Shown: positions 1-64,000 of the stretch, piece by piece
Numbering within the stretch: position 1 is the stretch's first letter
Layout: each line of letters starts with the position of its first letter
Source: Rhizobium sp. Q54
GTDB taxonomy: Bacteria > Pseudomonadota > Alphaproteobacteria > Rhizobiales > Xanthobacteraceae
Direction of reading: 5' to 3'
Length of the DNA: 64,000 nucleotides
Assembly: GCA_945861265.1 (NCBI GenBank)
Contig: CAMAUC010000009.1
Span: 1-64,000, forward strand
The notes under the pieces: generated by a model
Told to the model about the DNA's origin: nothing
Databases searched by the model: none
What the model saw: the letters and a program-made list of their open reading frames with translations, nothing else
Program-made: the position numbers and the translations under genes

Positions 1-819
1 CTCTCCCAGCCCTCGGTCTCGCTGCGGATTCGCGAACTGGAGGCCGCGCTCGCCACGGCGCTGTTCGAAAGGTCGCGAAAAGGCATGCGCCTAACCGACG
101 ATGGAACGGAGCTCATGGAGCGGGCGTTGCTTATGCTCGGCGAGGCCGAGCACATAAGAAACCTGGCTAAGTCTCAGGAGCCCGTGCGCGGCACGCTTAG
201 GATCGGGATGCCCGAAGTCTTTGCAGTGCGATGTTTGCCAGCTCTACTTGCAAATCTGTCGGCGGCGCACCCGTACCTGCGCGTGGAGATCCATATCGCC
301 ACAAGTGCAGAATTGGTGGAGGACGTGCAAGAGCGCCGGATTGACGTGGGCTTCATAACCGATCCAGTTAAAGCCCATCATTTTTACAAGGTGCCGCTCG
401 GCTATCTTGAACGCCGCTGGGTCTGCGGCTTGAAGGCGAACGTAAAGCTGCCTCTGCGAGCGGAGGAAATCAGGCAAATGCCAATCCTGACTATTCCCCC
501 ACGCGGTTCATCCGAAACCTCAACCACGCGGTGGTTTCGGAGCGGCGGCGCGGAACCTACTCGTCTGATACCGTGCAACAGCGTCTATGTGATCGTTCAG
601 CTCATTAAGCGTGGGATCGGCATCGGGATCCTGCCGTTGCCGCTAATCGCAGGCGAGAACTCTGACGGTCAACTTCGCATCCTTGAGGCGCATACGCCGG
701 TGGAAAGCTCCATGATGTATGCAGCTCACCGTCTGGAGGCGGCCAGTGCAAACATCACGGCGCTTATTCGCATGACCAAGCAGACCATAGGCGAAATCCG
801 TTTTCTTACGCCATTGTGA
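1..819 (+). CDS. LysR-family transcriptional regulator (5' end cut by window)
   Basis: The reading frame is open from base 1. Its first visible residues (LSQPSVSLRIRELEAAL, then LFERSRKGMRLT) are the second half of a LysR winged helix-turn-helix, so the start codon lies to the left of the window. The rest is the two-lobed periplasmic-binding-like effector domain. LysR proteins are usually about 300 residues, so only about 25-30 residues are missing. It converges on the NicX-like gene with about 200 bp between them, so it is not in the classical divergent arrangement; its target may be to the left. The effector is unknown. The 203 bp behind it (820-1022) hold only a weak GGTGCC/GGCACC hairpin at 903-920. 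Confidence 0.9.
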   Translation, partial: LSQPSVSLRIRELEAALATALFERSRKGMRLTDDGTELMERALLMLGEAEHIRNLAKSQEPVRGTLRIGMPEVFAVRCLPALLANLSAAHPYLRVEIHIATSAELVEDVQERRIDVGFITDPVKAHHFYKVPLGYLERRWVCGLKANVKLPLRAEEIRQMPILTIPPRGSSETSTTRWFRSGGAEPTRLIPCNSVYVIVQLIKRGIGIGILPLPLIAGENSDGQLRILEAHTPVESSMMYAAHRLEAASANITALIRMTKQTIGEIRFLTPL

Positions 820-1022
820 TGAGTGCTCGGTTCGTGAAGTCAATTTTCTGCGATTGTGGCAGCGACCATGCCAGCGGTGGCTACAGACAGGGTCCAGCCG
901 AGGTGCCGCCCCTGGCACCCATTAGCTACCGCGCTAAAACTGATAAAAAAGTGCGCAATGACCATGAGTGCAGTGTCCCGCGCCCCGCGCTTGCGGACGA
1001 CTGCTAAACAGTGGTCGGAAAG

Positions 1023-2075
1023 TCACACTAGGCGATCGAGTTGCCGCAAGAACTTGCCGTGTTCAATACGCTTGTCCCCATCGACATAAAGTGTCGGCTC
1101 GAGAATTACGCCGTCCATATGAATGTTCGAAGCGATCGTTCCGCCGACATCAACGTTGGTTCCTAGCCCAAAATGCATTGAACCCAGGATATTCTTGTCC
1201 TCGCGCTGCACGCCACGGATCGTCGCCTTCGCATTGATGCCAACAGACGCCTCGGCCGGGCACACGTATCCGTTTTCGTCGGCGTTCGCCTCGAGATACT
1301 GCCGGAGTTTAAATGCGGACGTACCGCCTTCGATCCGGGAGATGCGGCCTTGCTCAATGGTGAGTTCGATCGGTTCCTTCAGAAGGCCGAGCTGATGCAT
1401 ACAGAGGTCGATTACCAGCTTGCCGTTCGCGCTGTATTCGACCGGACAAATGTTGAGTTCGCCATTGGGATACAAGAATCGAAAGAGCGACGACTTCCGG
1501 TTGCTGGTCTTGGACAGGTGATTGACCTTGTACGGGGTAAAGTCATCGGCTGGTAGTTTCGGAGGGTAAATGCGGCCTTCTACCGAATAGGTCAGATCGG
1601 TGCCGAACTTTGAAGTAACGCGGCACATTTTGGCATCAACGCCGAGAATGTTCATGCCGACGTAATGATGGCGGATCGCCATTTCACGCTGATTTTCGGT
1701 GACAGCGCCGGACTGGAACATCTCCAGCGTCATGCCGCCGTCCATGCAGATCACCGGAATCCCCGCGACCTGCGCCTTTATGCTGGCGGGAGCGTGCAAC
1801 ATTCCAGTCGAGGCGATGAGGACAACCAAATCGGCCTGCATCATCGCATTGCATACGGGCGTCGGTGGATCGTAATAGTCGGCCGGACGAGCGTCGAAGA
1901 TTGACAACGCCGCGTCGGCGCCGATCTCGGTCAGCGTGCTCATGATGGCCTGCCAAACCCGGGGGTCGTGCGCAAAGTCGGTGACCACAAGCACCTTCAT
2001 GCCCTTCGTGACATTTGTCAGGAATGGAGCGCGCAGATAGGTGAGGTCGCCGGTAATCAAAGATGCCTGGTTCAT
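1023..2075 (-). CDS. NicX/aminopeptidase M29-like metalloenzyme
   Basis: This 350-residue protein resembles the family that joins M29 aminopeptidase-type proteins with 2,5-dihydroxypyridine 5,6-dioxygenase (NicX), which has the same length. A conserved His-x-Asp (IHMDG, about residues 318-322) and an upstream His in GSMHFGLGTN sit near the C-terminus. NicX uses a His-x-Asp pair close to this position to bind Fe(II), so a ring-cleaving or hydrolytic metal site is plausible, but not every NicX ligand could be matched. There is no signal peptide, so it is probably cytosolic. It is last in a minus-strand run after the GntR gene, with its own operator 25 bp upstream of the ATG. Cleavage of a product of the imported compound is inferred; family certainty is moderate and the reaction unknown. 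Confidence 0.75.
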   Translation of the reverse strand: MNQASLITGDLTYLRAPFLTNVTKGMKVLVVTDFAHDPRVWQAIMSTLTEIGADAALSIFDARPADYYDPPTPVCNAMMQADLVVLIASTGMLHAPASIKAQVAGIPVICMDGGMTLEMFQSGAVTENQREMAIRHHYVGMNILGVDAKMCRVTSKFGTDLTYSVEGRIYPPKLPADDFTPYKVNHLSKTSNRKSSLFRFLYPNGELNICPVEYSANGKLVIDLCMHQLGLLKEPIELTIEQGRISRIEGGTSAFKLRQYLEANADENGYVCPAEASVGINAKATIRGVQREDKNILGSMHFGLGTNVDVGGTIASNIHMDGVILEPTLYVDGDKRIEHGKFLRQLDRLV

Positions 2076-2100
2076 GGTGGGTGCCCCGCAATTTCAATAA

Positions 2101-2115
2101 TTGATCAAATATCAA
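2101..2115. promoter_or_regulatory. Putative GntR operator upstream of the NicX-like gene
   Basis: TTGATCAAATATCAA is an interrupted palindrome, TTGAT-N5-ATCAA, 25 bp before the ATG of the NicX-like gene. The same 15-bp motif occurs in inverse orientation at 6955-6969, in front of the divergent importer and hyuA operons. Sites with short A/T-rich arms spaced like this are usual for FCD-type GntR regulators, and such a regulator is encoded next door (2231-2893). That it binds here is inferred. Confidence 0.6.
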
Positions 2116-2230
2116 ATCTAATACCGCCCGGATTTATGCTTGTCCAGCGACGGCAGTATTGGTGGTGAGGTATTAGCCCGAACTATCGGCACTGGCGACA
2201 CGTCGCCTGACCGCGCGATGACTATTACGC

Positions 2231-2893
2231 TTAAGGCTTGTCAATCTCACTGTTCCAGCCTTTCAAGGTAGTCCGCCGGTGCGCCCTAGCTGCGTCTTCA
2301 ACCTGCGCTGTCGAACGATCCTTCAAGGCCTTCAGGATGGCTTCATGTTCTTTGGTCGCCTTGTCGATGCGGCTGGGGTTTAGATCGAAGATCGAGCGCG
2401 ATCGTGTCCTCCAGACTTTGTTCCAAAGATCGTCAATTTGCGATTTGAGAAATTCGTTCGGACATGGCGCGTAAAGCGCCGCGTGAAATTGCCGATTGAT
2501 CTCGCTGTACCTTGCTGGAGTGCGTGCCGCGCGCATCACGTCGATTAGCTTTTCGATTCTTTTAATACTGAGGTCGTCGTGATATGGTACAGATTCCACG
2601 ACGGCGAGCACCTCAAGGTAAGTCCGTGTTGCAATGATCTCGACCACGCGCTCAATAGTAAGATCCGTTACCATCGCGCCGCGGTGATTTTCAGACTGCA
2701 CCAGTCCTTCCAATTGCAACATCCGGAGAGCTTCGCGGACCGGCATGTCGCTGGTCTTCAAGCGCCGGGACAATTCGCGCAACCGCAGGCGTTGACCAGG
2801 TTTTACGTCGCCGTTGAGAATTTCCCGCTTGATGACCTGATAAGCAAAATGAGATTTGGTCGACGGGTCGCTGATTTTTGTAGATGCAGCCAT
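2231..2893 (-). CDS. GntR-family transcriptional regulator, FadR/FCD subgroup
   Basis: 220 residues. The N-terminal winged helix contains PGQRLRLRELSRRL and PVREALRMLQLEGLV, the standard GntR recognition region (about residues 15-80). The C-terminal helical FCD domain carries the usual metal-ligand histidines (RQFHAAL, KEHEAIL, AAHRRT), which in this family bind a metal and a carboxylate effector. It follows the importer ATPase gene by 55 bp on the same strand and precedes the NicX-like gene, so it is probably co-transcribed with the importer. Control of the surrounding catabolic genes through the TTGAT-N5-ATCAA sites is the likely role. Its effector is probably the imported compound or an acidic intermediate; this is not shown by the sequence. 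Confidence 0.9.
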   Translation of the reverse strand: MAASTKISDPSTKSHFAYQVIKREILNGDVKPGQRLRLRELSRRLKTSDMPVREALRMLQLEGLVQSENHRGAMVTDLTIERVVEIIATRTYLEVLAVVESVPYHDDLSIKRIEKLIDVMRAARTPARYSEINRQFHAALYAPCPNEFLKSQIDDLWNKVWRTRSRSIFDLNPSRIDKATKEHEAILKALKDRSTAQVEDAARAHRRTTLKGWNSEIDKP

Positions 2894-2948
2894 CTAAAAT
2901 CCAAATCCCTGAAAGATTGAGGCCGAGTGTAGGTAACCCATTGTTCGT

Positions 2949-4028
2949 CTATTTGCCCTTGCCAAGGATTCGCAAGTCTTCGGGCAAAATCTTGATCCAC
3001 ACTTTAGTGCCGGCAGGCCAATCGCGCGCCGGGCTGACTTGCGCTCGCAAGCGTAGCTCTCCCAGACGCACATAAACATCGGCGCTATTGCCCAGGAATA
3101 TTACCTCATCAATTTCGGCAGAAAACGCGTTCGCGCCATCGAACGGTTTTGCGGAAATGGCGAGAAATTCTGGCCGACAAAGCAAGTCGACGAGATCACC
3201 GGCGCTATGTCCACCGCCCACAACGCTAATTTCGTAGCCGCCGGCAATAGCGATAAGCGTTGCGTCGTTGGTCGATCGCACGACTTTTCCAGAGATTGAG
3301 TTGGTGAGACCGATGAAATCCGCCGCAAACAGCGAGGCAGGTCGGTTGTAGATCTCTTTGGGCGGGCCGATTTGCTCAATCTTTCCGGCATTCATCAACA
3401 CGATGCGGTCCGCCACCACCATGGCCTCTTCTTGATCGTGGGTGACGTAAATCGAGGTGATGCCGAGGCGCTTTTGGATCTGTCGGAGTTCGAAACGCAT
3501 GTGTTCGCGCAATTTGGCGTCCAAATTGCTTAACGGTTCATCAAACAGCAGAACGCGAGGCTCGAGAACAACCGCGCGCGCTACAGCTACGCGTTGCTGC
3601 TGGCCCCCGCTCAATTTATGGATTTCCCGCTCGGCGAACCCGCTCAATCCGACCAGATCTAGTCCGGCGCGGACACGTGTGTCGATATCGCTGGCGGAAA
3701 GACCGCGTTTGAGTTTGAGGCCGAAGGCTATGTTCTCTTTCACAGTCATATGCGGCCAGATCGCATAGGATTGGAACACCATGCCGATAGCGCGCCGCTC
3801 AGGTGGCACACTTAGGCCGGGCGCTGAGACGATTTTATCGCCGATCAAAATTTCGCCGCTCGAGACATCTTCCAAGCCGGCAATGCAGCGCAAGGTCGTC
3901 GTCTTGCCGCAGCCGCTAGGCCCCAGCAAAACAAGGAATTCACCTTCGCTAACGTCAAGGTCGATGCCGTCGACCACGGTCGTCTTATCAAACCGCTTAG
4001 TGAGAGACTTCAGGCGAACGCTGCTCAT
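2949..4028 (-). CDS. ABC importer ATP-binding protein (PotA/FbpC type)
   Basis: 359 residues with all ABC ATPase signatures: Walker A GPSGCGKTTT, Q-loop region, signature LSGGQQQRVA, Walker B VLLFDEPLSNLD and the switch histidine in YVTHDQEEA. The C-terminal roughly 110 residues form the regulatory TOBE-type extension seen in polyamine, Fe3+ and putrescine importers. The gene starts 12 bp after the permease stop and clearly belongs to the same operon (binding protein, permease, ATPase, GntR). It energises uptake at the inner membrane. The substrate class cannot be read from the ATPase. Confidence 0.95.
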   Translation of the reverse strand: MSSVRLKSLTKRFDKTTVVDGIDLDVSEGEFLVLLGPSGCGKTTTLRCIAGLEDVSSGEILIGDKIVSAPGLSVPPERRAIGMVFQSYAIWPHMTVKENIAFGLKLKRGLSASDIDTRVRAGLDLVGLSGFAEREIHKLSGGQQQRVAVARAVVLEPRVLLFDEPLSNLDAKLREHMRFELRQIQKRLGITSIYVTHDQEEAMVVADRIVLMNAGKIEQIGPPKEIYNRPASLFAADFIGLTNSISGKVVRSTNDATLIAIAGGYEISVVGGGHSAGDLVDLLCRPEFLAISAKPFDGANAFSAEIDEVIFLGNSADVYVRLGELRLRAQVSPARDWPAGTKVWIKILPEDLRILGKGK

Positions 4029-4040
4029 GGTCTTTTCTTC

Positions 4041-5714
4041 TTACTGTCCAAAGGCCGCTTCAAGCCGCGCGCGGAATAACATGCGTGTGATCAGCACAAT
4101 TCCGATCATGATGGCGGTCTGAATAATGCCGATCGCGGCCGCGTATTGGTAGTCGCCGTTGTCCATGTAGTGCCAAGTCAGCACCGACAGAATGTGGCTG
4201 TTGGAGCTGTAAAGTAGGATTGAAGCGGAGAGCTCCTTGATACTGTTCAGCATCACAAAGAACAAAATGGCGATCAGGGTTGGCTTGACGAGCGGGGCGG
4301 CAATTGATGCGATGGCACGCGTCGGAGTAGCGCCGCACATCCTTGCGCTCTCTTCAAGCTCGGGATGCAACTGGAGCAGGCCGGATCGGCTGACGATTAC
4401 GCCGTAGGGCAGCATTTTCGCAACGTGCGCGAGCAGCAAAATCCAGATCGTCCCATAAAGGGGAGTTTGGAGATAGGTCCACAGCAGGCCCAGGCCATAG
4501 ACGAGGCCCGGAACGGCAACTGGTAGGATGCTTAGAAAGGCGATGCTTTTTGTGACCAGACTTGGTCTGCGCAAATCCATAAGGCTGATAACAAAGCCAA
4601 GCAGGACGCAAATGATGCCCGTCAGGACCGCGAGAAAGATCGTGTTCCAAAGCGCTGCCATCATGTTCTGGGTCGTAAAGAATGCGACGTAGTGCTTGGT
4701 CGTGAAAAGGTCGGGTGTGATCATGCTGGCGCTGAAGCGCATGAACGATGCGATCAACAGGGCGCCAAATGGCAGAATGTCCGCCAGAAGCACGTAAAGC
4801 AAAATGATTCCGACTGCGAGCCAAGAGTACTTGCCGAGCGCAATTGGGCGTCCCTGAAAACCCTTGCCGCCGACGGTCACAAACCGGCTGGATACTTGCG
4901 TCAACCGATTCTGCAGCCAGACGCCGGCGATCGTTACAAACAGCAGGAGACATCCGCCGGCCGCGGCATGCGCGCGATGAACGGGGATCGCCGTAGAATC
5001 CTCGAAGATCTTCCATGGGAGCGTCGTGAATCCGACCGTGGCGCCGATGATTCCAGGCACCGTGTACATTTCAACGCTGAGGACGAAAACAAGCAGGCCG
5101 GACGCGAGAATGGCCGGCAGGCACATCGGCAAAGTGATCTTGCGCAAGCCTGTGATAGCCGTCGCGCCACTCATGCGGGCCGCTTCTTCGAGCGACGTGT
5201 TCATGGAACGCAGGCTGCCGACCGTGAACAGGTAAACGAACGGACAGAAAAACAAGAACATAATGAATACGACGCCGCCGTAGCTCCAAATGTTCACCAG
5301 CGGCTTCGGATTTTCGATAAAGACGCCAAGAATTTTGCGCAGAATATGATTGATGAATCCGGTTTTCTCGGAGCCGAGCGTGATCCACGCCATTAGGCCG
5401 GTGAATGGCGACAGATAAAGCGGCAGCGTGATCATTGTGTCCCAAAGCGACTTGTGGGACAGATCCGTCCGCGCCACGAGCAAGGCAAGAACAACGCCAA
5501 CAAGAAGCGAAAGTGCCGTCACCAGCGCGGCAAGGATCAGAGCGTTGGCGAGATAGCCTAGGTATTCGGCGGAGGCATAGACGGCCTTAACGGCATCGAG
5601 ACTGCGCTCCTCGGACAGACCGACCCGGGTTTCCTTATAAAACTGTGCATCAAAAACATAGACAAGCGGGATGACGGCAAGGGCGAGAACGACCGCCGTC
5701 AGGAACAATGCCAA
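4041..5714 (-). CDS. ABC importer permease, fused double-domain (FbpB type)
   Basis: 557 residues with about twelve hydrophobic segments and two ATPase-coupling EAA loops: one around EEAARMSGATAITGLRKI in the first half and one around EESARMCGATPTRAIASI in the second. It is therefore a tandem fusion of two permease domains, as in Fe3+-type (FbpB) importers, so one polypeptide makes the whole channel. The start is a TTG. There is no ATG or GTG upstream in frame before the stop codon of the binding-protein gene, which lies in the same frame 21 codons earlier. The use of TTG is therefore probable but weak, and its ribosome-binding site is poor. Confidence 0.92.
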   Translation of the reverse strand: MALFLTAVVLALAVIPLVYVFDAQFYKETRVGLSEERSLDAVKAVYASAEYLGYLANALILAALVTALSLLVGVVLALLVARTDLSHKSLWDTMITLPLYLSPFTGLMAWITLGSEKTGFINHILRKILGVFIENPKPLVNIWSYGGVVFIMFLFFCPFVYLFTVGSLRSMNTSLEEAARMSGATAITGLRKITLPMCLPAILASGLLVFVLSVEMYTVPGIIGATVGFTTLPWKIFEDSTAIPVHRAHAAAGGCLLLFVTIAGVWLQNRLTQVSSRFVTVGGKGFQGRPIALGKYSWLAVGIILLYVLLADILPFGALLIASFMRFSASMITPDLFTTKHYVAFFTTQNMMAALWNTIFLAVLTGIICVLLGFVISLMDLRRPSLVTKSIAFLSILPVAVPGLVYGLGLLWTYLQTPLYGTIWILLLAHVAKMLPYGVIVSRSGLLQLHPELEESARMCGATPTRAIASIAAPLVKPTLIAILFFVMLNSIKELSASILLYSSNSHILSVLTWHYMDNGDYQYAAAIGIIQTAIMIGIVLITRMLFRARLEAAFGQ

Positions 5715-5777
5715 AATGTTGCGACGAATTCCGCTAATTTGAAATGCCCGCCTACCGTTTTGATCAAGTGAGGCGCG

Positions 5778-6860
5778 CTAGTTGCGCCCTCGCTTGATGA
5801 TTGCCGCCCATTCGTCCATGTCTTTGTGATAATTATTACCCCAGCGCTCCCAGTCGACGGGATAAATTTCCTTCGGTTGAGCATACCACTTCTCTTGGGC
5901 ATAGACGCGGACATCCGGAATGCCCTGCAGGGTGGAATAGCCGCCATAGATGCGCTCCATCGCCAGCGCGCCTTTTTCGCTCATCGTCCAATTCAAGAAG
6001 AGACGGGCGGCGTTGGGATGGGTTGAATATTTAGAAATTCCCTGCCAAGAGTTGCCAAAGTCCGGCGTCGGCTTCGGGAAGATCCAGCGAATGGGCGCGC
6101 CTTCCATCTGTTTGATCGCAGCCGCCGATTCCCAGCCCCACATCGTAAAGTCCTGTTCACCAGCAACGACGCGATCGAGCGTGACGAGCACTTCGGCATA
6201 GACGGCGGGCTGCTGAGCAACGACCTTGCGCAAGAATTCAGGTCCGAAGCGATCCTTGAATTTTGGATCCATGAACATGTGGACCGGCGCGTAACACACG
6301 CCGCACTTCATCGAGGACACCGAGAAGCGGCCCTTGAAGCGCGGATCGAGCACGGCTTCCCACCCGCTCTCGAGTAGTTTCACTTCCTCGGGCGTGACTT
6401 TATTAACGTTGTAAACTATTGCATTTGTCGAAGTGTACTGCGCATAAGCGTAGTCTTTGATGCGGTAACGCTCAGGAATTTTGTCGAAGGTCGGCAATTT
6501 CCACTGCGCGATGTGGCCAAGATCAACCAGCGACACCATGCTGGGATAGTCAGTGCTTTGCAGGACGTCCACGAGGTACTTCTTGGCGTTGGTCTCGTCG
6601 AGGAAGCGCTGATACTGTGCGACGCCTACGAGCCGCAACGTTTCAACCTTGATGCCCGGATATACTTTCTGAAATTCGGCCGCGATGGCGTTCATGCCAT
6701 CGAGCGGACCACCGACGTACCAGACAACGGTGCCTTCAGCTTTGGCCGCCTCATAAAGCTTGGCTTCGTCCGAAGTGTAGGACGAGGCCTGCTGTGCAGC
6801 AACGGGCGGGGCGGCAAGCAGGGCGAGGAGGGACAGAACGGCGGCAGTGCGCGAGGTCAT
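5778..6860 (-). CDS. ABC importer periplasmic substrate-binding protein
   Basis: 360 residues. A clean signal peptide (hydrophobic core LSLLALLAAPP, likely cut after VAAQ) is followed by an extracellular solute-binding domain of the AfuA/FbpA-PotD kind (EAAKAEGTVVWYVGG near the mature N-terminus, FPKPTPDFGNSWQG in lobe 2). It is first in the minus-strand importer operon and is read divergently from hyuA, with 153 bp between them. I could not place the double-tyrosine iron site of true ferric-binding proteins. Given the neighbours, an organic ligand such as a cyclic amide or carboxylate is more likely than iron; this is inference. Confidence 0.92.
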   Translation of the reverse strand: MTSRTAAVLSLLALLAAPPVAAQQASSYTSDEAKLYEAAKAEGTVVWYVGGPLDGMNAIAAEFQKVYPGIKVETLRLVGVAQYQRFLDETNAKKYLVDVLQSTDYPSMVSLVDLGHIAQWKLPTFDKIPERYRIKDYAYAQYTSTNAIVYNVNKVTPEEVKLLESGWEAVLDPRFKGRFSVSSMKCGVCYAPVHMFMDPKFKDRFGPEFLRKVVAQQPAVYAEVLVTLDRVVAGEQDFTMWGWESAAAIKQMEGAPIRWIFPKPTPDFGNSWQGISKYSTHPNAARLFLNWTMSEKGALAMERIYGGYSTLQGIPDVRVYAQEKWYAQPKEIYPVDWERWGNNYHKDMDEWAAIIKRGRN

Positions 6861-6954
6861 CGGAAGTTCCTTCTAAACCGGCTTGTTTAGCGAGACTCTC
6901 TGAAAATAATAGATATCAAAACCTCGACAATATCCAGCCTTTAGCACCGTAATT

Positions 6955-6969
6955 TTGATATTTGATCAA
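6955..6969. promoter_or_regulatory. Putative GntR operator in the divergent importer/hyuA promoter
   Basis: TTGATATTTGATCAA repeats the motif found at 2101-2115 (inverse orientation). It also overlaps a perfect 16-bp palindrome, ATATTTGATCAAATAT, at 6958-6973. It lies 44 bp before the hyuA ATG and 94 bp before the start of the binding-protein gene, so a protein bound here could control both directions. A partial element ATATCAAA occurs at 6913-6920 on the importer side. Confidence 0.6.
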
Positions 6970-7013
6970 ATATTCGCTTTTCTTTCGTCTATTCAATCAG
7001 CTAAGATTGCGTA

Positions 7014-9113
7014 ATGAGCGGTCCAGCTGCGCTGTCCTTTCGCATTGGCGTTGATGTCGGAGGTACCTTTACCGACATCGTAGTTCTCGACGGCTCAAGC
7101 CGTACCCACGTCTGCAAATCCCCATCGAATCCATCTGACCCAGCGGCAGGTGTCCTCGCAGCCGTCGATTTGGCGGCGGAGCAGATCGGTACTACGACTG
7201 CCGAATTGCTACGGAATTGCACAGTCTTTGTACACGGCTCGACGATCGCCACCAACACCCTGCTTGAGAAGAAGGGTGCGGTGGTCGGCCTGCTGACAAC
7301 CCAAGGCTTCCGCGACAGTTTAGAAGTTCGTCGTTGCATCAAGGCCAATGTCTGGGATCACCGCGCGCCGGTGCCTGAAGTGCTCGTGCCGCGGTATCGG
7401 CGCCTGCCAATTCCCGAGCGTATGGATCATCTCGGCAACGTGCTCACTCCTCTCGATGAATCCGCTGTGCGTGAAACCGTAAAGACGCTACGCGCTGAGG
7501 GCGTCGAAAGCCTCGCCATCTGCTTCTTGCACAGCTACGCGAATTCAGCGCACGAAAGGCGTGCGCGGGACATCGTTCGCGAGCTATGGCCGAATATCTC
7601 GATTTCTTGCTCATCCGATGTTGCGCCGATCATCGGCGAGTACGAGCGCAGCTCGACCACAGTGGTAAACGCTTACGTTGCGCCGCGCGTCATTCCGTAT
7701 CTACGTGCGCTCGATAAGGCTCTTGCCGAGCGCGGCCTGTTGAGCGGCCTGTTGCTGATACAGAGCAATGGCGGCGGAGTTTCGGTTAACGAACTTGCCG
7801 ACCGGCCTATCCAGCTCATTCTTTCGGGACAGGCAGCCGGTGTCGGCGCCATTCGGTTTTTTGCTAATGACATCAAAACACCGAACCTTGTGGCGATCGA
7901 GGTCGGCGGCACCAGCTGCGATGTCACGCTGTCGGTCGAAGGCGTGACGGCAATGACTGACCAGCTCGAGATCGATGGATATCACCTCGCTATGTCTGCG
8001 GTAGACATTCACACGGTAGGAGCGGGCGGCGGCACGATCGCGCATGTTGATCCGGCCGGGCTTCTGCATGCCGGGCCGAAGGGTGCGGGCGCACGGCCGG
8101 GCCCGGCAAGCTACGGCCGCGGCGGCGATAAGCCGACAGTGACAGATGCGCAGCTTGTGCTGGGGCGGCTTAAGCCCGGGCCTTATGCGGGCGGCGTCAT
8201 TAATCTCGACATCGCGCGTGCGCGCGACGCGATTGAAACTCATGTCGCCAAGCCGCTGGGCTTAAGCGTCGAAGAGGCGGCATCTGGAATTCTCCGCCTG
8301 GTCGATCAGCATATGAACAACGCGGTTGAACGTGTCACTACTCAACGTGGCTATAATCCGCGGGAATTCACGCTCATCGCCGCCGGCGGCGCCGGGCCAT
8401 TGCACGGGGTCTCGGTCGCGCGGGCACTGGGCTGTCCAGCAGTCTACATCCCGCGTCTCGCGGGTGTGTTTTGTGCGTTTGGCATGTGCAACACCGACTT
8501 ACGCCACGACTATCAGCGACCTTGGTTCCGCAATCTCGATGATCCCAACTACGAGCACGCAGCCACAGCTGCTTTTGCGGATATGGAAGCGGAGGCTGCG
8601 CCGGTATTGGCGCGGGAAGGTTTCTCAGGCGCAAATGTCGAGAACGTCCGTGGGCTCGATTTGCGCTATTACGGTCAGCAGTGGTTGATCAAGGTCGAGC
8701 CGAAAACACTCGCGCCCGCTGATGTCAGAGCTGCGTTCGAGGCGGAGCACCGGCGGCTATACGGTTATGTGCAGCCGAATGGGCTGATCGAGATCGTCAA
8801 TCTGCGGATTGCTGCGTTCGGGCACATTTCGATCGCCGAAATAAAGGTCGCCGGACGCAATGGCTCAAAGCCGAATGTAATCGATCGCCGCCCGATCTGG
8901 ATTGATGCCGCTACTGGGACAAAAGAGGTGCCTATCTATGATGGGCGCACCTTGCGCGCGCAGGACAAGATTATTGGTCCGGCAGTGATCGACGAGAGCA
9001 CGACCACCTTGTTTATCGGCCCCGGCGATGAACTCACTGTTACTGAGGCCGAGAACTATCTGATCCGGTTGGCCTCCAAGGCAGGCAGCGGAGGTGCGCA
9101 CCATGTCCACTGA
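7014..9113 (+). CDS. hyuA: Hydantoinase/oxoprolinase subunit A (HyuA family)
   Basis: 699 residues. The N-terminal GVDVGGTFTDIVVLDG is the phosphate-binding loop of the actin-like hydantoinase/oxoprolinase fold. The second conserved segment EVGGTSCDVTLS (about residue 290) and GGAGPLHG (about residue 460) complete the ATPase domains, and the last 180 residues form the C-terminal domain. The family hydrolyses cyclic amides such as N-methylhydantoin or 5-oxoproline with ATP, or carboxylates ketones when a third subunit is present. No acetone-carboxylase gamma subunit is seen, so ring opening of a cyclic amide is favoured. It overlaps hyuB by 11 bp, so the two are translated together. The exact substrate is unknown. 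Confidence 0.93.
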   Translation: MSGPAALSFRIGVDVGGTFTDIVVLDGSSRTHVCKSPSNPSDPAAGVLAAVDLAAEQIGTTTAELLRNCTVFVHGSTIATNTLLEKKGAVVGLLTTQGFRDSLEVRRCIKANVWDHRAPVPEVLVPRYRRLPIPERMDHLGNVLTPLDESAVRETVKTLRAEGVESLAICFLHSYANSAHERRARDIVRELWPNISISCSSDVAPIIGEYERSSTTVVNAYVAPRVIPYLRALDKALAERGLLSGLLLIQSNGGGVSVNELADRPIQLILSGQAAGVGAIRFFANDIKTPNLVAIEVGGTSCDVTLSVEGVTAMTDQLEIDGYHLAMSAVDIHTVGAGGGTIAHVDPAGLLHAGPKGAGARPGPASYGRGGDKPTVTDAQLVLGRLKPGPYAGGVINLDIARARDAIETHVAKPLGLSVEEAASGILRLVDQHMNNAVERVTTQRGYNPREFTLIAAGGAGPLHGVSVARALGCPAVYIPRLAGVFCAFGMCNTDLRHDYQRPWFRNLDDPNYEHAATAAFADMEAEAAPVLAREGFSGANVENVRGLDLRYYGQQWLIKVEPKTLAPADVRAAFEAEHRRLYGYVQPNGLIEIVNLRIAAFGHISIAEIKVAGRNGSKPNVIDRRPIWIDAATGTKEVPIYDGRTLRAQDKIIGPAVIDESTTTLFIGPGDELTVTEAENYLIRLASKAGSGGAHHVH

Positions 9114-10884
9114 GCAAGCCGCAACCAAAAAGACCGTCGTTCCGCGCACGTCAAAAAATAGCACGCGCGATCCGATTACCCTGGCGATCGTACAAAAGCA
9201 GCTCGACCACATCACGCATCAGATGGGTTGGGTGATGACGCGGACATCGCGCAGTCCGGTATTTAGTGAGAGCCACGATTTTTCCTGCTTCCTCGGTACT
9301 AAGAGCGGCGAAGTCGCAGCGCAGGCGGACGGTTTGCCTATTCACAGCGGCGCCGGCGGCTTCGCGCTCAAGGCGCTAATTAAGTCTTATTCTGGTGACA
9401 TGGCGGAAGGTGACATCTTTATTCTGAGTGATCCTTACGTTGCGGGCGGCAACCACCTGCCAGACTGGACAATCATCAAGCCGGTGTTCATCGACGGTAT
9501 CCTCGAAGGCTTCGCGGCCAATCGCGCCCACCAATCGGATATCGGAGGTGGCGCTGCCGGTACCTACAATCCGGAAGCGACAGAAATTTTCCATGAGGGA
9601 ATTCGCCTTCCCGTCATGAAGCTCGTCGAGCGCGACAAGCTGCGCAAGGATTTGTGGCAACTGCTCCTGCTCAATTCGCGCACGCCCGAACTACTTGAAG
9701 GTGATCTGGGCGCTATGCTCGGTTCGGTCAATATCGGTGCGGAGCGCATGTTGCGCGTGATGAAGGAAGATCTCGGCAATGGTCGCGGCATCGACTACCT
9801 CGAAGGCCTGCTAGACTACGGAGAAATGCGCCTGCGCGGCGAGATCGCCAAGCTGCCAGACGGCAGCTGGCACGGCGAAGACGGCAGCGATACAGATTGC
9901 TTCGTCGATGTCGATGTTCCGGTTCGGGTCAAGGCGACGGTCGCCGGGGACGAACTCATTTTCGACTTCACGGGCAGTGCGCCGCAGGTCAAAGGTTTCA
10001 AGAATAGCTCGCTCGCCAATACGCATTCGGCGGTCTATGTCGCCGTCGCGGCCTTCTTTGATGCCTCTATCCCTCGCAACGGCGGTACGTTCCGGCCGGT
10101 CTGTATCATCGCGCCCGAGGGCACGGTCGTGAACGCGTTGCCTCCGGCGCCGATGACGATGAATACCATCTATCCAGCAACCGAAATCGTATACGCCTGC
10201 TGGAAAGCGCTGGCTCAGGTTTTACCGCCAAGTGCCTGCGCCGGTTGGGGCAAGAGCGCTTACGGCATCAGTTCGGGCCGCAAGGCGGATGGACGAGCCT
10301 TCGTCATGTATCATTGGCACGCGACGCCGGCGGGGGGCGCCGTTAACGGTCGCGATGGCTATGCGCAAGGCGGCAATCTCCCATCGCTCGGCGGCCGCAC
10401 GATGCCGAATGTGGAAACGTACGAGCGGCTTTATCCTTGCCGCATCCACAAACACGAATTGCGGCGCGACTCCGCTGGGCCAGGCGAATATCGCGGTGGT
10501 TCGAGCGTGAATTATGAGGCGCAGATTCTCGTGCCCAGCACGCACGCGGTAAGGGCGGAAGGGCTCAAACGCACCTCGGGTTACGGCGTGCTCGGTGGCG
10601 GAGCGGGAGCGAAGGGCTCGATCGTGATGCAAGAAGAGGGCGGGATGCCGCAGCGGCCGCCGCAATATATCATTCAGCGTGTCGGGCCGATGCGCGTATG
10701 GATTGAAGGTACAGCGGGCGGGGGATGGGGCGATCCCAAAAAGCGCGATCCAATGCGTGTTCTTCGTGATGTGCGCGACGAGATCGTCAGCGTACAAAGC
10801 GCGCGCGACCTCTATGGTGTTGTGATCGATCACACCGGCCGTAACATTGACATCGCCGCGACAATTGCTCTGCGCGGCGGGTGA
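9103..10884 (+). CDS. hyuB: Hydantoinase/oxoprolinase subunit B (HyuB family)
   Basis: 593 residues from the ATG at 9103, which is preceded by GGAGG at 9090-9094 with 8 bp spacing; an in-frame GTG at 9094 overlaps that site and is less likely. The family signature is present: DPITLAIVQKQLDHI at the N-terminus, DPYVAGGNHLPDW around residue 110, GSAPQVKGFKNSS in the middle, and RRDSAGPGEYRGG and GTAGGGWGDP towards the C-terminus. HyuB partners HyuA in ATP-dependent opening of cyclic amides. The start lies inside the hyuA 3' end. The MmgE/PrpD gene follows after 23 bp, so a three-gene operon is likely. Confidence 0.93.
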   Translation: MSTEQAATKKTVVPRTSKNSTRDPITLAIVQKQLDHITHQMGWVMTRTSRSPVFSESHDFSCFLGTKSGEVAAQADGLPIHSGAGGFALKALIKSYSGDMAEGDIFILSDPYVAGGNHLPDWTIIKPVFIDGILEGFAANRAHQSDIGGGAAGTYNPEATEIFHEGIRLPVMKLVERDKLRKDLWQLLLLNSRTPELLEGDLGAMLGSVNIGAERMLRVMKEDLGNGRGIDYLEGLLDYGEMRLRGEIAKLPDGSWHGEDGSDTDCFVDVDVPVRVKATVAGDELIFDFTGSAPQVKGFKNSSLANTHSAVYVAVAAFFDASIPRNGGTFRPVCIIAPEGTVVNALPPAPMTMNTIYPATEIVYACWKALAQVLPPSACAGWGKSAYGISSGRKADGRAFVMYHWHATPAGGAVNGRDGYAQGGNLPSLGGRTMPNVETYERLYPCRIHKHELRRDSAGPGEYRGGSSVNYEAQILVPSTHAVRAEGLKRTSGYGVLGGGAGAKGSIVMQEEGGMPQRPPQYIIQRVGPMRVWIEGTAGGGWGDPKKRDPMRVLRDVRDEIVSVQSARDLYGVVIDHTGRNIDIAATIALRGG

Positions 10885-10907
10885 TGCGGTGAACCGCAAG
10901 GCGTAAG

Positions 10908-12269
10908 ATGACCCTGCCGTCGAGCCAAAGACTGATCGCTGACTTTGTGATCGGGGACGTGGCGATCACGTCCGAAATGCGGCAATTAGCTCGCGATGCG
11001 TTGTTCGACACGCTTGCGGTGTCGTTTGCCGGCGCGCGCGAAGCAGTCTCACGCCAAACCCTGGACTATGTCAGGCAATCCGGGGGGCGTGGCGACGCGC
11101 CATTTTGGACGTTTTCTGATACGGGAGCGGCTGAACAAGCCGCTTTGCTCAACGGCGTTGTCGCCCATGCTTTGGACTATGATGACGTAAGCCCAAGCTG
11201 GCGGGGCCACGGCAGCGCGGTGATGTTTCCTGCGATCACGGCTGTGGGTCCTAATCACTCGATCGACAATATTCTCGACGCTTATGTTGTGGGTTTTGAG
11301 GTTGGCGCGCGATTAGGGCGTGCGGTAATTGCAACTCACTACCCGCGTGGATGGCACGCCACAGCGACAATCGGGATCATCGCAGCGACGGCCGCCGTTT
11401 GCCGGCTGGTTGGCGCCAAGCGCGAGGTCATCGAGAACGGCCTTGGATTGGCGGTGGCTCAGGCCGCCGGGGTCCAGGCGAATTTCGGTACCACAGCGAA
11501 ACCGTTGCACGCGGGTTTCGCGGCTATGGGCGCAGTGCGAGCTTTGGCGCTGGCACAAGCCGGGATCGCCTCATCGAGTGCGGCGATTGATGGTCGGACG
11601 GGCTTTGCCGGTCTCTATGCCGAAAACCCCGACATCGCGAGCAAGTTTACCGACGTTGGTACGCTGCCGTTTGCGATTACAGCTGCAAAGCTGGAGCGCA
11701 AGCACTATCCGATGTGCTACGCGGCTCATCGCGCTGTTGCGGCAGTCATGCGCCTGCATGCTAAGCACACAATCGACGCTGGAAATGTTGCGTCTATTTC
11801 GGTTGAAAGCAGCAAGGGAAGCCACGACCCTCTATTAGATAGGCTGCCGAACAGCCCGGACGAAGCAAAGTTTAGTCTGGAATTTAACGTGGCCGCCGCG
11901 ATGATTGACCGCGCGATTTCGCTAAACACTTTTACAGATGCCGCCTTAACTCGCGATGACATCAGAAGCCTTGCGATGCGCACGACCATTAAGGAATTGA
12001 AATCCGACAGTGGGGTGCGCTGGTCGCGTGTGTCCGTAAAATTCAAAGACGGGTCGGAACTTGCGGAAACCGCTGAGCGGCTAGACAGTCAGTCGGGTTT
12101 TGAAACCGATCCAGTCTTTCGCGCCAAGATCGCCGATTGTTTGAAGGCTGCCGGAACATCTATGGACCCGCGCCTGCTCTACGGGGCTTTAACCCACGGA
12201 AGCCGGCCCGTCGCGTCGCTGTTTGAGCTCGACGATGTGCGTCAATTGCGAACACGCCTAACAATCTAG
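10908..12269 (+). CDS. MmgE/PrpD family protein
   Basis: 453 residues. Family hallmarks are the N-terminal helical segment ARDALFDTLAVSFAGA, the loop AHALDYDDVSPSWRGHGS, and KPLHAGFAAMGAVRALALAQAG in the middle. Members with known activity include 2-methylcitrate dehydratase (PrpD) and cis-aconitate decarboxylase; MmgE/PrpD genes are also found beside hyuAB in catabolic loci. A dehydratase or isomerase step on a carboxylic intermediate is a reasonable guess, not shown here. It is last in the hyuAB operon. There is no clear terminator behind it, and the island border begins here. Confidence 0.88.
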   Translation: MTLPSSQRLIADFVIGDVAITSEMRQLARDALFDTLAVSFAGAREAVSRQTLDYVRQSGGRGDAPFWTFSDTGAAEQAALLNGVVAHALDYDDVSPSWRGHGSAVMFPAITAVGPNHSIDNILDAYVVGFEVGARLGRAVIATHYPRGWHATATIGIIAATAAVCRLVGAKREVIENGLGLAVAQAAGVQANFGTTAKPLHAGFAAMGAVRALALAQAGIASSSAAIDGRTGFAGLYAENPDIASKFTDVGTLPFAITAAKLERKHYPMCYAAHRAVAAVMRLHAKHTIDAGNVASISVESSKGSHDPLLDRLPNSPDEAKFSLEFNVAAAMIDRAISLNTFTDAALTRDDIRSLAMRTTIKELKSDSGVRWSRVSVKFKDGSELAETAERLDSQSGFETDPVFRAKIADCLKAAGTSMDPRLLYGALTHGSRPVASLFELDDVRQLRTRLTI

Positions 12270-12359
12270 CGCTAGCCGCGTGTTTCTATCCTTGGGGGAA
12301 TTCGTTGGCGAAACCTGAGGCTAAAAACGGCTGCGTCAGCAAGAACAAAGATAGAACGG

Positions 12360-12379
12360 TTTGCTACCATTTTGCTACC
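12360..12379. repeat. Direct repeat TTTGCTACC x2, possible integrase arm sites
   Basis: TTTGCTACC occurs at 12360-12368 and again at 12371-12379, one helical turn apart (11 bp). Short direct repeats spaced by a helical turn beside a tRNA fragment are typical of arm-type sites bound by tyrosine recombinases. No integrase gene is visible in the window, so the assignment rests on context. Confidence 0.4.
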
Positions 12380-12498
12380 CAATTCGTTAGTACGGCCCGT
12401 TATCGGACATCACCACAAATTGCCACGGTATTAAAAAGTCTATAGTTTTCAATATTATACGCTACAGGTCGATACAGAACAATACGGGTACATGCGAA

Positions 12499-12537
12499 TT
12501 TCAAGACCGGTGCCTTAAACCGCTCGGCCACCCTTCC
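12499..12537 (-). pseudogene. 5' half of a broken tRNA-Ser(UGA) gene
   Basis: On the minus strand the sequence starts with the acceptor strand GGAAGGG, then TG and the D-arm GCCGAGCGGTTTAAGGC. It continues into the anticodon stem CCGGT and the loop CTTGAAA (anticodon TGA). After the loop the expected ACCGG of the stem is replaced by unrelated sequence (TTCGCATG), and no variable arm, T-arm or acceptor 3' strand follows. It cannot fold into a tRNA. A break at the anticodon loop is a known crossover position for tRNA-directed integrases, so this is most likely an attachment-site remnant. Confidence 0.7.
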
Positions 12538-12643
12538 ATTACCGATATGGCCCGGACTTGTACGGTCCGGACTTGCCGCCCGGGGGGCGGCGCTGCCCGA
12601 TATCCGGGAATCCGGGTCCAACTCGGCCTTAGTTCAATGGTCG

Positions 12644-12681
12644 AAGCCCGCCGCACTTGCAAGAGGGCTTTGCGGCGGGTT
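12644..12681. promoter_or_regulatory. Inverted repeat upstream of rlpA, with alternative pairing
   Basis: CCCGCCGC (12647-12654) pairs perfectly with GCGGCGGG (12672-12679). The overlapping AAGCCC (12644-12649) can instead pair with GGGCTT (12665-12670). The two foldings exclude each other, as in an attenuator-type leader, but no U-tract follows on either strand. A GC-rich hairpin GCCGCCC-GGG-GGGCGGC lies just before it (12575-12591). Confidence 0.35.
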
Positions 12682-12820
12682 ATCCGGACCGTTCAGGGCA
12701 GAGTCGCGCCATCCAAAGCCTGAGCGGAACCAATTGTTTACCACGAACAAAGTGCTGTGGTTCACGCCACCTCCGGGGCGGGCTAGGCTGGCGGATCGAC
12801 AACCGGGGATCGACATCTTA

Positions 12821-13792
12821 ATGGGCGGAGTGGGGGACAGCGGCCGTTTCGGTCTGCTCGCGCGCCTTTTGGCTGTCGCGGCGGGGTCGTTGCTGCTTGC
12901 CAACTGCTCCGGCTCGACCTCCAAGCTCGATCCGAAATACGGCGTCTCGGCCAGCGCCCGCGTCGTCGAGCCGGGCGCGCCGGTGCCCAAAGGCGGCGGC
13001 GTCTATCGCGTCGGCAAGCCCTATCAGGTCGCCGGCCGCACTTACGTTCCCGAAGAAGACCCCAGCTACAAAGCCGAGGGCTTCGCGTCCTTTTACGCCG
13101 ACAATTTCCATGGCCGCTTCACCGCCAATGGCGAAGTCTTCGACATGAATTCGATCACGGCGGCGCATCCGACCATGCCGCTGCCGTCCTATGCGCGGGT
13201 CACCAATCTGCGTAACAAGAAGTCGATCATCGTGCGCGTCAACGACCGCGGGCCCTATGTCGGCAACCGAGTCATCGATCTGTCGGTGCGGACCGCCAAG
13301 CTGCTGGATTTCTACGGGCAGGGCCTCGCCAAGGTTAAAGTCGAATATGTCGGCCGCGCGCCTTTAGCCGGTTCCGACGACCGCAAACTGATGGCCACAC
13401 TGCGCGATGGCAATTCGCCGGCGAATGACAGAACGAACGACAAGGTGCTGGTCGCCTCCAACCAGGCCTTTGCGCCGGCTTATTTCGATTCACGGCCGAT
13501 GACCGAGGTACCGCGCCCGCCGGAACGTCCGTTCCGCGTCGATGGCGCGCCGTCCGGCGGCGCGCAAAGCATGGCCAGTGTCGAACCGGAAGCCGAAGAG
13601 ATCGCGGCCGGGCCGGTGGCGCGGCCGCGCGTCGCGGATGCGATGGGCCGCGCGCCGATGGTGGACGCAAGGCCTTTGGCCCAGCAGGCCGCCAACTTGC
13701 CAACAAGCCCTTCGGTTTCGCCGGTATCGGCCTTCGCGCCGAGGCGCTATGATGCGCCGGTGGGATTCATGAGCGGTCGCGGCCTTTACTGA
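12821..13792 (+). CDS. rlpA: RlpA-type septal ring lytic transglycosylase, lipoprotein
   Basis: 323 residues from the ATG at 12821. This start gives a good lipoprotein signal (LLARLLAVAAGSLLLANC); an in-frame ATG at 12734 would add 29 poorly suited residues. The lipobox-like LLANC has Asn before the Cys, which is unusual. The double-psi beta-barrel of RlpA spans roughly YKAEGFASFYADNFHGRFTA to VNDRGPYVGNRVIDLS. RlpA cleaves peptidoglycan strands lacking stem peptides at the septum. The long C-terminal part is Pro/Ala-rich and shows no SPOR domain, unlike the Pseudomonas enzyme. It precedes dacC, a common pairing in Hyphomicrobiales. Confidence 0.88.
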   Translation: MGGVGDSGRFGLLARLLAVAAGSLLLANCSGSTSKLDPKYGVSASARVVEPGAPVPKGGGVYRVGKPYQVAGRTYVPEEDPSYKAEGFASFYADNFHGRFTANGEVFDMNSITAAHPTMPLPSYARVTNLRNKKSIIVRVNDRGPYVGNRVIDLSVRTAKLLDFYGQGLAKVKVEYVGRAPLAGSDDRKLMATLRDGNSPANDRTNDKVLVASNQAFAPAYFDSRPMTEVPRPPERPFRVDGAPSGGAQSMASVEPEAEEIAAGPVARPRVADAMGRAPMVDARPLAQQAANLPTSPSVSPVSAFAPRRYDAPVGFMSGRGLY

Positions 13793-13887
13793 GCCGCAAT
13801 TTCCGGTCACAGCGCCGCCTTGCCGGTCTGCGAAAGCGGTCCGCAGAAAACCGTGTGGCTTATTGGCCGGGAATGACGTTGGTAAGC

Positions 13888-15159
13888 ATGGCCATTGGCA
13901 AATATAAGTCGGGACGGCTGCTGAGCGCGCTCTTGCTGTTGGCGGGGCTTTGCCTGTCGGCGGCCCAAGGCGCGACCCCGGCGCACCGGCCGGGATCGGG
14001 TCTCGCGCACAAGCCGGCCTCCGGACTTTCCGCCAAGAAGGATGGCCCGAAAAAAGACGAGCCGCCGATCACCGCGCCGCACGCCATCCTGATCGACGCG
14101 GAGAATGGCGGCGTGCTGTTCGAGCGCGATCCCGACAAGCTGATTTTTCCGGCCAGCCTCGCCAAGCTGATGACCGCCGAATATGTCTTCAACGAATTGA
14201 AGTCCGGCCGGCTCAATCTCAAGGACGAATTCCCGGTCAGCGAGAATGCCTGGCGCAAGGGCGGCGCGCCGTCGGGCGGCTCGACCATGTTCGCGGCGCT
14301 GCATAGCCGCATCAGCGTCGACGACCTGCTGCATGGCGTGATCATCCATTCCGGCAACGATGCCTGCATCGTGCTGGCGGAAGGGATTTCCGGAAGCGAA
14401 GCGGCCTTCGCCGCCAAGATGACGCAGCGCGCCCGCGCGATCGGCCTGACCAAATCGACCTTCGCCAATTCCAACGGCCTGCCCAATCCTGGCACGCAGG
14501 TGACGACGCGCGAACTGGGCATGTTGGCGCGCCATATCATCGTCACCTATCCCGAATATTATCCGATCTACGGCCAGCGCGACTTTCTCTGGAACAAGAT
14601 CAAACAGCCGAACCGCAATCCGCTGCTGGCCATGGATATCGGTGCCGACGGCATGAAGACCGGCTTCACCCGGGAAGCCGGCTACGGCCTGGTCGGCTCG
14701 GCGTTGCAAAATGGCATTCGCCTGATCGTCGTCGTCAATGGCCTCAACACCGCCAAGGAACGCGGTGAGGAAGCCAGGAAGCTTCTGGAGTGGGGCTTCA
14801 AGAGTTTCGAGCGCCGCATTGTCTTCGCCGAAGGGCAGATCATCGGCAGCGCCAAGGTCTATGGCGGCGTCGACGGCAGCGTGCCGCTGGTCGCAGGCCG
14901 CGAGGTGCGGGTGATGATGCCGAAGAGCGGCGGCGACCGGCTGATCGCGCGCATCGTCTATAACGGCCCGGTGCCGGCGCCGGTCGAGCAGGGAACGCCG
15001 GTCGGCGTCCTCAAGGTCTGGCGCAACGACAACGTCATCCTGCAAATGCCGCTCAAGGCAGCCGAGCCGGTGGCGCGCGGCGGTTTGTCGAAACGCGCCT
15101 TCGACGCCGTCTCGGAATTGATGATCGGCCTGTTCCGCGCCGGCGCGCAGCGCCTATGA
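13888..15159 (+). CDS. dacC: D-alanyl-D-alanine carboxypeptidase (PBP5/6 type)
   Basis: 423 residues from the ATG at 13888, chosen because it gives a compact signal peptide (RLLSALLLLAGLCLSAAQGA). In-frame starts at 13855 (GTG) and 13873 (ATG) cannot be excluded. All three penicillin-binding motifs are visible: SLAK with nucleophile Ser90, SGN at about 155-157 and KTG at about 257-259. The C-terminal beta domain and a terminal amphipathic helix (AFDAVSELMIGLFRAGAQRL) would anchor it to the periplasmic face of the inner membrane. It removes the terminal D-Ala from peptidoglycan stems. tmk follows 28 bp later. dacA would be an equally valid name. Confidence 0.93.
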   Translation: MAIGKYKSGRLLSALLLLAGLCLSAAQGATPAHRPGSGLAHKPASGLSAKKDGPKKDEPPITAPHAILIDAENGGVLFERDPDKLIFPASLAKLMTAEYVFNELKSGRLNLKDEFPVSENAWRKGGAPSGGSTMFAALHSRISVDDLLHGVIIHSGNDACIVLAEGISGSEAAFAAKMTQRARAIGLTKSTFANSNGLPNPGTQVTTRELGMLARHIIVTYPEYYPIYGQRDFLWNKIKQPNRNPLLAMDIGADGMKTGFTREAGYGLVGSALQNGIRLIVVVNGLNTAKERGEEARKLLEWGFKSFERRIVFAEGQIIGSAKVYGGVDGSVPLVAGREVRVMMPKSGGDRLIARIVYNGPVPAPVEQGTPVGVLKVWRNDNVILQMPLKAAEPVARGGLSKRAFDAVSELMIGLFRAGAQRL

Positions 15160-15187
15160 TAATCGTTAAGTGCGGCCCGGAGAATTG

Positions 15188-15838
15188 ATGCGCGGCAAAT
15201 TCATCACCTTTGAAGGCGGCGAAGGCTCGGGCAAATCGACCCATGCGTCGATGCTCGCGCAACGGCTGAAGGCACTCGACATCGATTGCGTGCTGACGCG
15301 CGAGCCGGGCGGCTCCACCGGCGCCGAGATCGTTCGCCACATCATCCTGTCCGGCATCGCCAAACCTTTGGGCGCGGAGACCGAGACCATCCTGTTCGCG
15401 GCGGCGCGCGACGATCATGTGCGCATGACCATCGAGCCGGCGCTTGCCGCCGGAAAATGGGTGATCAGCGACCGCTTCATCGATTCAACGCGCGTCTATC
15501 AGGGCGCGCTCGGCAAGGTCGACATGAAGCTGATCCGCAGTCTCGAGCGGGTCACCGTCGGCGCCACCATGCCGGATCTGACATTCGTGCTCGACGTGCC
15601 GACCATTGTCGGTCTGGCGCGGGCCAAGAGCCGGCGCGGCAGTGGCGCCGCCGACCGTTTTGAATCGGAATCGACCGAGTATCACGACGATCTGCGCCGC
15701 GGATTTCTCGTGCTCGCCGAGCGCGAGCCGAAACGCATCGTCGTCATTGACGGCCGCGCGCCGCGCGACGTGGTGGCGGAAAAAATCTGGGACACGGTGG
15801 AAAGCCGCCTGCTCGGCGCCGAGACCGCGGCGCCGTGA
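15188..15838 (+). CDS. tmk: Thymidylate kinase
   Basis: 216 residues from the ATG at 15188, which has CGGAGAA just upstream; a GTG 18 bp earlier is less suitable. The P-loop GGEGSGKST, the DRFIDSTRVYQG segment (the DR(Y/F) motif) and the lid loop around RRGSGAADRFESE identify dTMP kinase. The enzyme makes dTDP from dTMP in DNA precursor synthesis. The stop overlaps the holB start by 4 bp (GTGA), so the two are translationally coupled, as in many Proteobacteria. Confidence 0.96.
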   Translation: MRGKFITFEGGEGSGKSTHASMLAQRLKALDIDCVLTREPGGSTGAEIVRHIILSGIAKPLGAETETILFAAARDDHVRMTIEPALAAGKWVISDRFIDSTRVYQGALGKVDMKLIRSLERVTVGATMPDLTFVLDVPTIVGLARAKSRRGSGAADRFESESTEYHDDLRRGFLVLAEREPKRIVVIDGRAPRDVVAEKIWDTVESRLLGAETAAP

Positions 15839-16869
15839 GCGACAACGCGCCTGAGCGCGATGTGCTGCTGCCGCGCGAGACGGCGGTGCTGTTCGGTCAT
15901 TCCGAGGCCGAGCGCACCTTGCTGGAGGCCTATCAAAGCACGCGCATGCCGCATGCCTGGCTGATCGGCGGTGGTCCTGGCATCGGCAAGGCGACCTTGG
16001 CGTACCGGCTGGCGCGTTTCGTGCTGGCGCATCCCGACCCGCAAGCCGCTGACGTGCAGAGTGCGACGTCGCTGGTGGTCGAGCCCGACCATCCGGTGGC
16101 GCGCCGTATCGCCGTGCAGGCGCAAGGCGATCTCCTGGTGCTGGAGCGCGTCATCAACGAGCAGACCGGCAAACTCTACACCGTAATCCGGGTCGACGAC
16201 GTTCGCCGCTCGGTGTCATTCTTCGGCTCGACCGCCGGCGAGGGCGGGTGGCGCATTGCGATCGTCGACGCGGTCGATGAGCTGCAACGCGAAGGCGCCA
16301 ACGCGCTGCTCAAGGTGCTGGAGGAACCGCCGGAGCGCACATTGCTGCTGCTTATCAGTCATTCGCCCGGACGTGAGCTGCCGACGCTACGCTCGCGCTG
16401 CCGGCGTCTGTTGCTGCGGCCGCTTGCCGCCGATGACGTCGCGCGCGCAGTGCAGGCGGCGACCGGACGCGATGCCGCCGACCTCGAGGTCGTGCAGGCC
16501 GTGGATGCCGCCGACGGCAGTGTTGGCCGCGCGCTGCGCTTTCTCGACGGTCCGGCGCTGGCACTGCGCCAGCGCGTGCTCGCTTTGCTGGCGCAATTGC
16601 CCAATCCCGATCCGCGCGCCCTGCATGCGCTCGGCGATGCCTTGTCCGGCAGCGAGCCGCAGACGCTTGCCGCCTTCATCGACATGGTCAATGCCTGGCT
16701 GTCGGGCCGGCTCGACGCCGATGTGCGCAGCGCCGCGCAGATGGCCAAGGCGGCGCAGGCCTGGGAAAAGGTCAATCGCGCCGCGCGCGATGTCGAGGCC
16801 TATAATCTCGAGCGCAAGCCTCTGGTGTTTTCCGTGTTCGATCTGCTCGCCGAGACGGCTCGCGCCTGA
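15835..16869 (+). CDS. holB: DNA polymerase III subunit delta'
   Basis: 344 residues starting at a GTG that overlaps the tmk stop. The Walker-A-like GGPGIGKATLAYRLA near residue 45, the INEQTGKLYTVIRVDD stretch, and NALLKVLEEPPERT with SRCRRL (sensor/arginine region) match the clamp-loader delta' subunit. It acts in the clamp loader that places the sliding clamp on DNA. A hairpin at about 16,875-16,897 follows the gene but has no T-run. metG, a frequent next neighbour in this order, is 10.5 kb away here. Confidence 0.93.
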   Translation: MSDNAPERDVLLPRETAVLFGHSEAERTLLEAYQSTRMPHAWLIGGGPGIGKATLAYRLARFVLAHPDPQAADVQSATSLVVEPDHPVARRIAVQAQGDLLVLERVINEQTGKLYTVIRVDDVRRSVSFFGSTAGEGGWRIAIVDAVDELQREGANALLKVLEEPPERTLLLLISHSPGRELPTLRSRCRRLLLRPLAADDVARAVQAATGRDAADLEVVQAVDAADGSVGRALRFLDGPALALRQRVLALLAQLPNPDPRALHALGDALSGSEPQTLAAFIDMVNAWLSGRLDADVRSAAQMAKAAQAWEKVNRAARDVEAYNLERKPLVFSVFDLLAETARA

Positions 16870-17288
16870 CGACCGCGGGCGATAGATTTATCGCCGCGAA
16901 AATCCAAGATGTTTGTTCAGCATTGCCAAAACCGCGCTACAAAAATTGTGGTCACGTGATTGTGAAGTCGCGCCGGTCGTCGATGATCGTGCTGTCGCGA
17001 TCGACAAAGCATCGCGAAAAACATGCGCATGCTGCGTCTTAGCGACGTATCATACAGGCTGCAAAGATTTTTTTATAATGGAATAACATTCTGACCAATT
17101 CTAAATGCTGTCGCTGTGCAGTATTGCACAGCGCCATATTGGCTATAGTGAATACGCTATCAACTACGAATCTTCCGTTGCGTTTGGGTTGATCGGATTC
17201 ATCTTAAATCAAACGATATGCCGCTAGCGGATGGCTATTTCGGGATTGCAAAGCCGCTGACGTGCCTATCGCATTCAAGGAGGCGCAC
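16870..17288. other. 419-bp AT-richer intergenic region before the RHH gene
   Basis: No credible gene. It contains a hairpin after holB (about 16,875-16,897), a run of seven T near 17,069-17,075, and a perfect 9+9 bp inverted repeat at 17,112-17,133. Base composition drops sharply compared with holB, which fits a promoter and operator region or the left edge of an inserted block. Confidence 0.6.
17112..17133. promoter_or_regulatory. Perfect inverted repeat, candidate operator
   Basis: CGCTGTGCA-GTAT-TGCACAGCG, 9-bp arms with a 4-bp spacer, about 155 bp upstream of the ribbon-helix-helix gene. There is no T-run behind it, so a protein-binding site is more likely than a terminator. Autoregulation by the adjacent small DNA-binding protein is possible. 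Confidence 0.4.
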
Positions 17289-17564
17289 ATGAAATCGCTC
17301 GTAATCAAGCGCTCTATCGTGATCGCTGGACACAAGACAAGCGTCAGTCTGGAAGACGCTTTCTGGTCCGAGTTGAAGGACATCGCCGAGCAAAAGGATC
17401 AGACCTTGTCGAGCGTGGTCGGCGAAATCGATACGCGCCGGCTGCAGGGCAATCTGTCGTCGGCGATCCGGCTTTTCGTTCTCGACAACGCGCGCAGCCG
17501 GGCGACCCAGCAGACGGGCGTGCGGCACATGGCCGGCACGGCGGCGACGGCGCTGCAGGCCTGA
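17289..17564 (+). CDS. Ribbon-helix-helix domain protein
   Basis: 91 residues from the ATG at 17289, fixed by a strong Shine-Dalgarno AAGGAGG at 17277-17283. The strand KRSIVIAGHKTSVSLEDAFWSEL followed by two helices (KDIAEQKDQTLSSVVGEID and SSAIRLFVLDNA) matches the ribbon-helix-helix DNA-binding fold, in the small alphaproteobacterial family often found as single genes. It is convergent with eutC, 23 bp away. It could regulate itself or neighbouring genes; no target can be named. Confidence 0.82.
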   Translation: MKSLVIKRSIVIAGHKTSVSLEDAFWSELKDIAEQKDQTLSSVVGEIDTRRLQGNLSSAIRLFVLDNARSRATQQTGVRHMAGTAATALQA

Positions 17565-17587
17565 ACTGGCCTTCTAGGGTGGCGGAA

Positions 17588-18370
17588 TTAGTTACTGCCA
17601 ATCTGTAGGCGATCGGACGCGTCTTTCAGGCTGACGCCGGATATACCAAACCTGCGCATCGCGGTGAGCAGATGCGCAATCTTGTACGCGGCATCGGCGT
17701 AACCGATTCCATCCGGCCGGATATTGGAAACGCAGTTGCGGTCGGCGTCGGAGGTCAGCGTTCCGGGTTTGCAAGTCAGGTAAGCGCCCATGCTGTCGGG
17801 GGCGCTCAATCCGGGACGCTCGCCGATCAGCACGACAACACAGGTCGCGCATAGCGCCGACGCCACCGCATCGCCGATGGCGACGCGGCCGCGTTCAACG
17901 ATGACGAGCGGGGCCGGGCGCCAGCCGTCGCGGCGCAAAATTTTCAAGGTTGCCGAGAAAACCGGCGCGGCATGGCTTTGCACAGCGCGCGCCGACAGGC
18001 CGTCGCTGACGACAAACACGACATCATAGGGGCTTGCTTGTCCGGCGGCCGCGAGCGTGTGCTCGCTTTCCGGTGTCAAGCGGCGGCCGAGATCGGGGCG
18101 CATCAGATAGGTCGACTTATCGGCGGCAGCGCTCGATACCGTCAGCACCGGCAGGCCGAGAGGCGCAAGGTCGCTAGCAAGGCGCGGCGCATCGAGTTCG
18201 GCATGCACCGCGTCGCGCGCCTGCGCGTGCGCCAGTTGGAAGGCGAGCAGAGGCGCGGTCGAAAGCGACGCACCGCTGCGCGGCAGACCAATGCGGGCGG
18301 CGGTCAGGCGGCGCAAATCGGTCCACAGCGCGCCATCGGCAGGCGCCGGAGTTTTGTCGTCTTTGCTCAT
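17588..18370 (-). CDS. eutC: Ethanolamine ammonia-lyase small subunit
   Basis: 260 residues. LTAARIGLPRSGASLSTAPLLAFQLAHAQARDAVH is the conserved N-terminal region, and SDGLSARAVQ, VVLIGERPGLSAPDSMGAYLT and NCVSNIRPDGIGY are the conserved blocks of EutC. With EutB it forms the adenosylcobalamin-dependent lyase that turns ethanolamine into acetaldehyde and ammonia. Its start overlaps the eutB stop by 4 bp. No microcompartment shell, EutA reactivase, EutR or ethanolamine permease gene is within the window, so this is the minimal two-gene form. Confidence 0.96.
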   Translation of the reverse strand: MSKDDKTPAPADGALWTDLRRLTAARIGLPRSGASLSTAPLLAFQLAHAQARDAVHAELDAPRLASDLAPLGLPVLTVSSAAADKSTYLMRPDLGRRLTPESEHTLAAAGQASPYDVVFVVSDGLSARAVQSHAAPVFSATLKILRRDGWRPAPLVIVERGRVAIGDAVASALCATCVVVLIGERPGLSAPDSMGAYLTCKPGTLTSDADRNCVSNIRPDGIGYADAAYKIAHLLTAMRRFGISGVSLKDASDRLQIGSN

Positions 18371-19752
18371 GTGCCCTCCGCCGGCAGCAGCGCGCGGAAT
18401 TGCGACGGCATGACGCGCGGACGAATGCGGTCTTGCACGTCGAGCAGGCCGTGCCGCGCCAGCCAGGTTTCAAACTCCGGCGCGGGTTTTCGGTGCAGCA
18501 AATCGCGCATGGCGAGCGCGTCGTGGAACGACGTGCTCTGATAGCCGAGCATGATATCGTCGGCGCCGGGAACGCCCATCACAAAATTGACTCCCGATCC
18601 AGTGAGCAGCGCGAGCAGCGCGTCGGCGTCGTCCTGGTCGGCCTCGGCGTGATTGGTGTAGCAGACATCGACGCCCATCGGCAGGCCGAGAATCTTGCCG
18701 CAGAAATGATCCTCCAGTCCGGCGCGCGTGATCTGCTTGCCATCGTAGAGATATTCCGGGCCGATGAAGCCGACCACGCTGTTGACGAGAAGCGGCCGGA
18801 AGGCGCGGGCGACCGCGTAAGCGCGCGCTTCCAGTGTCTGCTGATCGACGCCGTGATGCGCATTGGCCGACAGCGCCGAGCCCTGGCCGGTCTCGAAATA
18901 CATGACGTTGTCGCCGATCGTGCCGCGCCTGAGCGACAGGGTCGCGTCGTGCGCTTCCTTCAGGAGAGCGAGATCGATGCCGAAGCTTTTGTTGGCTCCT
19001 TGCGTGCCGGCGATCGACTGGAAGGTGAGATCGACCGGCGAGCCCTTGCCGATCAGGTCGAGGGTGGTGGTGACATGCGCCAGCACGCAAGTCTGCGTCG
19101 GGATGTCGAGCCGGGCCCTGATCTCGTCGAGCATCGACAACAGCGCGTGCGCGCGGTCGGGACTGTCGGTCGCCGGATTGATGCCGATGACGGCATCTCC
19201 CGCGCCGAGCAGCAAGCCATCGAGAATGCTGGCGGCGATGCCGCGCGCGTCGTCGGTCGGATGGTTCGGCTGCAAGCGCACCGACAACCGCCCGGGCAGG
19301 CCGATCGTGTCGCGGAAGCGCGTTACCACCGTGCATTTCGCCGCCATCACCATCAGGTCTTGCAGGCGGCTGATCTTGGAGACGGCGGCGGCCATTTCCG
19401 GCGTCAGGCCGGGCGCCAAAGTCGTGAGGACAGAAGACGTGGCGTGGTCGGACAATAGAAAATCGCGCAGGGCGCCGACCGTCAGATGTGACACCGCGGT
19501 GAAGGCGGCCTTGTCATGGCTGTCGATAATCAGCCGGGTGACCTCGTCATCCTCATAAGGGACGACGGCTTCGTTGAGGAAGGTGGTGAGCGGCAGATCG
19601 GCGAGCGCGAATTGCGCCGCCACCCGCTCTTCGCCGCTGTCGGCGATCAGGCCGGCGAGCGCGTCGCCGCTGCGCGCCGGCGTCGCCTTGGCCAGCAAGG
19701 TTTTCAGATCGGCAAAGACGTAACGGCGCGCGCCGACGGTCGCAGCATACAT
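18367..19752 (-). CDS. eutB: Ethanolamine ammonia-lyase large subunit
   Basis: 461 residues, the usual family length. The N-terminal RRYVFADLKTLLAKATPARS is diagnostic; AGDAVIGINPATDS, VNSVVGFIGPEYLYD, CYTNHAEADQDD and VMGVPGADDIMLGYQ are further conserved blocks of the catalytic TIM barrel that binds ethanolamine and adenosylcobalamin. It is the first gene of a two-gene operon with eutC. A strong stem-loop ends only 3 bp before the ATG and may limit ribosome access. Ethanolamine from membrane lipids would serve as nitrogen or carbon source. Confidence 0.97.
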   Translation of the reverse strand: MYAATVGARRYVFADLKTLLAKATPARSGDALAGLIADSGEERVAAQFALADLPLTTFLNEAVVPYEDDEVTRLIIDSHDKAAFTAVSHLTVGALRDFLLSDHATSSVLTTLAPGLTPEMAAAVSKISRLQDLMVMAAKCTVVTRFRDTIGLPGRLSVRLQPNHPTDDARGIAASILDGLLLGAGDAVIGINPATDSPDRAHALLSMLDEIRARLDIPTQTCVLAHVTTTLDLIGKGSPVDLTFQSIAGTQGANKSFGIDLALLKEAHDATLSLRRGTIGDNVMYFETGQGSALSANAHHGVDQQTLEARAYAVARAFRPLLVNSVVGFIGPEYLYDGKQITRAGLEDHFCGKILGLPMGVDVCYTNHAEADQDDADALLALLTGSGVNFVMGVPGADDIMLGYQSTSFHDALAMRDLLHRKPAPEFETWLARHGLLDVQDRIRPRVMPSQFRALLPAEGT

Positions 19753-19755
19753 CGA

Positions 19756-19794
19756 GGGCCCCGTTCGCTATCCGGTCGGATGGAGTCGGGGCCC
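19756..19794 (-). promoter_or_regulatory. Stem-loop directly before the eutB start codon
   Basis: GGGCCCCG (19756-19763) and CGGGGCCC (19787-19794) form a perfect 8-bp stem with a smaller inner ATCC/GGAT stem. In the eutB mRNA the stem ends 3 nt before AUG, so any ribosome-binding site must lie inside it. This suggests translational control, perhaps by a small RNA, a ligand or a protein. No recognisable cobalamin box was seen. Confidence 0.5.
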
Positions 19795-19862
19795 ACTATA
19801 GCGGAATGATGCCGCTTAAGCGTTGGTTGTGTCGGGAACCAGAAAACGGAAGGCAGCGACGG

Positions 19863-20255
19863 CTAGTAGCCCCGCCGCCGTTCTTTCTTGGCCGACTTGC
19901 GCGCGGCATAGCGCGCGTCGCGCGCCGCCTTCTGTTCGGCCAGCAGCGCCTCTTCGGCGGCCTGTTTTTCGGCGGCGATCAGGGCTTCAAGCTCGGCCGC
20001 TTCGGCCTTGGCCTTGAGCTGACGCTCGGCTTCGGCGGCGGCCAGCACGGCCAGTTCGGCCTCGCGCACCTTGCGGGCGGCTTCGCGCTCGGCCATGCGG
20101 GCGTCGCGCGCTTCAGCGATGGCGAGGCGCTTGAGGCGCTGCTCTTCGAGGGTCGGATCCTGGGCGGCGGCCTTGAATTTCTCCAGCATCGCCTTTTTGA
20201 CGGCGGCAGCGTTATTCCGACGCTCCAAAACGTCGGGGCTTCTAAAGTGGGCCAA
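19863..20255 (-). CDS. DUF6481-type Ala/Glu/Lys-rich coiled-coil protein
   Basis: 130 residues from a TTG at 20255 with AGGAGA six bases upstream; this start gives the short conserved N-terminus (HFRSPDVLERRNNAAAVKKAMLEKF). The rest is one long charged helix of repeated EAR/EAA/AAE units (residues about 40-115) ending in a basic tail KSAKKERRRGY. It matches small proteins of the DUF6481 family as I recall them. No enzymatic motif or membrane segment is present. Function unknown; the basic tail could bind nucleic acid. Confidence 0.75.
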   Translation of the reverse strand: MAHFRSPDVLERRNNAAAVKKAMLEKFKAAAQDPTLEEQRLKRLAIAEARDARMAEREAARKVREAELAVLAAAEAERQLKAKAEAAELEALIAAEKQAAEEALLAEQKAARDARYAARKSAKKERRRGY

Positions 20256-20379
20256 GTGATTCTCCTGAGGGGGGACAGTCCGCCGCTTATATGGCGCGCC
20301 GGAGCCCATTCTTCAACACCATTGGCGTCGAATTACCGGATTTAACCCGATACCGCCCCGGTTGGGTTAGCGCGCTATT

Positions 20380-21312
20380 TCACGCCTTCAGGTATTTGTC
20401 GAAAAACGCCTTGGTGTCGGCAAAAGCCTGACGTTGCACGGCGTCGGGTTTGTAGGTGCCGTCGGCCTCGCGCACCGGATAGATGAAGCCGTGCAAATCG
20501 TGGTCGTAGCTCTTCCAGATCGCGTCCTTGCCCATTTCGTGCAGCAAATCGTAGCTGACGCGGAAAATGCCCTGCAATTCGTCGTCGTCGCGCCCTTGCA
20601 CGAAAAACGGCGTGTCGATCGGCGCGACGCGGGCACGCGCGACTTCCTCGGTGATGCGGGCGCGCACCTTGGCCGGCTCGCGCATCAGCATCTTCTCGAC
20701 ATTCAACAAGCCGGTCTTGGGATCGATATGGGCGGTCTCGTCCGGGCGCAGGCGCAGGAATTCGTGGCTGGCCGGCTCGCTGGCGACGAAACATTTGAAG
20801 CCGTGGTATTCGGACGCGATCTTGAGCGCCATCTCGCCGCCGTGGCTGACGCCGATATAGCCGAGCCTGTTGCCGTCGATGAACGGCAATGTCTTGCAGT
20901 ATTCGGCGACGGCGATCGCGTCCTCATATTCGAGCGGGCCGCGATTGAACAGTTGCCGGTGCTGGCGGCCTGACTGGATCAGCTTGCCGATCTTGTCATA
21001 GGCGTAGTCGACCTCGGCGCGATAGCGCATCCAGGCGACCGCGTAACCGGCGTCGAGCAGCTGGTCCTGGGTCCAGCCTTTGGTATCGATGTGATCGCGC
21101 AGCATGGTCATGCCGCCGCCGCCATTTCCCGTGGCGAAAAGGATCAGCGGAAACGGCCCCTTGCCTTCCGGCTTGCGCATGCCGATCGGGATATAGGCGC
21201 CGTCGACCATCTCGATATACATGAGATCGACCGGATAGCGCGAGCCGGGCACCGGCACGGTCACCACGATATGCGCCGGATCGATGGCCGAAGGCACTGA
21301 CGACACGCTCAT
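20380..21312 (-). CDS. Alpha/beta hydrolase, dienelactone-hydrolase-like
   Basis: 310 residues, no signal peptide. The nucleophile elbow GVSHGG (about residue 154), an acid candidate in GRDDDE (about residue 242) and the histidine in SYDHDLHGF (about residue 270) make a complete alpha/beta-hydrolase triad, ahead of a prolyl-oligopeptidase/DLH-like C-terminus. It probably hydrolyses an ester or small peptide-like bond; the substrate is not evident. It is a single gene on the minus strand, with an unusual hairpin in its leader that includes the ribosome-binding region. Confidence 0.82.
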   Translation of the reverse strand: MSVSSVPSAIDPAHIVVTVPVPGSRYPVDLMYIEMVDGAYIPIGMRKPEGKGPFPLILFATGNGGGGMTMLRDHIDTKGWTQDQLLDAGYAVAWMRYRAEVDYAYDKIGKLIQSGRQHRQLFNRGPLEYEDAIAVAEYCKTLPFIDGNRLGYIGVSHGGEMALKIASEYHGFKCFVASEPASHEFLRLRPDETAHIDPKTGLLNVEKMLMREPAKVRARITEEVARARVAPIDTPFFVQGRDDDELQGIFRVSYDLLHEMGKDAIWKSYDHDLHGFIYPVREADGTYKPDAVQRQAFADTKAFFDKYLKA

Positions 21313-21320
21313 GGGGGCTA

Positions 21321-21375
21321 CCTTGTGCGAAGCAACGGGAGGCGCAGTCTCCCGTTTTTTTCGCCGCGCACAAGG
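21321..21375. promoter_or_regulatory. Extended hairpin with plus-strand intrinsic terminator inside
   Basis: Outer arms CCTTGTGCG (21321-21329) and CGCACAAGG (21367-21375) enclose an inner hairpin ACGGGAG/CTCCCGT (21335-21341 and 21349-21355), which on the plus strand is followed by seven T. Read on the plus strand this is a textbook intrinsic terminator, although no plus-strand gene ends here. Read on the minus strand, the outer arm contains the AAGG that would serve as ribosome-binding site of the hydrolase gene starting at 21312. Confidence 0.55.
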
Positions 21376-21417
21376 CAGGTGAGGGCGTGTTACCCCGGTT
21401 TAATCCATCCAACTAAA

Positions 21418-22152
21418 TCAGAGGTGGGCCTCCTCGAACGCATTCACCCACATGGCGCAGATGCCGGAGCGGACAATGTCGCCGCGGGTGAATTCGATCA
21501 CCGGCACCGGCAGGTTCTGCGTGTCGATCAGTTGAATGACCGTGCGCAGGCCGCTGTCGCTGGGCAGATCACATTGGCTGATATCGCCATTGATGACGAC
21601 GGTGCAGTCCTCGCCGATACGGGTGAGGAAGGTCTTGATCTCGGCCGGCGTCGCGTTCTGCGCTTCGTCGAGCAGGACGAAGGCGTTTTTCCATGAACGC
21701 CCGCGCATCACCTCGAACGGCACCAGTTCGATCGAGCCGTTCTTGAGCGCGATGTCGTAGGCCGCCTTGCCGATGCGCTCCTTGATGGCTTCCGCGACGG
21801 GCGCCGCCCAAGGCGCGAACTTGTCCTCGAGCGAACCGGGGAAGTAGCCGAGCGAGCGGCCGCACGGCACGTTCGGCCGGGTCAGGATGATCTTGTCGAT
21901 GCGGCGGTTGCGGAACAGATCGGCGGCGTGCGTGGCGGCGATCCAGGTCTTGCCGGTGCCGGCGGGGCCGAGAACGATGACCTGGGGACTTTTACGCAGC
22001 GCGTCGAGATAGTCGGCCTGGGTGGGATTGAGTGCTTTGATCGGCGGCAGGGTTCGCTCGGCTTCGAACTTGCTGTGCTGAAAATTGATGATTTCGGCGG
22101 AACCGGACAAACGATCGTTACGGCGTCTCTTCTTGTTCAGGTTCTTACCCAA
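21418..22152 (-). CDS. PhoH-like ATPase
   Basis: 244 residues from a TTG at 22152, supported by AGAAGGAG six bases upstream; an in-frame start 57 bp earlier has no such site. The N-terminus is basic (KKRRR). Walker A is GPAGTGKTWIA, Walker B VLLDEAQNA, with TRPNVPCGRSLGYFPG and NGDISQCDLP typical of PhoH proteins. Such P-loop ATPases are related to superfamily 1 helicases and are linked with RNA metabolism and phosphate stress. It is separate from the phoH-ybeY locus of many bacteria, so this is probably an extra, short PhoH paralog. Confidence 0.9.
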   Translation of the reverse strand: MGKNLNKKRRRNDRLSGSAEIINFQHSKFEAERTLPPIKALNPTQADYLDALRKSPQVIVLGPAGTGKTWIAATHAADLFRNRRIDKIILTRPNVPCGRSLGYFPGSLEDKFAPWAAPVAEAIKERIGKAAYDIALKNGSIELVPFEVMRGRSWKNAFVLLDEAQNATPAEIKTFLTRIGEDCTVVINGDISQCDLPSDSGLRTVIQLIDTQNLPVPVIEFTRGDIVRSGICAMWVNAFEEAHL

Positions 22153-22567
22153 GGCCGACTCCTTCTGGTGGACTGCTAGGGGCGCAACATGGAACGCATA
22201 GACCAGCACGCCGCGTGGCGGCGTCGTTTTAGATGCATCGAACGTCCCAAGTGGGAGCTGGGATAAGCGCTTGTGGCGGCGGGAGAACTGGCGTCAGGGA
22301 GGGCTTTGGTCCCGCGTGACCCGGTTACCGTATCGATCCGAAATCGACCAACCGCCATGTCCATCAGGCTAGGCGATTCGCATGACGGATTCTTAAAAAA
22401 AATCGCTCTGCGGGCACGCGATCAACCGGCCCGCATTTCGGCGATTAAAGCTGAGATCGGGTTAAAATTATCGGCAATACAATTTAGCTCAATAGGTAAT
22501 GGCCTTATTTTACGAGCCTTGTAGCAAAATCGCGTAACGCTGCTGTTCTTCTTTTACGTCGCAAACA
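22153..22567. other. Divergent promoter region between phoH-like and GGDEF genes
   Basis: About 415 bp with no credible gene. It contains ACGCCGC-GTG-GCGGCGT (22208-22224), a perfect 7-bp stem followed by CGTTTT on the plus strand, and TCCCA/TGGGA arms near 22,245-22,263. An A-run lies at about 22,395-22,402. It probably holds promoters for both genes. No known RNA family is recognisable. Confidence 0.5.
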
Positions 22568-24865
22568 ATGCGCTCGGAGCCGATGGCAGCGATTTTTACC
22601 GATCAACTCGACTTCATCCTTTTCTTCTACGGGTTAGCCTTCATTCTCCTGGGGGCGGTCGCGGTCGCGGTATCGCGTGGCACGCAACAGGACATCCCAT
22701 GGCCGTGGCTGGGCGCGTTTGGCTATATTCACGGCGGCGGTGAATGGCTTGATCTCCTGGCGATGATCCTCGGCGACAGTCCGGGCTTTTCGCTGATGCG
22801 CACCGTCCTGATGACGGTATCCTATATCGCTCTCCTGGAATTCGGCCGGCTCGATGCTATGCGGCGCGGCGTGCGCATGCCGGGCCGATTTATCTATGCT
22901 CCATTGCTGGCGCTGATTATCCTCGGCGGTTATCTGGCGGGGCCGAACGCCGCCAGTGCGTTCGTCCGTTATGCGCTCGCTTTTCCGGGCGCGGCGCTTG
23001 CCTGCGGTTTGCTCTTCATGCATGCGCGCACGGCCACACAGGTCGGGAAGCGCTGGCTGATGACCGCCGCCGCCGGCTTCGCCCTGTACGCAATCGCCGC
23101 CGGTCTGGTCGTGCCGCCGACGCCGGATTGGGAGGGCGATTTTTTCAATTACGAGATGTTCGCGGCCTTCTCCGGCATGCCGATCCAGTTCGTGCGCGGC
23201 ATTCTGGCGTGCTTTATCTCGTTTGCGATCTGGGGCTATTGGGGTCAACGGCTGGTCGTCGAGACCGACTCCGCGCTTTACGCCAAGTTCCACAAGCGGC
23301 AATTCGTATGGACGCTGTCGGCCATGGGCGTGATCCTCATCGCCGGCTGGTTGCTGACCCAGATCCTCGGCGGAATCTACAAGAAGAACATCGAAGAAGA
23401 AGCGTCCGGCGACCTCAACCTGATCGTCAGCCGCCTTGTCGGCGAAACGGCGGCGGTCGAAGGAATGGTCAAAGCCCTTGCCGGTTCGCGTTCGGTCGGC
23501 GAACTGGTCGCGGGCAATCCGAAAGCCGATCGCACGCGCATTGACGATGTGCTGAACTTGGAAACCGAGGCATCGGGCGCCAGCGAGGGGTTTATTCTCG
23601 ACAGTCGCGGCAAGGTAATAGCGAAGTCCGTTAGCGCCACCGATACCGATACCGATACCGATACAATCGGCGAAGACTTCAGCCGGACCACGTTTTTCAA
23701 AGCGGGCATCGATGGGGCGCCGGAGTATTATTTTGCGATCGAGAGCGAGCTTCGGATACCGTATTACTACGTCGGCTATCCGATCCGATCCAATTCGGGC
23801 CATAACCTCGGCCAACCAATTGGCGTCGCGGTGTTGAAGAAGCGCCTCAGCCGATTTGAAGTTGATCTACAGCAATTCGATCGCTCTTTCGCGATGATCG
23901 ACCGCAATGGCATTATTCTGCTCACCAACCGCCCGCAAATGAGGTTTCGCACCGTATGGCCGCTGTCGCCCGGATTGCGCGACGCATTGTCCGAAATCTA
24001 CGGGGCGATCAATCCGACGCCCTTGATGGAACGCGAAATTCTCGATTCGAACTGGATCGTTTTCGATGGCGAACGGGATTACGTGCAACGCGGCTACCTC
24101 AAGCACGGCGATTGGTCGCTCCTCACCTGGAAGGTTCCGCAAGGCGTGTTAGCCTGCCGCGTCCTGGGCATCATCATCACATTGCAGATGGCGATGCTGG
24201 CGCTGGTCTATCTGGGCGGGCGCGAACGCTGGATGCACGACACTATCCATTTGGAGAAGCGCTTCGAGCTTGAAGAGCTGGCGCGCAGTCTCGACAAGCG
24301 CGCGGCCACCGATCCGCTGACCGGCCTGTTCAACCGGCGTAAGTTCGACCGCAGCCTGGCGAACGAGATCATGCGGGCGCAACGTTACAAGACGCAGCTG
24401 TCATTGATGCTGTTCGACATCGATCACTTCAAGAAGGTCAACGACAATTTCGGCCACCAGGTCGGCGACGCCGTGCTGGTCGAACTGGCGCGCTATACCG
24501 CCGGCCACATCCGCAATACCGACGTGCTGGCGCGCTGGGGCGGCGAGGAATTCGTGATCTTAAGCCCCGGCAATAGCGGGCCGATGGACTGCCTGTTCGC
24601 CGGCAATCTGCTTGCCGGCTTCAGAAGCCTGAAGATCGCCGACGTAGGCACCATTACCTGCAGCTTCGGCGTCGCCGAATTCCAGGACGGCGATACGGCG
24701 GAAACGCTGCTGGCGCGGGCGGACGATGCGCTGTACCAGGCCAAGAGCAATGGCCGCAATCGCATCGAATTGGCCGATCCGCAGCTGTTGGCGGGCGTTC
24801 CGCTCGTGCCCGCCGATGCGCCCCTCGGCGAAACAACCGAAGCGGCTATATCCGTCGATCGTTGA
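22568..24865 (+). CDS. Membrane diguanylate cyclase (N-terminal 7TM-like region, Cache-like sensor, GGDEF)
   Basis: 765 residues; an ATG 15 bp downstream is an alternative start. The first 230 residues hold about seven membrane segments. One more (GVILIAGWLLTQIL) leads into a periplasmic Cache-like sensor at about 280-540, another membrane segment (IIITLQMAMLALVYLG), then the GGDEF domain. The catalytic motif GGEEF is at 658-662, and RNTD at 649-652 is an intact inhibitory I-site, so it should make c-di-GMP and be product-inhibited. No EAL domain is present. A hexanucleotide repeat encodes DTDTDTDT in the sensor. It is probably monocistronic. Confidence 0.92.
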   Translation: MRSEPMAAIFTDQLDFILFFYGLAFILLGAVAVAVSRGTQQDIPWPWLGAFGYIHGGGEWLDLLAMILGDSPGFSLMRTVLMTVSYIALLEFGRLDAMRRGVRMPGRFIYAPLLALIILGGYLAGPNAASAFVRYALAFPGAALACGLLFMHARTATQVGKRWLMTAAAGFALYAIAAGLVVPPTPDWEGDFFNYEMFAAFSGMPIQFVRGILACFISFAIWGYWGQRLVVETDSALYAKFHKRQFVWTLSAMGVILIAGWLLTQILGGIYKKNIEEEASGDLNLIVSRLVGETAAVEGMVKALAGSRSVGELVAGNPKADRTRIDDVLNLETEASGASEGFILDSRGKVIAKSVSATDTDTDTDTIGEDFSRTTFFKAGIDGAPEYYFAIESELRIPYYYVGYPIRSNSGHNLGQPIGVAVLKKRLSRFEVDLQQFDRSFAMIDRNGIILLTNRPQMRFRTVWPLSPGLRDALSEIYGAINPTPLMEREILDSNWIVFDGERDYVQRGYLKHGDWSLLTWKVPQGVLACRVLGIIITLQMAMLALVYLGGRERWMHDTIHLEKRFELEELARSLDKRAATDPLTGLFNRRKFDRSLANEIMRAQRYKTQLSLMLFDIDHFKKVNDNFGHQVGDAVLVELARYTAGHIRNTDVLARWGGEEFVILSPGNSGPMDCLFAGNLLAGFRSLKIADVGTITCSFGVAEFQDGDTAETLLARADDALYQAKSNGRNRIELADPQLLAGVPLVPADAPLGETTEAAISVDR
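23639..23664 (+). repeat. Hexanucleotide tandem repeat (ACCGAT)4 in the GGDEF gene
   Basis: Four perfect ACCGAT units plus AC, encoding alternating Thr and Asp in the periplasmic sensor. Since the unit is 6 bp, gain or loss of copies would change protein length without a frameshift. Confidence 0.8.
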
Positions 24866-24976
24866 GCCGACGCCGCGCCAATTTGACGCCGATCAAGGCG
24901 CCCCGGCTGACAAACTGCCCGAATGGCGCAAAGCCGAGACAAGGCAAGTCAAGAAAAGGCTGGCGAGGGGGCAAGG

Positions 24977-25759
24977 ATGGCATCGATTTCCGGCAAGACC
25001 GATCCTGTGGTGCGGCGCATCAGCGCGACCGACGTGACCGATGCGCTCGGCAAGGGCCTGCGCGACTTCCAGGCCATGCCGCTTTACGGAATGATCCTGG
25101 GCGCGGTGTTTGCCGCCGGCGGCAGCATGGCCGTGCTGACGACCACGGCCTTCGGCATGAGCTATCTGTCGTATCCGCTGGCCGCCGGCTTCGTGCTGAT
25201 CGGTCCCTTCGCGGCGATCTTTCTTTACGAACTCAGCCGCCGCCGCGAGGAGGGCAGGCCGATCAAGCTTGTCGACATTGGCAAGACCGTGATCGGCCGC
25301 TCCGAGATCGGCTGGATGGCCTTCGTCACCATCTTCATTTTTGTCATCTGGATCTATCAGGTTCGTCTGTGGATGGTGCTGCTGCTCGGTCTACACGCCT
25401 CGTTCGCGAGCCTTCAACAATTCATCGCGGTGGTGCTGACGACCAATGAGGGCCTGGTGTTCCTGCTGATCGGCAATGTCGTCGGCGCGGTGCTATCGCT
25501 GGTGCTGTTCTCGCTGACCGTGGTGTCGTTTCCGCTGCTGCTCGACCGCGATGTCGATTTCATCACCGCGATGATCACCAGCGTGCGCGCGGTGGTGATG
25601 AGCCCGCTGCCGATGATCGGCTGGGCGGCGGTGATCGTCGTGCTGATGATTGTCTCGTGCCTGCCGTATTTTCTCGGCCTCGTGGTGACCTTGCCGATCC
25701 TCGGCCACACCACCTGGCATCTGTACCGGCGCATCGTCGCGCCAATTGCCACGCCCTGA
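24977..25759 (+). CDS. DUF2189 multi-spanning membrane protein
   Basis: 260 residues from the ATG at 24977, behind GAGGGGG with 6 bp spacing; an ATG 54 bp earlier lacks a ribosome-binding site. Six membrane segments can be traced between about residues 30 and 250. The conserved stretch DVTDALGKGLRDFQAMPLYGMILG and the repeated DRDVDFITAMITSVRAV are typical of DUF2189 proteins, whose role is unknown. The protein may belong to the inner membrane as a channel- or transporter-like factor, but that is speculation. It converges with a small cysteine-rich protein gene 3 bp away. Confidence 0.85.
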   Translation: MASISGKTDPVVRRISATDVTDALGKGLRDFQAMPLYGMILGAVFAAGGSMAVLTTTAFGMSYLSYPLAAGFVLIGPFAAIFLYELSRRREEGRPIKLVDIGKTVIGRSEIGWMAFVTIFIFVIWIYQVRLWMVLLLGLHASFASLQQFIAVVLTTNEGLVFLLIGNVVGAVLSLVLFSLTVVSFPLLLDRDVDFITAMITSVRAVVMSPLPMIGWAAVIVVLMIVSCLPYFLGLVVTLPILGHTTWHLYRRIVAPIATP

Positions 25760-25762
25760 CAA

Positions 25763-26014
25763 TCAGCTCTTGTTCAGGCCGCAATATTTCTGCGTGCCAT
25801 TGTCCCAGCAGCCGGTTTTCAAACAGTACGACAAACGTGTGCCGCAGCCGGTGGCGCAGACCGACACGGCGACGCGCGCGGCTTTCTTGCAATTTGTCAG
25901 GCAGGCCTTTTCCTCGCCGCTGCATTTCATCGGCTCGGCATAGGCCGCCGGCGCGCCGATGAGGGCGATAGCCAGGAGCAAAGCAGCGAACAACTTGCGG
26001 GCGGTTCCATTCAT
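25763..26014 (-). CDS. Small secreted eight-cysteine protein
   Basis: 83 residues. A clear signal peptide (LFAALLLAIALIGAPAAYA) precedes a mature part of about 57 residues with eight cysteines (KCSG, ACLTNC, VCATGC, YC, GC, YC) and many Lys/Arg. Eight cysteines in so short an exported protein suggest four disulfides, or a metal-binding or redox role. I do not recognise the family. It lies alone on the minus strand between the DUF2189 and DUF2778 genes, the gap to the latter being about 150 bp. Confidence 0.75.
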   Translation of the reverse strand: MNGTARKLFAALLLAIALIGAPAAYAEPMKCSGEEKACLTNCKKAARVAVSVCATGCGTRLSYCLKTGCWDNGTQKYCGLNKS

Positions 26015-26161
26015 GCGTGACAGCCATAGCTGAGTCGGCGACGCCGTTTAACAACTCTTAACGTTAAGGACTGCATAGTTTTCCCGGACAAAGGCTGGCT
26101 CCGCCCGCTTGGCGCGAGCGGCCATGGCGTCATTTTTGTGTTTGAGTTCGGGTAAGCGTAG

Positions 26162-27301
26162 ATGGCGTATCGGACCGCGACGTTTGACGGCGTAGCTTCC
26201 TATGAGGGCCGCTGGGTCGCGTCTGGAACCAACCGCGGCGTGCTGCGCGCGCTGATCCGCCATTTCTTCCTCGCGACCGCCGCAATTGCCACCGTCGGCC
26301 TGACAGGCGCGACAGCCATCGTGGCGTCCGGCTGGTTCCTGGGCACCGCAACAGTTACCAATCCCTACGCCGCGATCCCGGTGCGCTCCGGGCCCGGTCG
26401 GCTGGCGCTGGCCGATCCGGCGGCGACAGGAGCGCTGCAAACCAATTTCGACACCGCCTGGGCGCGCACCTCCGGCACGGGACAGGACCCGACGCAGGGC
26501 AGGCCGCTGATTGTCGAAGTTCCGGAAAGCACGCCGCAGCCTGTGATCGCGGCGGCGCCCATTCCCGTGCCAGTCCCCGCGCACACCGTCAGCCTGGATG
26601 CGCCGGCGGTATCGCCGGTTCCCTTGCCGATGTTGCGGCCGATTCTACCGACGCAGTCGCTGGCGCGTGCGGCGATTGAGCCGCCGGCCGCGAAGGTCGC
26701 CAGCGCGCCGCCGATGACCGTCCCGTCTATGAGCGCCACGCCCGACCGGCACGGCCTGTCACAGGAAGCCCACAATAAAGAGCCCGCCATCGCGGACGCG
26801 GACATTCGCACCGCCGTTTATGACATCGCCGCCAAGACGGTCTATATGCCGAACGGCTCGAGGCTCGAAGCGCATTCCGGGCTTGGCGAAAGGATGGACG
26901 ATCCGCGCCACACCAAGCTGCGCATGCGCGGGCCGACGCCGCCGAACGTCTACGATCTGACCTTGCGCGAGGAACTGTTCCACGGCGTGCGGGCCATCCG
27001 CCTCAACCCGCTCGACCGCGACAAGATGTACGGCCGCGACGGCATGCTGGCGCACACATATATGCTCGGGCCGAACGGCCAGTCGAACGGCTGCGTGTCG
27101 TTCAAGAACTACGACAAATTCCTGCAAGCCTTCCTGAAGGGCGAGGTCGATCGTCTCGTCGTCGTCGGCGAACTCGGCAATACGTCGTGGCGCACCGCCG
27201 CGCGCCAGGCCGGCCCGCGGCCCGGGCCGCCGCGACGCTATGCGGCTTACAGCGAAGCGCCGGAAAATCCAAAGCGCGAGCGCAGCTTCTGGACGTGGTA
27301 G
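26162..27301 (+). CDS. DUF2778 (Tlde1-like) L,D-transpeptidase-fold protein
   Basis: 379 residues. An N-terminal membrane segment (about residues 40-60, ATAAIATVGLTGATAIVASG) is followed by a Pro/Ala-rich linker of about 140 residues and a C-terminal domain from about 215. That domain contains His298 and Cys311 in HTYMLGPNGQSNGCVSF, the H-x(n)-S-x-G-C catalytic pattern of L,D-transpeptidase-like DUF2778 proteins. Family members include the Salmonella type VI effector Tlde1, which attacks peptidoglycan precursors. Here the membrane anchor and absence of secretion genes or an immunity gene favour a resident periplasmic cell-wall enzyme. Confidence 0.85.
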   Translation: MAYRTATFDGVASYEGRWVASGTNRGVLRALIRHFFLATAAIATVGLTGATAIVASGWFLGTATVTNPYAAIPVRSGPGRLALADPAATGALQTNFDTAWARTSGTGQDPTQGRPLIVEVPESTPQPVIAAAPIPVPVPAHTVSLDAPAVSPVPLPMLRPILPTQSLARAAIEPPAAKVASAPPMTVPSMSATPDRHGLSQEAHNKEPAIADADIRTAVYDIAAKTVYMPNGSRLEAHSGLGERMDDPRHTKLRMRGPTPPNVYDLTLREELFHGVRAIRLNPLDRDKMYGRDGMLAHTYMLGPNGQSNGCVSFKNYDKFLQAFLKGEVDRLVVVGELGNTSWRTAARQAGPRPGPPRRYAAYSEAPENPKRERSFWTW

Positions 27302-27423
27302 GCGCATAGGCGCAAGCGGGCGGGGCGCGCTTGCCCCAATCGCTGGCGATTGTTACCTAACCCCCGGACCCAAGAAGCCTTGGCCGGATTTTTCGGCCTT
27401 TCCCCTTCGTCGAAAAGCCGAAA

Positions 27424-29067
27424 ATGCCCGCAAAAGCCCCGTTTTACATTACCACCGCCATTTCCTACCCGAACGGCGTGCCGCATATCGGCCACGCCTA
27501 TGAGGCGATCGCCACCGACGCCATTGCCCGTTTCATGCGGCTCGACGGCTACGCCGTCTATTTCCTGACCGGCACCGACGAGCACGGGCAGAAGATGCAG
27601 CAGACCGCCGCGAAGGAGGGCCTCACCGCCCGCCAGTTGCGTGATCGCAATGTGCCGCGCTTCGAGGCGATGGTGAAGGCGATGGGCTGCTCGAACGACG
27701 ACTTCATCCATACGACGGAAGAGCGCCACTACCACGCGTCGGAGGAAATCTGGCGCCGCATGGAGAAGAACGGCGACATCTATCTCGACAAATATGCCGG
27801 CTGGTATTCGGTGCGCGACGAGGCCTATTACGCCGAGGACGAAACGCATCTCAACGAACACAAAGTGCGGCTCGCCACCAAGACCGGCACGCCGGTCGAA
27901 TGGGTCGAGGAGGAGAGCTACTTCTTCAAGCTGTCGGCCTATCAGGACAAATTGCTGAAGCTCTATGCCGACGTGCCCGACTTCGTGCTGCCGAAGGAAC
28001 GGCTCAACGAAGTGGCGAGCTTCGTCAAAGGCGGATTGAAGGATCTGTCGCTGTCGCGCACCACATTCGACTGGGGCATTCCGGTGCCGGGCAATCCGAA
28101 ACACATCATGTATGTGTGGGTCGATGCGCTGACCAATTACATCACCGGCGTCGGCTTTCCCGACGACCAGAGCGACATGTTCAAGCGCTACTGGCCGGCG
28201 GCGCTGCACGTCATCGGCAAGGATATCGTGCGCTTTCACGCGGTCTATTGGCCGGCGTTTCTCATGTCGGCGGGCGTTGCCGTGCCGAAGCGGATTTTCT
28301 CGCACGGCTTCCTGTTCAACCGCGGCGAGAAGATGTCGAAGTCGGTCGGCAATGTGATCGATCCCTTCACCATGGTGGAAGCCTACGGTCTCGACCCGCT
28401 GCGCTTTTTCTTCCTGCGCGAAATTCCGTTCGGGCAAGACGGCAGTTACAGCCATGAGGCGATCGTCAACCGCATCAATGCCGATCTCGCCAACGATCTC
28501 GGCAATCTGGCGCAGCGTTCGCTGTCGATGGTCGGCAAGGCCTTCGGCGGCGTGTTGCCGGCGCCGGGCGCGTTCACGCCGGAGGACCAGACCATTCTCG
28601 CCGCCGCCGACGCGATGATCGGTGTCGCGCGCGAGCATATGAAGACGCAACAGCTGCATCAGGTGCTCAACGCGGTCTGGTCGGTGGTCGCCGACGCCAA
28701 TCGCTATTTCGCCTCCGAGCAGCCCTGGGCCAAGGCCAAGACCGATCCGCAGCGGCAGGGGACGATCCTCTATGTCACCGCGGAAGTGTTGCGGCAGGTC
28801 AGCCTGATGGCGCAGCCCTTCATGCCGACGGCCTCCGGCAAGCTGCTCGATCTGCTTGGCGTACCGATGACGGAGCGCGAATTCAGCGCGCTCAACGGCG
28901 GCAAAAGGCTGGCCTCCGGCGTTCAATTGCCGGCGCCGCAGGGCGTATTCCCGCGCTATGTCGAACCGGAAACAGCGGAGCCTGAAAAGCCCGCCAAACC
29001 GGCCAAGCCTCCGAAACCGCCGAAGCCCGCCAATCCGGCGAAGCCGGAAACCCCAGCCAAGGCGTGA
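27424..29067 (+). CDS. metG: Methionyl-tRNA synthetase
   Basis: 547 residues. The HIGH motif is PHIGH (in [14 protein letters not shown]) and KMSKS is in [11 protein letters not shown]. The knuckle around [11 protein letters not shown] lacks paired cysteines, so it is the zinc-free MetG form. No C-terminal tRNA-binding (EMAP-like) domain is present; instead the protein ends in a low-complexity tail of about 35 residues built from Lys-Pro and Ala-Lys units. It charges tRNA-Met in the cytosol. tatD follows at once, and tatD and the MBL gene overlap, forming a conserved three-gene unit. Confidence 0.97.
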
Positions 29068-29069
29068 CG

Positions 29070-29864
29070 ATGCTGATCGACAGCCACTGCCACCTCGATT
29101 TTCCGGAATTCGCGCCAGAGATCGACGCGGTGGTGGCGCGCGCGCGCGCCGCCGGTATCGGCCGCATGGTGACGATCTCGACGCGCGTGCGAAAACTGCC
29201 GCAGGTGCTGGCGGTCGCCGAGAAATTCCCGGACGTGTTCTGCTCGGTCGGCACGCATCCGCATAACGCGCATGAGGAACTCGACATCGACGCGGCGCAG
29301 CTCGTTGCGCTGAGCAGGCATCCGAAAATCGTCGCCATTGGCGAAGCCGGTCTCGATTATCACTACGACAAGAGCCCGCGCGACGCGCAGGCTCAAGGTT
29401 TTCGCCAGCATATCGCCGCGGCGCGCGAAACCGGATTGCCGCTGGTCATTCATGCGCGCGAGGCCGACGCCGACATGGCGCGCATTCTGGTCGAGGAAAC
29501 GGAGAAGGGCGCCTTCCCGGCCGTTCTGCATTGCTACACCGGCGGCCGCGATCTGGCATTCGAGGCCATCGAACTCGGCCTCTATATCGGCTTTACCGGC
29601 ATCATGACGTTCAAGAACGGCCAGGATCTGCGCGATCTCGCGGCAGACCTGCCGGCGCATCGCATTCTGGTGGAAACCGATGCGCCGTTTCTCGCGCCGC
29701 TGCCGTATCGCGGAAAACGCAACGAGCCGTCCTACGTGGTCGAGACCGCCAAAGTGCTGGCGCAGGTGCGCGGCGTCGATGCCGATGAAATCGCCCGGCA
29801 GACCACGGAGAACTTCTTTCAGCTGTTTTCCAAAGTGCCGCGAACTTTGGCGGACGCGGCATGA
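29070..29864 (+). CDS. tatD: TatD-family metal-dependent DNase/hydrolase
   Basis: 264 residues from the ATG at 29070, 2 bp after the metG stop; a GTG at 29064 overlaps metG and is an alternative. The amidohydrolase-fold metal ligands are visible: DSHCHLD at the N-terminus, EAGLDYHYD (about residue 92), PLVIHAREAD, VLHCYTGG and ETDAPFLAP. TatD proteins act as 3'-5' exonucleases on DNA and RNA in repair and decay. The gene ends in an ATGA overlap with the next gene. Confidence 0.95.
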   Translation: MLIDSHCHLDFPEFAPEIDAVVARARAAGIGRMVTISTRVRKLPQVLAVAEKFPDVFCSVGTHPHNAHEELDIDAAQLVALSRHPKIVAIGEAGLDYHYDKSPRDAQAQGFRQHIAAARETGLPLVIHAREADADMARILVEETEKGAFPAVLHCYTGGRDLAFEAIELGLYIGFTGIMTFKNGQDLRDLAADLPAHRILVETDAPFLAPLPYRGKRNEPSYVVETAKVLAQVRGVDADEIARQTTENFFQLFSKVPRTLADAA

Positions 29865-30658
29865 GCCTGAAATTCACGATTCTTGGATGCGGCTCGTCGA
29901 TGGGCGTGCCGCGCGCCGCGCTTGGCTGGGGCGATTGCGATCCGAACGAGCCGAAGAACCGTCGCCGGCGCTGTGCATTACTAGTTGAACGCGCGCAGGG
30001 GCCGGGAAAGGTTACGCGCGTTCTTGTCGACGCCGGCCCCGATCTGCGCGAGCAACTGATCGACGCCAAGGTCGACTGGGTCGACGGCGTTCTCATCACC
30101 CATGAGCATGCCGACCACACCCACGGCCTCGACGACCTGCGGCCGTTGTTCGTCCACAAGCGCCATCGCATCGACGTCTATATGGACGATGTGACATCGC
30201 GGGTGATGAATATCCGCTTCGGCTATTGCTTCCATACGCCGGCCGGCAGCCAATACCCGCCGATCGTCAAAGAGCACCGGCTGGTCCCCGGAACGCCTGT
30301 GACCATTCACGGGCAGGGAGGTCCGATCGAGGTCCTGCCGATTCTCCAGAACCATGGCGACATCGACTCGCTCGGCTTCCGCTTCGGCAACGTGGCCTAC
30401 TCGACCGACCTTAAGCGGCTTTCGGACGAAAGCGTCGCGGCGCTCGAGGGTCTCGATATCTGGATCGTCGACGCGCTGCGCCGGACGCCGCATCCGAGCC
30501 ATTTCAATCTGGCCGAGACGCTGGAATGGATCGCGCGGGTCAAGCCGAAGCGCGCGATCCTGACCGACATGCACACCGATATGGACTTCGCAACGCTGCG
30601 CGCCGAGCTGCCGGCGCATGTCGAGCCGGCTTACGATGGCATGCAGTTCGAACTATAA
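29861..30658 (+). CDS. MBL-fold metallo-hydrolase (PhnP-like)
   Basis: 265 residues, start overlapping the tatD stop by 4 bp. The metal motif HEHADHTHGLDDLR (HxHxDH) at about residue 80, a histidine in ILQNHGDIDSLGFRF (about 160) and AILTDMHTDMDF near the C-terminus define the metallo-beta-lactamase fold. The overall pattern resembles the phosphodiesterase PhnP, which cleaves cyclic phosphates. No phosphonate genes are near, and this gene follows metG-tatD in many Alphaproteobacteria, so a nucleotide-related housekeeping role is more likely. Confidence 0.9.
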   Translation: MSLKFTILGCGSSMGVPRAALGWGDCDPNEPKNRRRRCALLVERAQGPGKVTRVLVDAGPDLREQLIDAKVDWVDGVLITHEHADHTHGLDDLRPLFVHKRHRIDVYMDDVTSRVMNIRFGYCFHTPAGSQYPPIVKEHRLVPGTPVTIHGQGGPIEVLPILQNHGDIDSLGFRFGNVAYSTDLKRLSDESVAALEGLDIWIVDALRRTPHPSHFNLAETLEWIARVKPKRAILTDMHTDMDFATLRAELPAHVEPAYDGMQFEL

Positions 30659-30854
30659 GCGACATAAATAGTATAGATATTTCAATGCAATGTGGCATAT
30701 TTCTAAAGTTCACCCTGATCCGCTCTCGTATCCGGGTATCTACTAATATTCCATAATATGTCTTATGCGAATTAGATGTCTGGCCGGGACTGGCGCCACG
30801 TGGGTCCGGATGCGCAGCGGTCCGGCCTCCAAGCCTTGCAAGGTCGCGGCTGCA

Positions 30855-32222
30855 CTAAGGCGCGCCTGTCCGCGCTGCTTTGATGAGATCGCGATACCAC
30901 GCGAACGACGCTTTCGGCGTCCGCTTCTGGGTCGCGTAATCGATATAGGTCAATCCAAAGCGCACCCCGTAACCGGAGTCCCATTCGAAATTATCGAGCA
31001 GCGACCAAACGAAATAGCCACGAATGTCCGCGCCCGCGGCGGCCGCCTCCTCGAGCGCGCGGACATAGGCGGTCAAGAACGCGATGCGGTTCTCGTCGTT
31101 GATCGCGCCGGCCGAGTCTGGCTTGTCGAAAGCGCCAAAGCCGTTTTCCATCACATAGACCGGCAGCGCGTAGTTCTTGGCGACCGTCAACAATGTGTCC
31201 CGAAACGCCTCCGGTTCAATCATCCAGCCGATCGGGGTCTGCGGAATGCCGGGCGGTTTATCGCCGAACTGCCAGCCAAGGCGCGCGGTTGCATCGGCCT
31301 TGATATAGCTCGGCCCGTAGTGGTTGAGGCCGAACCAGTCGAGCGGCCGGTGGATACGCGCAAGATCGCCCGGTTGTATGTATGGCTCCATCGCCTCTTG
31401 CATAAGTTTCGGATAAACGCCGAGGCATTGCGGATCGGGAAATGCCTGGTTCCAGTGAGCACTGCACAGCTGCGCCGCTTCGGTGTCAGCCGGCGTTGAC
31501 GGCAGACAGGGCTGGCAGTTGTGGATGGCGCCAATCAAACTGCCGGCCACGCGGTCCCGCAGCGCATCGACCGCGGCGCCATGGGCGAGATTGACGTTGT
31601 GGATGCACCGATGGAACGTGTCGACGCTCCGCATGTCGCGCTCGCCGCCGCCTGTGGCCTGCGCAAATATCGTGAAGATCGACGGCTCATTGAACGTGGC
31701 AAAGCGTTTCACGCGGTCGCCATATCGGTTTGCGACCAGCGCGGCGTAGTCGGCAAACCAGCCGACGGTGTCCCTGTTTGTCCAGCCGCCGAGGTCGTCG
31801 AGCGCCTGCGGCATATCCCAGTGATAGAGGCATAGCCAGGGTTCGATCCCTGCCGCCAGGATCGCATCGATCAGCCGGTCGTAAAATGCCAGCCCGGCCT
31901 CGTTCGGCGCCCCTCGCCCATTCGGCAGGAGTCGCGGCCACGCTACCGAAAAGCGGTAGGCCTGAATGCCGAGCCGCTGCATCAGGCCGATGTCCTCAGG
32001 ATAGCGGTGGTAATGGTCGCAGGCGACGTCGCCGGTGTCCTTGTTGGCGATCCGCCCCTTCAACCCGTAGGTATCCCAGACGCTAAGCCCCCGGCCATCC
32101 TCGCGCGTCGCGCCTTCGATCTGAAATGCCGACGTCGATACGCCCCAGATGAAATCGCGCCGCAAGGCCGCGGTCGCGCCTGTTCCCGCCGAAATGGCCT
32201 TATCCTCGACTGGAATCATCAA
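30855..32222 (-). CDS. GH1 family beta-glucosidase
   Basis: 455 residues, the typical GH1 length. The acid/base Glu179 is in TFNEP and the nucleophile Glu359 in YVMENGFG. FIWGVSTSAFQIEG at the N-terminus and SLLDNFEWDSGYGVRFGL at the C-terminus are GH1 signatures. No signal peptide, so it acts in the cytosol on imported or endogenous beta-glucosides. No transporter or regulator adjoins it. It is isolated between AT-rich gaps of about 200 bp on each side (30,659-30,854 and 32,223-32,432), which suggests separate acquisition. Confidence 0.95.
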   Translation of the reverse strand: MMIPVEDKAISAGTGATAALRRDFIWGVSTSAFQIEGATREDGRGLSVWDTYGLKGRIANKDTGDVACDHYHRYPEDIGLMQRLGIQAYRFSVAWPRLLPNGRGAPNEAGLAFYDRLIDAILAAGIEPWLCLYHWDMPQALDDLGGWTNRDTVGWFADYAALVANRYGDRVKRFATFNEPSIFTIFAQATGGGERDMRSVDTFHRCIHNVNLAHGAAVDALRDRVAGSLIGAIHNCQPCLPSTPADTEAAQLCSAHWNQAFPDPQCLGVYPKLMQEAMEPYIQPGDLARIHRPLDWFGLNHYGPSYIKADATARLGWQFGDKPPGIPQTPIGWMIEPEAFRDTLLTVAKNYALPVYVMENGFGAFDKPDSAGAINDENRIAFLTAYVRALEEAAAAGADIRGYFVWSLLDNFEWDSGYGVRFGLTYIDYATQKRTPKASFAWYRDLIKAARTGAP

Positions 32223-32432
32223 TCACCCTTGCAAGCCGTCTGCTATCGTCATTCAACGTAAAATGTAAACCTAGTATCGCCGGAAATTATTGAGACAAGT
32301 CAATCGATTGCGTCATAATTTCGGTCCCCCGCAAGATTACGGGACAGCCAATAGTTTGCTAAGACAGCCGCGCCGCCCGCCTCCGATACCAGAACCAATC
32401 GTGACACCTTTATTCGAAAGCAACCGCAGCCC

Positions 32433-33266
32433 GTGAAACCGTCCCGCGATATCGTCCGGCTGATCGAGATCATGGCCGCTTTGCGCACGCCCGGCAGCGG
32501 CTGTCCATGGGACCTGGAGCAGGACTTCGGCACGATCGCGCCGTACACGATCGAGGAAGCCTATGAGGTCGCCGACGCCATTGCACGCGGCGATCTGGCC
32601 GATCTGCGCGACGAACTGGGCGATCTGCTATTGCAGGTCGTGTTCCACGCGCGCATGGCCGAGGAGCAAGGCGCCTTCGATTTCGGCGGCGTGGTCGACG
32701 CGATCACCACCAAGATGATCCGCCGCCATCCGCATGTCTTTGCCGACGCCGAGGGAAACACCGCGGCGGCGGTCAAAGGAATGTGGGAAGAGATCAAGGC
32801 CAAGGAAAAAGCCGAGAAGCAATCCGGCGAGGCCGCTTCATCCGCCGGCGCACCGGCGAGTGCGCTTGATGGCGTGCCGCTCGCCCTGCCCGCATTGACC
32901 CGCGCGCTCAAGCTGCAACAGAAGGCCAGCCGCGTCGGCTTCGACTGGAACGATCCGCGCGCGGTGCTGGCGAAAATCCGCGAGGAAGCCGACGAGATCG
33001 AGGCCGAGTTGGATGCGGCAGACAAGAGCAAGGCGGCAGCCGAAGTCGGCGATCTGTTGTTCGCCGTGGTCAACCTCGCCCGCCATCTCAATGCCGATCC
33101 GGAGTCGATCCTGCGCGCCACCAACGACAAGTTCGCGCGCCGCTTCCAGTCGATCGAGCGCGCGCTCGGTGTGCATGGCAAGCGGCCGGAAGATGCCACA
33201 CTCGCCGAGATGGATGCTTTATGGGACGCGGCCAAGGTGCAAGAGAAGCAGGTGACCGATGAGTGA
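32433..33266 (+). CDS. mazG: Nucleoside triphosphate pyrophosphohydrolase MazG
   Basis: 277 residues with two MazG modules: EEAYEVADAIARGDLADL then RDELGDLLLQVVFHARMAEE (residues about 35-80), and EEADEIEAELDAADK with EVGDLLFAVVNLARHLNADP (about 190-230). The ExxE and ExxD metal ligands are intact in both. The opening GCPWDLEQDFGTIAPYTIEEAYE region is diagnostic. The enzyme hydrolyses non-canonical or surplus NTPs to NMP and pyrophosphate. An Ala/Ser-rich linker separates the modules. Its stop overlaps the following monooxygenase start by 8 bp. Confidence 0.95.
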   Translation: MKPSRDIVRLIEIMAALRTPGSGCPWDLEQDFGTIAPYTIEEAYEVADAIARGDLADLRDELGDLLLQVVFHARMAEEQGAFDFGGVVDAITTKMIRRHPHVFADAEGNTAAAVKGMWEEIKAKEKAEKQSGEAASSAGAPASALDGVPLALPALTRALKLQQKASRVGFDWNDPRAVLAKIREEADEIEAELDAADKSKAAAEVGDLLFAVVNLARHLNADPESILRATNDKFARRFQSIERALGVHGKRPEDATLAEMDALWDAAKVQEKQVTDE

Positions 33267-34557
33267 CAAGCGTGTGATCGTCGCCGGCGGCGGCATTGGC
33301 GGGCTGGCGACGGCGCTGACGTTGCATCAGGTCGGCGTGCCCTGCACGGTCTATGAGGCGGTGCGCGAGATGCGGCCGCTCGGCGTCGGCATCAATCTGC
33401 AGCCCAATGCCGTGCGCGAACTCCACGACCTCGGTATTACCAGCGGCGATCTCGACCGCATCGGCCTGCCGGCCAAAGAATGGGCTCTGGTCGGGTTGAA
33501 CGGCAACGATATCTATTCCGAGCCGCGCGGCCTGCTCGCCGGCTACAACTGGCCGCAATATGCGGTGCATCGCGGCCAACTGCACATGTTGCTGCACCGG
33601 CTCGTGACCGAGCGGATCGGCGCCGACGCGGTGCGGCTGGCAAGCCGGGTTACCGGCTACACCAAGCGGATCGATGGCCGGGTCAGCGCGCGGATTGAAC
33701 AGGCCGACGGGTCAATCGTTGAGACGGACGGCGCGCTGCTGATCGGCGCCGACGGCATCCACTCAGCGGTGCGCGCGCAGATGCACCCTGCCCAGCCGCC
33801 GATCCACTGGGGCGGTGCGATCATGTGGCGCGGCACGACGCAGGCCAAACCGATCCGCACCGGCGCGTCTTTCGTCGGGCTTGGCACGCACCGTGAGCGC
33901 GTCGTCTTCTATCCGATCTCGCATCCCGACCCGAAGACTGGCCTGTCGACGATCAACTGGATCGCCGAGACCACCCTCGACAACAGCGAAGGCTGGAAAC
34001 AGACCGGCTGGTTCCGCCAGGTCGAGGTCGCGGACTTCGTGCATCACTTCGACAAGTGGGTGTGGGACTGGCTCGACGTGCCTTCCTTCCTCAAGCAGGC
34101 TGACGTGGCGTTCGAAAATCCGATGATCGACCGCGATCCGGTACCGACCTGGCGCGACGGCCCGGTGGCGCTGATGGGCGACGCCGCGCATGCGATGTAT
34201 CCGACCGGCTCCAATGGCGCGAGCCAAGCGATTGTCGATGCGCGGGTGCTTGGCGCCTGCATGATCGCGCATGGCGTCACGCCGCAGGCGCTGGCGGCCT
34301 ATGACGCGCAGCTTTGCGGGCCGATTTCGCAGCTCATTTTGCGCAATCGTGGTGCGGGGCCGTTCGGCCTCCTGAATATGGTGGACGAGCGCTGCGGCGG
34401 TACGTTCGACAACATCGACGAAGTCGTGCCAGCGAAGGAACGCGCCGAGTTCATGGCCGGCTACAAGGCGGCCGCGGGCTTTGCCATCGAGAAGCTCAAC
34501 AGCGCGCCGCGCACGATTGCCGAAGGCGCGCGCGTCAGCGCGGCGCAGACGGCCTGA
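33259..34557 (+). CDS. FAD-dependent monooxygenase (salicylate hydroxylase/PhzS-like)
   Basis: 432 residues. The dinucleotide-binding GGGIGGLATALTLHQVG is at the N-terminus, a GADGIHSAVR segment (the DG motif) sits at about residue 165, and GDAAHAMYPTGSNGASQAIVDA (the GD motif) is around 305. This is the layout of single-component class A flavin monooxygenases that use NAD(P)H and O2 to hydroxylate aromatic or similar compounds. It overlaps mazG by 8 bp, so it is probably co-transcribed with it. The substrate is unknown. Confidence 0.88.
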   Translation: MSDKRVIVAGGGIGGLATALTLHQVGVPCTVYEAVREMRPLGVGINLQPNAVRELHDLGITSGDLDRIGLPAKEWALVGLNGNDIYSEPRGLLAGYNWPQYAVHRGQLHMLLHRLVTERIGADAVRLASRVTGYTKRIDGRVSARIEQADGSIVETDGALLIGADGIHSAVRAQMHPAQPPIHWGGAIMWRGTTQAKPIRTGASFVGLGTHRERVVFYPISHPDPKTGLSTINWIAETTLDNSEGWKQTGWFRQVEVADFVHHFDKWVWDWLDVPSFLKQADVAFENPMIDRDPVPTWRDGPVALMGDAAHAMYPTGSNGASQAIVDARVLGACMIAHGVTPQALAAYDAQLCGPISQLILRNRGAGPFGLLNMVDERCGGTFDNIDEVVPAKERAEFMAGYKAAAGFAIEKLNSAPRTIAEGARVSAAQTA

Positions 34558-34720
34558 ATGATCATATCGCTGTTGGCTTGGCGGTTTTCGAGTCGGTATT
34601 TGGTTCCGCTTGGAACTCAATAATCACATTTATTCCGCATTTCATTCGCGTTACGGACGAAGTTCGCAGGCATCCGGATGGCTCCCAACGCATTCATCCA
34701 GAGCCGGAACCGACAACAAA

Positions 34721-35143
34721 ATGAAAATGACATTAGCCGCGGGCGTGTTCGCGCTCGTGACACTCAGCCTGCTGCCGACCTTCTCGCCAACCCACGCCAC
34801 CGAAGCGCTCGCACCGGAACTTTCGCAAGCCTCGACCGCGATCAATATCGGCCGCATCAAGGCTGCTCTTCAATTGACCGCGGAACAAGAACGTTTCTGG
34901 CCGCCTGTCGAGGCCGCGCTGCACACGCTCGCCCGCCAGCAGGCGCGCGCCGAGCCTTCCGGCTTCGTGCGACGGATCAGCCGCAAGGTGGTATCGGTTG
35001 TCCTCGACGGGGTCGCTGTCGAAAGGCTTGCGGCTGCCGCGCGTCCGCTGATCGCGATGCTGACGCAACAGCAGATGCATTCGGCGAGCGGCCTCGCCCA
35101 GGAAATGGGTCTGGGCCCTGTCGTCATGGCGGCGCTGAAATAG
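34721..35143 (+). CDS. Small secreted alpha-helical protein (LTxEQ type)
   Basis: 140 residues from the ATG at 34721; an upstream in-frame start would add 37 residues before the signal peptide. The signal peptide (LAAGVFALVTLSLLPTFSPTHA) leads to a helical mature protein with LQLTAEQERFWPPVEAAL, reminiscent of Spy/CpxP-like LTxxQ motifs, and QQQMHSASGLAQEMGL near the C-terminus. Similar small periplasmic proteins are common in Bradyrhizobium relatives, without known function. The gene is alone, with a 160-bp leader, and converges on hflX. Confidence 0.7.
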   Translation: MKMTLAAGVFALVTLSLLPTFSPTHATEALAPELSQASTAINIGRIKAALQLTAEQERFWPPVEAALHTLARQQARAEPSGFVRRISRKVVSVVLDGVAVERLAAAARPLIAMLTQQQMHSASGLAQEMGLGPVVMAALK

Positions 35144-35171
35144 GCCGAGCCATACCGGATATCGGCTGCCG

Positions 35172-36533
35172 TTACACCGCGAATTTCGCCCGCACCCGCG
35201 CCGCCTGGTCGGGATCGGCGCGCACGGTGACGGCGAGCTTGCCGTGTTCATCCATATCCTTGGACAGCACTTCGGCGTGGCGGTAGAGCCAGCTCAATCC
35301 CGCGCCATCCGACGGATCGAGCGAGAGATCGATGGTCTGGCGTTTTTCGGCGAGCCGCGCCTCGACCGCGGCGATCAGCCGATCGACGCCCTCGCCGGTT
35401 ATCGCTGACACCGCGACCGGCCGGCGGTCGGCAGGCGCCCGCTCGACCAGATTGAGAATGCGCTCGCGGCCATTGGCGTCGAGGCGGTCGATCTTGTTCC
35501 ACACTTCGACGATGCGGCGGTCCTCCGGCGCAATGCCGAGTTCGCTCAGGACCTTCTCAACGTCATGCGACTGCGCGCTGGTGTCTTCGTGCGACAGATC
35601 GCGTACATGCAGAATGACGTCGGCCTCGATGACCTCTTCCAGGGTGGCGCGGAACGCTGCCACCAACGTGGTCGGCAGATCGGAAATGAAACCGACGGTG
35701 TCGGAGAGAATGATGCGGTTGCCGTGCGGCAGATCGACCGCGCGCATGGTCGGATCGAGCGTGGCAAACAGCATGTCGGCCGACAGGACGCTGGCCGTCG
35801 TCATGCGATTGAACAGAGTCGACTTGCCGGCATTGGTATAACCGACCAAAGCGACGATCGGATAAGGCGTACGCTTGCGCGAGTCGCGGTGCAGCTTGCG
35901 CGTGCGCTTGACCTTGTCGAGATCGACCTCGATGCGGGCGATGCGCTCTTCCAGCATGCGCCTGTCCGCTTCAATCTGCGTCTCGCCGGGACCGCCGAGA
36001 AAGCCGAAGCCGCCGCGCTGGCGCTCGAGATGTGTCCACGAGCGGACCAGCCGGCCTTTTTGATAGGTCAGATGCGCGTGCTCGACCTGCAACGCTCCTT
36101 CGCGCGTGCGGGCGCGGCGTCCGAAGATTTCCAGAATGAGCCCGGTGCGGTCGATGACTTTCGCGCCCCAGGCCTTCTCCAGATTGCGCTGCTGCACCGG
36201 CGAGATCGCGCAATCCATGATGACGACGGAAGCTTCCAGCGACTTGGTCAGTCCGGCGATTTCGTCGACCTTGCCCTTACCGACATAAGTCGGCGGCCGC
36301 ACAGCGTGCAGCGTGACGATGCCGCCCTGCACGACATCGAGATCGATGGCGCGGGCCAGCCCCATGGCTTCTTCGAGGCGCGCTTCCGGCGTGCGCGTTT
36401 CCCCGGCCGCGCGCATGCCGCCGGTGCGCGCGGTCGGACGCTTGATCCACGGTTCGATGACGAGCGCGCGTCCGCTGCCCGAGCCCGTGGGCGTCAGGGT
36501 GTCCTTGCCGTCGTCGCGCTCGCGCTGTTCCAA
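35172..36533 (-). CDS. hflX: GTPase HflX
   Basis: 453 residues. The N-terminal HflX domain (VGKGKVDEIAGL, AISPVQQRNLEKAW, EHAHLTYQ, GGPGETQIEADRR) is followed by the G domain with G1 GYTNAGKSTL, G3 DTVGFI and G4 NKID. HflX binds the large ribosomal subunit and can split stalled ribosomes. It follows hfq on the same strand, the classic order, with a palindromic repeat in the gap. The start is a TTG with a weak ribosome-binding site, so the exact N-terminus is uncertain. Confidence 0.96.
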   Translation of the reverse strand: MEQRERDDGKDTLTPTGSGSGRALVIEPWIKRPTARTGGMRAAGETRTPEARLEEAMGLARAIDLDVVQGGIVTLHAVRPPTYVGKGKVDEIAGLTKSLEASVVIMDCAISPVQQRNLEKAWGAKVIDRTGLILEIFGRRARTREGALQVEHAHLTYQKGRLVRSWTHLERQRGGFGFLGGPGETQIEADRRMLEERIARIEVDLDKVKRTRKLHRDSRKRTPYPIVALVGYTNAGKSTLFNRMTTASVLSADMLFATLDPTMRAVDLPHGNRIILSDTVGFISDLPTTLVAAFRATLEEVIEADVILHVRDLSHEDTSAQSHDVEKVLSELGIAPEDRRIVEVWNKIDRLDANGRERILNLVERAPADRRPVAVSAITGEGVDRLIAAVEARLAEKRQTIDLSLDPSDGAGLSWLYRHAEVLSKDMDEHGKLAVTVRADPDQAARVRAKFAV

Positions 36534-36580
36534 CTATCTCACAATCCAAACAAGCGGGTCATCATCCGCAAATCTTTATT

Positions 36581-36628
36581 GCGCATGATCTTGGCCGAAA
36601 ACCGGTTCCCACTTTTCGGGATCATGCG
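36581..36628. repeat. Palindromic intergenic repeat (copy 1), hfq-hflX gap
   Basis: Outer arms CGCATGATC (36582-36590) and GATCATGCG (36620-36628) plus inner arms CCGAAAA (36595-36601) and TTTTCGG (36613-36619) form a two-step hairpin. The same 48-bp element recurs at 49,516-49,564 with one or two changes. It begins 2 bp after the hfq stop and may stop or stabilise the hfq transcript. Such elements are abundant in genomes of this order. Confidence 0.8.
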
Positions 36629-36630
36629 TG

Positions 36631-36891
36631 CTAAACCTTTTCCACCGCGAAGGGCTCTTCGCTGCCTTCGAACAGTTGGATCGGGTGGCCCGGCATGATG
36701 GTCGAGATGGCGTGCTTGTAGACCAACTGGGAATGTCCATCGCGGCGTAACAGCACGCAGAAATTATCGAACCAGGTGACGACGCCCTGCAATTTCACGC
36801 CATTGACCAGAAATATGGTGAGCGGGATTTTTGCCTTGCGGACGTGATTGAGAAAAGTGTCTTGCAGATTTTGTGCTCGTTCGGCTGCCAT
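36631..36891 (-). CDS. hfq: RNA chaperone Hfq
   Basis: 86 residues from the ATG at 36891, which gives the canonical N-terminus [11 protein letters not shown]; an upstream in-frame start adds 28 non-conserved residues. The Sm1 motif ([20 protein letters not shown]) and Sm2 (VYKHAIST) are complete. The hexamer pairs small RNAs with mRNAs. The C-terminal tail is short, as usual in Alphaproteobacteria. The 256-bp gap upstream (36,892-37,147) presumably holds its promoter. hflX follows downstream. Confidence 0.98.
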
Positions 36892-37147
36892 GGCCGTGTT
36901 CCATTTTTTAGCTCGCATCTTAACGCGCGAGACATTCGTTGCCCTTTGTCCTTCACATGCCATTTTAACGGGCATGCACCGCCTGCCCTACGCAGCGCGG
37001 TTTGAAGTTTGGGAACCGGTATTAGATGGCAGGGCGCCCCCCGGCGCAAGCGGAAGTTCGTGGGCAGTGCGGCAAGTCGCTGAAATAAATATGATTTTTA
37101 CCCATATTCACAACGGTTTGGCGGCTTTCACGGGCTGACGCGACCCT

Positions 37148-38005
37148 TTAGCTGAATTCGGCCTGGCTGTGGTAGTCGCGCCGCAAGGCCGAAGCGATGA
37201 GGCCGGGGGCGCCATTGCCGACCGGGCGGCCGTCAATCTGCACCACGGGCATGACCAGCTGGCTGGCCGAGGTGACAAAGGCCTCGCGCGCGGCATAGGC
37301 CTCCTCGACGGTGAACGGCCGCTCCTCGAAGCCGAGGCCCTCGCGGGCGATCAGGTCGATGACAACCGAGCGGGTGATGCCGGGCAGGATATCCCCCGAC
37401 AGCGGGCGGGTGACCAGCTTGCCGTCGCGGGTGACGATCCAGGCATTCGACGAGGCGCCTTCGGTGACGCGGCCCTGATCGTCGACCAGCCAGGCTTCTT
37501 TGGCGCCCTGCTCGCGCGCCTGCTGCTTGGCCAGCACATTGGGAAGCAGCGCCACCGATTTGATGTCGACGCGCTGCCAGCGCAAATCCGGCATGGTGAC
37601 GATGGCGATGCCTTCGGCCGCCTGCGTCTCAAGCTTCGCCGTGTCATGGCTGCGCGCGGTGACAACGATCGATGGCCGGGTGCCTTCGGGCGGAAACGGA
37701 AAGTCGCGCCGCATCTCGCCACGCGTCACCTGGACGTAGACGATGCCGTCGCGCACGCGGTTACGCCGCACCGTCTCGCGCATGACGATGCCGAGCGCCT
37801 TTGGCGTCATCGGATGCGCCATACGCAGTTCGCGCAAGGACCGGTCGAGCCGCGCCATGTGGCGGCGCTCGTCGACCAGACGGGCGCCCCTCACCTCGCA
37901 AACCTCATAGACGCCGTCGGCGAATTGATAGCCGCGATCCTCGATGCCGACCATGGCTTGCGCGTGCGCGACGTATTGGCCGTTGACGTAAGCGATACGG
38001 GACAT
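37148..38005 (-). CDS. dat: D-amino-acid transaminase (class IV aminotransferase)
   Basis: 285 residues, no signal. The fold-type IV PLP site DIKSVALLPNVLAKQQA carries the Schiff-base lysine in DIKS, followed by EAWLVDDQGRVTEGASSNAW and GDILPGITR (phosphate site). AYVNGQYVAHAQAMVGIEDRGYQFADGVYE at the N-terminus is typical. It converts D-amino acids and 2-oxo acids, mainly supplying D-Glu and D-Ala for peptidoglycan. It lies 9 bp after ntrX, so it could be read from the ntrYX transcript. Branched-chain aminotransferase is the less likely alternative. Confidence 0.9.
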   Translation of the reverse strand: MSRIAYVNGQYVAHAQAMVGIEDRGYQFADGVYEVCEVRGARLVDERRHMARLDRSLRELRMAHPMTPKALGIVMRETVRRNRVRDGIVYVQVTRGEMRRDFPFPPEGTRPSIVVTARSHDTAKLETQAAEGIAIVTMPDLRWQRVDIKSVALLPNVLAKQQAREQGAKEAWLVDDQGRVTEGASSNAWIVTRDGKLVTRPLSGDILPGITRSVVIDLIAREGLGFEERPFTVEEAYAAREAFVTSASQLVMPVVQIDGRPVGNGAPGLIASALRRDYHSQAEFS

Positions 38006-38014
38006 AATGCGGTC

Positions 38015-39382
<1,368 letters not shown>

Positions 39383-39388
39383 GCTTTT

Positions 39389-41668
39389 CTACTCGTTCAA
39401 CGTCAATTGCGGCGACGCCTGCGTCGCCGCGCTATGCGTTTCTGTCACGGTTGGCGCCGGCGTCTCGGCTTTGCCGGCGGCGGCAAATTGCATGCGCACC
39501 CAGGCACCGCGCTGACCGGGCACTTTGTCGGCGGCGTCGCGCAGTTCGATGGTGCCGCCATGCTCCTCGACGATGCGCCCGACAATGGCGAGGCCGAGGC
39601 CAGTGCCCTTCTCGCGCGTGGTGACGTAGGGCTCGATCAGGCGGCTGCGGTTTTCCTTCGGCAGGCCGATGCCATTGTCGACGACGTCGATGACGATGCT
39701 GTCGCCGTGGCGCGCGGCCGCCAGGTGGATTGTGCCTTTGCCGAGTTCATCCGGCGGCACCGCGGCGATCGCCTCCGTGGCGTTCTTGATCAGATTGGTC
39801 AACGCTTGCGAGATCAGGCGGCGATCGAATTGCGCCGGCATCGGGCTCTCGGCGATATCGGCATCGATATCGATCTCGGCATTGCCGACGCGCATCAGGA
39901 ACACCGCCTGACGCACGGTGTCGGCGACATCCTCGGCAAGAATGACGGGCTTGGGCATGCGCGCGAATTTGGAGAATTCATCGACCATGCGCCGGATGTC
40001 GTCGACCTGGCGGATGATGGTGTCGGTGCATTGTTCGAAGATGGCGCGGTCCTCGACGATTACCTTGCCGTATTTGCGGCGCAGCCGTTCGGCCGACAGC
40101 TGGATCGGCGTCAGCGGATTCTTGATCTCATGCGCGATGCGGCGTGCAATATCGGCCCAGGCCGAGGTGCGCTGCGCGGCGACCAGTTCGGTGATGTCGT
40201 CCAGTGTGATAACGTAGCCGTGGTCGGCCTCGGCCGATTGCTCGCCGGTGACCCGCACCGACAGGTTTCGCTCGCGGCCGTTGCGCGAAATGGTGACTTG
40301 ATCCTGGGTACGGGCGCCGGTGGTTGCGGCGAACATGATGTCGGCCAGTTCCGGGAACACGTCGTTGAGTGGCTTGCCAAGCGCCTCGTCCTCGCTGCGG
40401 CCGATCAGTTTTTCCGCCGAACGGTTGAGAATGCGCACGAGGCCGTGGCTGTCGACACCGACGACGCCGGCCGAAGCGCCGGCCAGCACGGCTTCGGTGA
40501 AACGCCGCCTGGTGTCGATGACGTCGCGCGCGCGCACCAGATCGTCGCGCTGCGTGCGCAATTCCTGGGTCATGCGGTTGAAGGTTTCGCCGAGATGGGC
40601 GAGATCGCCCTCCGCCGGCCGCACCGGCACGCGCACGAACAGATTGCCTTCCGACACCGCGTTGGCGGCGCCGATAAGGCGGCGTATCGGCGCCACCAGT
40701 TTGTTGGCGAAGTTAAAGCCGATCCACACCGCCGATAACAGCACGATCAGCGCAATCACGGTGTACATCAGCGCGAAGGCGACCTGGACGCCGACGCGGC
40801 GTGCCTCGATCGCGGTGTATTCATTGACGCTCTTTTGTGTCTCGCGCAATTGCGGCACCACGCGCGGATCGAGCAGCCGTGTCACGTAAAGATAGCGGTT
40901 CTCGAAATTCTGAAGTTTGACGATGGCCGCGACGTAATTGGTGTCGGGCAGCAGCACCAGTTGCGGCTCCTTGTCGCTGATATTCGGCAGCGCCTCGCGC
41001 GGCGGCAGTGCGAATGTCAGGTTCGTCTTGACGTCGGCGCGCGCAACCACGCCGAGATCGGAATCGAGCACGATGACGGCGCCGAGCCCGCGCACCGCCG
41101 CCTGGAAAGTCAAAAACTCGCCGAGCTTTTCCGGGTCTTGATCGACCGCGGTCTTGGCGCGCGACAATTCGATCGCCACCACCAGAACATCGGAGCGCAC
41201 GATCTGGGCGTGTTCATTGAGATAAGCTTGCGCCACGATCAACGAATTCTCGATCGCCGCGCGCGTGCGGGTCGAAAACAGGCGGTCGAGGCCGCGGTCG
41301 AGGGTGACGCTGGCGACGATGGCGACCAGAATGGCGGGCGCCGCGGCGATCAGCGAGAACAGGCCGACGATGCGGACATGCAGCTTGGCGGCGGCCCGGC
41401 CCGAGCGGCGCGCCTGCACAACCTGCCAGACCTCGCGCACGATGATCGCCAGCAGCAGCACGACGCTCGCGGCGTTGACCAGCAGCAAGCTGACGACGAC
41501 GTAGTGGGTCGGCGACACCGGCGTCAAATCGGCCAGCACGACAAAAGTGACGAAAGCCGAAAACAGCGCCAGCGCGACCGCCAGCGGCCCCATGATCCGC
41601 CGCTCCTCGCGGCGTGCCAGCGAGGCCGAAAGCCCGGCATCGGCGGTCGTGGGCTGATCGACGCTCAT
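39389..41668 (-). CDS. ntrY: Sensor histidine kinase NtrY
   Basis: 759 residues. Four membrane segments flank a periplasmic loop in the first 330 residues. HAMP (NKLVAPIRRLIGAANAVSEG) follows, then PAS (residues about 390-500), the phosphoacceptor site [15 protein letters not shown] and the ATPase boxes (DNGIGLP, GTGLGLAIVGRI). It senses nitrogen or redox state and phosphorylates NtrX. The 170 bp upstream (41,669-41,838) separate it from the LLM gene and probably carry the ntrYX promoter. Confidence 0.96.
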   Translation of the reverse strand: MSVDQPTTADAGLSASLARREERRIMGPLAVALALFSAFVTFVVLADLTPVSPTHYVVVSLLLVNAASVVLLLAIIVREVWQVVQARRSGRAAAKLHVRIVGLFSLIAAAPAILVAIVASVTLDRGLDRLFSTRTRAAIENSLIVAQAYLNEHAQIVRSDVLVVAIELSRAKTAVDQDPEKLGEFLTFQAAVRGLGAVIVLDSDLGVVARADVKTNLTFALPPREALPNISDKEPQLVLLPDTNYVAAIVKLQNFENRYLYVTRLLDPRVVPQLRETQKSVNEYTAIEARRVGVQVAFALMYTVIALIVLLSAVWIGFNFANKLVAPIRRLIGAANAVSEGNLFVRVPVRPAEGDLAHLGETFNRMTQELRTQRDDLVRARDVIDTRRRFTEAVLAGASAGVVGVDSHGLVRILNRSAEKLIGRSEDEALGKPLNDVFPELADIMFAATTGARTQDQVTISRNGRERNLSVRVTGEQSAEADHGYVITLDDITELVAAQRTSAWADIARRIAHEIKNPLTPIQLSAERLRRKYGKVIVEDRAIFEQCTDTIIRQVDDIRRMVDEFSKFARMPKPVILAEDVADTVRQAVFLMRVGNAEIDIDADIAESPMPAQFDRRLISQALTNLIKNATEAIAAVPPDELGKGTIHLAAARHGDSIVIDVVDNGIGLPKENRSRLIEPYVTTREKGTGLGLAIVGRIVEEHGGTIELRDAADKVPGQRGAWVRMQFAAAGKAETPAPTVTETHSAATQASPQLTLNE

Positions 41669-41838
41669 GAGGTTTTGAGGTCCCTAGGCAACACTATGGA
41701 GGGCAAGGCGAACCACGGATGTACCCACGAAGGCAGCACCTTCATCGACGTTGATGCTTTTATACAACAATGTTGCCAAAATACGACAAGACTGCGGCGC
41801 GAAACCACAACCTCGGTTAATGCACCGGGAAAGCGGCT

Positions 41839-42882
41839 TTAGCCGGCTGCCGCGCCGGCCATCTCCCGCACCAGCGGTGCGACCCGGCGGCCGTACAGCT
41901 CGATACAGCGCATCATTTTGGCGTGTGGCAGCGGGCCGGCCGAATACTTCATGTCGAAACGGGAGGCGCCGAGCGTCTTGACCGTTCCGGCGATCTTCCG
42001 GGCGACGGTTTCGGGCGAGCCGACATAGAGCGAGCCGTGTGCGATCTCGCGCTCGAACTCCGCCTTGCCGAACGGCGCCCAGCCGCGCTCGGCGCCGATC
42101 TTGTCGCGCATGCGCTTGTAGTCGGAATACAGCTCCTCACGCGCCAGCGCGTCGGTTTCGGCGACGTAGCCATGCGAATGCACGCCGACCGGCAGCATCG
42201 GCTTGCCCTCTTGCGTGAGCGCGCGCTTGTAGAGATCGACAAAGGGCGCAAAGCGCGCCGGGTCGCCGCCGATGATCGCCAGCATCATCGGGAAGCCGTA
42301 ATGCGCCGCGCGCACCACTGACTCCGGCGTGCCGCCGACGCCGATCCAGGTGGTCAGCGTGCCGGATGCCGTTTTCGGGAAGATCGGTTGCTTGCTGAGC
42401 GGCGCGCGGGTACCGCCCTGCCAGGTCACCGGCTGCTGCTTGATCACCTGCGCGTAAAGATCGAGCTTCTCGTTGAACAGTTCTTCGTACTGATTGAGAT
42501 CGAAACCAAACAACGGAAACGATTCGATGAACGAACCGCGGCCGAGGATGACCTCGGCGCGGCCGTTCGAGACGGCGTCCAAGGTTGCGAAGCGCTGATA
42601 AACGCGGATCGGATCGTCGGACGACAGCACGGTGACGGCCGAGCCGAGACGAATGCGTTTGGTGCGGGCTGCAATCGCCGACAGAACCATTTCTGGGGAA
42701 GCGACGGCGAAGTCGGCGCGGTGATGTTCACCGACACCGAGGAAGTCGACGCCGGCCTCATCGGCCAGCACGCCCTCCTCGACCAGGTCGCGGATCACCT
42801 GCGCGGCGTGTTGCGGCTTGCCGTCGGGACCGTCGGTGATGTCGCCGAATGTATCGAGGCCGAGTTCGATGGTTGGGCACAT
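41839..42882 (-). CDS. LLM-class (luciferase-like) flavin-dependent oxidoreductase
   Basis: 347 residues, F420/FMN luciferase-like TIM barrel. Signature stretches are FLGVGEHHRADFAVASPEMV, LGSAVTVLSSDDPIRVYQRFATLD, ILGRGSFIESFPLFG and GSPETVARKI. Such enzymes use reduced flavin to oxidise small organic molecules; the substrate is unknown. It sits between ntrC and ntrY on the same strand. In most Alphaproteobacteria these are adjacent, so this looks like an insertion that may have come under nitrogen control. Confidence 0.92.
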   Translation of the reverse strand: MCPTIELGLDTFGDITDGPDGKPQHAAQVIRDLVEEGVLADEAGVDFLGVGEHHRADFAVASPEMVLSAIAARTKRIRLGSAVTVLSSDDPIRVYQRFATLDAVSNGRAEVILGRGSFIESFPLFGFDLNQYEELFNEKLDLYAQVIKQQPVTWQGGTRAPLSKQPIFPKTASGTLTTWIGVGGTPESVVRAAHYGFPMMLAIIGGDPARFAPFVDLYKRALTQEGKPMLPVGVHSHGYVAETDALAREELYSDYKRMRDKIGAERGWAPFGKAEFEREIAHGSLYVGSPETVARKIAGTVKTLGASRFDMKYSAGPLPHAKMMRCIELYGRRVAPLVREMAGAAAG

Positions 42883-42970
42883 GCGTTATACCTCGCGCGT
42901 CCCGCACCGCGCGGGCCGAGCGTTGATAAGGCATGCCGATTTAATTGCAACGGCCAGACACCCGGCGCGG

Positions 42971-44413
<1,443 letters not shown>

Positions 44414-44421
44414 CGGTTACC

Positions 44422-45576
44422 TCACGGGCTCTGGACGGACGGTGCATCGTCGATGACGCCGTCGCCGCTGTAGATGGGCATCAGCACGCGGAAGGTGGTC
44501 CGCCGCGGCTGCGATTCACATTCGATAATCCCGCCGTGGTCGCCGACGATCTTGGCGACCAGAGCAAGGCCTAAGCCGCTGCCGGTCCGCTTGGTGGTGA
44601 CAAAGGGATCGAACAGATGCGGCATGAGATCCTCCGGAACGCCGGGGCCGTTGTCGCGCACGCAGAACTCCAGCGGCAGCGACACGCGCGCATTGGTGCC
44701 GGGCACGGCGAGACGCACGCCGGGACGGAAAGCGGTGGTCAACTGGATTTCGCCGTCGGCGGCGGTCTCGCCGATGGCCTCGGCGGCGTTCTTGACCAGG
44801 TTGAGGAACACCTGAATGAGTTGATCGCGGTTCGCCAGCACCGGCGGCAGCGACGGGTCGTATTCCTCGACGAATTTGATGTGCCGGGCAAAGCCGGTCT
44901 GCGCCAACCGTTTCACATGATCGAGCACGACGTGAATGTTGACCGGCTCGCGCTCGACCGGGCGTTCGTCGGCGAACACTTCCATGCGATCGACCAATTT
45001 CACGATGCGGTCGGTCTCGTCGCAAATGAGCATGGTGAGCTGACGGTCTTCGTCGCCGGCGGATTGTTCGAGCAACTGCGCCGCGCCACGAATGCCGGAC
45101 AATGGATTCTTGATTTCATGCGCCAGCATGGCGGCAAGCGCGATCACCGAGCGAGCCGCGCCGCGATGCGTCAACTGGCGGTCCATCTTGTCGGCGATGG
45201 TGCGTTCCTGCAGCATGACGATGACGTGGCCTGGATATTCCGGCAGCGGCGCAACATGCAGGTCGACCAGCCGTTCGCCCGGATTGCGCGGCGTGGCGAG
45301 GTCGACCTTGTATTCGTTCACCGCCGAACCGCCGCGGCGCACCTGCTCGATCAGGGTCAGCAAAGGCGAACCGAACGGCACCAGATCGCGCAGCATGTTC
45401 CGGCGCAGCATCGGGATCGACGCTTCGAAGAACTGTTCGGCCGCGACGTTGGCGTCGGCGATCTTGCCGTCGGCGGCGACCATCAGCACCGGATGCGGCA
45501 GCGCGTTGAGCATGGCGTCGGCCGAGACGGTTTCGCGCGCCGACAAGGTCTTGGACGAAATCTGCGCGCGGCTCAT
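44422..45576 (-). CDS. ntrB: Nitrogen sensor histidine kinase NtrB
   Basis: 384 residues, soluble. The N-terminal PAS domain is followed by the phosphoacceptor site [19 protein letters not shown] and the ATP-binding boxes ([42 protein letters not shown]). It phosphorylates NtrC and is controlled by PII proteins. Its start overlaps the dusB stop by 4 bp. Confidence 0.97.
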
Positions 45577-46628
45577 GCGGCGGCCCTCCAGCCGAAGGCG
45601 TCATAGGCTTCGGCCAGATACTGGCGCGCCGCGCGCGGCTCCTCGGCGGTGAGGACGCGGCCGCGATGCAGCTTCAGCAAATCGTCGGATGCGCCGGCGC
45701 TCTGCGCCGCCGCGTCGAGCGCCCAGGCAAGATGCTTGCGGGCGTGCTTGCGGCCGATCTTGAGACCGTGATGTGCGAGCATGTCGTCATACATCGAGTC
45801 GATCAGCGCCAGCTGTTCATCCAATGGCGGCGCTTCTTCGCGCACGCCGCTGTCGAGATAACGCGCGACCTGGCCGGGAAACCACGGCCGCCCCTGCGCG
45901 GCGCGGCCGACCATCACCGCGTCGGCGCCGGAGGCATGAAGCGCGCGGTCGGCATCCTCGAAGGATCGGATGTCGCCATTGACGATAACGGGCACCGTCA
46001 CCGCATTCTTCACCGCCCGCACCGCATCCCAGTCGGCGCTGCCGTCGTAAAACTGGCAACGGGTGCGGCCATGCACGGTGATCATCTTGACGCCTGCGTC
46101 TTGCGCGCGGCGCGCCAGTTCGGGCGCGTTCAGCGAGGTGGTGTCCCAGCCGAGCCGCATCTTCAACGTCACCGGCACCTTGACGGCGTTGACCGTGGCA
46201 TCGATGAGCGTCAGCGCGTGATCGAGGTCGCGCATCAGCGCCGATCCGGCCGCGCCGTTGGTCACCTGCTTGGACGGGCAACCCATGTTGATATCGACGA
46301 TCTGCGCGCCCTGGCCTTCGACAATGCGGGCGCCTTCGGCCATCCAGCGGGTCTCGCAGCCGGCGAGCTGCACGACATTGATGACAACCCCCTCGCCGCG
46401 GCTGCGCACATTGGCCTCGCGCTGACCTTGCGCCAGCCCGGCACAGGCGGTCATTTCCGATACCACCAGCCCTGCGCCGAGACGTTCGGCCACGCGGCGG
46501 AACGGCGCGTCGGTAATGCCGGACATCGGCGCCAGGATGACGCGATTCGGCACCGCGACAGGGCCGATGGTCAATTCCGGTACCTGAAAACCGTTGATTT
46601 CGCGCCCCCGGGGGCGAATGCCCATCAT
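45573..46628 (-). CDS. dusB: tRNA-dihydrouridine synthase DusB (NifR3)
   Basis: 351 residues with an FMN TIM barrel: [12 protein letters not shown], the catalytic region [41 protein letters not shown] and [11 protein letters not shown]. It reduces uridine in the tRNA D-loop. It is first of the dusB-ntrB-ntrC operon, the normal alphaproteobacterial arrangement in which this gene was named nifR3. It is divergent from ispDF, with a gap of about 170 bp (46,629-46,796). Confidence 0.96.
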
Positions 46629-46796
46629 TTAGGCGTCACCTTTCGTTGCTTAGAGTTTAGCCAAGATACCGGGCGGCGCAAGTGCTGCACTGCAATATTC
46701 TGTACAAGCTTAAAGGCGCGCTGCGCATAGCTCGGCCTTTTCCGGCGACGCAGGAACGCGGTAAAGCGGACGCGCATTCACGGAGCGGCTTCTAGC

Positions 46797-47990
46797 ATGG
46801 CGTCGGGACCACGGGAAAAAGTCGCCGCGATTATCGTCGCGGCCGGTCGCGGTACCCGCGCCGGGGCATCCGACGTGCCGAAGCAGTTCCGCGCGGTTGG
46901 CGGCGAGGTCATGTTGCGGCGGACGCTGGCTCTGTTCGCTGGCGCGCGGGAACTTGAGCTGGTGCAGACCGTCATTCATGCCGACGACGACGCGCGCTAC
47001 CACGCGGCGGCGAAAGGCTTTGACTTGCTGCCGCCGGTGCATGGCGGCGCGACACGGCAAGCCTCGGTGCGCGCCGGGCTGGAAGCCTTGGCGGCGCATG
47101 CGCCCGATATCGTTCTCATCCATGACGCCGCCCGCCCCTTTGCCACCGCCGCGTTGGTCGCGCGCGCGATTGACGCCGCGCGGCAGACCGGCGCGGCAAT
47201 CCCGGCCCTTGCCGTCACCGATACGATCAAGCGTGTCGATGAAGGCGGCCATGTCGGCGAAACGCTCGAGCGCGCCATGTTGCGCGCGGTGCAGACGCCG
47301 CAGGCCTTCGCCTTCCAGCCGCTGCTGGCGGCGCATCGCAACGCGTTACGCGAAAGGCGTGACGATTTCACCGACGATGCCGCGCTCGCCGAATGGGCCG
47401 GGATGACCGTCACGACCTTTGCCGGCGAGCCGGGCAACATCAAGATCACCAATCCCGAGGACTTCATGCGCGCCGAAGCAATGACAATGGATCAACTAGG
47501 CGATATCCGCACCGGCACCGGCATCGATGTTCATGCCTTCAGTCTCGGCGATCATGTCATCCTCGGCGGCATCAGCATTCCGCATTCAGAAAGCCTGCGC
47601 GGTCACTCCGACGCCGATGTCGCGCTGCATGCGCTCACCGATGCCCTGCTCGGCGCACTCGCGAATGGCGATATCGGCTCGCATTTTCCGCCAAGCGACG
47701 AACAGTGGCGCAATGCCTCGTCTGACCGGTTTCTCAAATTCGCGGTCGACCAGGTCGCGGTGCGCGGCGGCCGTATCGCCCATCTTGATCTCACCATCGT
47801 CTGCGAAGCGCCGAAGATCGGTCCGCATCGCGACGCGATGCGTGAATCGATTGCGCGCATTGCCGGCATCGATATCGGCCGCGTCGCGGTGAAAGCGACC
47901 ACCAGTGAGCGGCTCGGCTTTACCGGCCGCGGCGAAGGCATCGCCGCCTATGCAACGGCGACGGTCAGGCTGCCGTGGGGCGAGACATGA
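46797..47990 (+). CDS. ispDF: Bifunctional IspD/IspF isoprenoid enzyme
   Basis: 397 residues. The N-terminal half (1 to about 225) is Isp[33 protein letters not shown] and TNPEDF. The C-terminal half is Isp[39 protein letters not shown] and [15 protein letters not shown], with the zinc ligands Asp and His of DVH. One protein therefore catalyses two non-consecutive MEP-pathway steps, a fusion typical of Alphaproteobacteria. It overlaps cinA by 4 bp. Confidence 0.97.
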
Positions 47991-48550
47991 ACTCCGACAC
48001 CGCCGACGCGGCCATCGCGCTGATCCAATTGTGCATCGAGCGGAAGCTGACGATCGCCACCGCGGAATCCTGCACCGGCGGCCTCGTCGCCGGCGCACTG
48101 ACCGATGTGCCAGGCTCATCGGCGGTGGTCGATCGCGGCTTTGTCACTTATTCCAACAACGCCAAACAACAGATGCTCGGCGTACCGGCGGCGACATTGA
48201 AGCAATATGGCGCGGTCAGCCGGCAGACCGCCGAAGCGATGGCCCGCGGCGCGCTGACGAAGGCCAAAGTCGATCTGGCGGTGGCGATCACCGGCATTGC
48301 CGGTCCGGGCGGCGGCTCGGTGGACAAGCCGGTCGGCCTTGTGCACTTCGCCGCCGCATCGCGCGATGGCACGTCAATGCACGCGGCGATGCGTTATGGT
48401 GATATCGGACGCACGGACGTGCGGCACAAATCGGTGCTGCAGGCGTTACGCATGCTGATGGAACTGGCCGAGGCGCACGCGGCCGGCGCGCCGCGCAAAC
48501 CGGCGAAACAGGCGAAACAGGCATCGGCCAAAGGACAAAAGAAGCCATGA
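47987..48550 (+). CDS. CinA-family nicotinamide-nucleotide amidohydrolase
   Basis: 187 residues from the ATG overlapping the ispDF stop (ATGA). It is a stand-alone CinA C-terminal domain: [37 protein letters not shown] and [19 protein letters not shown] are conserved and carry the catalytic Ser and Lys regions. It probably deamidates NMN for pyridine-nucleotide salvage, like PncC. A Lys/Ala-rich tail of about 20 residues ends the protein. It is translationally coupled to the TspO-like gene. Confidence 0.93.
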
Positions 48551-49038
48551 GCGAATCAACCGGTTGGCGTCAAAATGCCCGCATAGCCGCCCTGCCGCTG
48601 GCCGCGGTTGTGGCGGCGTCACTGCTGGGGCAATTGGCGACATTTCCTAATCTCGCGCCGTGGTACGCGGGCCTGGTCAAACCGTCATTCAATCCACCAA
48701 ACTGGATCTTCGGGCCGGTATGGACGGCGCTCTACGGGCTGATGATCTATGCCGCGTACCGCATTTTAAAGCTGGCGCCGTCGCCGGCGCAACGCGTGGC
48801 GATCGTCTTGTTTTACGCGCAGCTCGCGCTCAACGCGGCGTGGCCGTGGATGTTCTTTGCCGCGCACTCGCCGGCGCTCGGGCTGGGAAACGTCGTGTCG
48901 CAACTTTTTCTCATTGTCGCGACCGCCATTGCGTTCATCCGTCTCGACCGCATCGCCGGGATTTGCCTGTTGCCCTTGATAGCCTGGGTGACATTCGCGA
49001 CCGCGCTCAACGCCGCGATCTGGCGGCTGAACGGCTGA
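48547..49038 (+). CDS. tspO: TspO/MBR-family membrane protein
   Basis: 163 residues with five membrane segments. NLAPWYAGLVKPSFNPPNWIFGPVWT is the family signature, and AQLALNAAWPWMFF and RLDRIAGICLLPLIAWVTFATALNAAIWRLN the conserved helices 4 and 5. TspO binds tetrapyrroles and porphyrins and affects stress responses. It overlaps cinA by 4 bp. It converges with ratA, 3 bp away. Confidence 0.95.
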   Translation: MSESTGWRQNARIAALPLAAVVAASLLGQLATFPNLAPWYAGLVKPSFNPPNWIFGPVWTALYGLMIYAAYRILKLAPSPAQRVAIVLFYAQLALNAAWPWMFFAAHSPALGLGNVVSQLFLIVATAIAFIRLDRIAGICLLPLIAWVTFATALNAAIWRLNG

Positions 49039-49041
49039 CAC

Positions 49042-49500
49042 TCACGCCGTGTTCTTGCCATAGACCGCGTCGGCGCGTTGCTCGAAGGCGACGGCGAATT
49101 TGCGGAACGCCGTGTCGAACATCGCCCCCATCAGCATGGCGAGCGTGCGGCTCTTGAATTCGTAATCGATGAAGAACTCGACCTCGCACGCATTGTCGCC
49201 GGTCGGCTTGAAGGTCCAGCGGTTCTGCAAGCGGCTGAACGGGCCGTCGAGATATTCGACCAGGATTTTCAGATTAGGCTTATCAAGCGTGACGCGGCTG
49301 GTGAAGGTCTGGCTGATGACCTTGTAGGCGGCCGTCATTGCGGCGACGATCACCTCGGTGTCGCCTTTCGCCGTGCGGCTGCGCACTTTCAGCGACGTGC
49401 ACAGTGGCACGAACTGCGGGTATTTTTCGACGTCGGCGACGAGGTCGAACATATCGGTCGCGGCGTGGCGAACGCGGCGCTTTGAAGAAAATTGCGGCAT
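49042..49500 (-). CDS. ratA: RatA/COQ10-like START-domain protein
   Basis: 152 residues. The N-terminus FSSKRRVRHAATDMFDLVADVEKYPQFVPLC and the C-terminal FFIDYEFKSRTLAMLMGAMFD mark the SRPBCC fold of RatA and coenzyme-Q-binding COQ10 proteins. E. coli RatA was described as a toxin that blocks 70S assembly, but homologs mostly aid ubiquinone function; the latter is more likely here. It follows lipA on the minus strand, separated by a palindromic repeat. Confidence 0.92.
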   Translation of the reverse strand: MPQFSSKRRVRHAATDMFDLVADVEKYPQFVPLCTSLKVRSRTAKGDTEVIVAAMTAAYKVISQTFTSRVTLDKPNLKILVEYLDGPFSRLQNRWTFKPTGDNACEVEFFIDYEFKSRTLAMLMGAMFDTAFRKFAVAFEQRADAVYGKNTA

Positions 49501-49515
49501 CTAGATGTTTTGCTG

Positions 49516-49564
49516 GCGCATGATCTTGTCCGAAAACCGGTTCCCACTTTTCGGGATCATGCGC
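49516..49564. repeat. Palindromic intergenic repeat (copy 2), overlapping lipA end
   Basis: Same element as at 36,581-36,628: outer arms GCGCATGATC (49516-49525) and GATCATGCGC (49555-49564), inner arms CCGAAAA (49530-49536) and TTTTCGG (49548-49554). Its right arm supplies the lipA stop codon (49557-49559) and the codon before it. The insertion therefore probably defined the present lipA 3' end. Confidence 0.8.
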
Positions 49565-50507
49565 GGGCCAGCCGCGCCGCTTTCAGCCGCGCGAAGTCGT
49601 CGCCGGCGTGATGCGACGAACGCGTCAAGGGCGAGGCCGACACCATCAGGAAGCCCTTTGCATAGGCGATGGTCTCGAGCGACTTGAATTCGTCCGGCGG
49701 CACGAAGCGCTTGACCTCGGCGTGCTTGCGGGTCGGCTGCAGATATTGACCGATGGTGAGAAAGTCGACATTGGCCGAGCGCAGATCGTCCATCACCTGG
49801 AGGATTTCGTTTCGCTCCTCGCCGAGGCCCACCATGATGCCCGACTTGGTGAACATTATCGGATCGAGTTCCTTCACCTGCTGCAACAGGCGCAGCGAAT
49901 GGAAATAGCGCGCGCCGGGGCGGATGGTCAGATAGAGCGACGGCACGGTTTCCAGATTGTGGTTGAATACGTCTGGCTTGGCGGCAACGACAACCTCAAG
50001 CGCGCCGTTCTTGCGCAGAAAATCCGGTGTGAGTATTTCAATCGTCGTGCCAGGCGCGTGCGTGCGGATGGCGCGGATGGTGTCGGCGAAATGCTGCGCG
50101 CCGCCGTCTTCGAGATCGTCGCGGTCGACGGACGTGACGACGATATGCGCAAGGCCGAGTTTGGCGGTGGCCTTGCCGACATGCTCCGGCTCAAGCGCGT
50201 CGAGCGCGCCCGGCAGGCCGGTCTTGACGTTGCAGAACGAACAGGCGCGCGTGCAGGTGTCGCCCATGATCATGAAAGTGGCGTGCTTCTTCTCCCAGCA
50301 CTCGCCAATATTCGGGCAGCCGGCCTCCTCGCAAACCGTGACGAGGCCGTTCTCGCGCATGATCTGGTGCGTGGCGTTAAAGCCGGCCGACACTGGCGCC
50401 TTGACCCGGATCCAGTCCGGCTTCGGCAACACCGGCGTGTCCGGGCGGCCCGCCTTTTCGGGGTGGCGCGGGCGCGGATTATTGATGAGGTCGAGGACGA
50501 CGGCCAT
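49557..50507 (-). CDS. lipA: Lipoyl synthase
   Basis: 316 residues. The radical-SAM cluster motif is CTRACSFC, and the auxiliary cluster cysteines are in [28 protein letters not shown] and the terminal Arg-Ser-Ser-xx region ([10 protein letters not shown]) complete the family pattern. It inserts sulfur into octanoyl groups on lipoyl domains; the pdh genes lie 5 kb away on the same strand. The final residue and stop come from a palindromic repeat. Confidence 0.97.
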
Positions 50508-50580
50508 GGTTCCTACCTTGGCTCTTACTTACGGCTGCATTCGCGCCGCTGCAAGCCGGCGGTCCCGCGCGGCGAGCGCA

Positions 50581-50823
50581 TCAGGCCCGCCGGATCGCCC
50601 GCCAGATCAAAAGGAACAGCACCGCGCCTATCGTGGCGGTGATCAGGTTGCCCCAGAAATCCGGCATGACGTGCAGGTTGAGCTTCTCGAACAGGAAGCC
50701 GCCGAAGATCGCGCCGACCAGGCCGACGGCGATGTTGCCGAAAATGCCGCCGCGGCCGCCGAGGATGGTATGCGCCAGCCAGCCGGCGATCAGGCCGACG
50801 ATGATCCACGCAATCACGCCCAT
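50581..50823 (-). CDS. GlsB/YeaQ/YmgE-family membrane protein
   Basis: 80 residues with three hydrophobic segments (IAWIIVGLIAGWLAHTIL, IFGNIAVGLVGAIFGGFLF, LITATIGAVLFLLIWRAI). GGRGGIFGNIAVGLVGAIFGG is the typical glycine-rich family motif. These transglycosylase-associated proteins respond to stress; their molecular role is unknown. It is a single gene, divergent from the spermidine-synthase-like gene. Confidence 0.92.
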   Translation of the reverse strand: MGVIAWIIVGLIAGWLAHTILGGRGGIFGNIAVGLVGAIFGGFLFEKLNLHVMPDFWGNLITATIGAVLFLLIWRAIRRA

Positions 50824-50941
50824 GCCCGGCTCCCTGCGGCCTCCTTGCGCGGGTGTCGCGCGCGACCGAATCCATTATACCACCCTTGGGCCGAGCCGAT
50901 CCACGGCCGCACCATCTTCCCGCCGCGACGACAGGAATACG

Positions 50942-53245
50942 ATGCCCAACGTCGCCAGCGACCATCCCCCAAAACAGACCGCGCCGGTTCTAGTCCTTGC
51001 CGTGTTCACGGCGTCGGTTTTCGTCAGCGCGTTGCTGCTGTTCGGTGTGCAGCCGATGTTCACGCGCATGGTGCTGCCGCAACTCGGCGGTTCGCCGTCG
51101 GTTTGGTCGGTGGCGATGGTGTTCTTTCAGTCCATGTTGCTTGCCGGCTATGCCTATGCCCATTGGCTGAGCCTGATCCGCAGCCGGCTCGTGCCAATCC
51201 TCATCCACCTTGTCCTGCTCGCCGGCGCGGCCGCCATGCTGCCGCTGTCGATCGCCAAAGGCTGGGGTGAACCGCCTGGCACCTTCACCGAATTCTGGCT
51301 GCTCGGCCTTTTCGCTGTGTCGATCGGCCTGCCGTTCTTTGCGCTTTCCGCCAACAATCCGCTGTTGCAAACCTGGTTCGTGCGCACCGGGCACAGAGAC
51401 GGGAAGGATCCGTATTTTCTCTATGCCGCATCCAATATAGGCAGCTTCCTGGCGTTGCTGTCCTACCCGGTTCTGCTCGAGCCGATGTTTTCGTTGCGTG
51501 TGCAAGGGCAGCTATGGAGCATCGGCTTCGTGCTGCTGGCGCTGTTGATTGCCGCCAGCGGCGTGCTGACGCTACGCGCGCCGCCGAACGGAGCGATGGA
51601 CGCGGCGCAAGCACCCAAGGCTAAACCAACATGGCTGGCGCTCGGGCGCTGGACTTTTCTCGCCGCGGTGCCGTCCGGCCTGCTGGTCGCGGTCACCGCC
51701 TATATCACCACGGACGTCGCCTCTGCGCCCCTGCTCTGGGTGATGCCGCTGTCGCTTTACCTTTTGACCTTCGTGCTGGCGTTTCAACGCGGGCCGCTGT
51801 TCAGGCACAGCTTCATGCTGACTTTGCAGCCCTTCGCCATCGGCGGCATCGTGTTCCTGTTGCTCAATGCCGGACGTGTGCCGGTGCTGCCGAACCTGAT
51901 GGCGCACCTGCTCGCGTTCTTCGTGATCGCCATGGCTAGCCACGGCGAACTGGCGCGGCAGCGGCCGCAGGCCTCTGACCTGACAGCATTCTATGTCGCG
52001 CTGTCGTTCGGCGGCATGGCCGGCGGGCTGTTCGCCGGCCTGTTCGCGCCTTACGTTTTTTCGTGGATCGCCGAATATCCGATCCTTGTCGTGCTGGCGG
52101 TGCTGTGCCGACCTCGCGTCGTGATCGGGACGCCGCCGCTATGGGCGCGCCTGGTGCCGCCATCGCGCTGGTTCTGGCCGGGCGCCGCCATTTTGGCGCT
52201 GGGGTTGATCGTGCCGGCGTATAGCGGCTTCCGGATCGACGCCTATGACCTCGACGCATTGCGTGCCGTCGTCCTGACGCTTGCGGCTCTGTCGATCCTG
52301 TTCATGCGCGCGCCGGTGCAGTCGGCGATTGCCGTCGCTTTGGCGTTCACGGTGGTCCGGCTCTATCCGACCGATGAAGGCCGCGGCGTGACCATGCGCA
52401 GCTTCTTCGGCGTCAACCAGATCTATGAGTCGGCCGACCGGCGCTATCGCGTGCTCAAGCACGGCTCAACCTATCACGGCGCGCAGATGATCCGGAATGC
52501 GGACGGCAGCGCCGTCGTCGGCCCGCCGGAGCCGATCACTTATTACCATCGGAAATCGCCCATGGCGGCGACGGTCACGGCGGGGCGCGAACGCAAGGCC
52601 GCAGCTTCGGGCGAGCCGTTACGCGTCGCGGTGATCGGGTTGGGCACCGGCAGCCTGGCCTGCCATGCGGCGAAGGGCGAGGCGTGGACCTTCTTCGAGA
52701 TCGATCCGGCCGTGATCGCCATCGCGCGCGATCCCAAGCGTTTCAATTTCATCTCGGCCTGCGCGCCCGATGCGCCGATCGTACTCGGCGATGCGCGGCT
52801 GACTTTGGCCAAGCAGCCGGACGGTATCTTCGACTTGATCGTGGTCGACGCCTATTCGTCCGATGCGATCCCCGTCCATCTCGCCACCAGCGAAGCGATG
52901 GCTATCTACAAATCGAAGCTGGCGGCGCAGGGTGTGGTGGTCATGCACATTTCCAACCGTAATCTCGAACTGCAAACGGTGGCAACCGGCATCGCCGCCG
53001 CGAACGGACTGAAGTCATGGGTCTATACCGAGCCGCGCCAGACCGAGGATGACGCCAACTTCGTCTTCGCGTCAGATGTCGTAATCTCGGCCGCGGCGGC
53101 GACGGATATCGGCCCCTTGGTGTGGGACAAGCGCTGGGTAGCGACCGAACCCAACCTCGCTTTGCGCGCCTGGACCGACGACTATTCCAATGTTGCCGGA
53201 GCGTTCTGGCGCAAGCACTACCCGGATGCAACGACGGCGCCCTAG
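50942..53245 (+). CDS. Membrane-fused spermidine-synthase-like protein
   Basis: 767 residues from the ATG at 50942; in-frame sequence upstream overlaps the glsB-like gene antisense and is not coding in character. About 13 membrane segments fill residues 15-500. A soluble methyltransferase-fold domain follows with RVAVIGLGTGSLACHA and LIVVDAYSSDAIPVHLAT, the latter like the catalytic Asp loop of polyamine aminopropyltransferases. Substrate and product are unknown; proteins of this build are sometimes called spermidine synthase without proof. A role in moving and modifying a small amine is possible. Confidence 0.88.
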   Translation: MPNVASDHPPKQTAPVLVLAVFTASVFVSALLLFGVQPMFTRMVLPQLGGSPSVWSVAMVFFQSMLLAGYAYAHWLSLIRSRLVPILIHLVLLAGAAAMLPLSIAKGWGEPPGTFTEFWLLGLFAVSIGLPFFALSANNPLLQTWFVRTGHRDGKDPYFLYAASNIGSFLALLSYPVLLEPMFSLRVQGQLWSIGFVLLALLIAASGVLTLRAPPNGAMDAAQAPKAKPTWLALGRWTFLAAVPSGLLVAVTAYITTDVASAPLLWVMPLSLYLLTFVLAFQRGPLFRHSFMLTLQPFAIGGIVFLLLNAGRVPVLPNLMAHLLAFFVIAMASHGELARQRPQASDLTAFYVALSFGGMAGGLFAGLFAPYVFSWIAEYPILVVLAVLCRPRVVIGTPPLWARLVPPSRWFWPGAAILALGLIVPAYSGFRIDAYDLDALRAVVLTLAALSILFMRAPVQSAIAVALAFTVVRLYPTDEGRGVTMRSFFGVNQIYESADRRYRVLKHGSTYHGAQMIRNADGSAVVGPPEPITYYHRKSPMAATVTAGRERKAAASGEPLRVAVIGLGTGSLACHAAKGEAWTFFEIDPAVIAIARDPKRFNFISACAPDAPIVLGDARLTLAKQPDGIFDLIVVDAYSSDAIPVHLATSEAMAIYKSKLAAQGVVVMHISNRNLELQTVATGIAAANGLKSWVYTEPRQTEDDANFVFASDVVISAAAATDIGPLVWDKRWVATEPNLALRAWTDDYSNVAGAFWRKHYPDATTAP

Positions 53246-53256
53246 GTTGCCGGCTT

Positions 53257-54315
53257 TTAAGCGGCTGGTTTCGGCGGCAGGCGATGGTTCGGCGTCGAGG
53301 CCGATATCGCGACCTCGTCGTCGTTCATGTCGGCGGCGATATGCGCAAACAATGGCGTCGACAGATAGCGCTCGCCGGTATCGGGAAGCATGCACAGAAT
53401 GGTCGAGCCCGGCGCGGCGGATTTCGCCACCTCCAGCGCACCGGCAAAGGTGGCGCCGGCAGTGATGCCGACTAAGATGCCTTCCTGGAGCGCCAGGTCG
53501 CGGCTGCATTTCATCGCGTCGGGACCGGCAATGGTGACGACCCGCGATATGACGCCGGCGTCGATCGCCTCGGCGGTGATCTTCGGAATGAAATTCGGGC
53601 TCCAGCCCTGCATCGGATGCGGCTTGAACGATGTGTTAGGCTTGGCCGGCGAGCCGTCCGGGTTGCGCTCCTGCGGCGACTTGTTGGTCAGCATCGGCGC
53701 GTCGGCCGGTTCGCAGACGACGATCTTGGTGTTCGGCATTTCTTTCGACAACACACGCGACACGCCGGTGAGCGTACCGCCGGTGCCGAAGCCGGTGACC
53801 CAATAGTCAAGCTTTTCGCCCTTGAAGTCGTTGACGATCTCGCGCGCAGTCGTGCGCGCATGCATGTCGGGATTGGCTTCGTTCTCGAACTGACGCGTCA
53901 GGAACCAGCCATTGGCCTTGGCAAGTTCGGCGGCCTTGTTGACCATGCCGAGGCCGCCTTCGGAGGCCGGCGTCAGCACCACCTTGGCGCCGAGGAAACG
54001 CATCAGCTTGCGCCGCTCGACGGAGAAGCTTTCCGCCATGGTCAGCACCAGCGGATAGCCCTTGGCGGCGCAGACCATCGCCAGGCCGATGCCGGTATTG
54101 CCCGAGGTGCCTTCGACAACGGTCTGCCCCGGCTTGAGCGCGCCGGACTTTTCCGCCGCCTCGATGATGCCGAGCGCCAGACGATCCTTGACCGAGCCGA
54201 GGGGATTGAAGGCTTCGATCTTGACGTAAAGGTTGATGCCCTTGGGTCCGAGCTTGTTGATACGCACCACCGGCGTGTTGCCGACGGTGTCGAGAATGGA
54301 ATCGAACTTGGCCAC
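53257..54315 (-). CDS. cysK: Cysteine synthase A
   Basis: 352 residues. The PLP lysine is in NPLGSVKDR, the substrate loop is TSGNTG and the phosphate loop GTGGT. A segment of about 30 residues, NKSPQERNPDGSPAKPNTSF and following, replaces the shorter loop of enteric CysK after PADAPML, and the C-terminus is extended by about 15 residues. It makes cysteine from O-acetylserine and sulfide, and might supply sulfur for lipoate and Fe-S clusters nearby. It is 10 bp from lpdA on the same strand. Confidence 0.93.
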   Translation of the reverse strand: MAKFDSILDTVGNTPVVRINKLGPKGINLYVKIEAFNPLGSVKDRLALGIIEAAEKSGALKPGQTVVEGTSGNTGIGLAMVCAAKGYPLVLTMAESFSVERRKLMRFLGAKVVLTPASEGGLGMVNKAAELAKANGWFLTRQFENEANPDMHARTTAREIVNDFKGEKLDYWVTGFGTGGTLTGVSRVLSKEMPNTKIVVCEPADAPMLTNKSPQERNPDGSPAKPNTSFKPHPMQGWSPNFIPKITAEAIDAGVISRVVTIAGPDAMKCSRDLALQEGILVGITAGATFAGALEVAKSAAPGSTILCMLPDTGERYLSTPLFAHIAADMNDDEVAISASTPNHRLPPKPAA

Positions 54316-54325
54316 TGCAACCCCC

Positions 54326-55744
54326 TTACATATTCAATACGCGTCCATAAGCGTCAAGCACCGCTTCTTTCATCATCTCGGACAATGTCGGATGCGGGAA
54401 GACGATGTGCATCAATTCTTCTTCCGTCGTCTCCAGATTCATAGCGACGACGTAGCCTTGAATTAATTCGGTGACTTCGGCGCCGACCATATGCGCGCCG
54501 AGCAGTTGTCCGGTCTTCTTGTCGAAGATCACCTTCACCAGACCTTGATCCTCGCCGAGCGCGATGGCTTTGCCGTTGCCGACGAAGGGAAAGCGGCCGA
54601 CGCGAATGTCGAGCTTCTTATCCTTGCAGGCCTGTTCGGTAAGACCGACCGAAGCGATCTGCGGCGTGCAATAGGTGCAGCCGGGGATTTTGAGCTTGTC
54701 CATCGGATGCGGGTGCAAGCCTTTGATCGCCTCGATGCAGACGACGCCTTCATGCTCGGCCTTGTGCGCCAGCATCGGCGGCCCGGCGACGTCGCCGATG
54801 GCGTAGATGCCCGGCACGTTGGTCTTGCTCAGACCGTCGGTGGCGATGCAGCCGCGCTCGGTTTTCACGCCTAGTTTTTCGAGCCCGAGATTTTCGATAT
54901 TGCCGACGACACCGACGGCAGAGATGACACGCTCGACGGTGATCTGCTGCGTCTTGCCGTCGGCTTCGATGGTGGCGGTGACGCTGTCGGTCTTCTTGTC
55001 CAGCTTCACGACCTTGGCGCCGGTCATGATCTTGATGCCCTGCTTCTCGAAGCTCTTGCGGGCGAAGGCCTGAATGTCATGGTCTTCCACCGGCAGCACC
55101 TGCGGCAGCACTTCGACCACGGTCACCTCCGCGCCGAAGGCGCGATAGAACGAAGCGAACTCGATGCCGATGGCGCCGGAGCCGACGACGAGCAGCGACT
55201 TCGGAATGCTAGGGGGCACCATCGCTTCAAAGTAGGTCCAGACCAGCTTCTTGTCCGGCTCGAGGCCCGGCAGCACGCGCGGCCGTGCGCCTGTGGCGAC
55301 GATGATGTGCTTGGCCTGATAGCTGCCCGGGCCGAGCGCGCCCTTGAGCGCCTCGGTCTTGGACGCTTTCACCGTCACCTTGCCGGGCGCGTCGATCGAC
55401 GCCTCACCCCAGATGACCTGGACCTTGTTCTTCTTCATCAGGAAGCCGACGCCGTCATTGAGCCGCTTCGACACGCCGCGCGAGCGCTTGACGATCTCGC
55501 CGGCGTCGTAACCGACATTGTCGGCTTTCAGCCCGTAGTCCTTGGCGTGCTGCATGTAGTGATAGATTTCCGCCGAGCGCAAAAGCGCCTTGGTCGGAAT
55601 GCAGCCCCAGTTGAGACAAATGCCGCCGAGATAATCGCGCTCGATGATCGCGACCTTGAAGCCGAGTTGCGCGGCGCGGATGGCAGTGACATAGCCGCCC
55701 GGCCCGGAGCCGATGATGATGACGTCGAAAGATGTGTCAGCCAC
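54326..55744 (-). CDS. lpdA: Dihydrolipoyl dehydrogenase (E3)
   Basis: 472 residues from the GTG at 55744, which is preceded by GAGGAG with 8 bp spacing; a GTG 9 bp earlier lies too close to that site. FAD-binding IIIGSGPGGYVTAI, redox disulfide GGICLNWGCIPTKALL, NAD-binding VVGSGAIGIEFASF and the C-terminal active-site HPTLSEMMKEA are all present. It reoxidises the lipoyl groups of E2. The start overlaps the small membrane protein gene by 8 bp; it closes the pdhA-pdhB-pdhC-lpdA series. Confidence 0.97.
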   Translation of the reverse strand: MADTSFDVIIIGSGPGGYVTAIRAAQLGFKVAIIERDYLGGICLNWGCIPTKALLRSAEIYHYMQHAKDYGLKADNVGYDAGEIVKRSRGVSKRLNDGVGFLMKKNKVQVIWGEASIDAPGKVTVKASKTEALKGALGPGSYQAKHIIVATGARPRVLPGLEPDKKLVWTYFEAMVPPSIPKSLLVVGSGAIGIEFASFYRAFGAEVTVVEVLPQVLPVEDHDIQAFARKSFEKQGIKIMTGAKVVKLDKKTDSVTATIEADGKTQQITVERVISAVGVVGNIENLGLEKLGVKTERGCIATDGLSKTNVPGIYAIGDVAGPPMLAHKAEHEGVVCIEAIKGLHPHPMDKLKIPGCTYCTPQIASVGLTEQACKDKKLDIRVGRFPFVGNGKAIALGEDQGLVKVIFDKKTGQLLGAHMVGAEVTELIQGYVVAMNLETTEEELMHIVFPHPTLSEMMKEAVLDAYGRVLNM

Positions 55745-55967
55745 GATTCTCACTCCTCAGGCGGCGGCGCCGCAACCAAACCTTGATGGCCCATTCGGCC
55801 GCCGACATCGCGATTGCTATGCCCAGCACGACCAGCAAGATGAACTGGGCGATGTCATTCGATAATTTCTCGCCCGAAACGAAGCTGTCCCGGAAAACGC
55901 TTTGACCCAAGGGGCTCGCCAAGAACGCGGCAAAGGCAGCAAGCGTGAACCAGGGCACATGCCGCAT
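55737..55967 (-). CDS. Small membrane protein between pdhC and lpdA
   Basis: 76 residues with two membrane segments (FTLAAFAAFLASPLG and FILLVVLGIAIAMSAAEWAIKVWL) and a basic tail LRRRRLRSE. It begins 5 bp after the pdhC stop and its end overlaps the lpdA start by 8 bp, so it is surely translated with the operon. I do not recognise a family. Small proteins occur at this place in related Hyphomicrobiales operons; the role is unknown. Confidence 0.8.
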   Translation of the reverse strand: MRHVPWFTLAAFAAFLASPLGQSVFRDSFVSGEKLSNDIAQFILLVVLGIAIAMSAAEWAIKVWLRRRRLRSENRG

Positions 55968-55972
55968 GGCGC

Positions 55973-57325
55973 TTACACCACCATCATAACCGGGTTTTCG
56001 ATCAGTCTCTTGAACGCGCCGATGAGTTCGGCGCCCAGCGCGCCGTCGACCGAGCGGTGATCGCAGGACAATGTCACGCTCATGATATGCGCCGGCACGA
56101 TCTGGCCGTTCCTGACAACGGCGCGCTCTTCGCCGGCGCCGACCGCGAGAATGGTCGATTGCGGCGGGTTGATCACCGCGGTGAAGTCCTTGATGCCGTA
56201 CATGCCGAGGTTGGACACCGATGACGTGCCGCCCTGGTATTCATGCGGCTTCAACTTTTTGCCGCGCGCGCGCGCGATCAGGTCCTTGCCTTCATTGGCG
56301 ATGACCGACAGCGATTTCAACTCGGCCTGACGGATGATCGGCGTGATCAGGCCGCCGGGCAGCGCCACGGCAACGCCGATGTCGGAATGTTTGTGCTTGA
56401 GCATGCCGCCTTCCGACCACGACACATTGGCTTCGGGAATGCGCTGCAGCGCCAGCGCCAATGCCTTGATGACGAAGTCGTTGACCGAGAGCTTGTAGGC
56501 CGGCTTGCCGTCTTTATCCTTGGGCGCGGCGCTATTGATCTCCTCGCGCGCGGTCAAAAGCTTGCCGATGTCGCAGTCCATCGTCAGATAGAAATGCGGC
56601 ACCGTCTGCGTCGAGGCGGTGAGCCGTTGCGCGATGGTGCGACGCATTCCGTCATGCGGCACCAACTCGTAGGAGCCTTCCTCGTAGAGACCGAGGATCT
56701 GCTTGTCGCTCATGCTGGCGGCGACGGGCGCGGCTGCGGCAGGCGCGCCGGCAGCAGCGGGCTTCATCGCGCCCTTGCCGGTCTTGGCGTCTTCGATATC
56801 GCGGGCGACGACGCGGCCATGCGGGCCGGAGCCGGACACACGCGAGAGATCAATACCGGCGTCCTTGGCGAGGCGCTTGGCGAGCGGGGAGGCGAAGACG
56901 CGCCCGCCCTCGCCCTTCGAGACGGCGCTTCGCGCCTCCTCAGGGTGAGGGCTCTTCTTCGCCTCATCCTGAGGAGCCCGCGCAGCGGGCGTCTCGAAGG
57001 ATGAGGCGGGTTTGGCCTCCGCCTTTTTCTCCGGCGCTTTCGCGGCCGGCGCGGCAGCAGCACTCACCGCCTTGGCGTCCTCGCCGTCGGCGACCATCAC
57101 CGCGATCACCGCGTTGACGGCGACATCCTGCGTGCCCTCCGGCACGACGATCTTGGCCAGCGTGCCCTCGTCGACCGCTTCGTATTCCATCGTCGCCTTG
57201 TCGGTCTCGATCTCGGCGATGACATCGCCCGACTTGATCTTGTCGCCTTCTTTTTTCAGCCACTTGGCAAGGTTGCCCTTTTCCATCGTGGGCGACAGCG
57301 CGGGCATGAGGATGTTGGTGGGCAT
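55973..57325 (-). CDS. pdhC: Pyruvate dehydrogenase E2, dihydrolipoyl acetyltransferase
   Basis: 450 residues. The lipoyl domain (1 to about 80) has the modified lysine in [11 protein letters not shown] linker (about 85-140) includes peptides SFETPAARAPQDEA and PHPEEARSAVSK encoded by two palindromic repeats. The E3/E1-binding domain (VFASPLAKRLAKDAGIDLSRVSGSGPHGRV) follows, then the acetyltransferase core with HYLT-like PHFYLTMDCDI and the active-site HRSVDGALGAE. It transfers acetyl groups to CoA in the complex core. The linker is otherwise Ala/Lys-rich, as expected. Confidence 0.97.
   Translation of the reverse strand: MPTNILMPALSPTMEKGNLAKWLKKEGDKIKSGDVIAEIETDKATMEYEAVDEGTLAKIVVPEGTQDVAVNAVIAVMVADGEDAKAVSAAAAPAAKAPEKKAEAKPASSFETPAARAPQDEAKKSPHPEEARSAVSKGEGGRVFASPLAKRLAKDAGIDLSRVSGSGPHGRVVARDIEDAKTGKGAMKPAAAGAPAAAAPVAASMSDKQILGLYEEGSYELVPHDGMRRTIAQRLTASTQTVPHFYLTMDCDIGKLLTAREEINSAAPKDKDGKPAYKLSVNDFVIKALALALQRIPEANVSWSEGGMLKHKHSDIGVAVALPGGLITPIIRQAELKSLSVIANEGKDLIARARGKKLKPHEYQGGTSSVSNLGMYGIKDFTAVINPPQSTILAVGAGEERAVVRNGQIVPAHIMSVTLSCDHRSVDGALGAELIGAFKRLIENPVMMVV
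56907..56951. repeat. Palindromic repeat within pdhC (element A)
   Basis: A 45-bp imperfect palindrome whose ends CCCTCGCCCT and AGGGTGAGGG pair, with a central GGCGCTTCGCGCC hairpin. It lies in the E2 linker in frame. It is inverted relative to the related element at 56,961-57,007. Elements of this build (CCTCAxxCTGAGGAG ... CTCGAAGGxTGAGG) are scattered in Bradyrhizobium-type genomes, normally between genes. Confidence 0.75.
56961..57007. repeat. Palindromic repeat within pdhC (element B)
   Basis: A 47-bp palindrome with ends GCCTCATCCT and AGGATGAGGC (perfect 10-bp arms) and a central CCCGCGCAGCGGG hairpin. Read on the minus strand it encodes linker residues ASSFETPAARAPQDEA of E2. It lies 9 bp from element A in opposite orientation. 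Confidence 0.78.
57080..57325 (-). repeat. Lipoyl-domain coding repeat, E2 copy
   Basis: The first 82 codons of pdhC are near-identical to the first 82 codons of pdhB (58,499-58,744): both start [20 protein letters not shown] and keep ETDKATME around the lipoylated lysine. A direct repeat of about 245 bp is formed 1.4 kb apart, which reflects domain duplication and may favour recombination. Confidence 0.85.
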
Positions 57326-57334
57326 GATGCGACC

Positions 57335-58744
<1,410 letters not shown>

Positions 58745-58804
58745 GGGCGCTACGGTTTCCTGCTCAGAATGTCTTGCCGTCGTCTTGTCGTGCGTCGGTT
58801 CGTT

Positions 58805-59833
58805 CTAACGATAAATGTCGGTGAACAATTCGGACACGTCCGGCTCCGGATCGTGCGTGGCGAACTCGGCCGCTTCGTTGATCGCATCGCGAACGCTGGC
58901 GTCGATCTTTTTCAGATCGTCTTCCTTGGCGAATTTCTTTTCCAGAATGCGATTGCGCGCCATGTCGATCGGATCGTGCGTGGTGCGGACCTTGTCGACT
59001 TCCTCGCGGGTGCGGTACTTGGCCGGGTCCGACATCGAATGGCCGCGATAGCGATAAGTCAGCATTTCGAGAATGTACGGACCTTTGCCGGCGCGGCACC
59101 AGGCGACCGCCTTGTCGGCGGCGGCTTTCACGGCGCGCACATCCATGCCGTCGACCTGCTCGCCCGGAATCTTGAACGACAGGCCGCGCCGCGACAGATT
59201 GGTCTCCGACGACGAGCGCGTGCTCGCCGTGCCCATGGCGTAGTGGTTGTTCTCGATCACATAGACGACAGGCAGCTTCCACAGCTCAGCCATGTTGAAG
59301 CTCTCATAGACCTGGCCCTGGTTGGCGGCGCCGTCGCCGAAATAGGCCAAAGAGACATTGTCATTGCCGCGATAGCGGTTGGCAAACGCGAGCCCCGTGC
59401 CGAGCGGCACTTGCGCACCGACGATGCCGTGGCCGCCGTAAAAACCCTTTTCGACGCTGAACATGTGCATCGAGCCGCCCTTGCCTTTGGACAGTCCGTG
59501 GGCGCGGCCGGTGAGTTCGGCCATCACGCCCTTCGGGTCCAGGCCGCAGGCGATCATGTGGCCGTGGTCGCGGTAGCCGGTGATGACCTGGTCGCCTTTT
59601 TTCAGCGCCATCTGCATGCCGACGACGACGGCTTCCTGGCCGATATAGAGGTGACAGAAACCGCCGATCAGCCCCATGCCATACATCTGCCCCGCCTTTT
59701 CCTCGAAGCGGCGGATGGTCAGCATGGTCTGGTAGGCGGAAAGGTCTTGCTCCTTGGTGAACTCGACAAGCGGCGTCGTTGGCGCCAGGTCGTCGGATGT
59801 CTGGGTATTGGAATTGGCTTTAGCGGCCGACAT
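58805..59833 (-). CDS. pdhA: Pyruvate dehydrogenase E1 alpha
   Basis: 342 residues. The thiamine-diphosphate motif starts with GDGAANQGQVYESFNMA and ends with VIENN (about residues 165-200). FEEKAGQMYGMGLIGGFCHLYIGQEA and YRYRGHSMSDPAKYRTREEV are further E1 alpha hallmarks. It decarboxylates pyruvate together with the PdhB core. It is the first gene of the pdh operon; the 278 bp upstream (59,834-60,111) contain no gene, but hold a palindrome and a decayed palindromic repeat. Confidence 0.97.
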   Translation of the reverse strand: MSAAKANSNTQTSDDLAPTTPLVEFTKEQDLSAYQTMLTIRRFEEKAGQMYGMGLIGGFCHLYIGQEAVVVGMQMALKKGDQVITGYRDHGHMIACGLDPKGVMAELTGRAHGLSKGKGGSMHMFSVEKGFYGGHGIVGAQVPLGTGLAFANRYRGNDNVSLAYFGDGAANQGQVYESFNMAELWKLPVVYVIENNHYAMGTASTRSSSETNLSRRGLSFKIPGEQVDGMDVRAVKAAADKAVAWCRAGKGPYILEMLTYRYRGHSMSDPAKYRTREEVDKVRTTHDPIDMARNRILEKKFAKEDDLKKIDASVRDAINEAAEFATHDPEPDVSELFTDIYR

Positions 59834-60051
59834 GGGCGCTCCCTAGACGCTATTATTCCTGGCTCATGCGAGTCCAAGCAGAACGGTGTCTAACATTTTG
59901 CGCGCGCATGATCTTTTCAAATAACGGCTTCCTGGAGCCGGATTCGTGCGTGACTGCCTTGCAATGTCAGAAACCCTCACCCGACCCTTAGCTTAAATCG
60001 CCGGGGCGCGGAAGCGGCACCCTGCCGGGTCGCTGTGCAGGAAATATTGGG

Positions 60052-60067
60052 GGTACAGGTCTGTACC
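60052..60067. promoter_or_regulatory. Perfect palindrome between ftsB and pdhA
   Basis: GGTACAG-GT-CTGTACC, 7-bp arms, 44 bp after the ftsB stop and about 220 bp upstream of the pdhA start. No T-run follows. It could be an operator for pdhA or part of a transcript end behind ftsB. Confidence 0.35.
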
Positions 60068-60111
60068 GGCAAGCGGCAGTGGATAACACCCTGGCACCAC
60101 CGATTGCCGTC

Positions 60112-60429
60112 TCAGCGCGGGTTCAACAGCAAGGTCAGGTCGCGCGGGTCGACATAGCCGATCAGGGAACGGGCGCGTTCGTCCAGCATGTCCGGATCGA
60201 TGCCGTCGGAGCGCAGCAGCGCCACCCGCCGTTCCCAGACCATCCGTTCGGCCTTGATGGCGCGCAGTTCCGCCTGCATGGCGGCCAACTGCTGATCGAG
60301 GTCGGCTTGCGCGCGCAAGCCATGATTGCCGGTAAACGCATTCACGGCGAAATAGCCGATGAATAGCGCGGCAAACACATAAAGACCGACGGCGGTCAGA
60401 ATAGCGTGGCGGCGACGGTGAGAGACCAT
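60112..60429 (-). CDS. ftsB: FtsB-like septum formation initiator
   Basis: 105 residues from the ATG at 60429 (a TTG 12 bp earlier is less likely). One membrane segment (AILTAVGLYVFAALFIGYFAVNAF) is followed by a coiled coil (LDQQLAAMQAELRAIKAERMVWERRVALL) and the conserved DPDMLDERARSLIGY. FtsB/DivIC proteins link FtsQ and FtsL in the divisome. The gene is between eno and pdhA on the minus strand, which is the standard place in Alphaproteobacteria. Confidence 0.9.
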   Translation of the reverse strand: MVSHRRRHAILTAVGLYVFAALFIGYFAVNAFTGNHGLRAQADLDQQLAAMQAELRAIKAERMVWERRVALLRSDGIDPDMLDERARSLIGYVDPRDLTLLLNPR

Positions 60430-60504
60430 GGTGCGGCGCAAGATGCCGCAACAGCGTTAAGGGCGGTTTAAGGCCCCGACTGCGCCCGCCGCCGGAACCA
60501 GGCC

Positions 60505-61926
<1,422 letters not shown>

Positions 61927-61928
61927 TC

Positions 61929-62393
61929 ATGGCCAAAAAGATCGCCCCAAAAGCCTTGCAACTCGGACGCACCGTGCCGACGCCGGAAACGCCTGCCAAG
62001 GCGCAGCTCGACACCGTGCCGAACCCGCATCCGGACACCAATTATCTGGCGCGCTTTACCGCGCCCGAGTTCACGACGCTGTGCAAGATCACCGGCCAGC
62101 CGGACTTCGCCCATCTGGTCATCGACTATGTGCCGGCCAAGGTCCTGCTCGAGTCGAAGTCGCTGAAGCTTTATCTCACCAGTTTCCGCAACGAGGACGC
62201 TTTCCACGAGGACTGCACCGTCGGCATCGGCAAAAGGCTTTATGCGCTGCTCAAGCCAAAATGGCTGCGCATCGGCGGCTACTGGTATCCGCGCGGCGGC
62301 ATTCCGATCGACGTGTTCTGGCAAGCCGGCAAATTGCCGAAGGACGTCTGGGTGCCGGACCAGGGCGTGCAGCCCTATCGCGGCCGCGGCTAA
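61929..62393 (+). CDS. queF: NADPH-dependent preQ0 reductase QueF (type I)
   Basis: 154 residues from the ATG at 61929, the usual length of unimodular QueF. The catalytic Cys is in [20 protein letters not shown] with the proton-donor Asp following in QPD, and the substrate-binding ESKSLKLYL and HEDC segments are intact. It reduces 7-cyano-7-deazaguanine to preQ1 in queuosine synthesis. In-frame sequence upstream (61,815-61,928) is basic, not conserved and overlaps the eno leader. Other que genes are not in the window. It converges on the MFS gene, 1 bp apart. Confidence 0.95.
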
Positions 62394-62394
62394 A

Positions 62395-63552
62395 TTAGAT
62401 TCCGTTCGTCCGCCGCAGCCAGCGCGCGCAGATCAGGCCGACAGCGGCGAGTGTGCCGGCCCCGATATAAAGCACCGGCGTGATGCCGACGGTGGCGAGG
62501 CCAATGCCGTAGACGATCGGCCCGGCCGCGTGTCCCAAAAAAAAGAAAAACGAATGCAGCGCCAGCGCGGTGCCGCGCGCGGCCGGCGCCAGTTCGCTGG
62601 CGTAGATTTGAATGACGGCGTGCAGAAAATAGAAGCCAAGGCCAAGCAGAACAAAATTCACGAACTCGACCGGCCACGGCAGCCGCAGCGCGACCACGAA
62701 GAGACACAGGCCCATGATGATGCCGCCGGCGCGCATCAACAGAGTTTCGCCGGTCAGCGGCAGGATGCGTGAAATGGCCAGGCCATAGACCGCGCCGCCA
62801 ATGCCGAAACCGGCAATGACCACGCCTGCGATCGAGGCGCGCGTCTCGCCCGACTGGTGCAGCAGCGTGGCGATGTAAGGGAACATGCCGTACATGAACA
62901 GCGCTTCGAGAAACACCGCGGTGAAACAGATCTTGGCCAGCGGGTTGCTGAAGATGGTGCGGTAGCTCGGAACGACCGTCGACAGGTCGAATGTCCTCGG
63001 CGTTTGAGTAATGCTGCGAAATGCCGGGATCGCCACCGCCAGCGCAATGCCGCCGAACGCACCGACCGACAGGAACACCGCGCGCCAGCCGGCGAGATCG
63101 CCGACCACGCCGGACAAGGTCGCGCCGAGCAGATTGCCGGTCATGATCGCGAACAGCAGTCGGCCCATGGCCACCTGCCGCTTCGCCACCGGCACCAGAT
63201 CGCCGACGATGGCGAAGGAAATCGGCACCACGCCGCCGGCGGCAAGACCGGCGACGACGCGCGCAACCATCAGCATCTCGAAATTAACCGCTAAAGCCGA
63301 AGCGACACTGGCCAGGCTAAGAACAAACATGCACAGCAGCATCAGCCGTGCTTTGTTGGTCATGTCGGCGAGCGCGCCGAGCACCGGCTGGATCAGCGCG
63401 TAAGGCAGCGTGAAGGCGGTGGCTAGCAGCGCCGCGGTCGCGGTGTCGACCGCCAATCCGCTGGCGATCTGCGGAATGACCGGATCGGTCGAGCGCATGA
63501 ACAGCGAACTGGCGAAGACGACAAAAGCGATGAGATTGAGCGTGCGCGTCAT
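62395..63552 (-). CDS. MFS transporter (DHA-type)
   Basis: 385 residues with twelve predicted membrane segments in two halves. PVLGALADMTNKARLMLLC is the loop 2-3 motif A, and VVAGLAAGGVVPISFAIVGDLVP follows in helices 4-5. No fused domains. It is most like drug or metabolite:H+ antiporters of the DHA1 type. Substrate unknown. It is a single gene 47 bp downstream of kdsA on the same strand, so it may be partly read through from kdsA. Confidence 0.92.
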   Translation of the reverse strand: MTRTLNLIAFVVFASSLFMRSTDPVIPQIASGLAVDTATAALLATAFTLPYALIQPVLGALADMTNKARLMLLCMFVLSLASVASALAVNFEMLMVARVVAGLAAGGVVPISFAIVGDLVPVAKRQVAMGRLLFAIMTGNLLGATLSGVVGDLAGWRAVFLSVGAFGGIALAVAIPAFRSITQTPRTFDLSTVVPSYRTIFSNPLAKICFTAVFLEALFMYGMFPYIATLLHQSGETRASIAGVVIAGFGIGGAVYGLAISRILPLTGETLLMRAGGIIMGLCLFVVALRLPWPVEFVNFVLLGLGFYFLHAVIQIYASELAPAARGTALALHSFFFFLGHAAGPIVYGIGLATVGITPVLYIGAGTLAAVGLICARWLRRTNGI

Positions 63553-63599
63553 GAGCCTGGACTGTCTCGCGCCGCTCGCGGCGCGCGCCTTATAAATAA

Positions 63600-64000
63600 T
63601 TATTGTTTGGCGAGCCGGTCGAAGGCGACCAAAGTGCGCAGCAAGGATTCCATTTCCTTGAGCGGCATCATGTTGGGCCCGTCGGACGGCGCATGATCCG
63701 GGTCCTGATGCGTCTCGATGAAGACGCCGGCAACGCCGACCGCGACGGCGGCGCGCGCCAGCACGGGCACGAATTCGCGCTCGCCGCCCGATGACGTGCC
63801 CTGCCCGCCCGGCTGCTGCACCGAATGCGTGGCGTCGAAAATCACTGGCGCGCCCGTGCGCTTGAGGATCGGCAGCGCACGCATGTCAGAGACGAGCGTG
63901 TTGTAACCGAATGACACGCCGCGCTCGGTCACCAGCACATTGCGGTTGCCCGCGCCGGTCAATTTGGCGACGACATTTTTCATGTCCCAGGGCGCCAGGA
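63600..64000 (-). CDS. kdsA: KDO-8-phosphate synthase (5' end cut by window)
   Basis: Only the C-terminal 132 residues are visible and the frame stays open to the right edge. [45 protein letters not shown] and [20 protein letters not shown] are the typical KdsA blocks with the active-site His and metal-site residues. It condenses arabinose-5-phosphate with phosphoenolpyruvate (the eno product) for lipopolysaccharide KDO. The start codon and about half of the gene lie outside. Confidence 0.97.

Follow-up and report, generated by a model that had tools for sequence, protein, structure and literature searches.

A low-GC block at a split tRNA-Ser(TGA) gene in Rhizobium sp. Q54 with a candidate regulon possibly serving the catabolism of an opine-lactam-like compound

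The first 12,290 bases of a 64,000-nucleotide stretch of Rhizobium sp. Q54 DNA (the window) form a low-GC block. Its nine assembled genes code for a LysR and a GntR regulator, the components of an importer, a metalloenzyme, HyuA, HyuB and MmgE, and the block is bounded by a fragment of a split tRNA-Ser(TGA) gene, its first 39 nt. We read this block tentatively, giving the reading somewhat less than an even chance, as the catabolic cargo of a tRNA island in which one regulon would degrade an opine-lactam-like or iminodisuccinate-like substrate by ring opening, epimerisation and amide hydrolysis. The modules are of known kinds; the substrate class, the order of the steps and the reaction of each enzyme are what we infer. 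The genomic island would have integrated in the tRNA-Ser(TGA) anticodon loop, with the cargo at one of its ends. A leftward arm (binding protein, permease, ATPase, GntR/FCD regulator and metalloenzyme) and a rightward arm (hyuA-hyuB-mmgE) would form one regulon through a common operator, present both in the divergent promoter and ahead of the metalloenzyme gene. The compound imported would be small, nitrogen-containing and carboxylated, with a lactam or cyclic amide or the ability to form one; HyuAB would phosphorylate it and open the ring using ATP. Next, like iminodisuccinate epimerase, the MmgE/PrpD protein would shift a proton on the carbon beside a carboxylate, in an epimerisation or an elimination, and the M29-type metalloenzyme would cut an amide bond, with the products passing into central metabolism. 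Among substrate classes, an N-(carboxyalkyl) amino acid resembling an opine lactam or iminodisuccinate would be the likeliest. A further suggestion is that natural opine-lactam-like compounds are degraded outside plant tumours by a catabolic pathway not yet described, in which a mobile island at a tRNA, in a lineage related to Bradyrhizobiaceae, places ATP-dependent lactam opening, a step of the iminodisuccinate-epimerase type and an M29-type hydrolase under the control of a single private operator. We hold this suggestion to be doubtful.

The gene positions given in a preliminary description of this DNA, and the low GC content noted there, were confirmed (Table 1): the block has 57.0% GC versus 63.4% for positions 12734-64000, and the minimum among 78 equal-sized segments elsewhere in the stretch is 61.7%. 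A foreign, horizontally acquired origin of the block is supported; bases 1000-9200 are present in one of 43 congeneric genomes, which is the own genome, and among six genomes compared bases 1-1020, at the left contig edge, match only themselves. The same description called the island complete, which does not hold, as base 1 is a contig edge inside the LysR gene, the opposite end of the island is unassembled and the assembled part has no dehydrogenase or aminotransferase gene. More broadly, no opine dehydrogenase or oxidase, C-N lyase or transaminase is encoded by the nine genes in 1-12290, and the unassembled part could hold them.

Table 1. Features of the low-GC block and its tRNA junction (positions in the window)
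Feature	Position	Strand	Basis
LysR-type regulator, 5' end cut by contig edge	1..819	+	PF03466 125 bits, PF00126 38.9 bits
M29/NicX-superfamily metalloenzyme, probably amide/peptide hydrolase	1023..2075	-	profile matches and ligand-type residues
Operator-like 21-mer (palindrome 2097-2112), about 20 bp upstream of metalloenzyme start	2096..2116	-	
GntR/FCD regulator	2231..2893	-	PF07729 80.8 bits, PF00392 59.4 bits
ABC importer ATPase, polyamine/Fe3+/aminoethylphosphonate type	2949..4028	-	PF00005, TOBE_2
Fused two-domain ABC permease	4041..5714	-	PF00528, two stretches
Periplasmic solute-binding protein	5778..6860	-	PF01547, PF13343
Operator-like 21-mer (perfect palindrome 6958-6973), divergent promoter region	6954..6974	+	
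hyuA, predicted ATP-dependent lactamase/hydantoinase alpha subunit	7014..9113	+	PF05378, PF01968
hyuB, predicted metal-dependent beta subunit	9094..10884	+	PF02538 469 bits; CapB metal tetrad kept
MmgE/PrpD-family protein	10908..12269	+	PDB 2hp3 224 bits, 7bra 214 bits
Conserved element end adjoining tRNA half	12354..12498	not set	81-82% identity to equivalent junction in G300, G297
Displaced 5' half, first 39 nt of tRNA-Ser(TGA)	12499..12537	-	

The broken tRNA that had been suspected at the block's end is real. ARAGORN found no tRNA in the whole stretch, and the 39 nt read on the minus strand from 12537 to 12499 differ at a single base from the intact tRNA-Ser(TGA) gene of the congener G290. 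Another contig of the own genome, C28, reaches the tRNA from its other end and breaks off after 14 nt of it, and the gene is cut at the identical base in the own genome, G290, G300 and G297, which supports its role as a target. An intact tRNA-Ser(TGA) lies in the fetched flanks of 13 of 30 loci scanned, and in G290 a tyrosine recombinase gene adjoins it; the assembled part of the island has no integrase gene. The DNA inserted at this site differs among congeners. The site is an integration hotspot, since several congeners keep an intact tRNA nearby and an integrase lies beside one. Also, in a congener, a hyuB-mmgE piece with 97.6% identity to that of the island adjoins another tRNA; its divergence is lower than that of core genes, so these genes have probably moved. 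An intron or other known RNA in the tRNA gap was ruled out: when 1-16000 were compared with Rfam, allowing E values as high as 1, the one match was sub-threshold (E 0.38) and lay elsewhere.

The two transcription units are linked by a 16-bp palindrome, ATAWTTGATCAAWTAT, with the centre TTTGATCAAA. With at most one mismatch allowed, the 3.75 Mb of the own genome contain it just twice, each time in the island: in the divergent importer/hyuA promoter and directly before the metalloenzyme gene. Its reversed control has no match in that genome. The 64-kb window has two copies of the 21-mer form, against none in 100 shuffles, and all four window copies of TTGATCAA fall in the island, three of them intergenic, a count of four that 0 of 100 shuffles reach. 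Because the palindrome stands before both units and at no other genomic place, the importer-side and hyuA-side units probably share a private candidate operator; this is in line with the earlier proposal of self-regulation, and the island GntR protein may be what binds it. A LysR box is a symmetric T-N11-A, which an even-length palindrome misfits, and a LysR box was hence weakly rejected as the identity of the element. The palindrome also does not fit the TKGT/ACMA consensus given for FadR-subfamily GntR sites in the accessible part of PMC4494728. No common site was found among palindromes in the clusters of relatives.

HyuA and HyuB are supported by sequence motifs as a predicted ATP-dependent lactam ring opener, as had been proposed, with lactamase motifs kept and one Asp-to-Glu change. 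The closest characterised architecture is the two-subunit, ATP-dependent ring-opening CapAB of Pseudomonas jessenii (6YRA), whose CapB metal tetrad is given as Asp41-His99-Asp102-His124 in the available part of PMC8453981. The HyuB segments SHDFS, GNHLPDW and NRAHQSD align with all four of these ligands, and HyuA (451 bits against 6yra_A) keeps the first phosphate motif, GxxPGP, Asp302 and the adenosine motif of CapA. In contrast to CapA as described there, HyuA has Glu in place of the ATP-site residue Asp295, a replacement also found in the HyuA relative of G346. Neither subunit is a caprolactamase proper by the NCBIfam equivalog cut-offs of NF050156 and NF050157 (1000 bits each), HyuA reaching 621.2 bits on the alpha and HyuB 320.2 bits on the beta model, and CapAB's transaminase partner has no counterpart among the assembled genes. 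A scan of genome contigs with HyuB gave five loci, one on a G290 contig and four at 30-35% identity. Relatives of HyuA and HyuB at 58-60% identity are encoded in G346 and on plasmids of Sinorhizobium, Agrobacterium and Rhizobium, with ABC importer genes nearby (ATPases 39-48% identical). Their partner genes code for a class III aminotransferase, for GMC oxidoreductases, for a MurR/RpiR regulator and for a member of the fumarylacetoacetate hydrolase family; unlike the island, these stretches have no relative of mmgE or of the metalloenzyme. Alternatively, the substrate might be a simple lactam, a hydantoin or a cyclic imide (5-oxoproline, a caprolactam-like compound or succinimide), with MmgE and the metalloenzyme catalysing side reactions. 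The HyuA score on the caprolactamase model speaks for this, as does the position of the hyuA relatives on three rhizobial plasmids directly behind the class III aminotransferase gene, which resembles the clustering of caprolactamase with an omega-aminotransferase (PMC6061476). However, that score is far under the cut-off, the nine assembled genes include neither an aminotransferase nor an aldehyde dehydrogenase, and MmgE and the metalloenzyme would lose a clear role; we consider a simple substrate unlikely, if by no means negligible.

The reading with an opine-lactam-like substrate draws on the MmgE protein. Its nearest relatives among solved structures are iminodisuccinate epimerase (2HP0/2HP3) and Bacillus IRG1 (7BRA), and both catalytic bases of the epimerase, His99 and Tyr145 (PMC7347537), are aligned in the island protein. 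In contrast to the epimerase, the island's nine assembled genes have no C-N lyase partner; the unassembled part could hold one. In PLSDB, 370 records have an MmgE match, all below 60% identity, the top identity among the best 40 of the 370 being 36.6%. The nearest published gene set, compared by gene description, is the succinamopine region of pTiEU6, where the accessible part of PMC6733357 places a hydantoinase A/B pair, a putrescine-type ABC importer, LysR genes and mmgE together, as they stand in one block in the island, and where the authors suggest that the hydantoinase pair could open succinamopine and succinopine lactams. Both sets, on that partial description, include a separate amide hydrolase, an asparaginase in pTiEU6 and putatively an M29-type enzyme in the island. 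The pTiEU6 set, so described, has opine dehydrogenase genes and the asparaginase, which the island's assembled part lacks, and lies near a T-region, whereas the island sits at a tRNA and adds the GntR/FCD regulator and the metalloenzyme. The preliminary description's view that the combination was not a described pathway is accordingly only partly upheld: a similar set is on record in what is available of that paper, but not an identical one. In the open-access literature, hydantoinase together with MmgE was found for pTiEU6 only. Agropinic-acid catabolism is described for octopine Ti plasmids; no account of it was found in the open-access literature. For many hyuAB and mmgE genes no substrate has been tested. 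A mobile block this compact, with its private operator, offers a good starting point for identifying one: its three enzymes, its operator and its binding protein can each be assayed independently with a small number of compounds. Should the opine-lactam-like reading be true, such lactams, known from crown-gall tumours, would represent a wider nutrient niche.

The importer ATPase matches the PotA and PhnT2 models below their cut-offs, and the best PDB sequence match of the solute-binding protein is the iron-type binding protein 7f6u (80 bits). Among 41 top-ranked matches of the binding protein, four have MmgE within 10 kb (0.24 expected); three of these four loci also have permease and ATPase homologues and two a GntR homologue. 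Importer with MmgE and without HyuAB, HyuAB without MmgE, and HyuAB with MmgE alongside other ABC ATPases, or without any in the stretch, are all found elsewhere. Since these combinations occur apart, the importer, HyuAB and MmgE modules are, by gene content, separable. Independent occurrence of importer and enzymes, which had been named as evidence against a joint pathway, is thus seen in part. It would be expected of a patchwork, in which unrelated catabolic modules had accumulated at the integration hotspot with no single pathway, and the presence of 1000-9200 in the own genome only, together with the varying DNA at the tRNA site, points the same way. Such a patchwork is nevertheless improbable, given the private operator common to both units, the divergent arrangement, and the importer-MmgE, HyuAB-MmgE and metalloenzyme-MmgE neighbourhoods, which recur.

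The metalloenzyme matches both NicX and the M29 aminopeptidases PepS, AmpT and AmpS by profile, and its overall sequence is nearer to NicX (7cn3, 108 bits) than to the M29 structures 4icq, 4icr, 2ayi and 1zjc (26-38 bits). Its ligand-type residues E206, E275, H301, H319 and D321 align with PepS residues, and we take Glu, Glu, His, His and Asp to be the M29 metal ligands. The iron ligands of NicX are listed in the accessible part of PMC7910607 as His265, Ser302, His318 and Asp320, of which His318 and Asp320 are kept and the other two are replaced by Glu275 and Gly303. Against Pfam M29 (PF02073) the protein itself scores 12.5 bits, below the curated cut-off of 27, as do two of seven subgroup relatives (L115, 23.7 bits; L193, no match); the other five (L114, L117, L119, L120 and L194) reach 30.8-55.1 bits, and none of three NicX-group relatives matches the model. 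The protein is probably an amide or peptide hydrolase, and oxidation of a pyridine ring by it is unlikely because two of the four NicX iron ligands are absent and an M29 set is present. The earlier option of a pyridine or N-heterocycle pathway, with this protein as a ring-cleaving iron dioxygenase, has NicX as best solved relative and the two kept ligands in its favour but is very improbable, the metal-ligand comparison rejecting the dioxygenase role, the M29 matches falling to the subgroup and not the NicX group, and the nine genes including no pyridine-pathway hydroxylase. The ligand result also indicates that a "NicX-like" label can conceal an M29-type hydrolase. Single-sequence structure prediction gave a mean pLDDT of 35.8. 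Relatives of the metalloenzyme have MmgE within 10 kb at three of 12 loci, one of which adjoins an ornithine-cyclodeaminase-family gene and another of which lies about 3 kb from an aspartate-dehydrogenase-family gene, and in G071 a metalloenzyme relative is encoded about 3 kb from a GntR regulator 46% identical to that of the island.

The low-GC block at 1-12290 (57.0%, versus 63.4% for 12734-64000) lies below the minimum of 61.7% among 78 equal-sized windows of that downstream stretch and carries nine genes within 1-12269. It is followed by a split tRNA, rlpA and the genes dacC, tmk and holB, identified by reading translations. The GC contrast, gene set and split tRNA on which the preliminary description had based its island were all found again. 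The island was also called complete, which is unproven: the LysR gene is cut at the contig edge and contig C28 of the same genome stops within the tRNA. The assembly is a 3.75-Mb draft of 133 contigs, the window being the start of contig C9.

Features of the island and its border
Feature	Position	Strand	Remark
LysR gene	island start		truncated at contig edge
Binding protein, fused permease, ATPase, GntR/FCD, metalloenzyme	6860 -> 1023	-	leftward set
hyuA, hyuB, mmgE	7014-12269	+	rightward set
Palindrome ATATTTGATCAAATAT	6958-6973		between the divergent gene sets
Palindrome ATAATTGATCAAATAT	2097-2112		about 20 bp upstream of metalloenzyme start
tRNA-Ser(TGA), nt 1-39	12537..12499	-	displaced half
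rlpA	from 12734		first gene past tRNA half

A query spanning 12300-13100 matched 38 of 43 congeneric genomes, and an intact tRNA-Ser(TGA) is present in 13 of the 30 loci scanned with flanks of about 1.5 kb, although other loci may carry one farther away. The site is uninterrupted in the congener G301, where an oxidoreductase gene, the intact tRNA and the rlpA side follow each other. The 39-nt half ends at the identical base in the own genome and the congeners G290, G300 and G297, and 12354-12498 is 81-82% identical to the equivalent junction in G300 and G297. In genome G622, the tRNA half sits at a contig edge, and in G312 the sequence stops at nt 44 of the tRNA. Contig C157 of G290 holds the oxidoreductase side with an intact tRNA-Ser at its end and a tyrosine recombinase gene beyond, and the rlpA side, along with the displaced half, is on contig C167; we infer that these are both ends of a single insert. 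The own genome has its oxidoreductase side on C28, which ends 14 nt into the tRNA, and no intact tRNA-Ser(TGA) turned up in two DNA searches of the assembly (candidates scored: 12 of 67 and 40 of 209). The tRNA-Ser(TGA) locus next to rlpA resembles an integration hotspot at which inserted elements leave the 5' half of the tRNA displaced (window 12499-12537; locus L112, 5342-6655; locus L111, 5483-5521). The usual described tRNA-integrating elements leave a 3' fragment. The intact gene reads GAGTGG and the displaced half GAGCGG, a difference suggesting that the element carried in its own 5' half. It may also be plain variation, as the T form is present in intact tRNA genes of other genomes too (L150).

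Cargo was also found at a second tRNA in G290, where 2,909 bp corresponding to window 9380-12288 (mmgE in full and the 3' portion of hyuB; 97.6% identical) adjoin an intact tRNA-Arg(TCT) and not tRNA-Ser (L069, 16410-19731, on contig C28 of that genome). There, mmgE is intact, and hyuB lacks its start and passes into other sequence at the contig end. Third-position identity between the window and G290 is 96.9% for mmgE and 92.3% for the hyuB part, and 87.8%, 87.6% and 82.6% for rlpA, dacC and holB, respectively. Counting the own genome, 2 of 36 congeneric genomes encode a HyuB more than 90% identical. Matches to 1000-9200 at E <=1e-30 were obtained in 4 of 43 genomes (six candidates scored per genome), namely the own genome and three others, in which the matching stretch is 438-568 bp within the ATPase gene (68-69% identity).

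Self-regulation, proposed earlier, gains support from a palindrome private to the island that precedes both transcription units. At up to three mismatches, no further copy occurs in the window (0.07 expected), and the two-site count was reached by 1 of 100 shuffles. With at most one mismatch, ATAWTTGATCAAWTAT occurs in the own genome at just these two sites, and its reversed control has zero occurrences there. The longer TTTGATATTTGATCAAWTATT is present at both, oriented alike relative to hyuA and the metalloenzyme gene (0 of 100 shuffles). All four window copies of TTGATCAA, a number reached by 0 of 100 shuffles, are within the island: at both palindromes, in the binding protein-permease gap and inside hyuA (8685-8692). 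The island-encoded GntR protein is a candidate binder, and the palindrome differs from the usual motif of FadR-subfamily GntR regulators, TKGT/ACMA (PMC4494728). No common site was seen in the relatives' clusters, and a promoter scan was at chance level (3 sites versus 6.3 expected).

As to the substrate, we hypothesize that the importer would take up a carboxylated nitrogen compound, followed by ATP-driven opening of a ring, proton transfer at the carboxylated carbon and amide hydrolysis, and that import and enzyme steps would be switched together. The nearest published parallel, from the cited passages of PMC6733357, is the set on the Ti plasmid pTiEU6, whose authors suggested that a hydantoinase pair could open lactam opines. 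A lactamase/hydantoinase has been linked to the rideopine lactam (passage cited from PMC8554961), and the presumed rideopine region of a related Ti-plasmid group is described, in the cited part of PMC10410297, without such genes. By analogy, the island may function like these systems; it is not classed as an opine region because its assembled part holds no opine dehydrogenase genes.

The NicX-type dioxygenase option raised for the metalloenzyme is unlikely. NicX scored 108 bits against a profile of 11 sequences, and four aminopeptidase sequences of the M29 family scored 26-38 bits. By eye, a 22-sequence alignment falls into two main subgroups, and the window protein belongs with those carrying Glu206, Glu275 and His301, versus SHxGWG and FSxGPN in NicX-type proteins. 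Three members of its subgroup (L115, L116, L118) have other residues in place of His319 and Asp321. L114, L117, L119, L120 and L194 score above the Pfam M29 cut-off, which L115, L193 and the window protein miss; the NicX-group proteins L011, L013 and L015 have no M29 match. With the own genome excluded, relatives occur in 21 of the 288 genomes sampled from the class, the best full matches being 30-36% identical. Among 12 metalloenzyme loci examined with flanks (7 plasmids, 5 genomes), three carry an MmgE gene: L114, L115 (ornithine-cyclodeaminase family, MmgE, metalloenzyme, TRAP importer) and L194, which also has an aspartate-dehydrogenase-family gene. L197 encodes a GntR protein 46% identical to that of the island.

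The top solved-structure match of MmgE is iminodisuccinate epimerase (224 bits), with both epimerase bases conserved. When 41 binding-protein matches (the best 45 among those listed, minus 4 from the own genome) were compared with the 149 non-own-genome MmgE matches among those listed, MmgE lay within 10 kb of four (0.24 expected; P ~1e-4, related genomes not being independent). Permease and ATPase homologues accompany three of these four loci, GntR two and HyuA/HyuB none. HyuA and HyuB are present in 5 of the 11 top MmgE loci, immediately adjoining MmgE in three, two of which share one genus; part of this proximity may be chance, since HyuAB is multicopy in the group. The full island gene set was found in no retrieved locus outside the window.

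The best solved-structure matches of HyuA and HyuB are the caprolactamase subunits CapA and CapB. The metal tetrad of CapB is conserved, as are most ATP motifs, and CapA Asp295 is replaced by Glu, both in the window (7014-9113, EVGGTSCD) and in genome G346 (L070, 11250-13340, IEIGGTSCD); this Glu could mark a functional HyuA subgroup. The own genome has three more HyuA genes (contigs C78 and C1; L001-L003), 30-40% identical to that of the island. HyuAB relatives at 58-60% identity, on rhizobial plasmids and in G346, have an aminotransferase and oxidoreductases alongside and no mmgE. Their recurrent cluster (L070, L065, L066, L067) comprises a class III aminotransferase, hyuA, hyuB, an NTF2-like protein, a GMC oxidoreductase and a fumarylacetoacetate-hydrolase family member.
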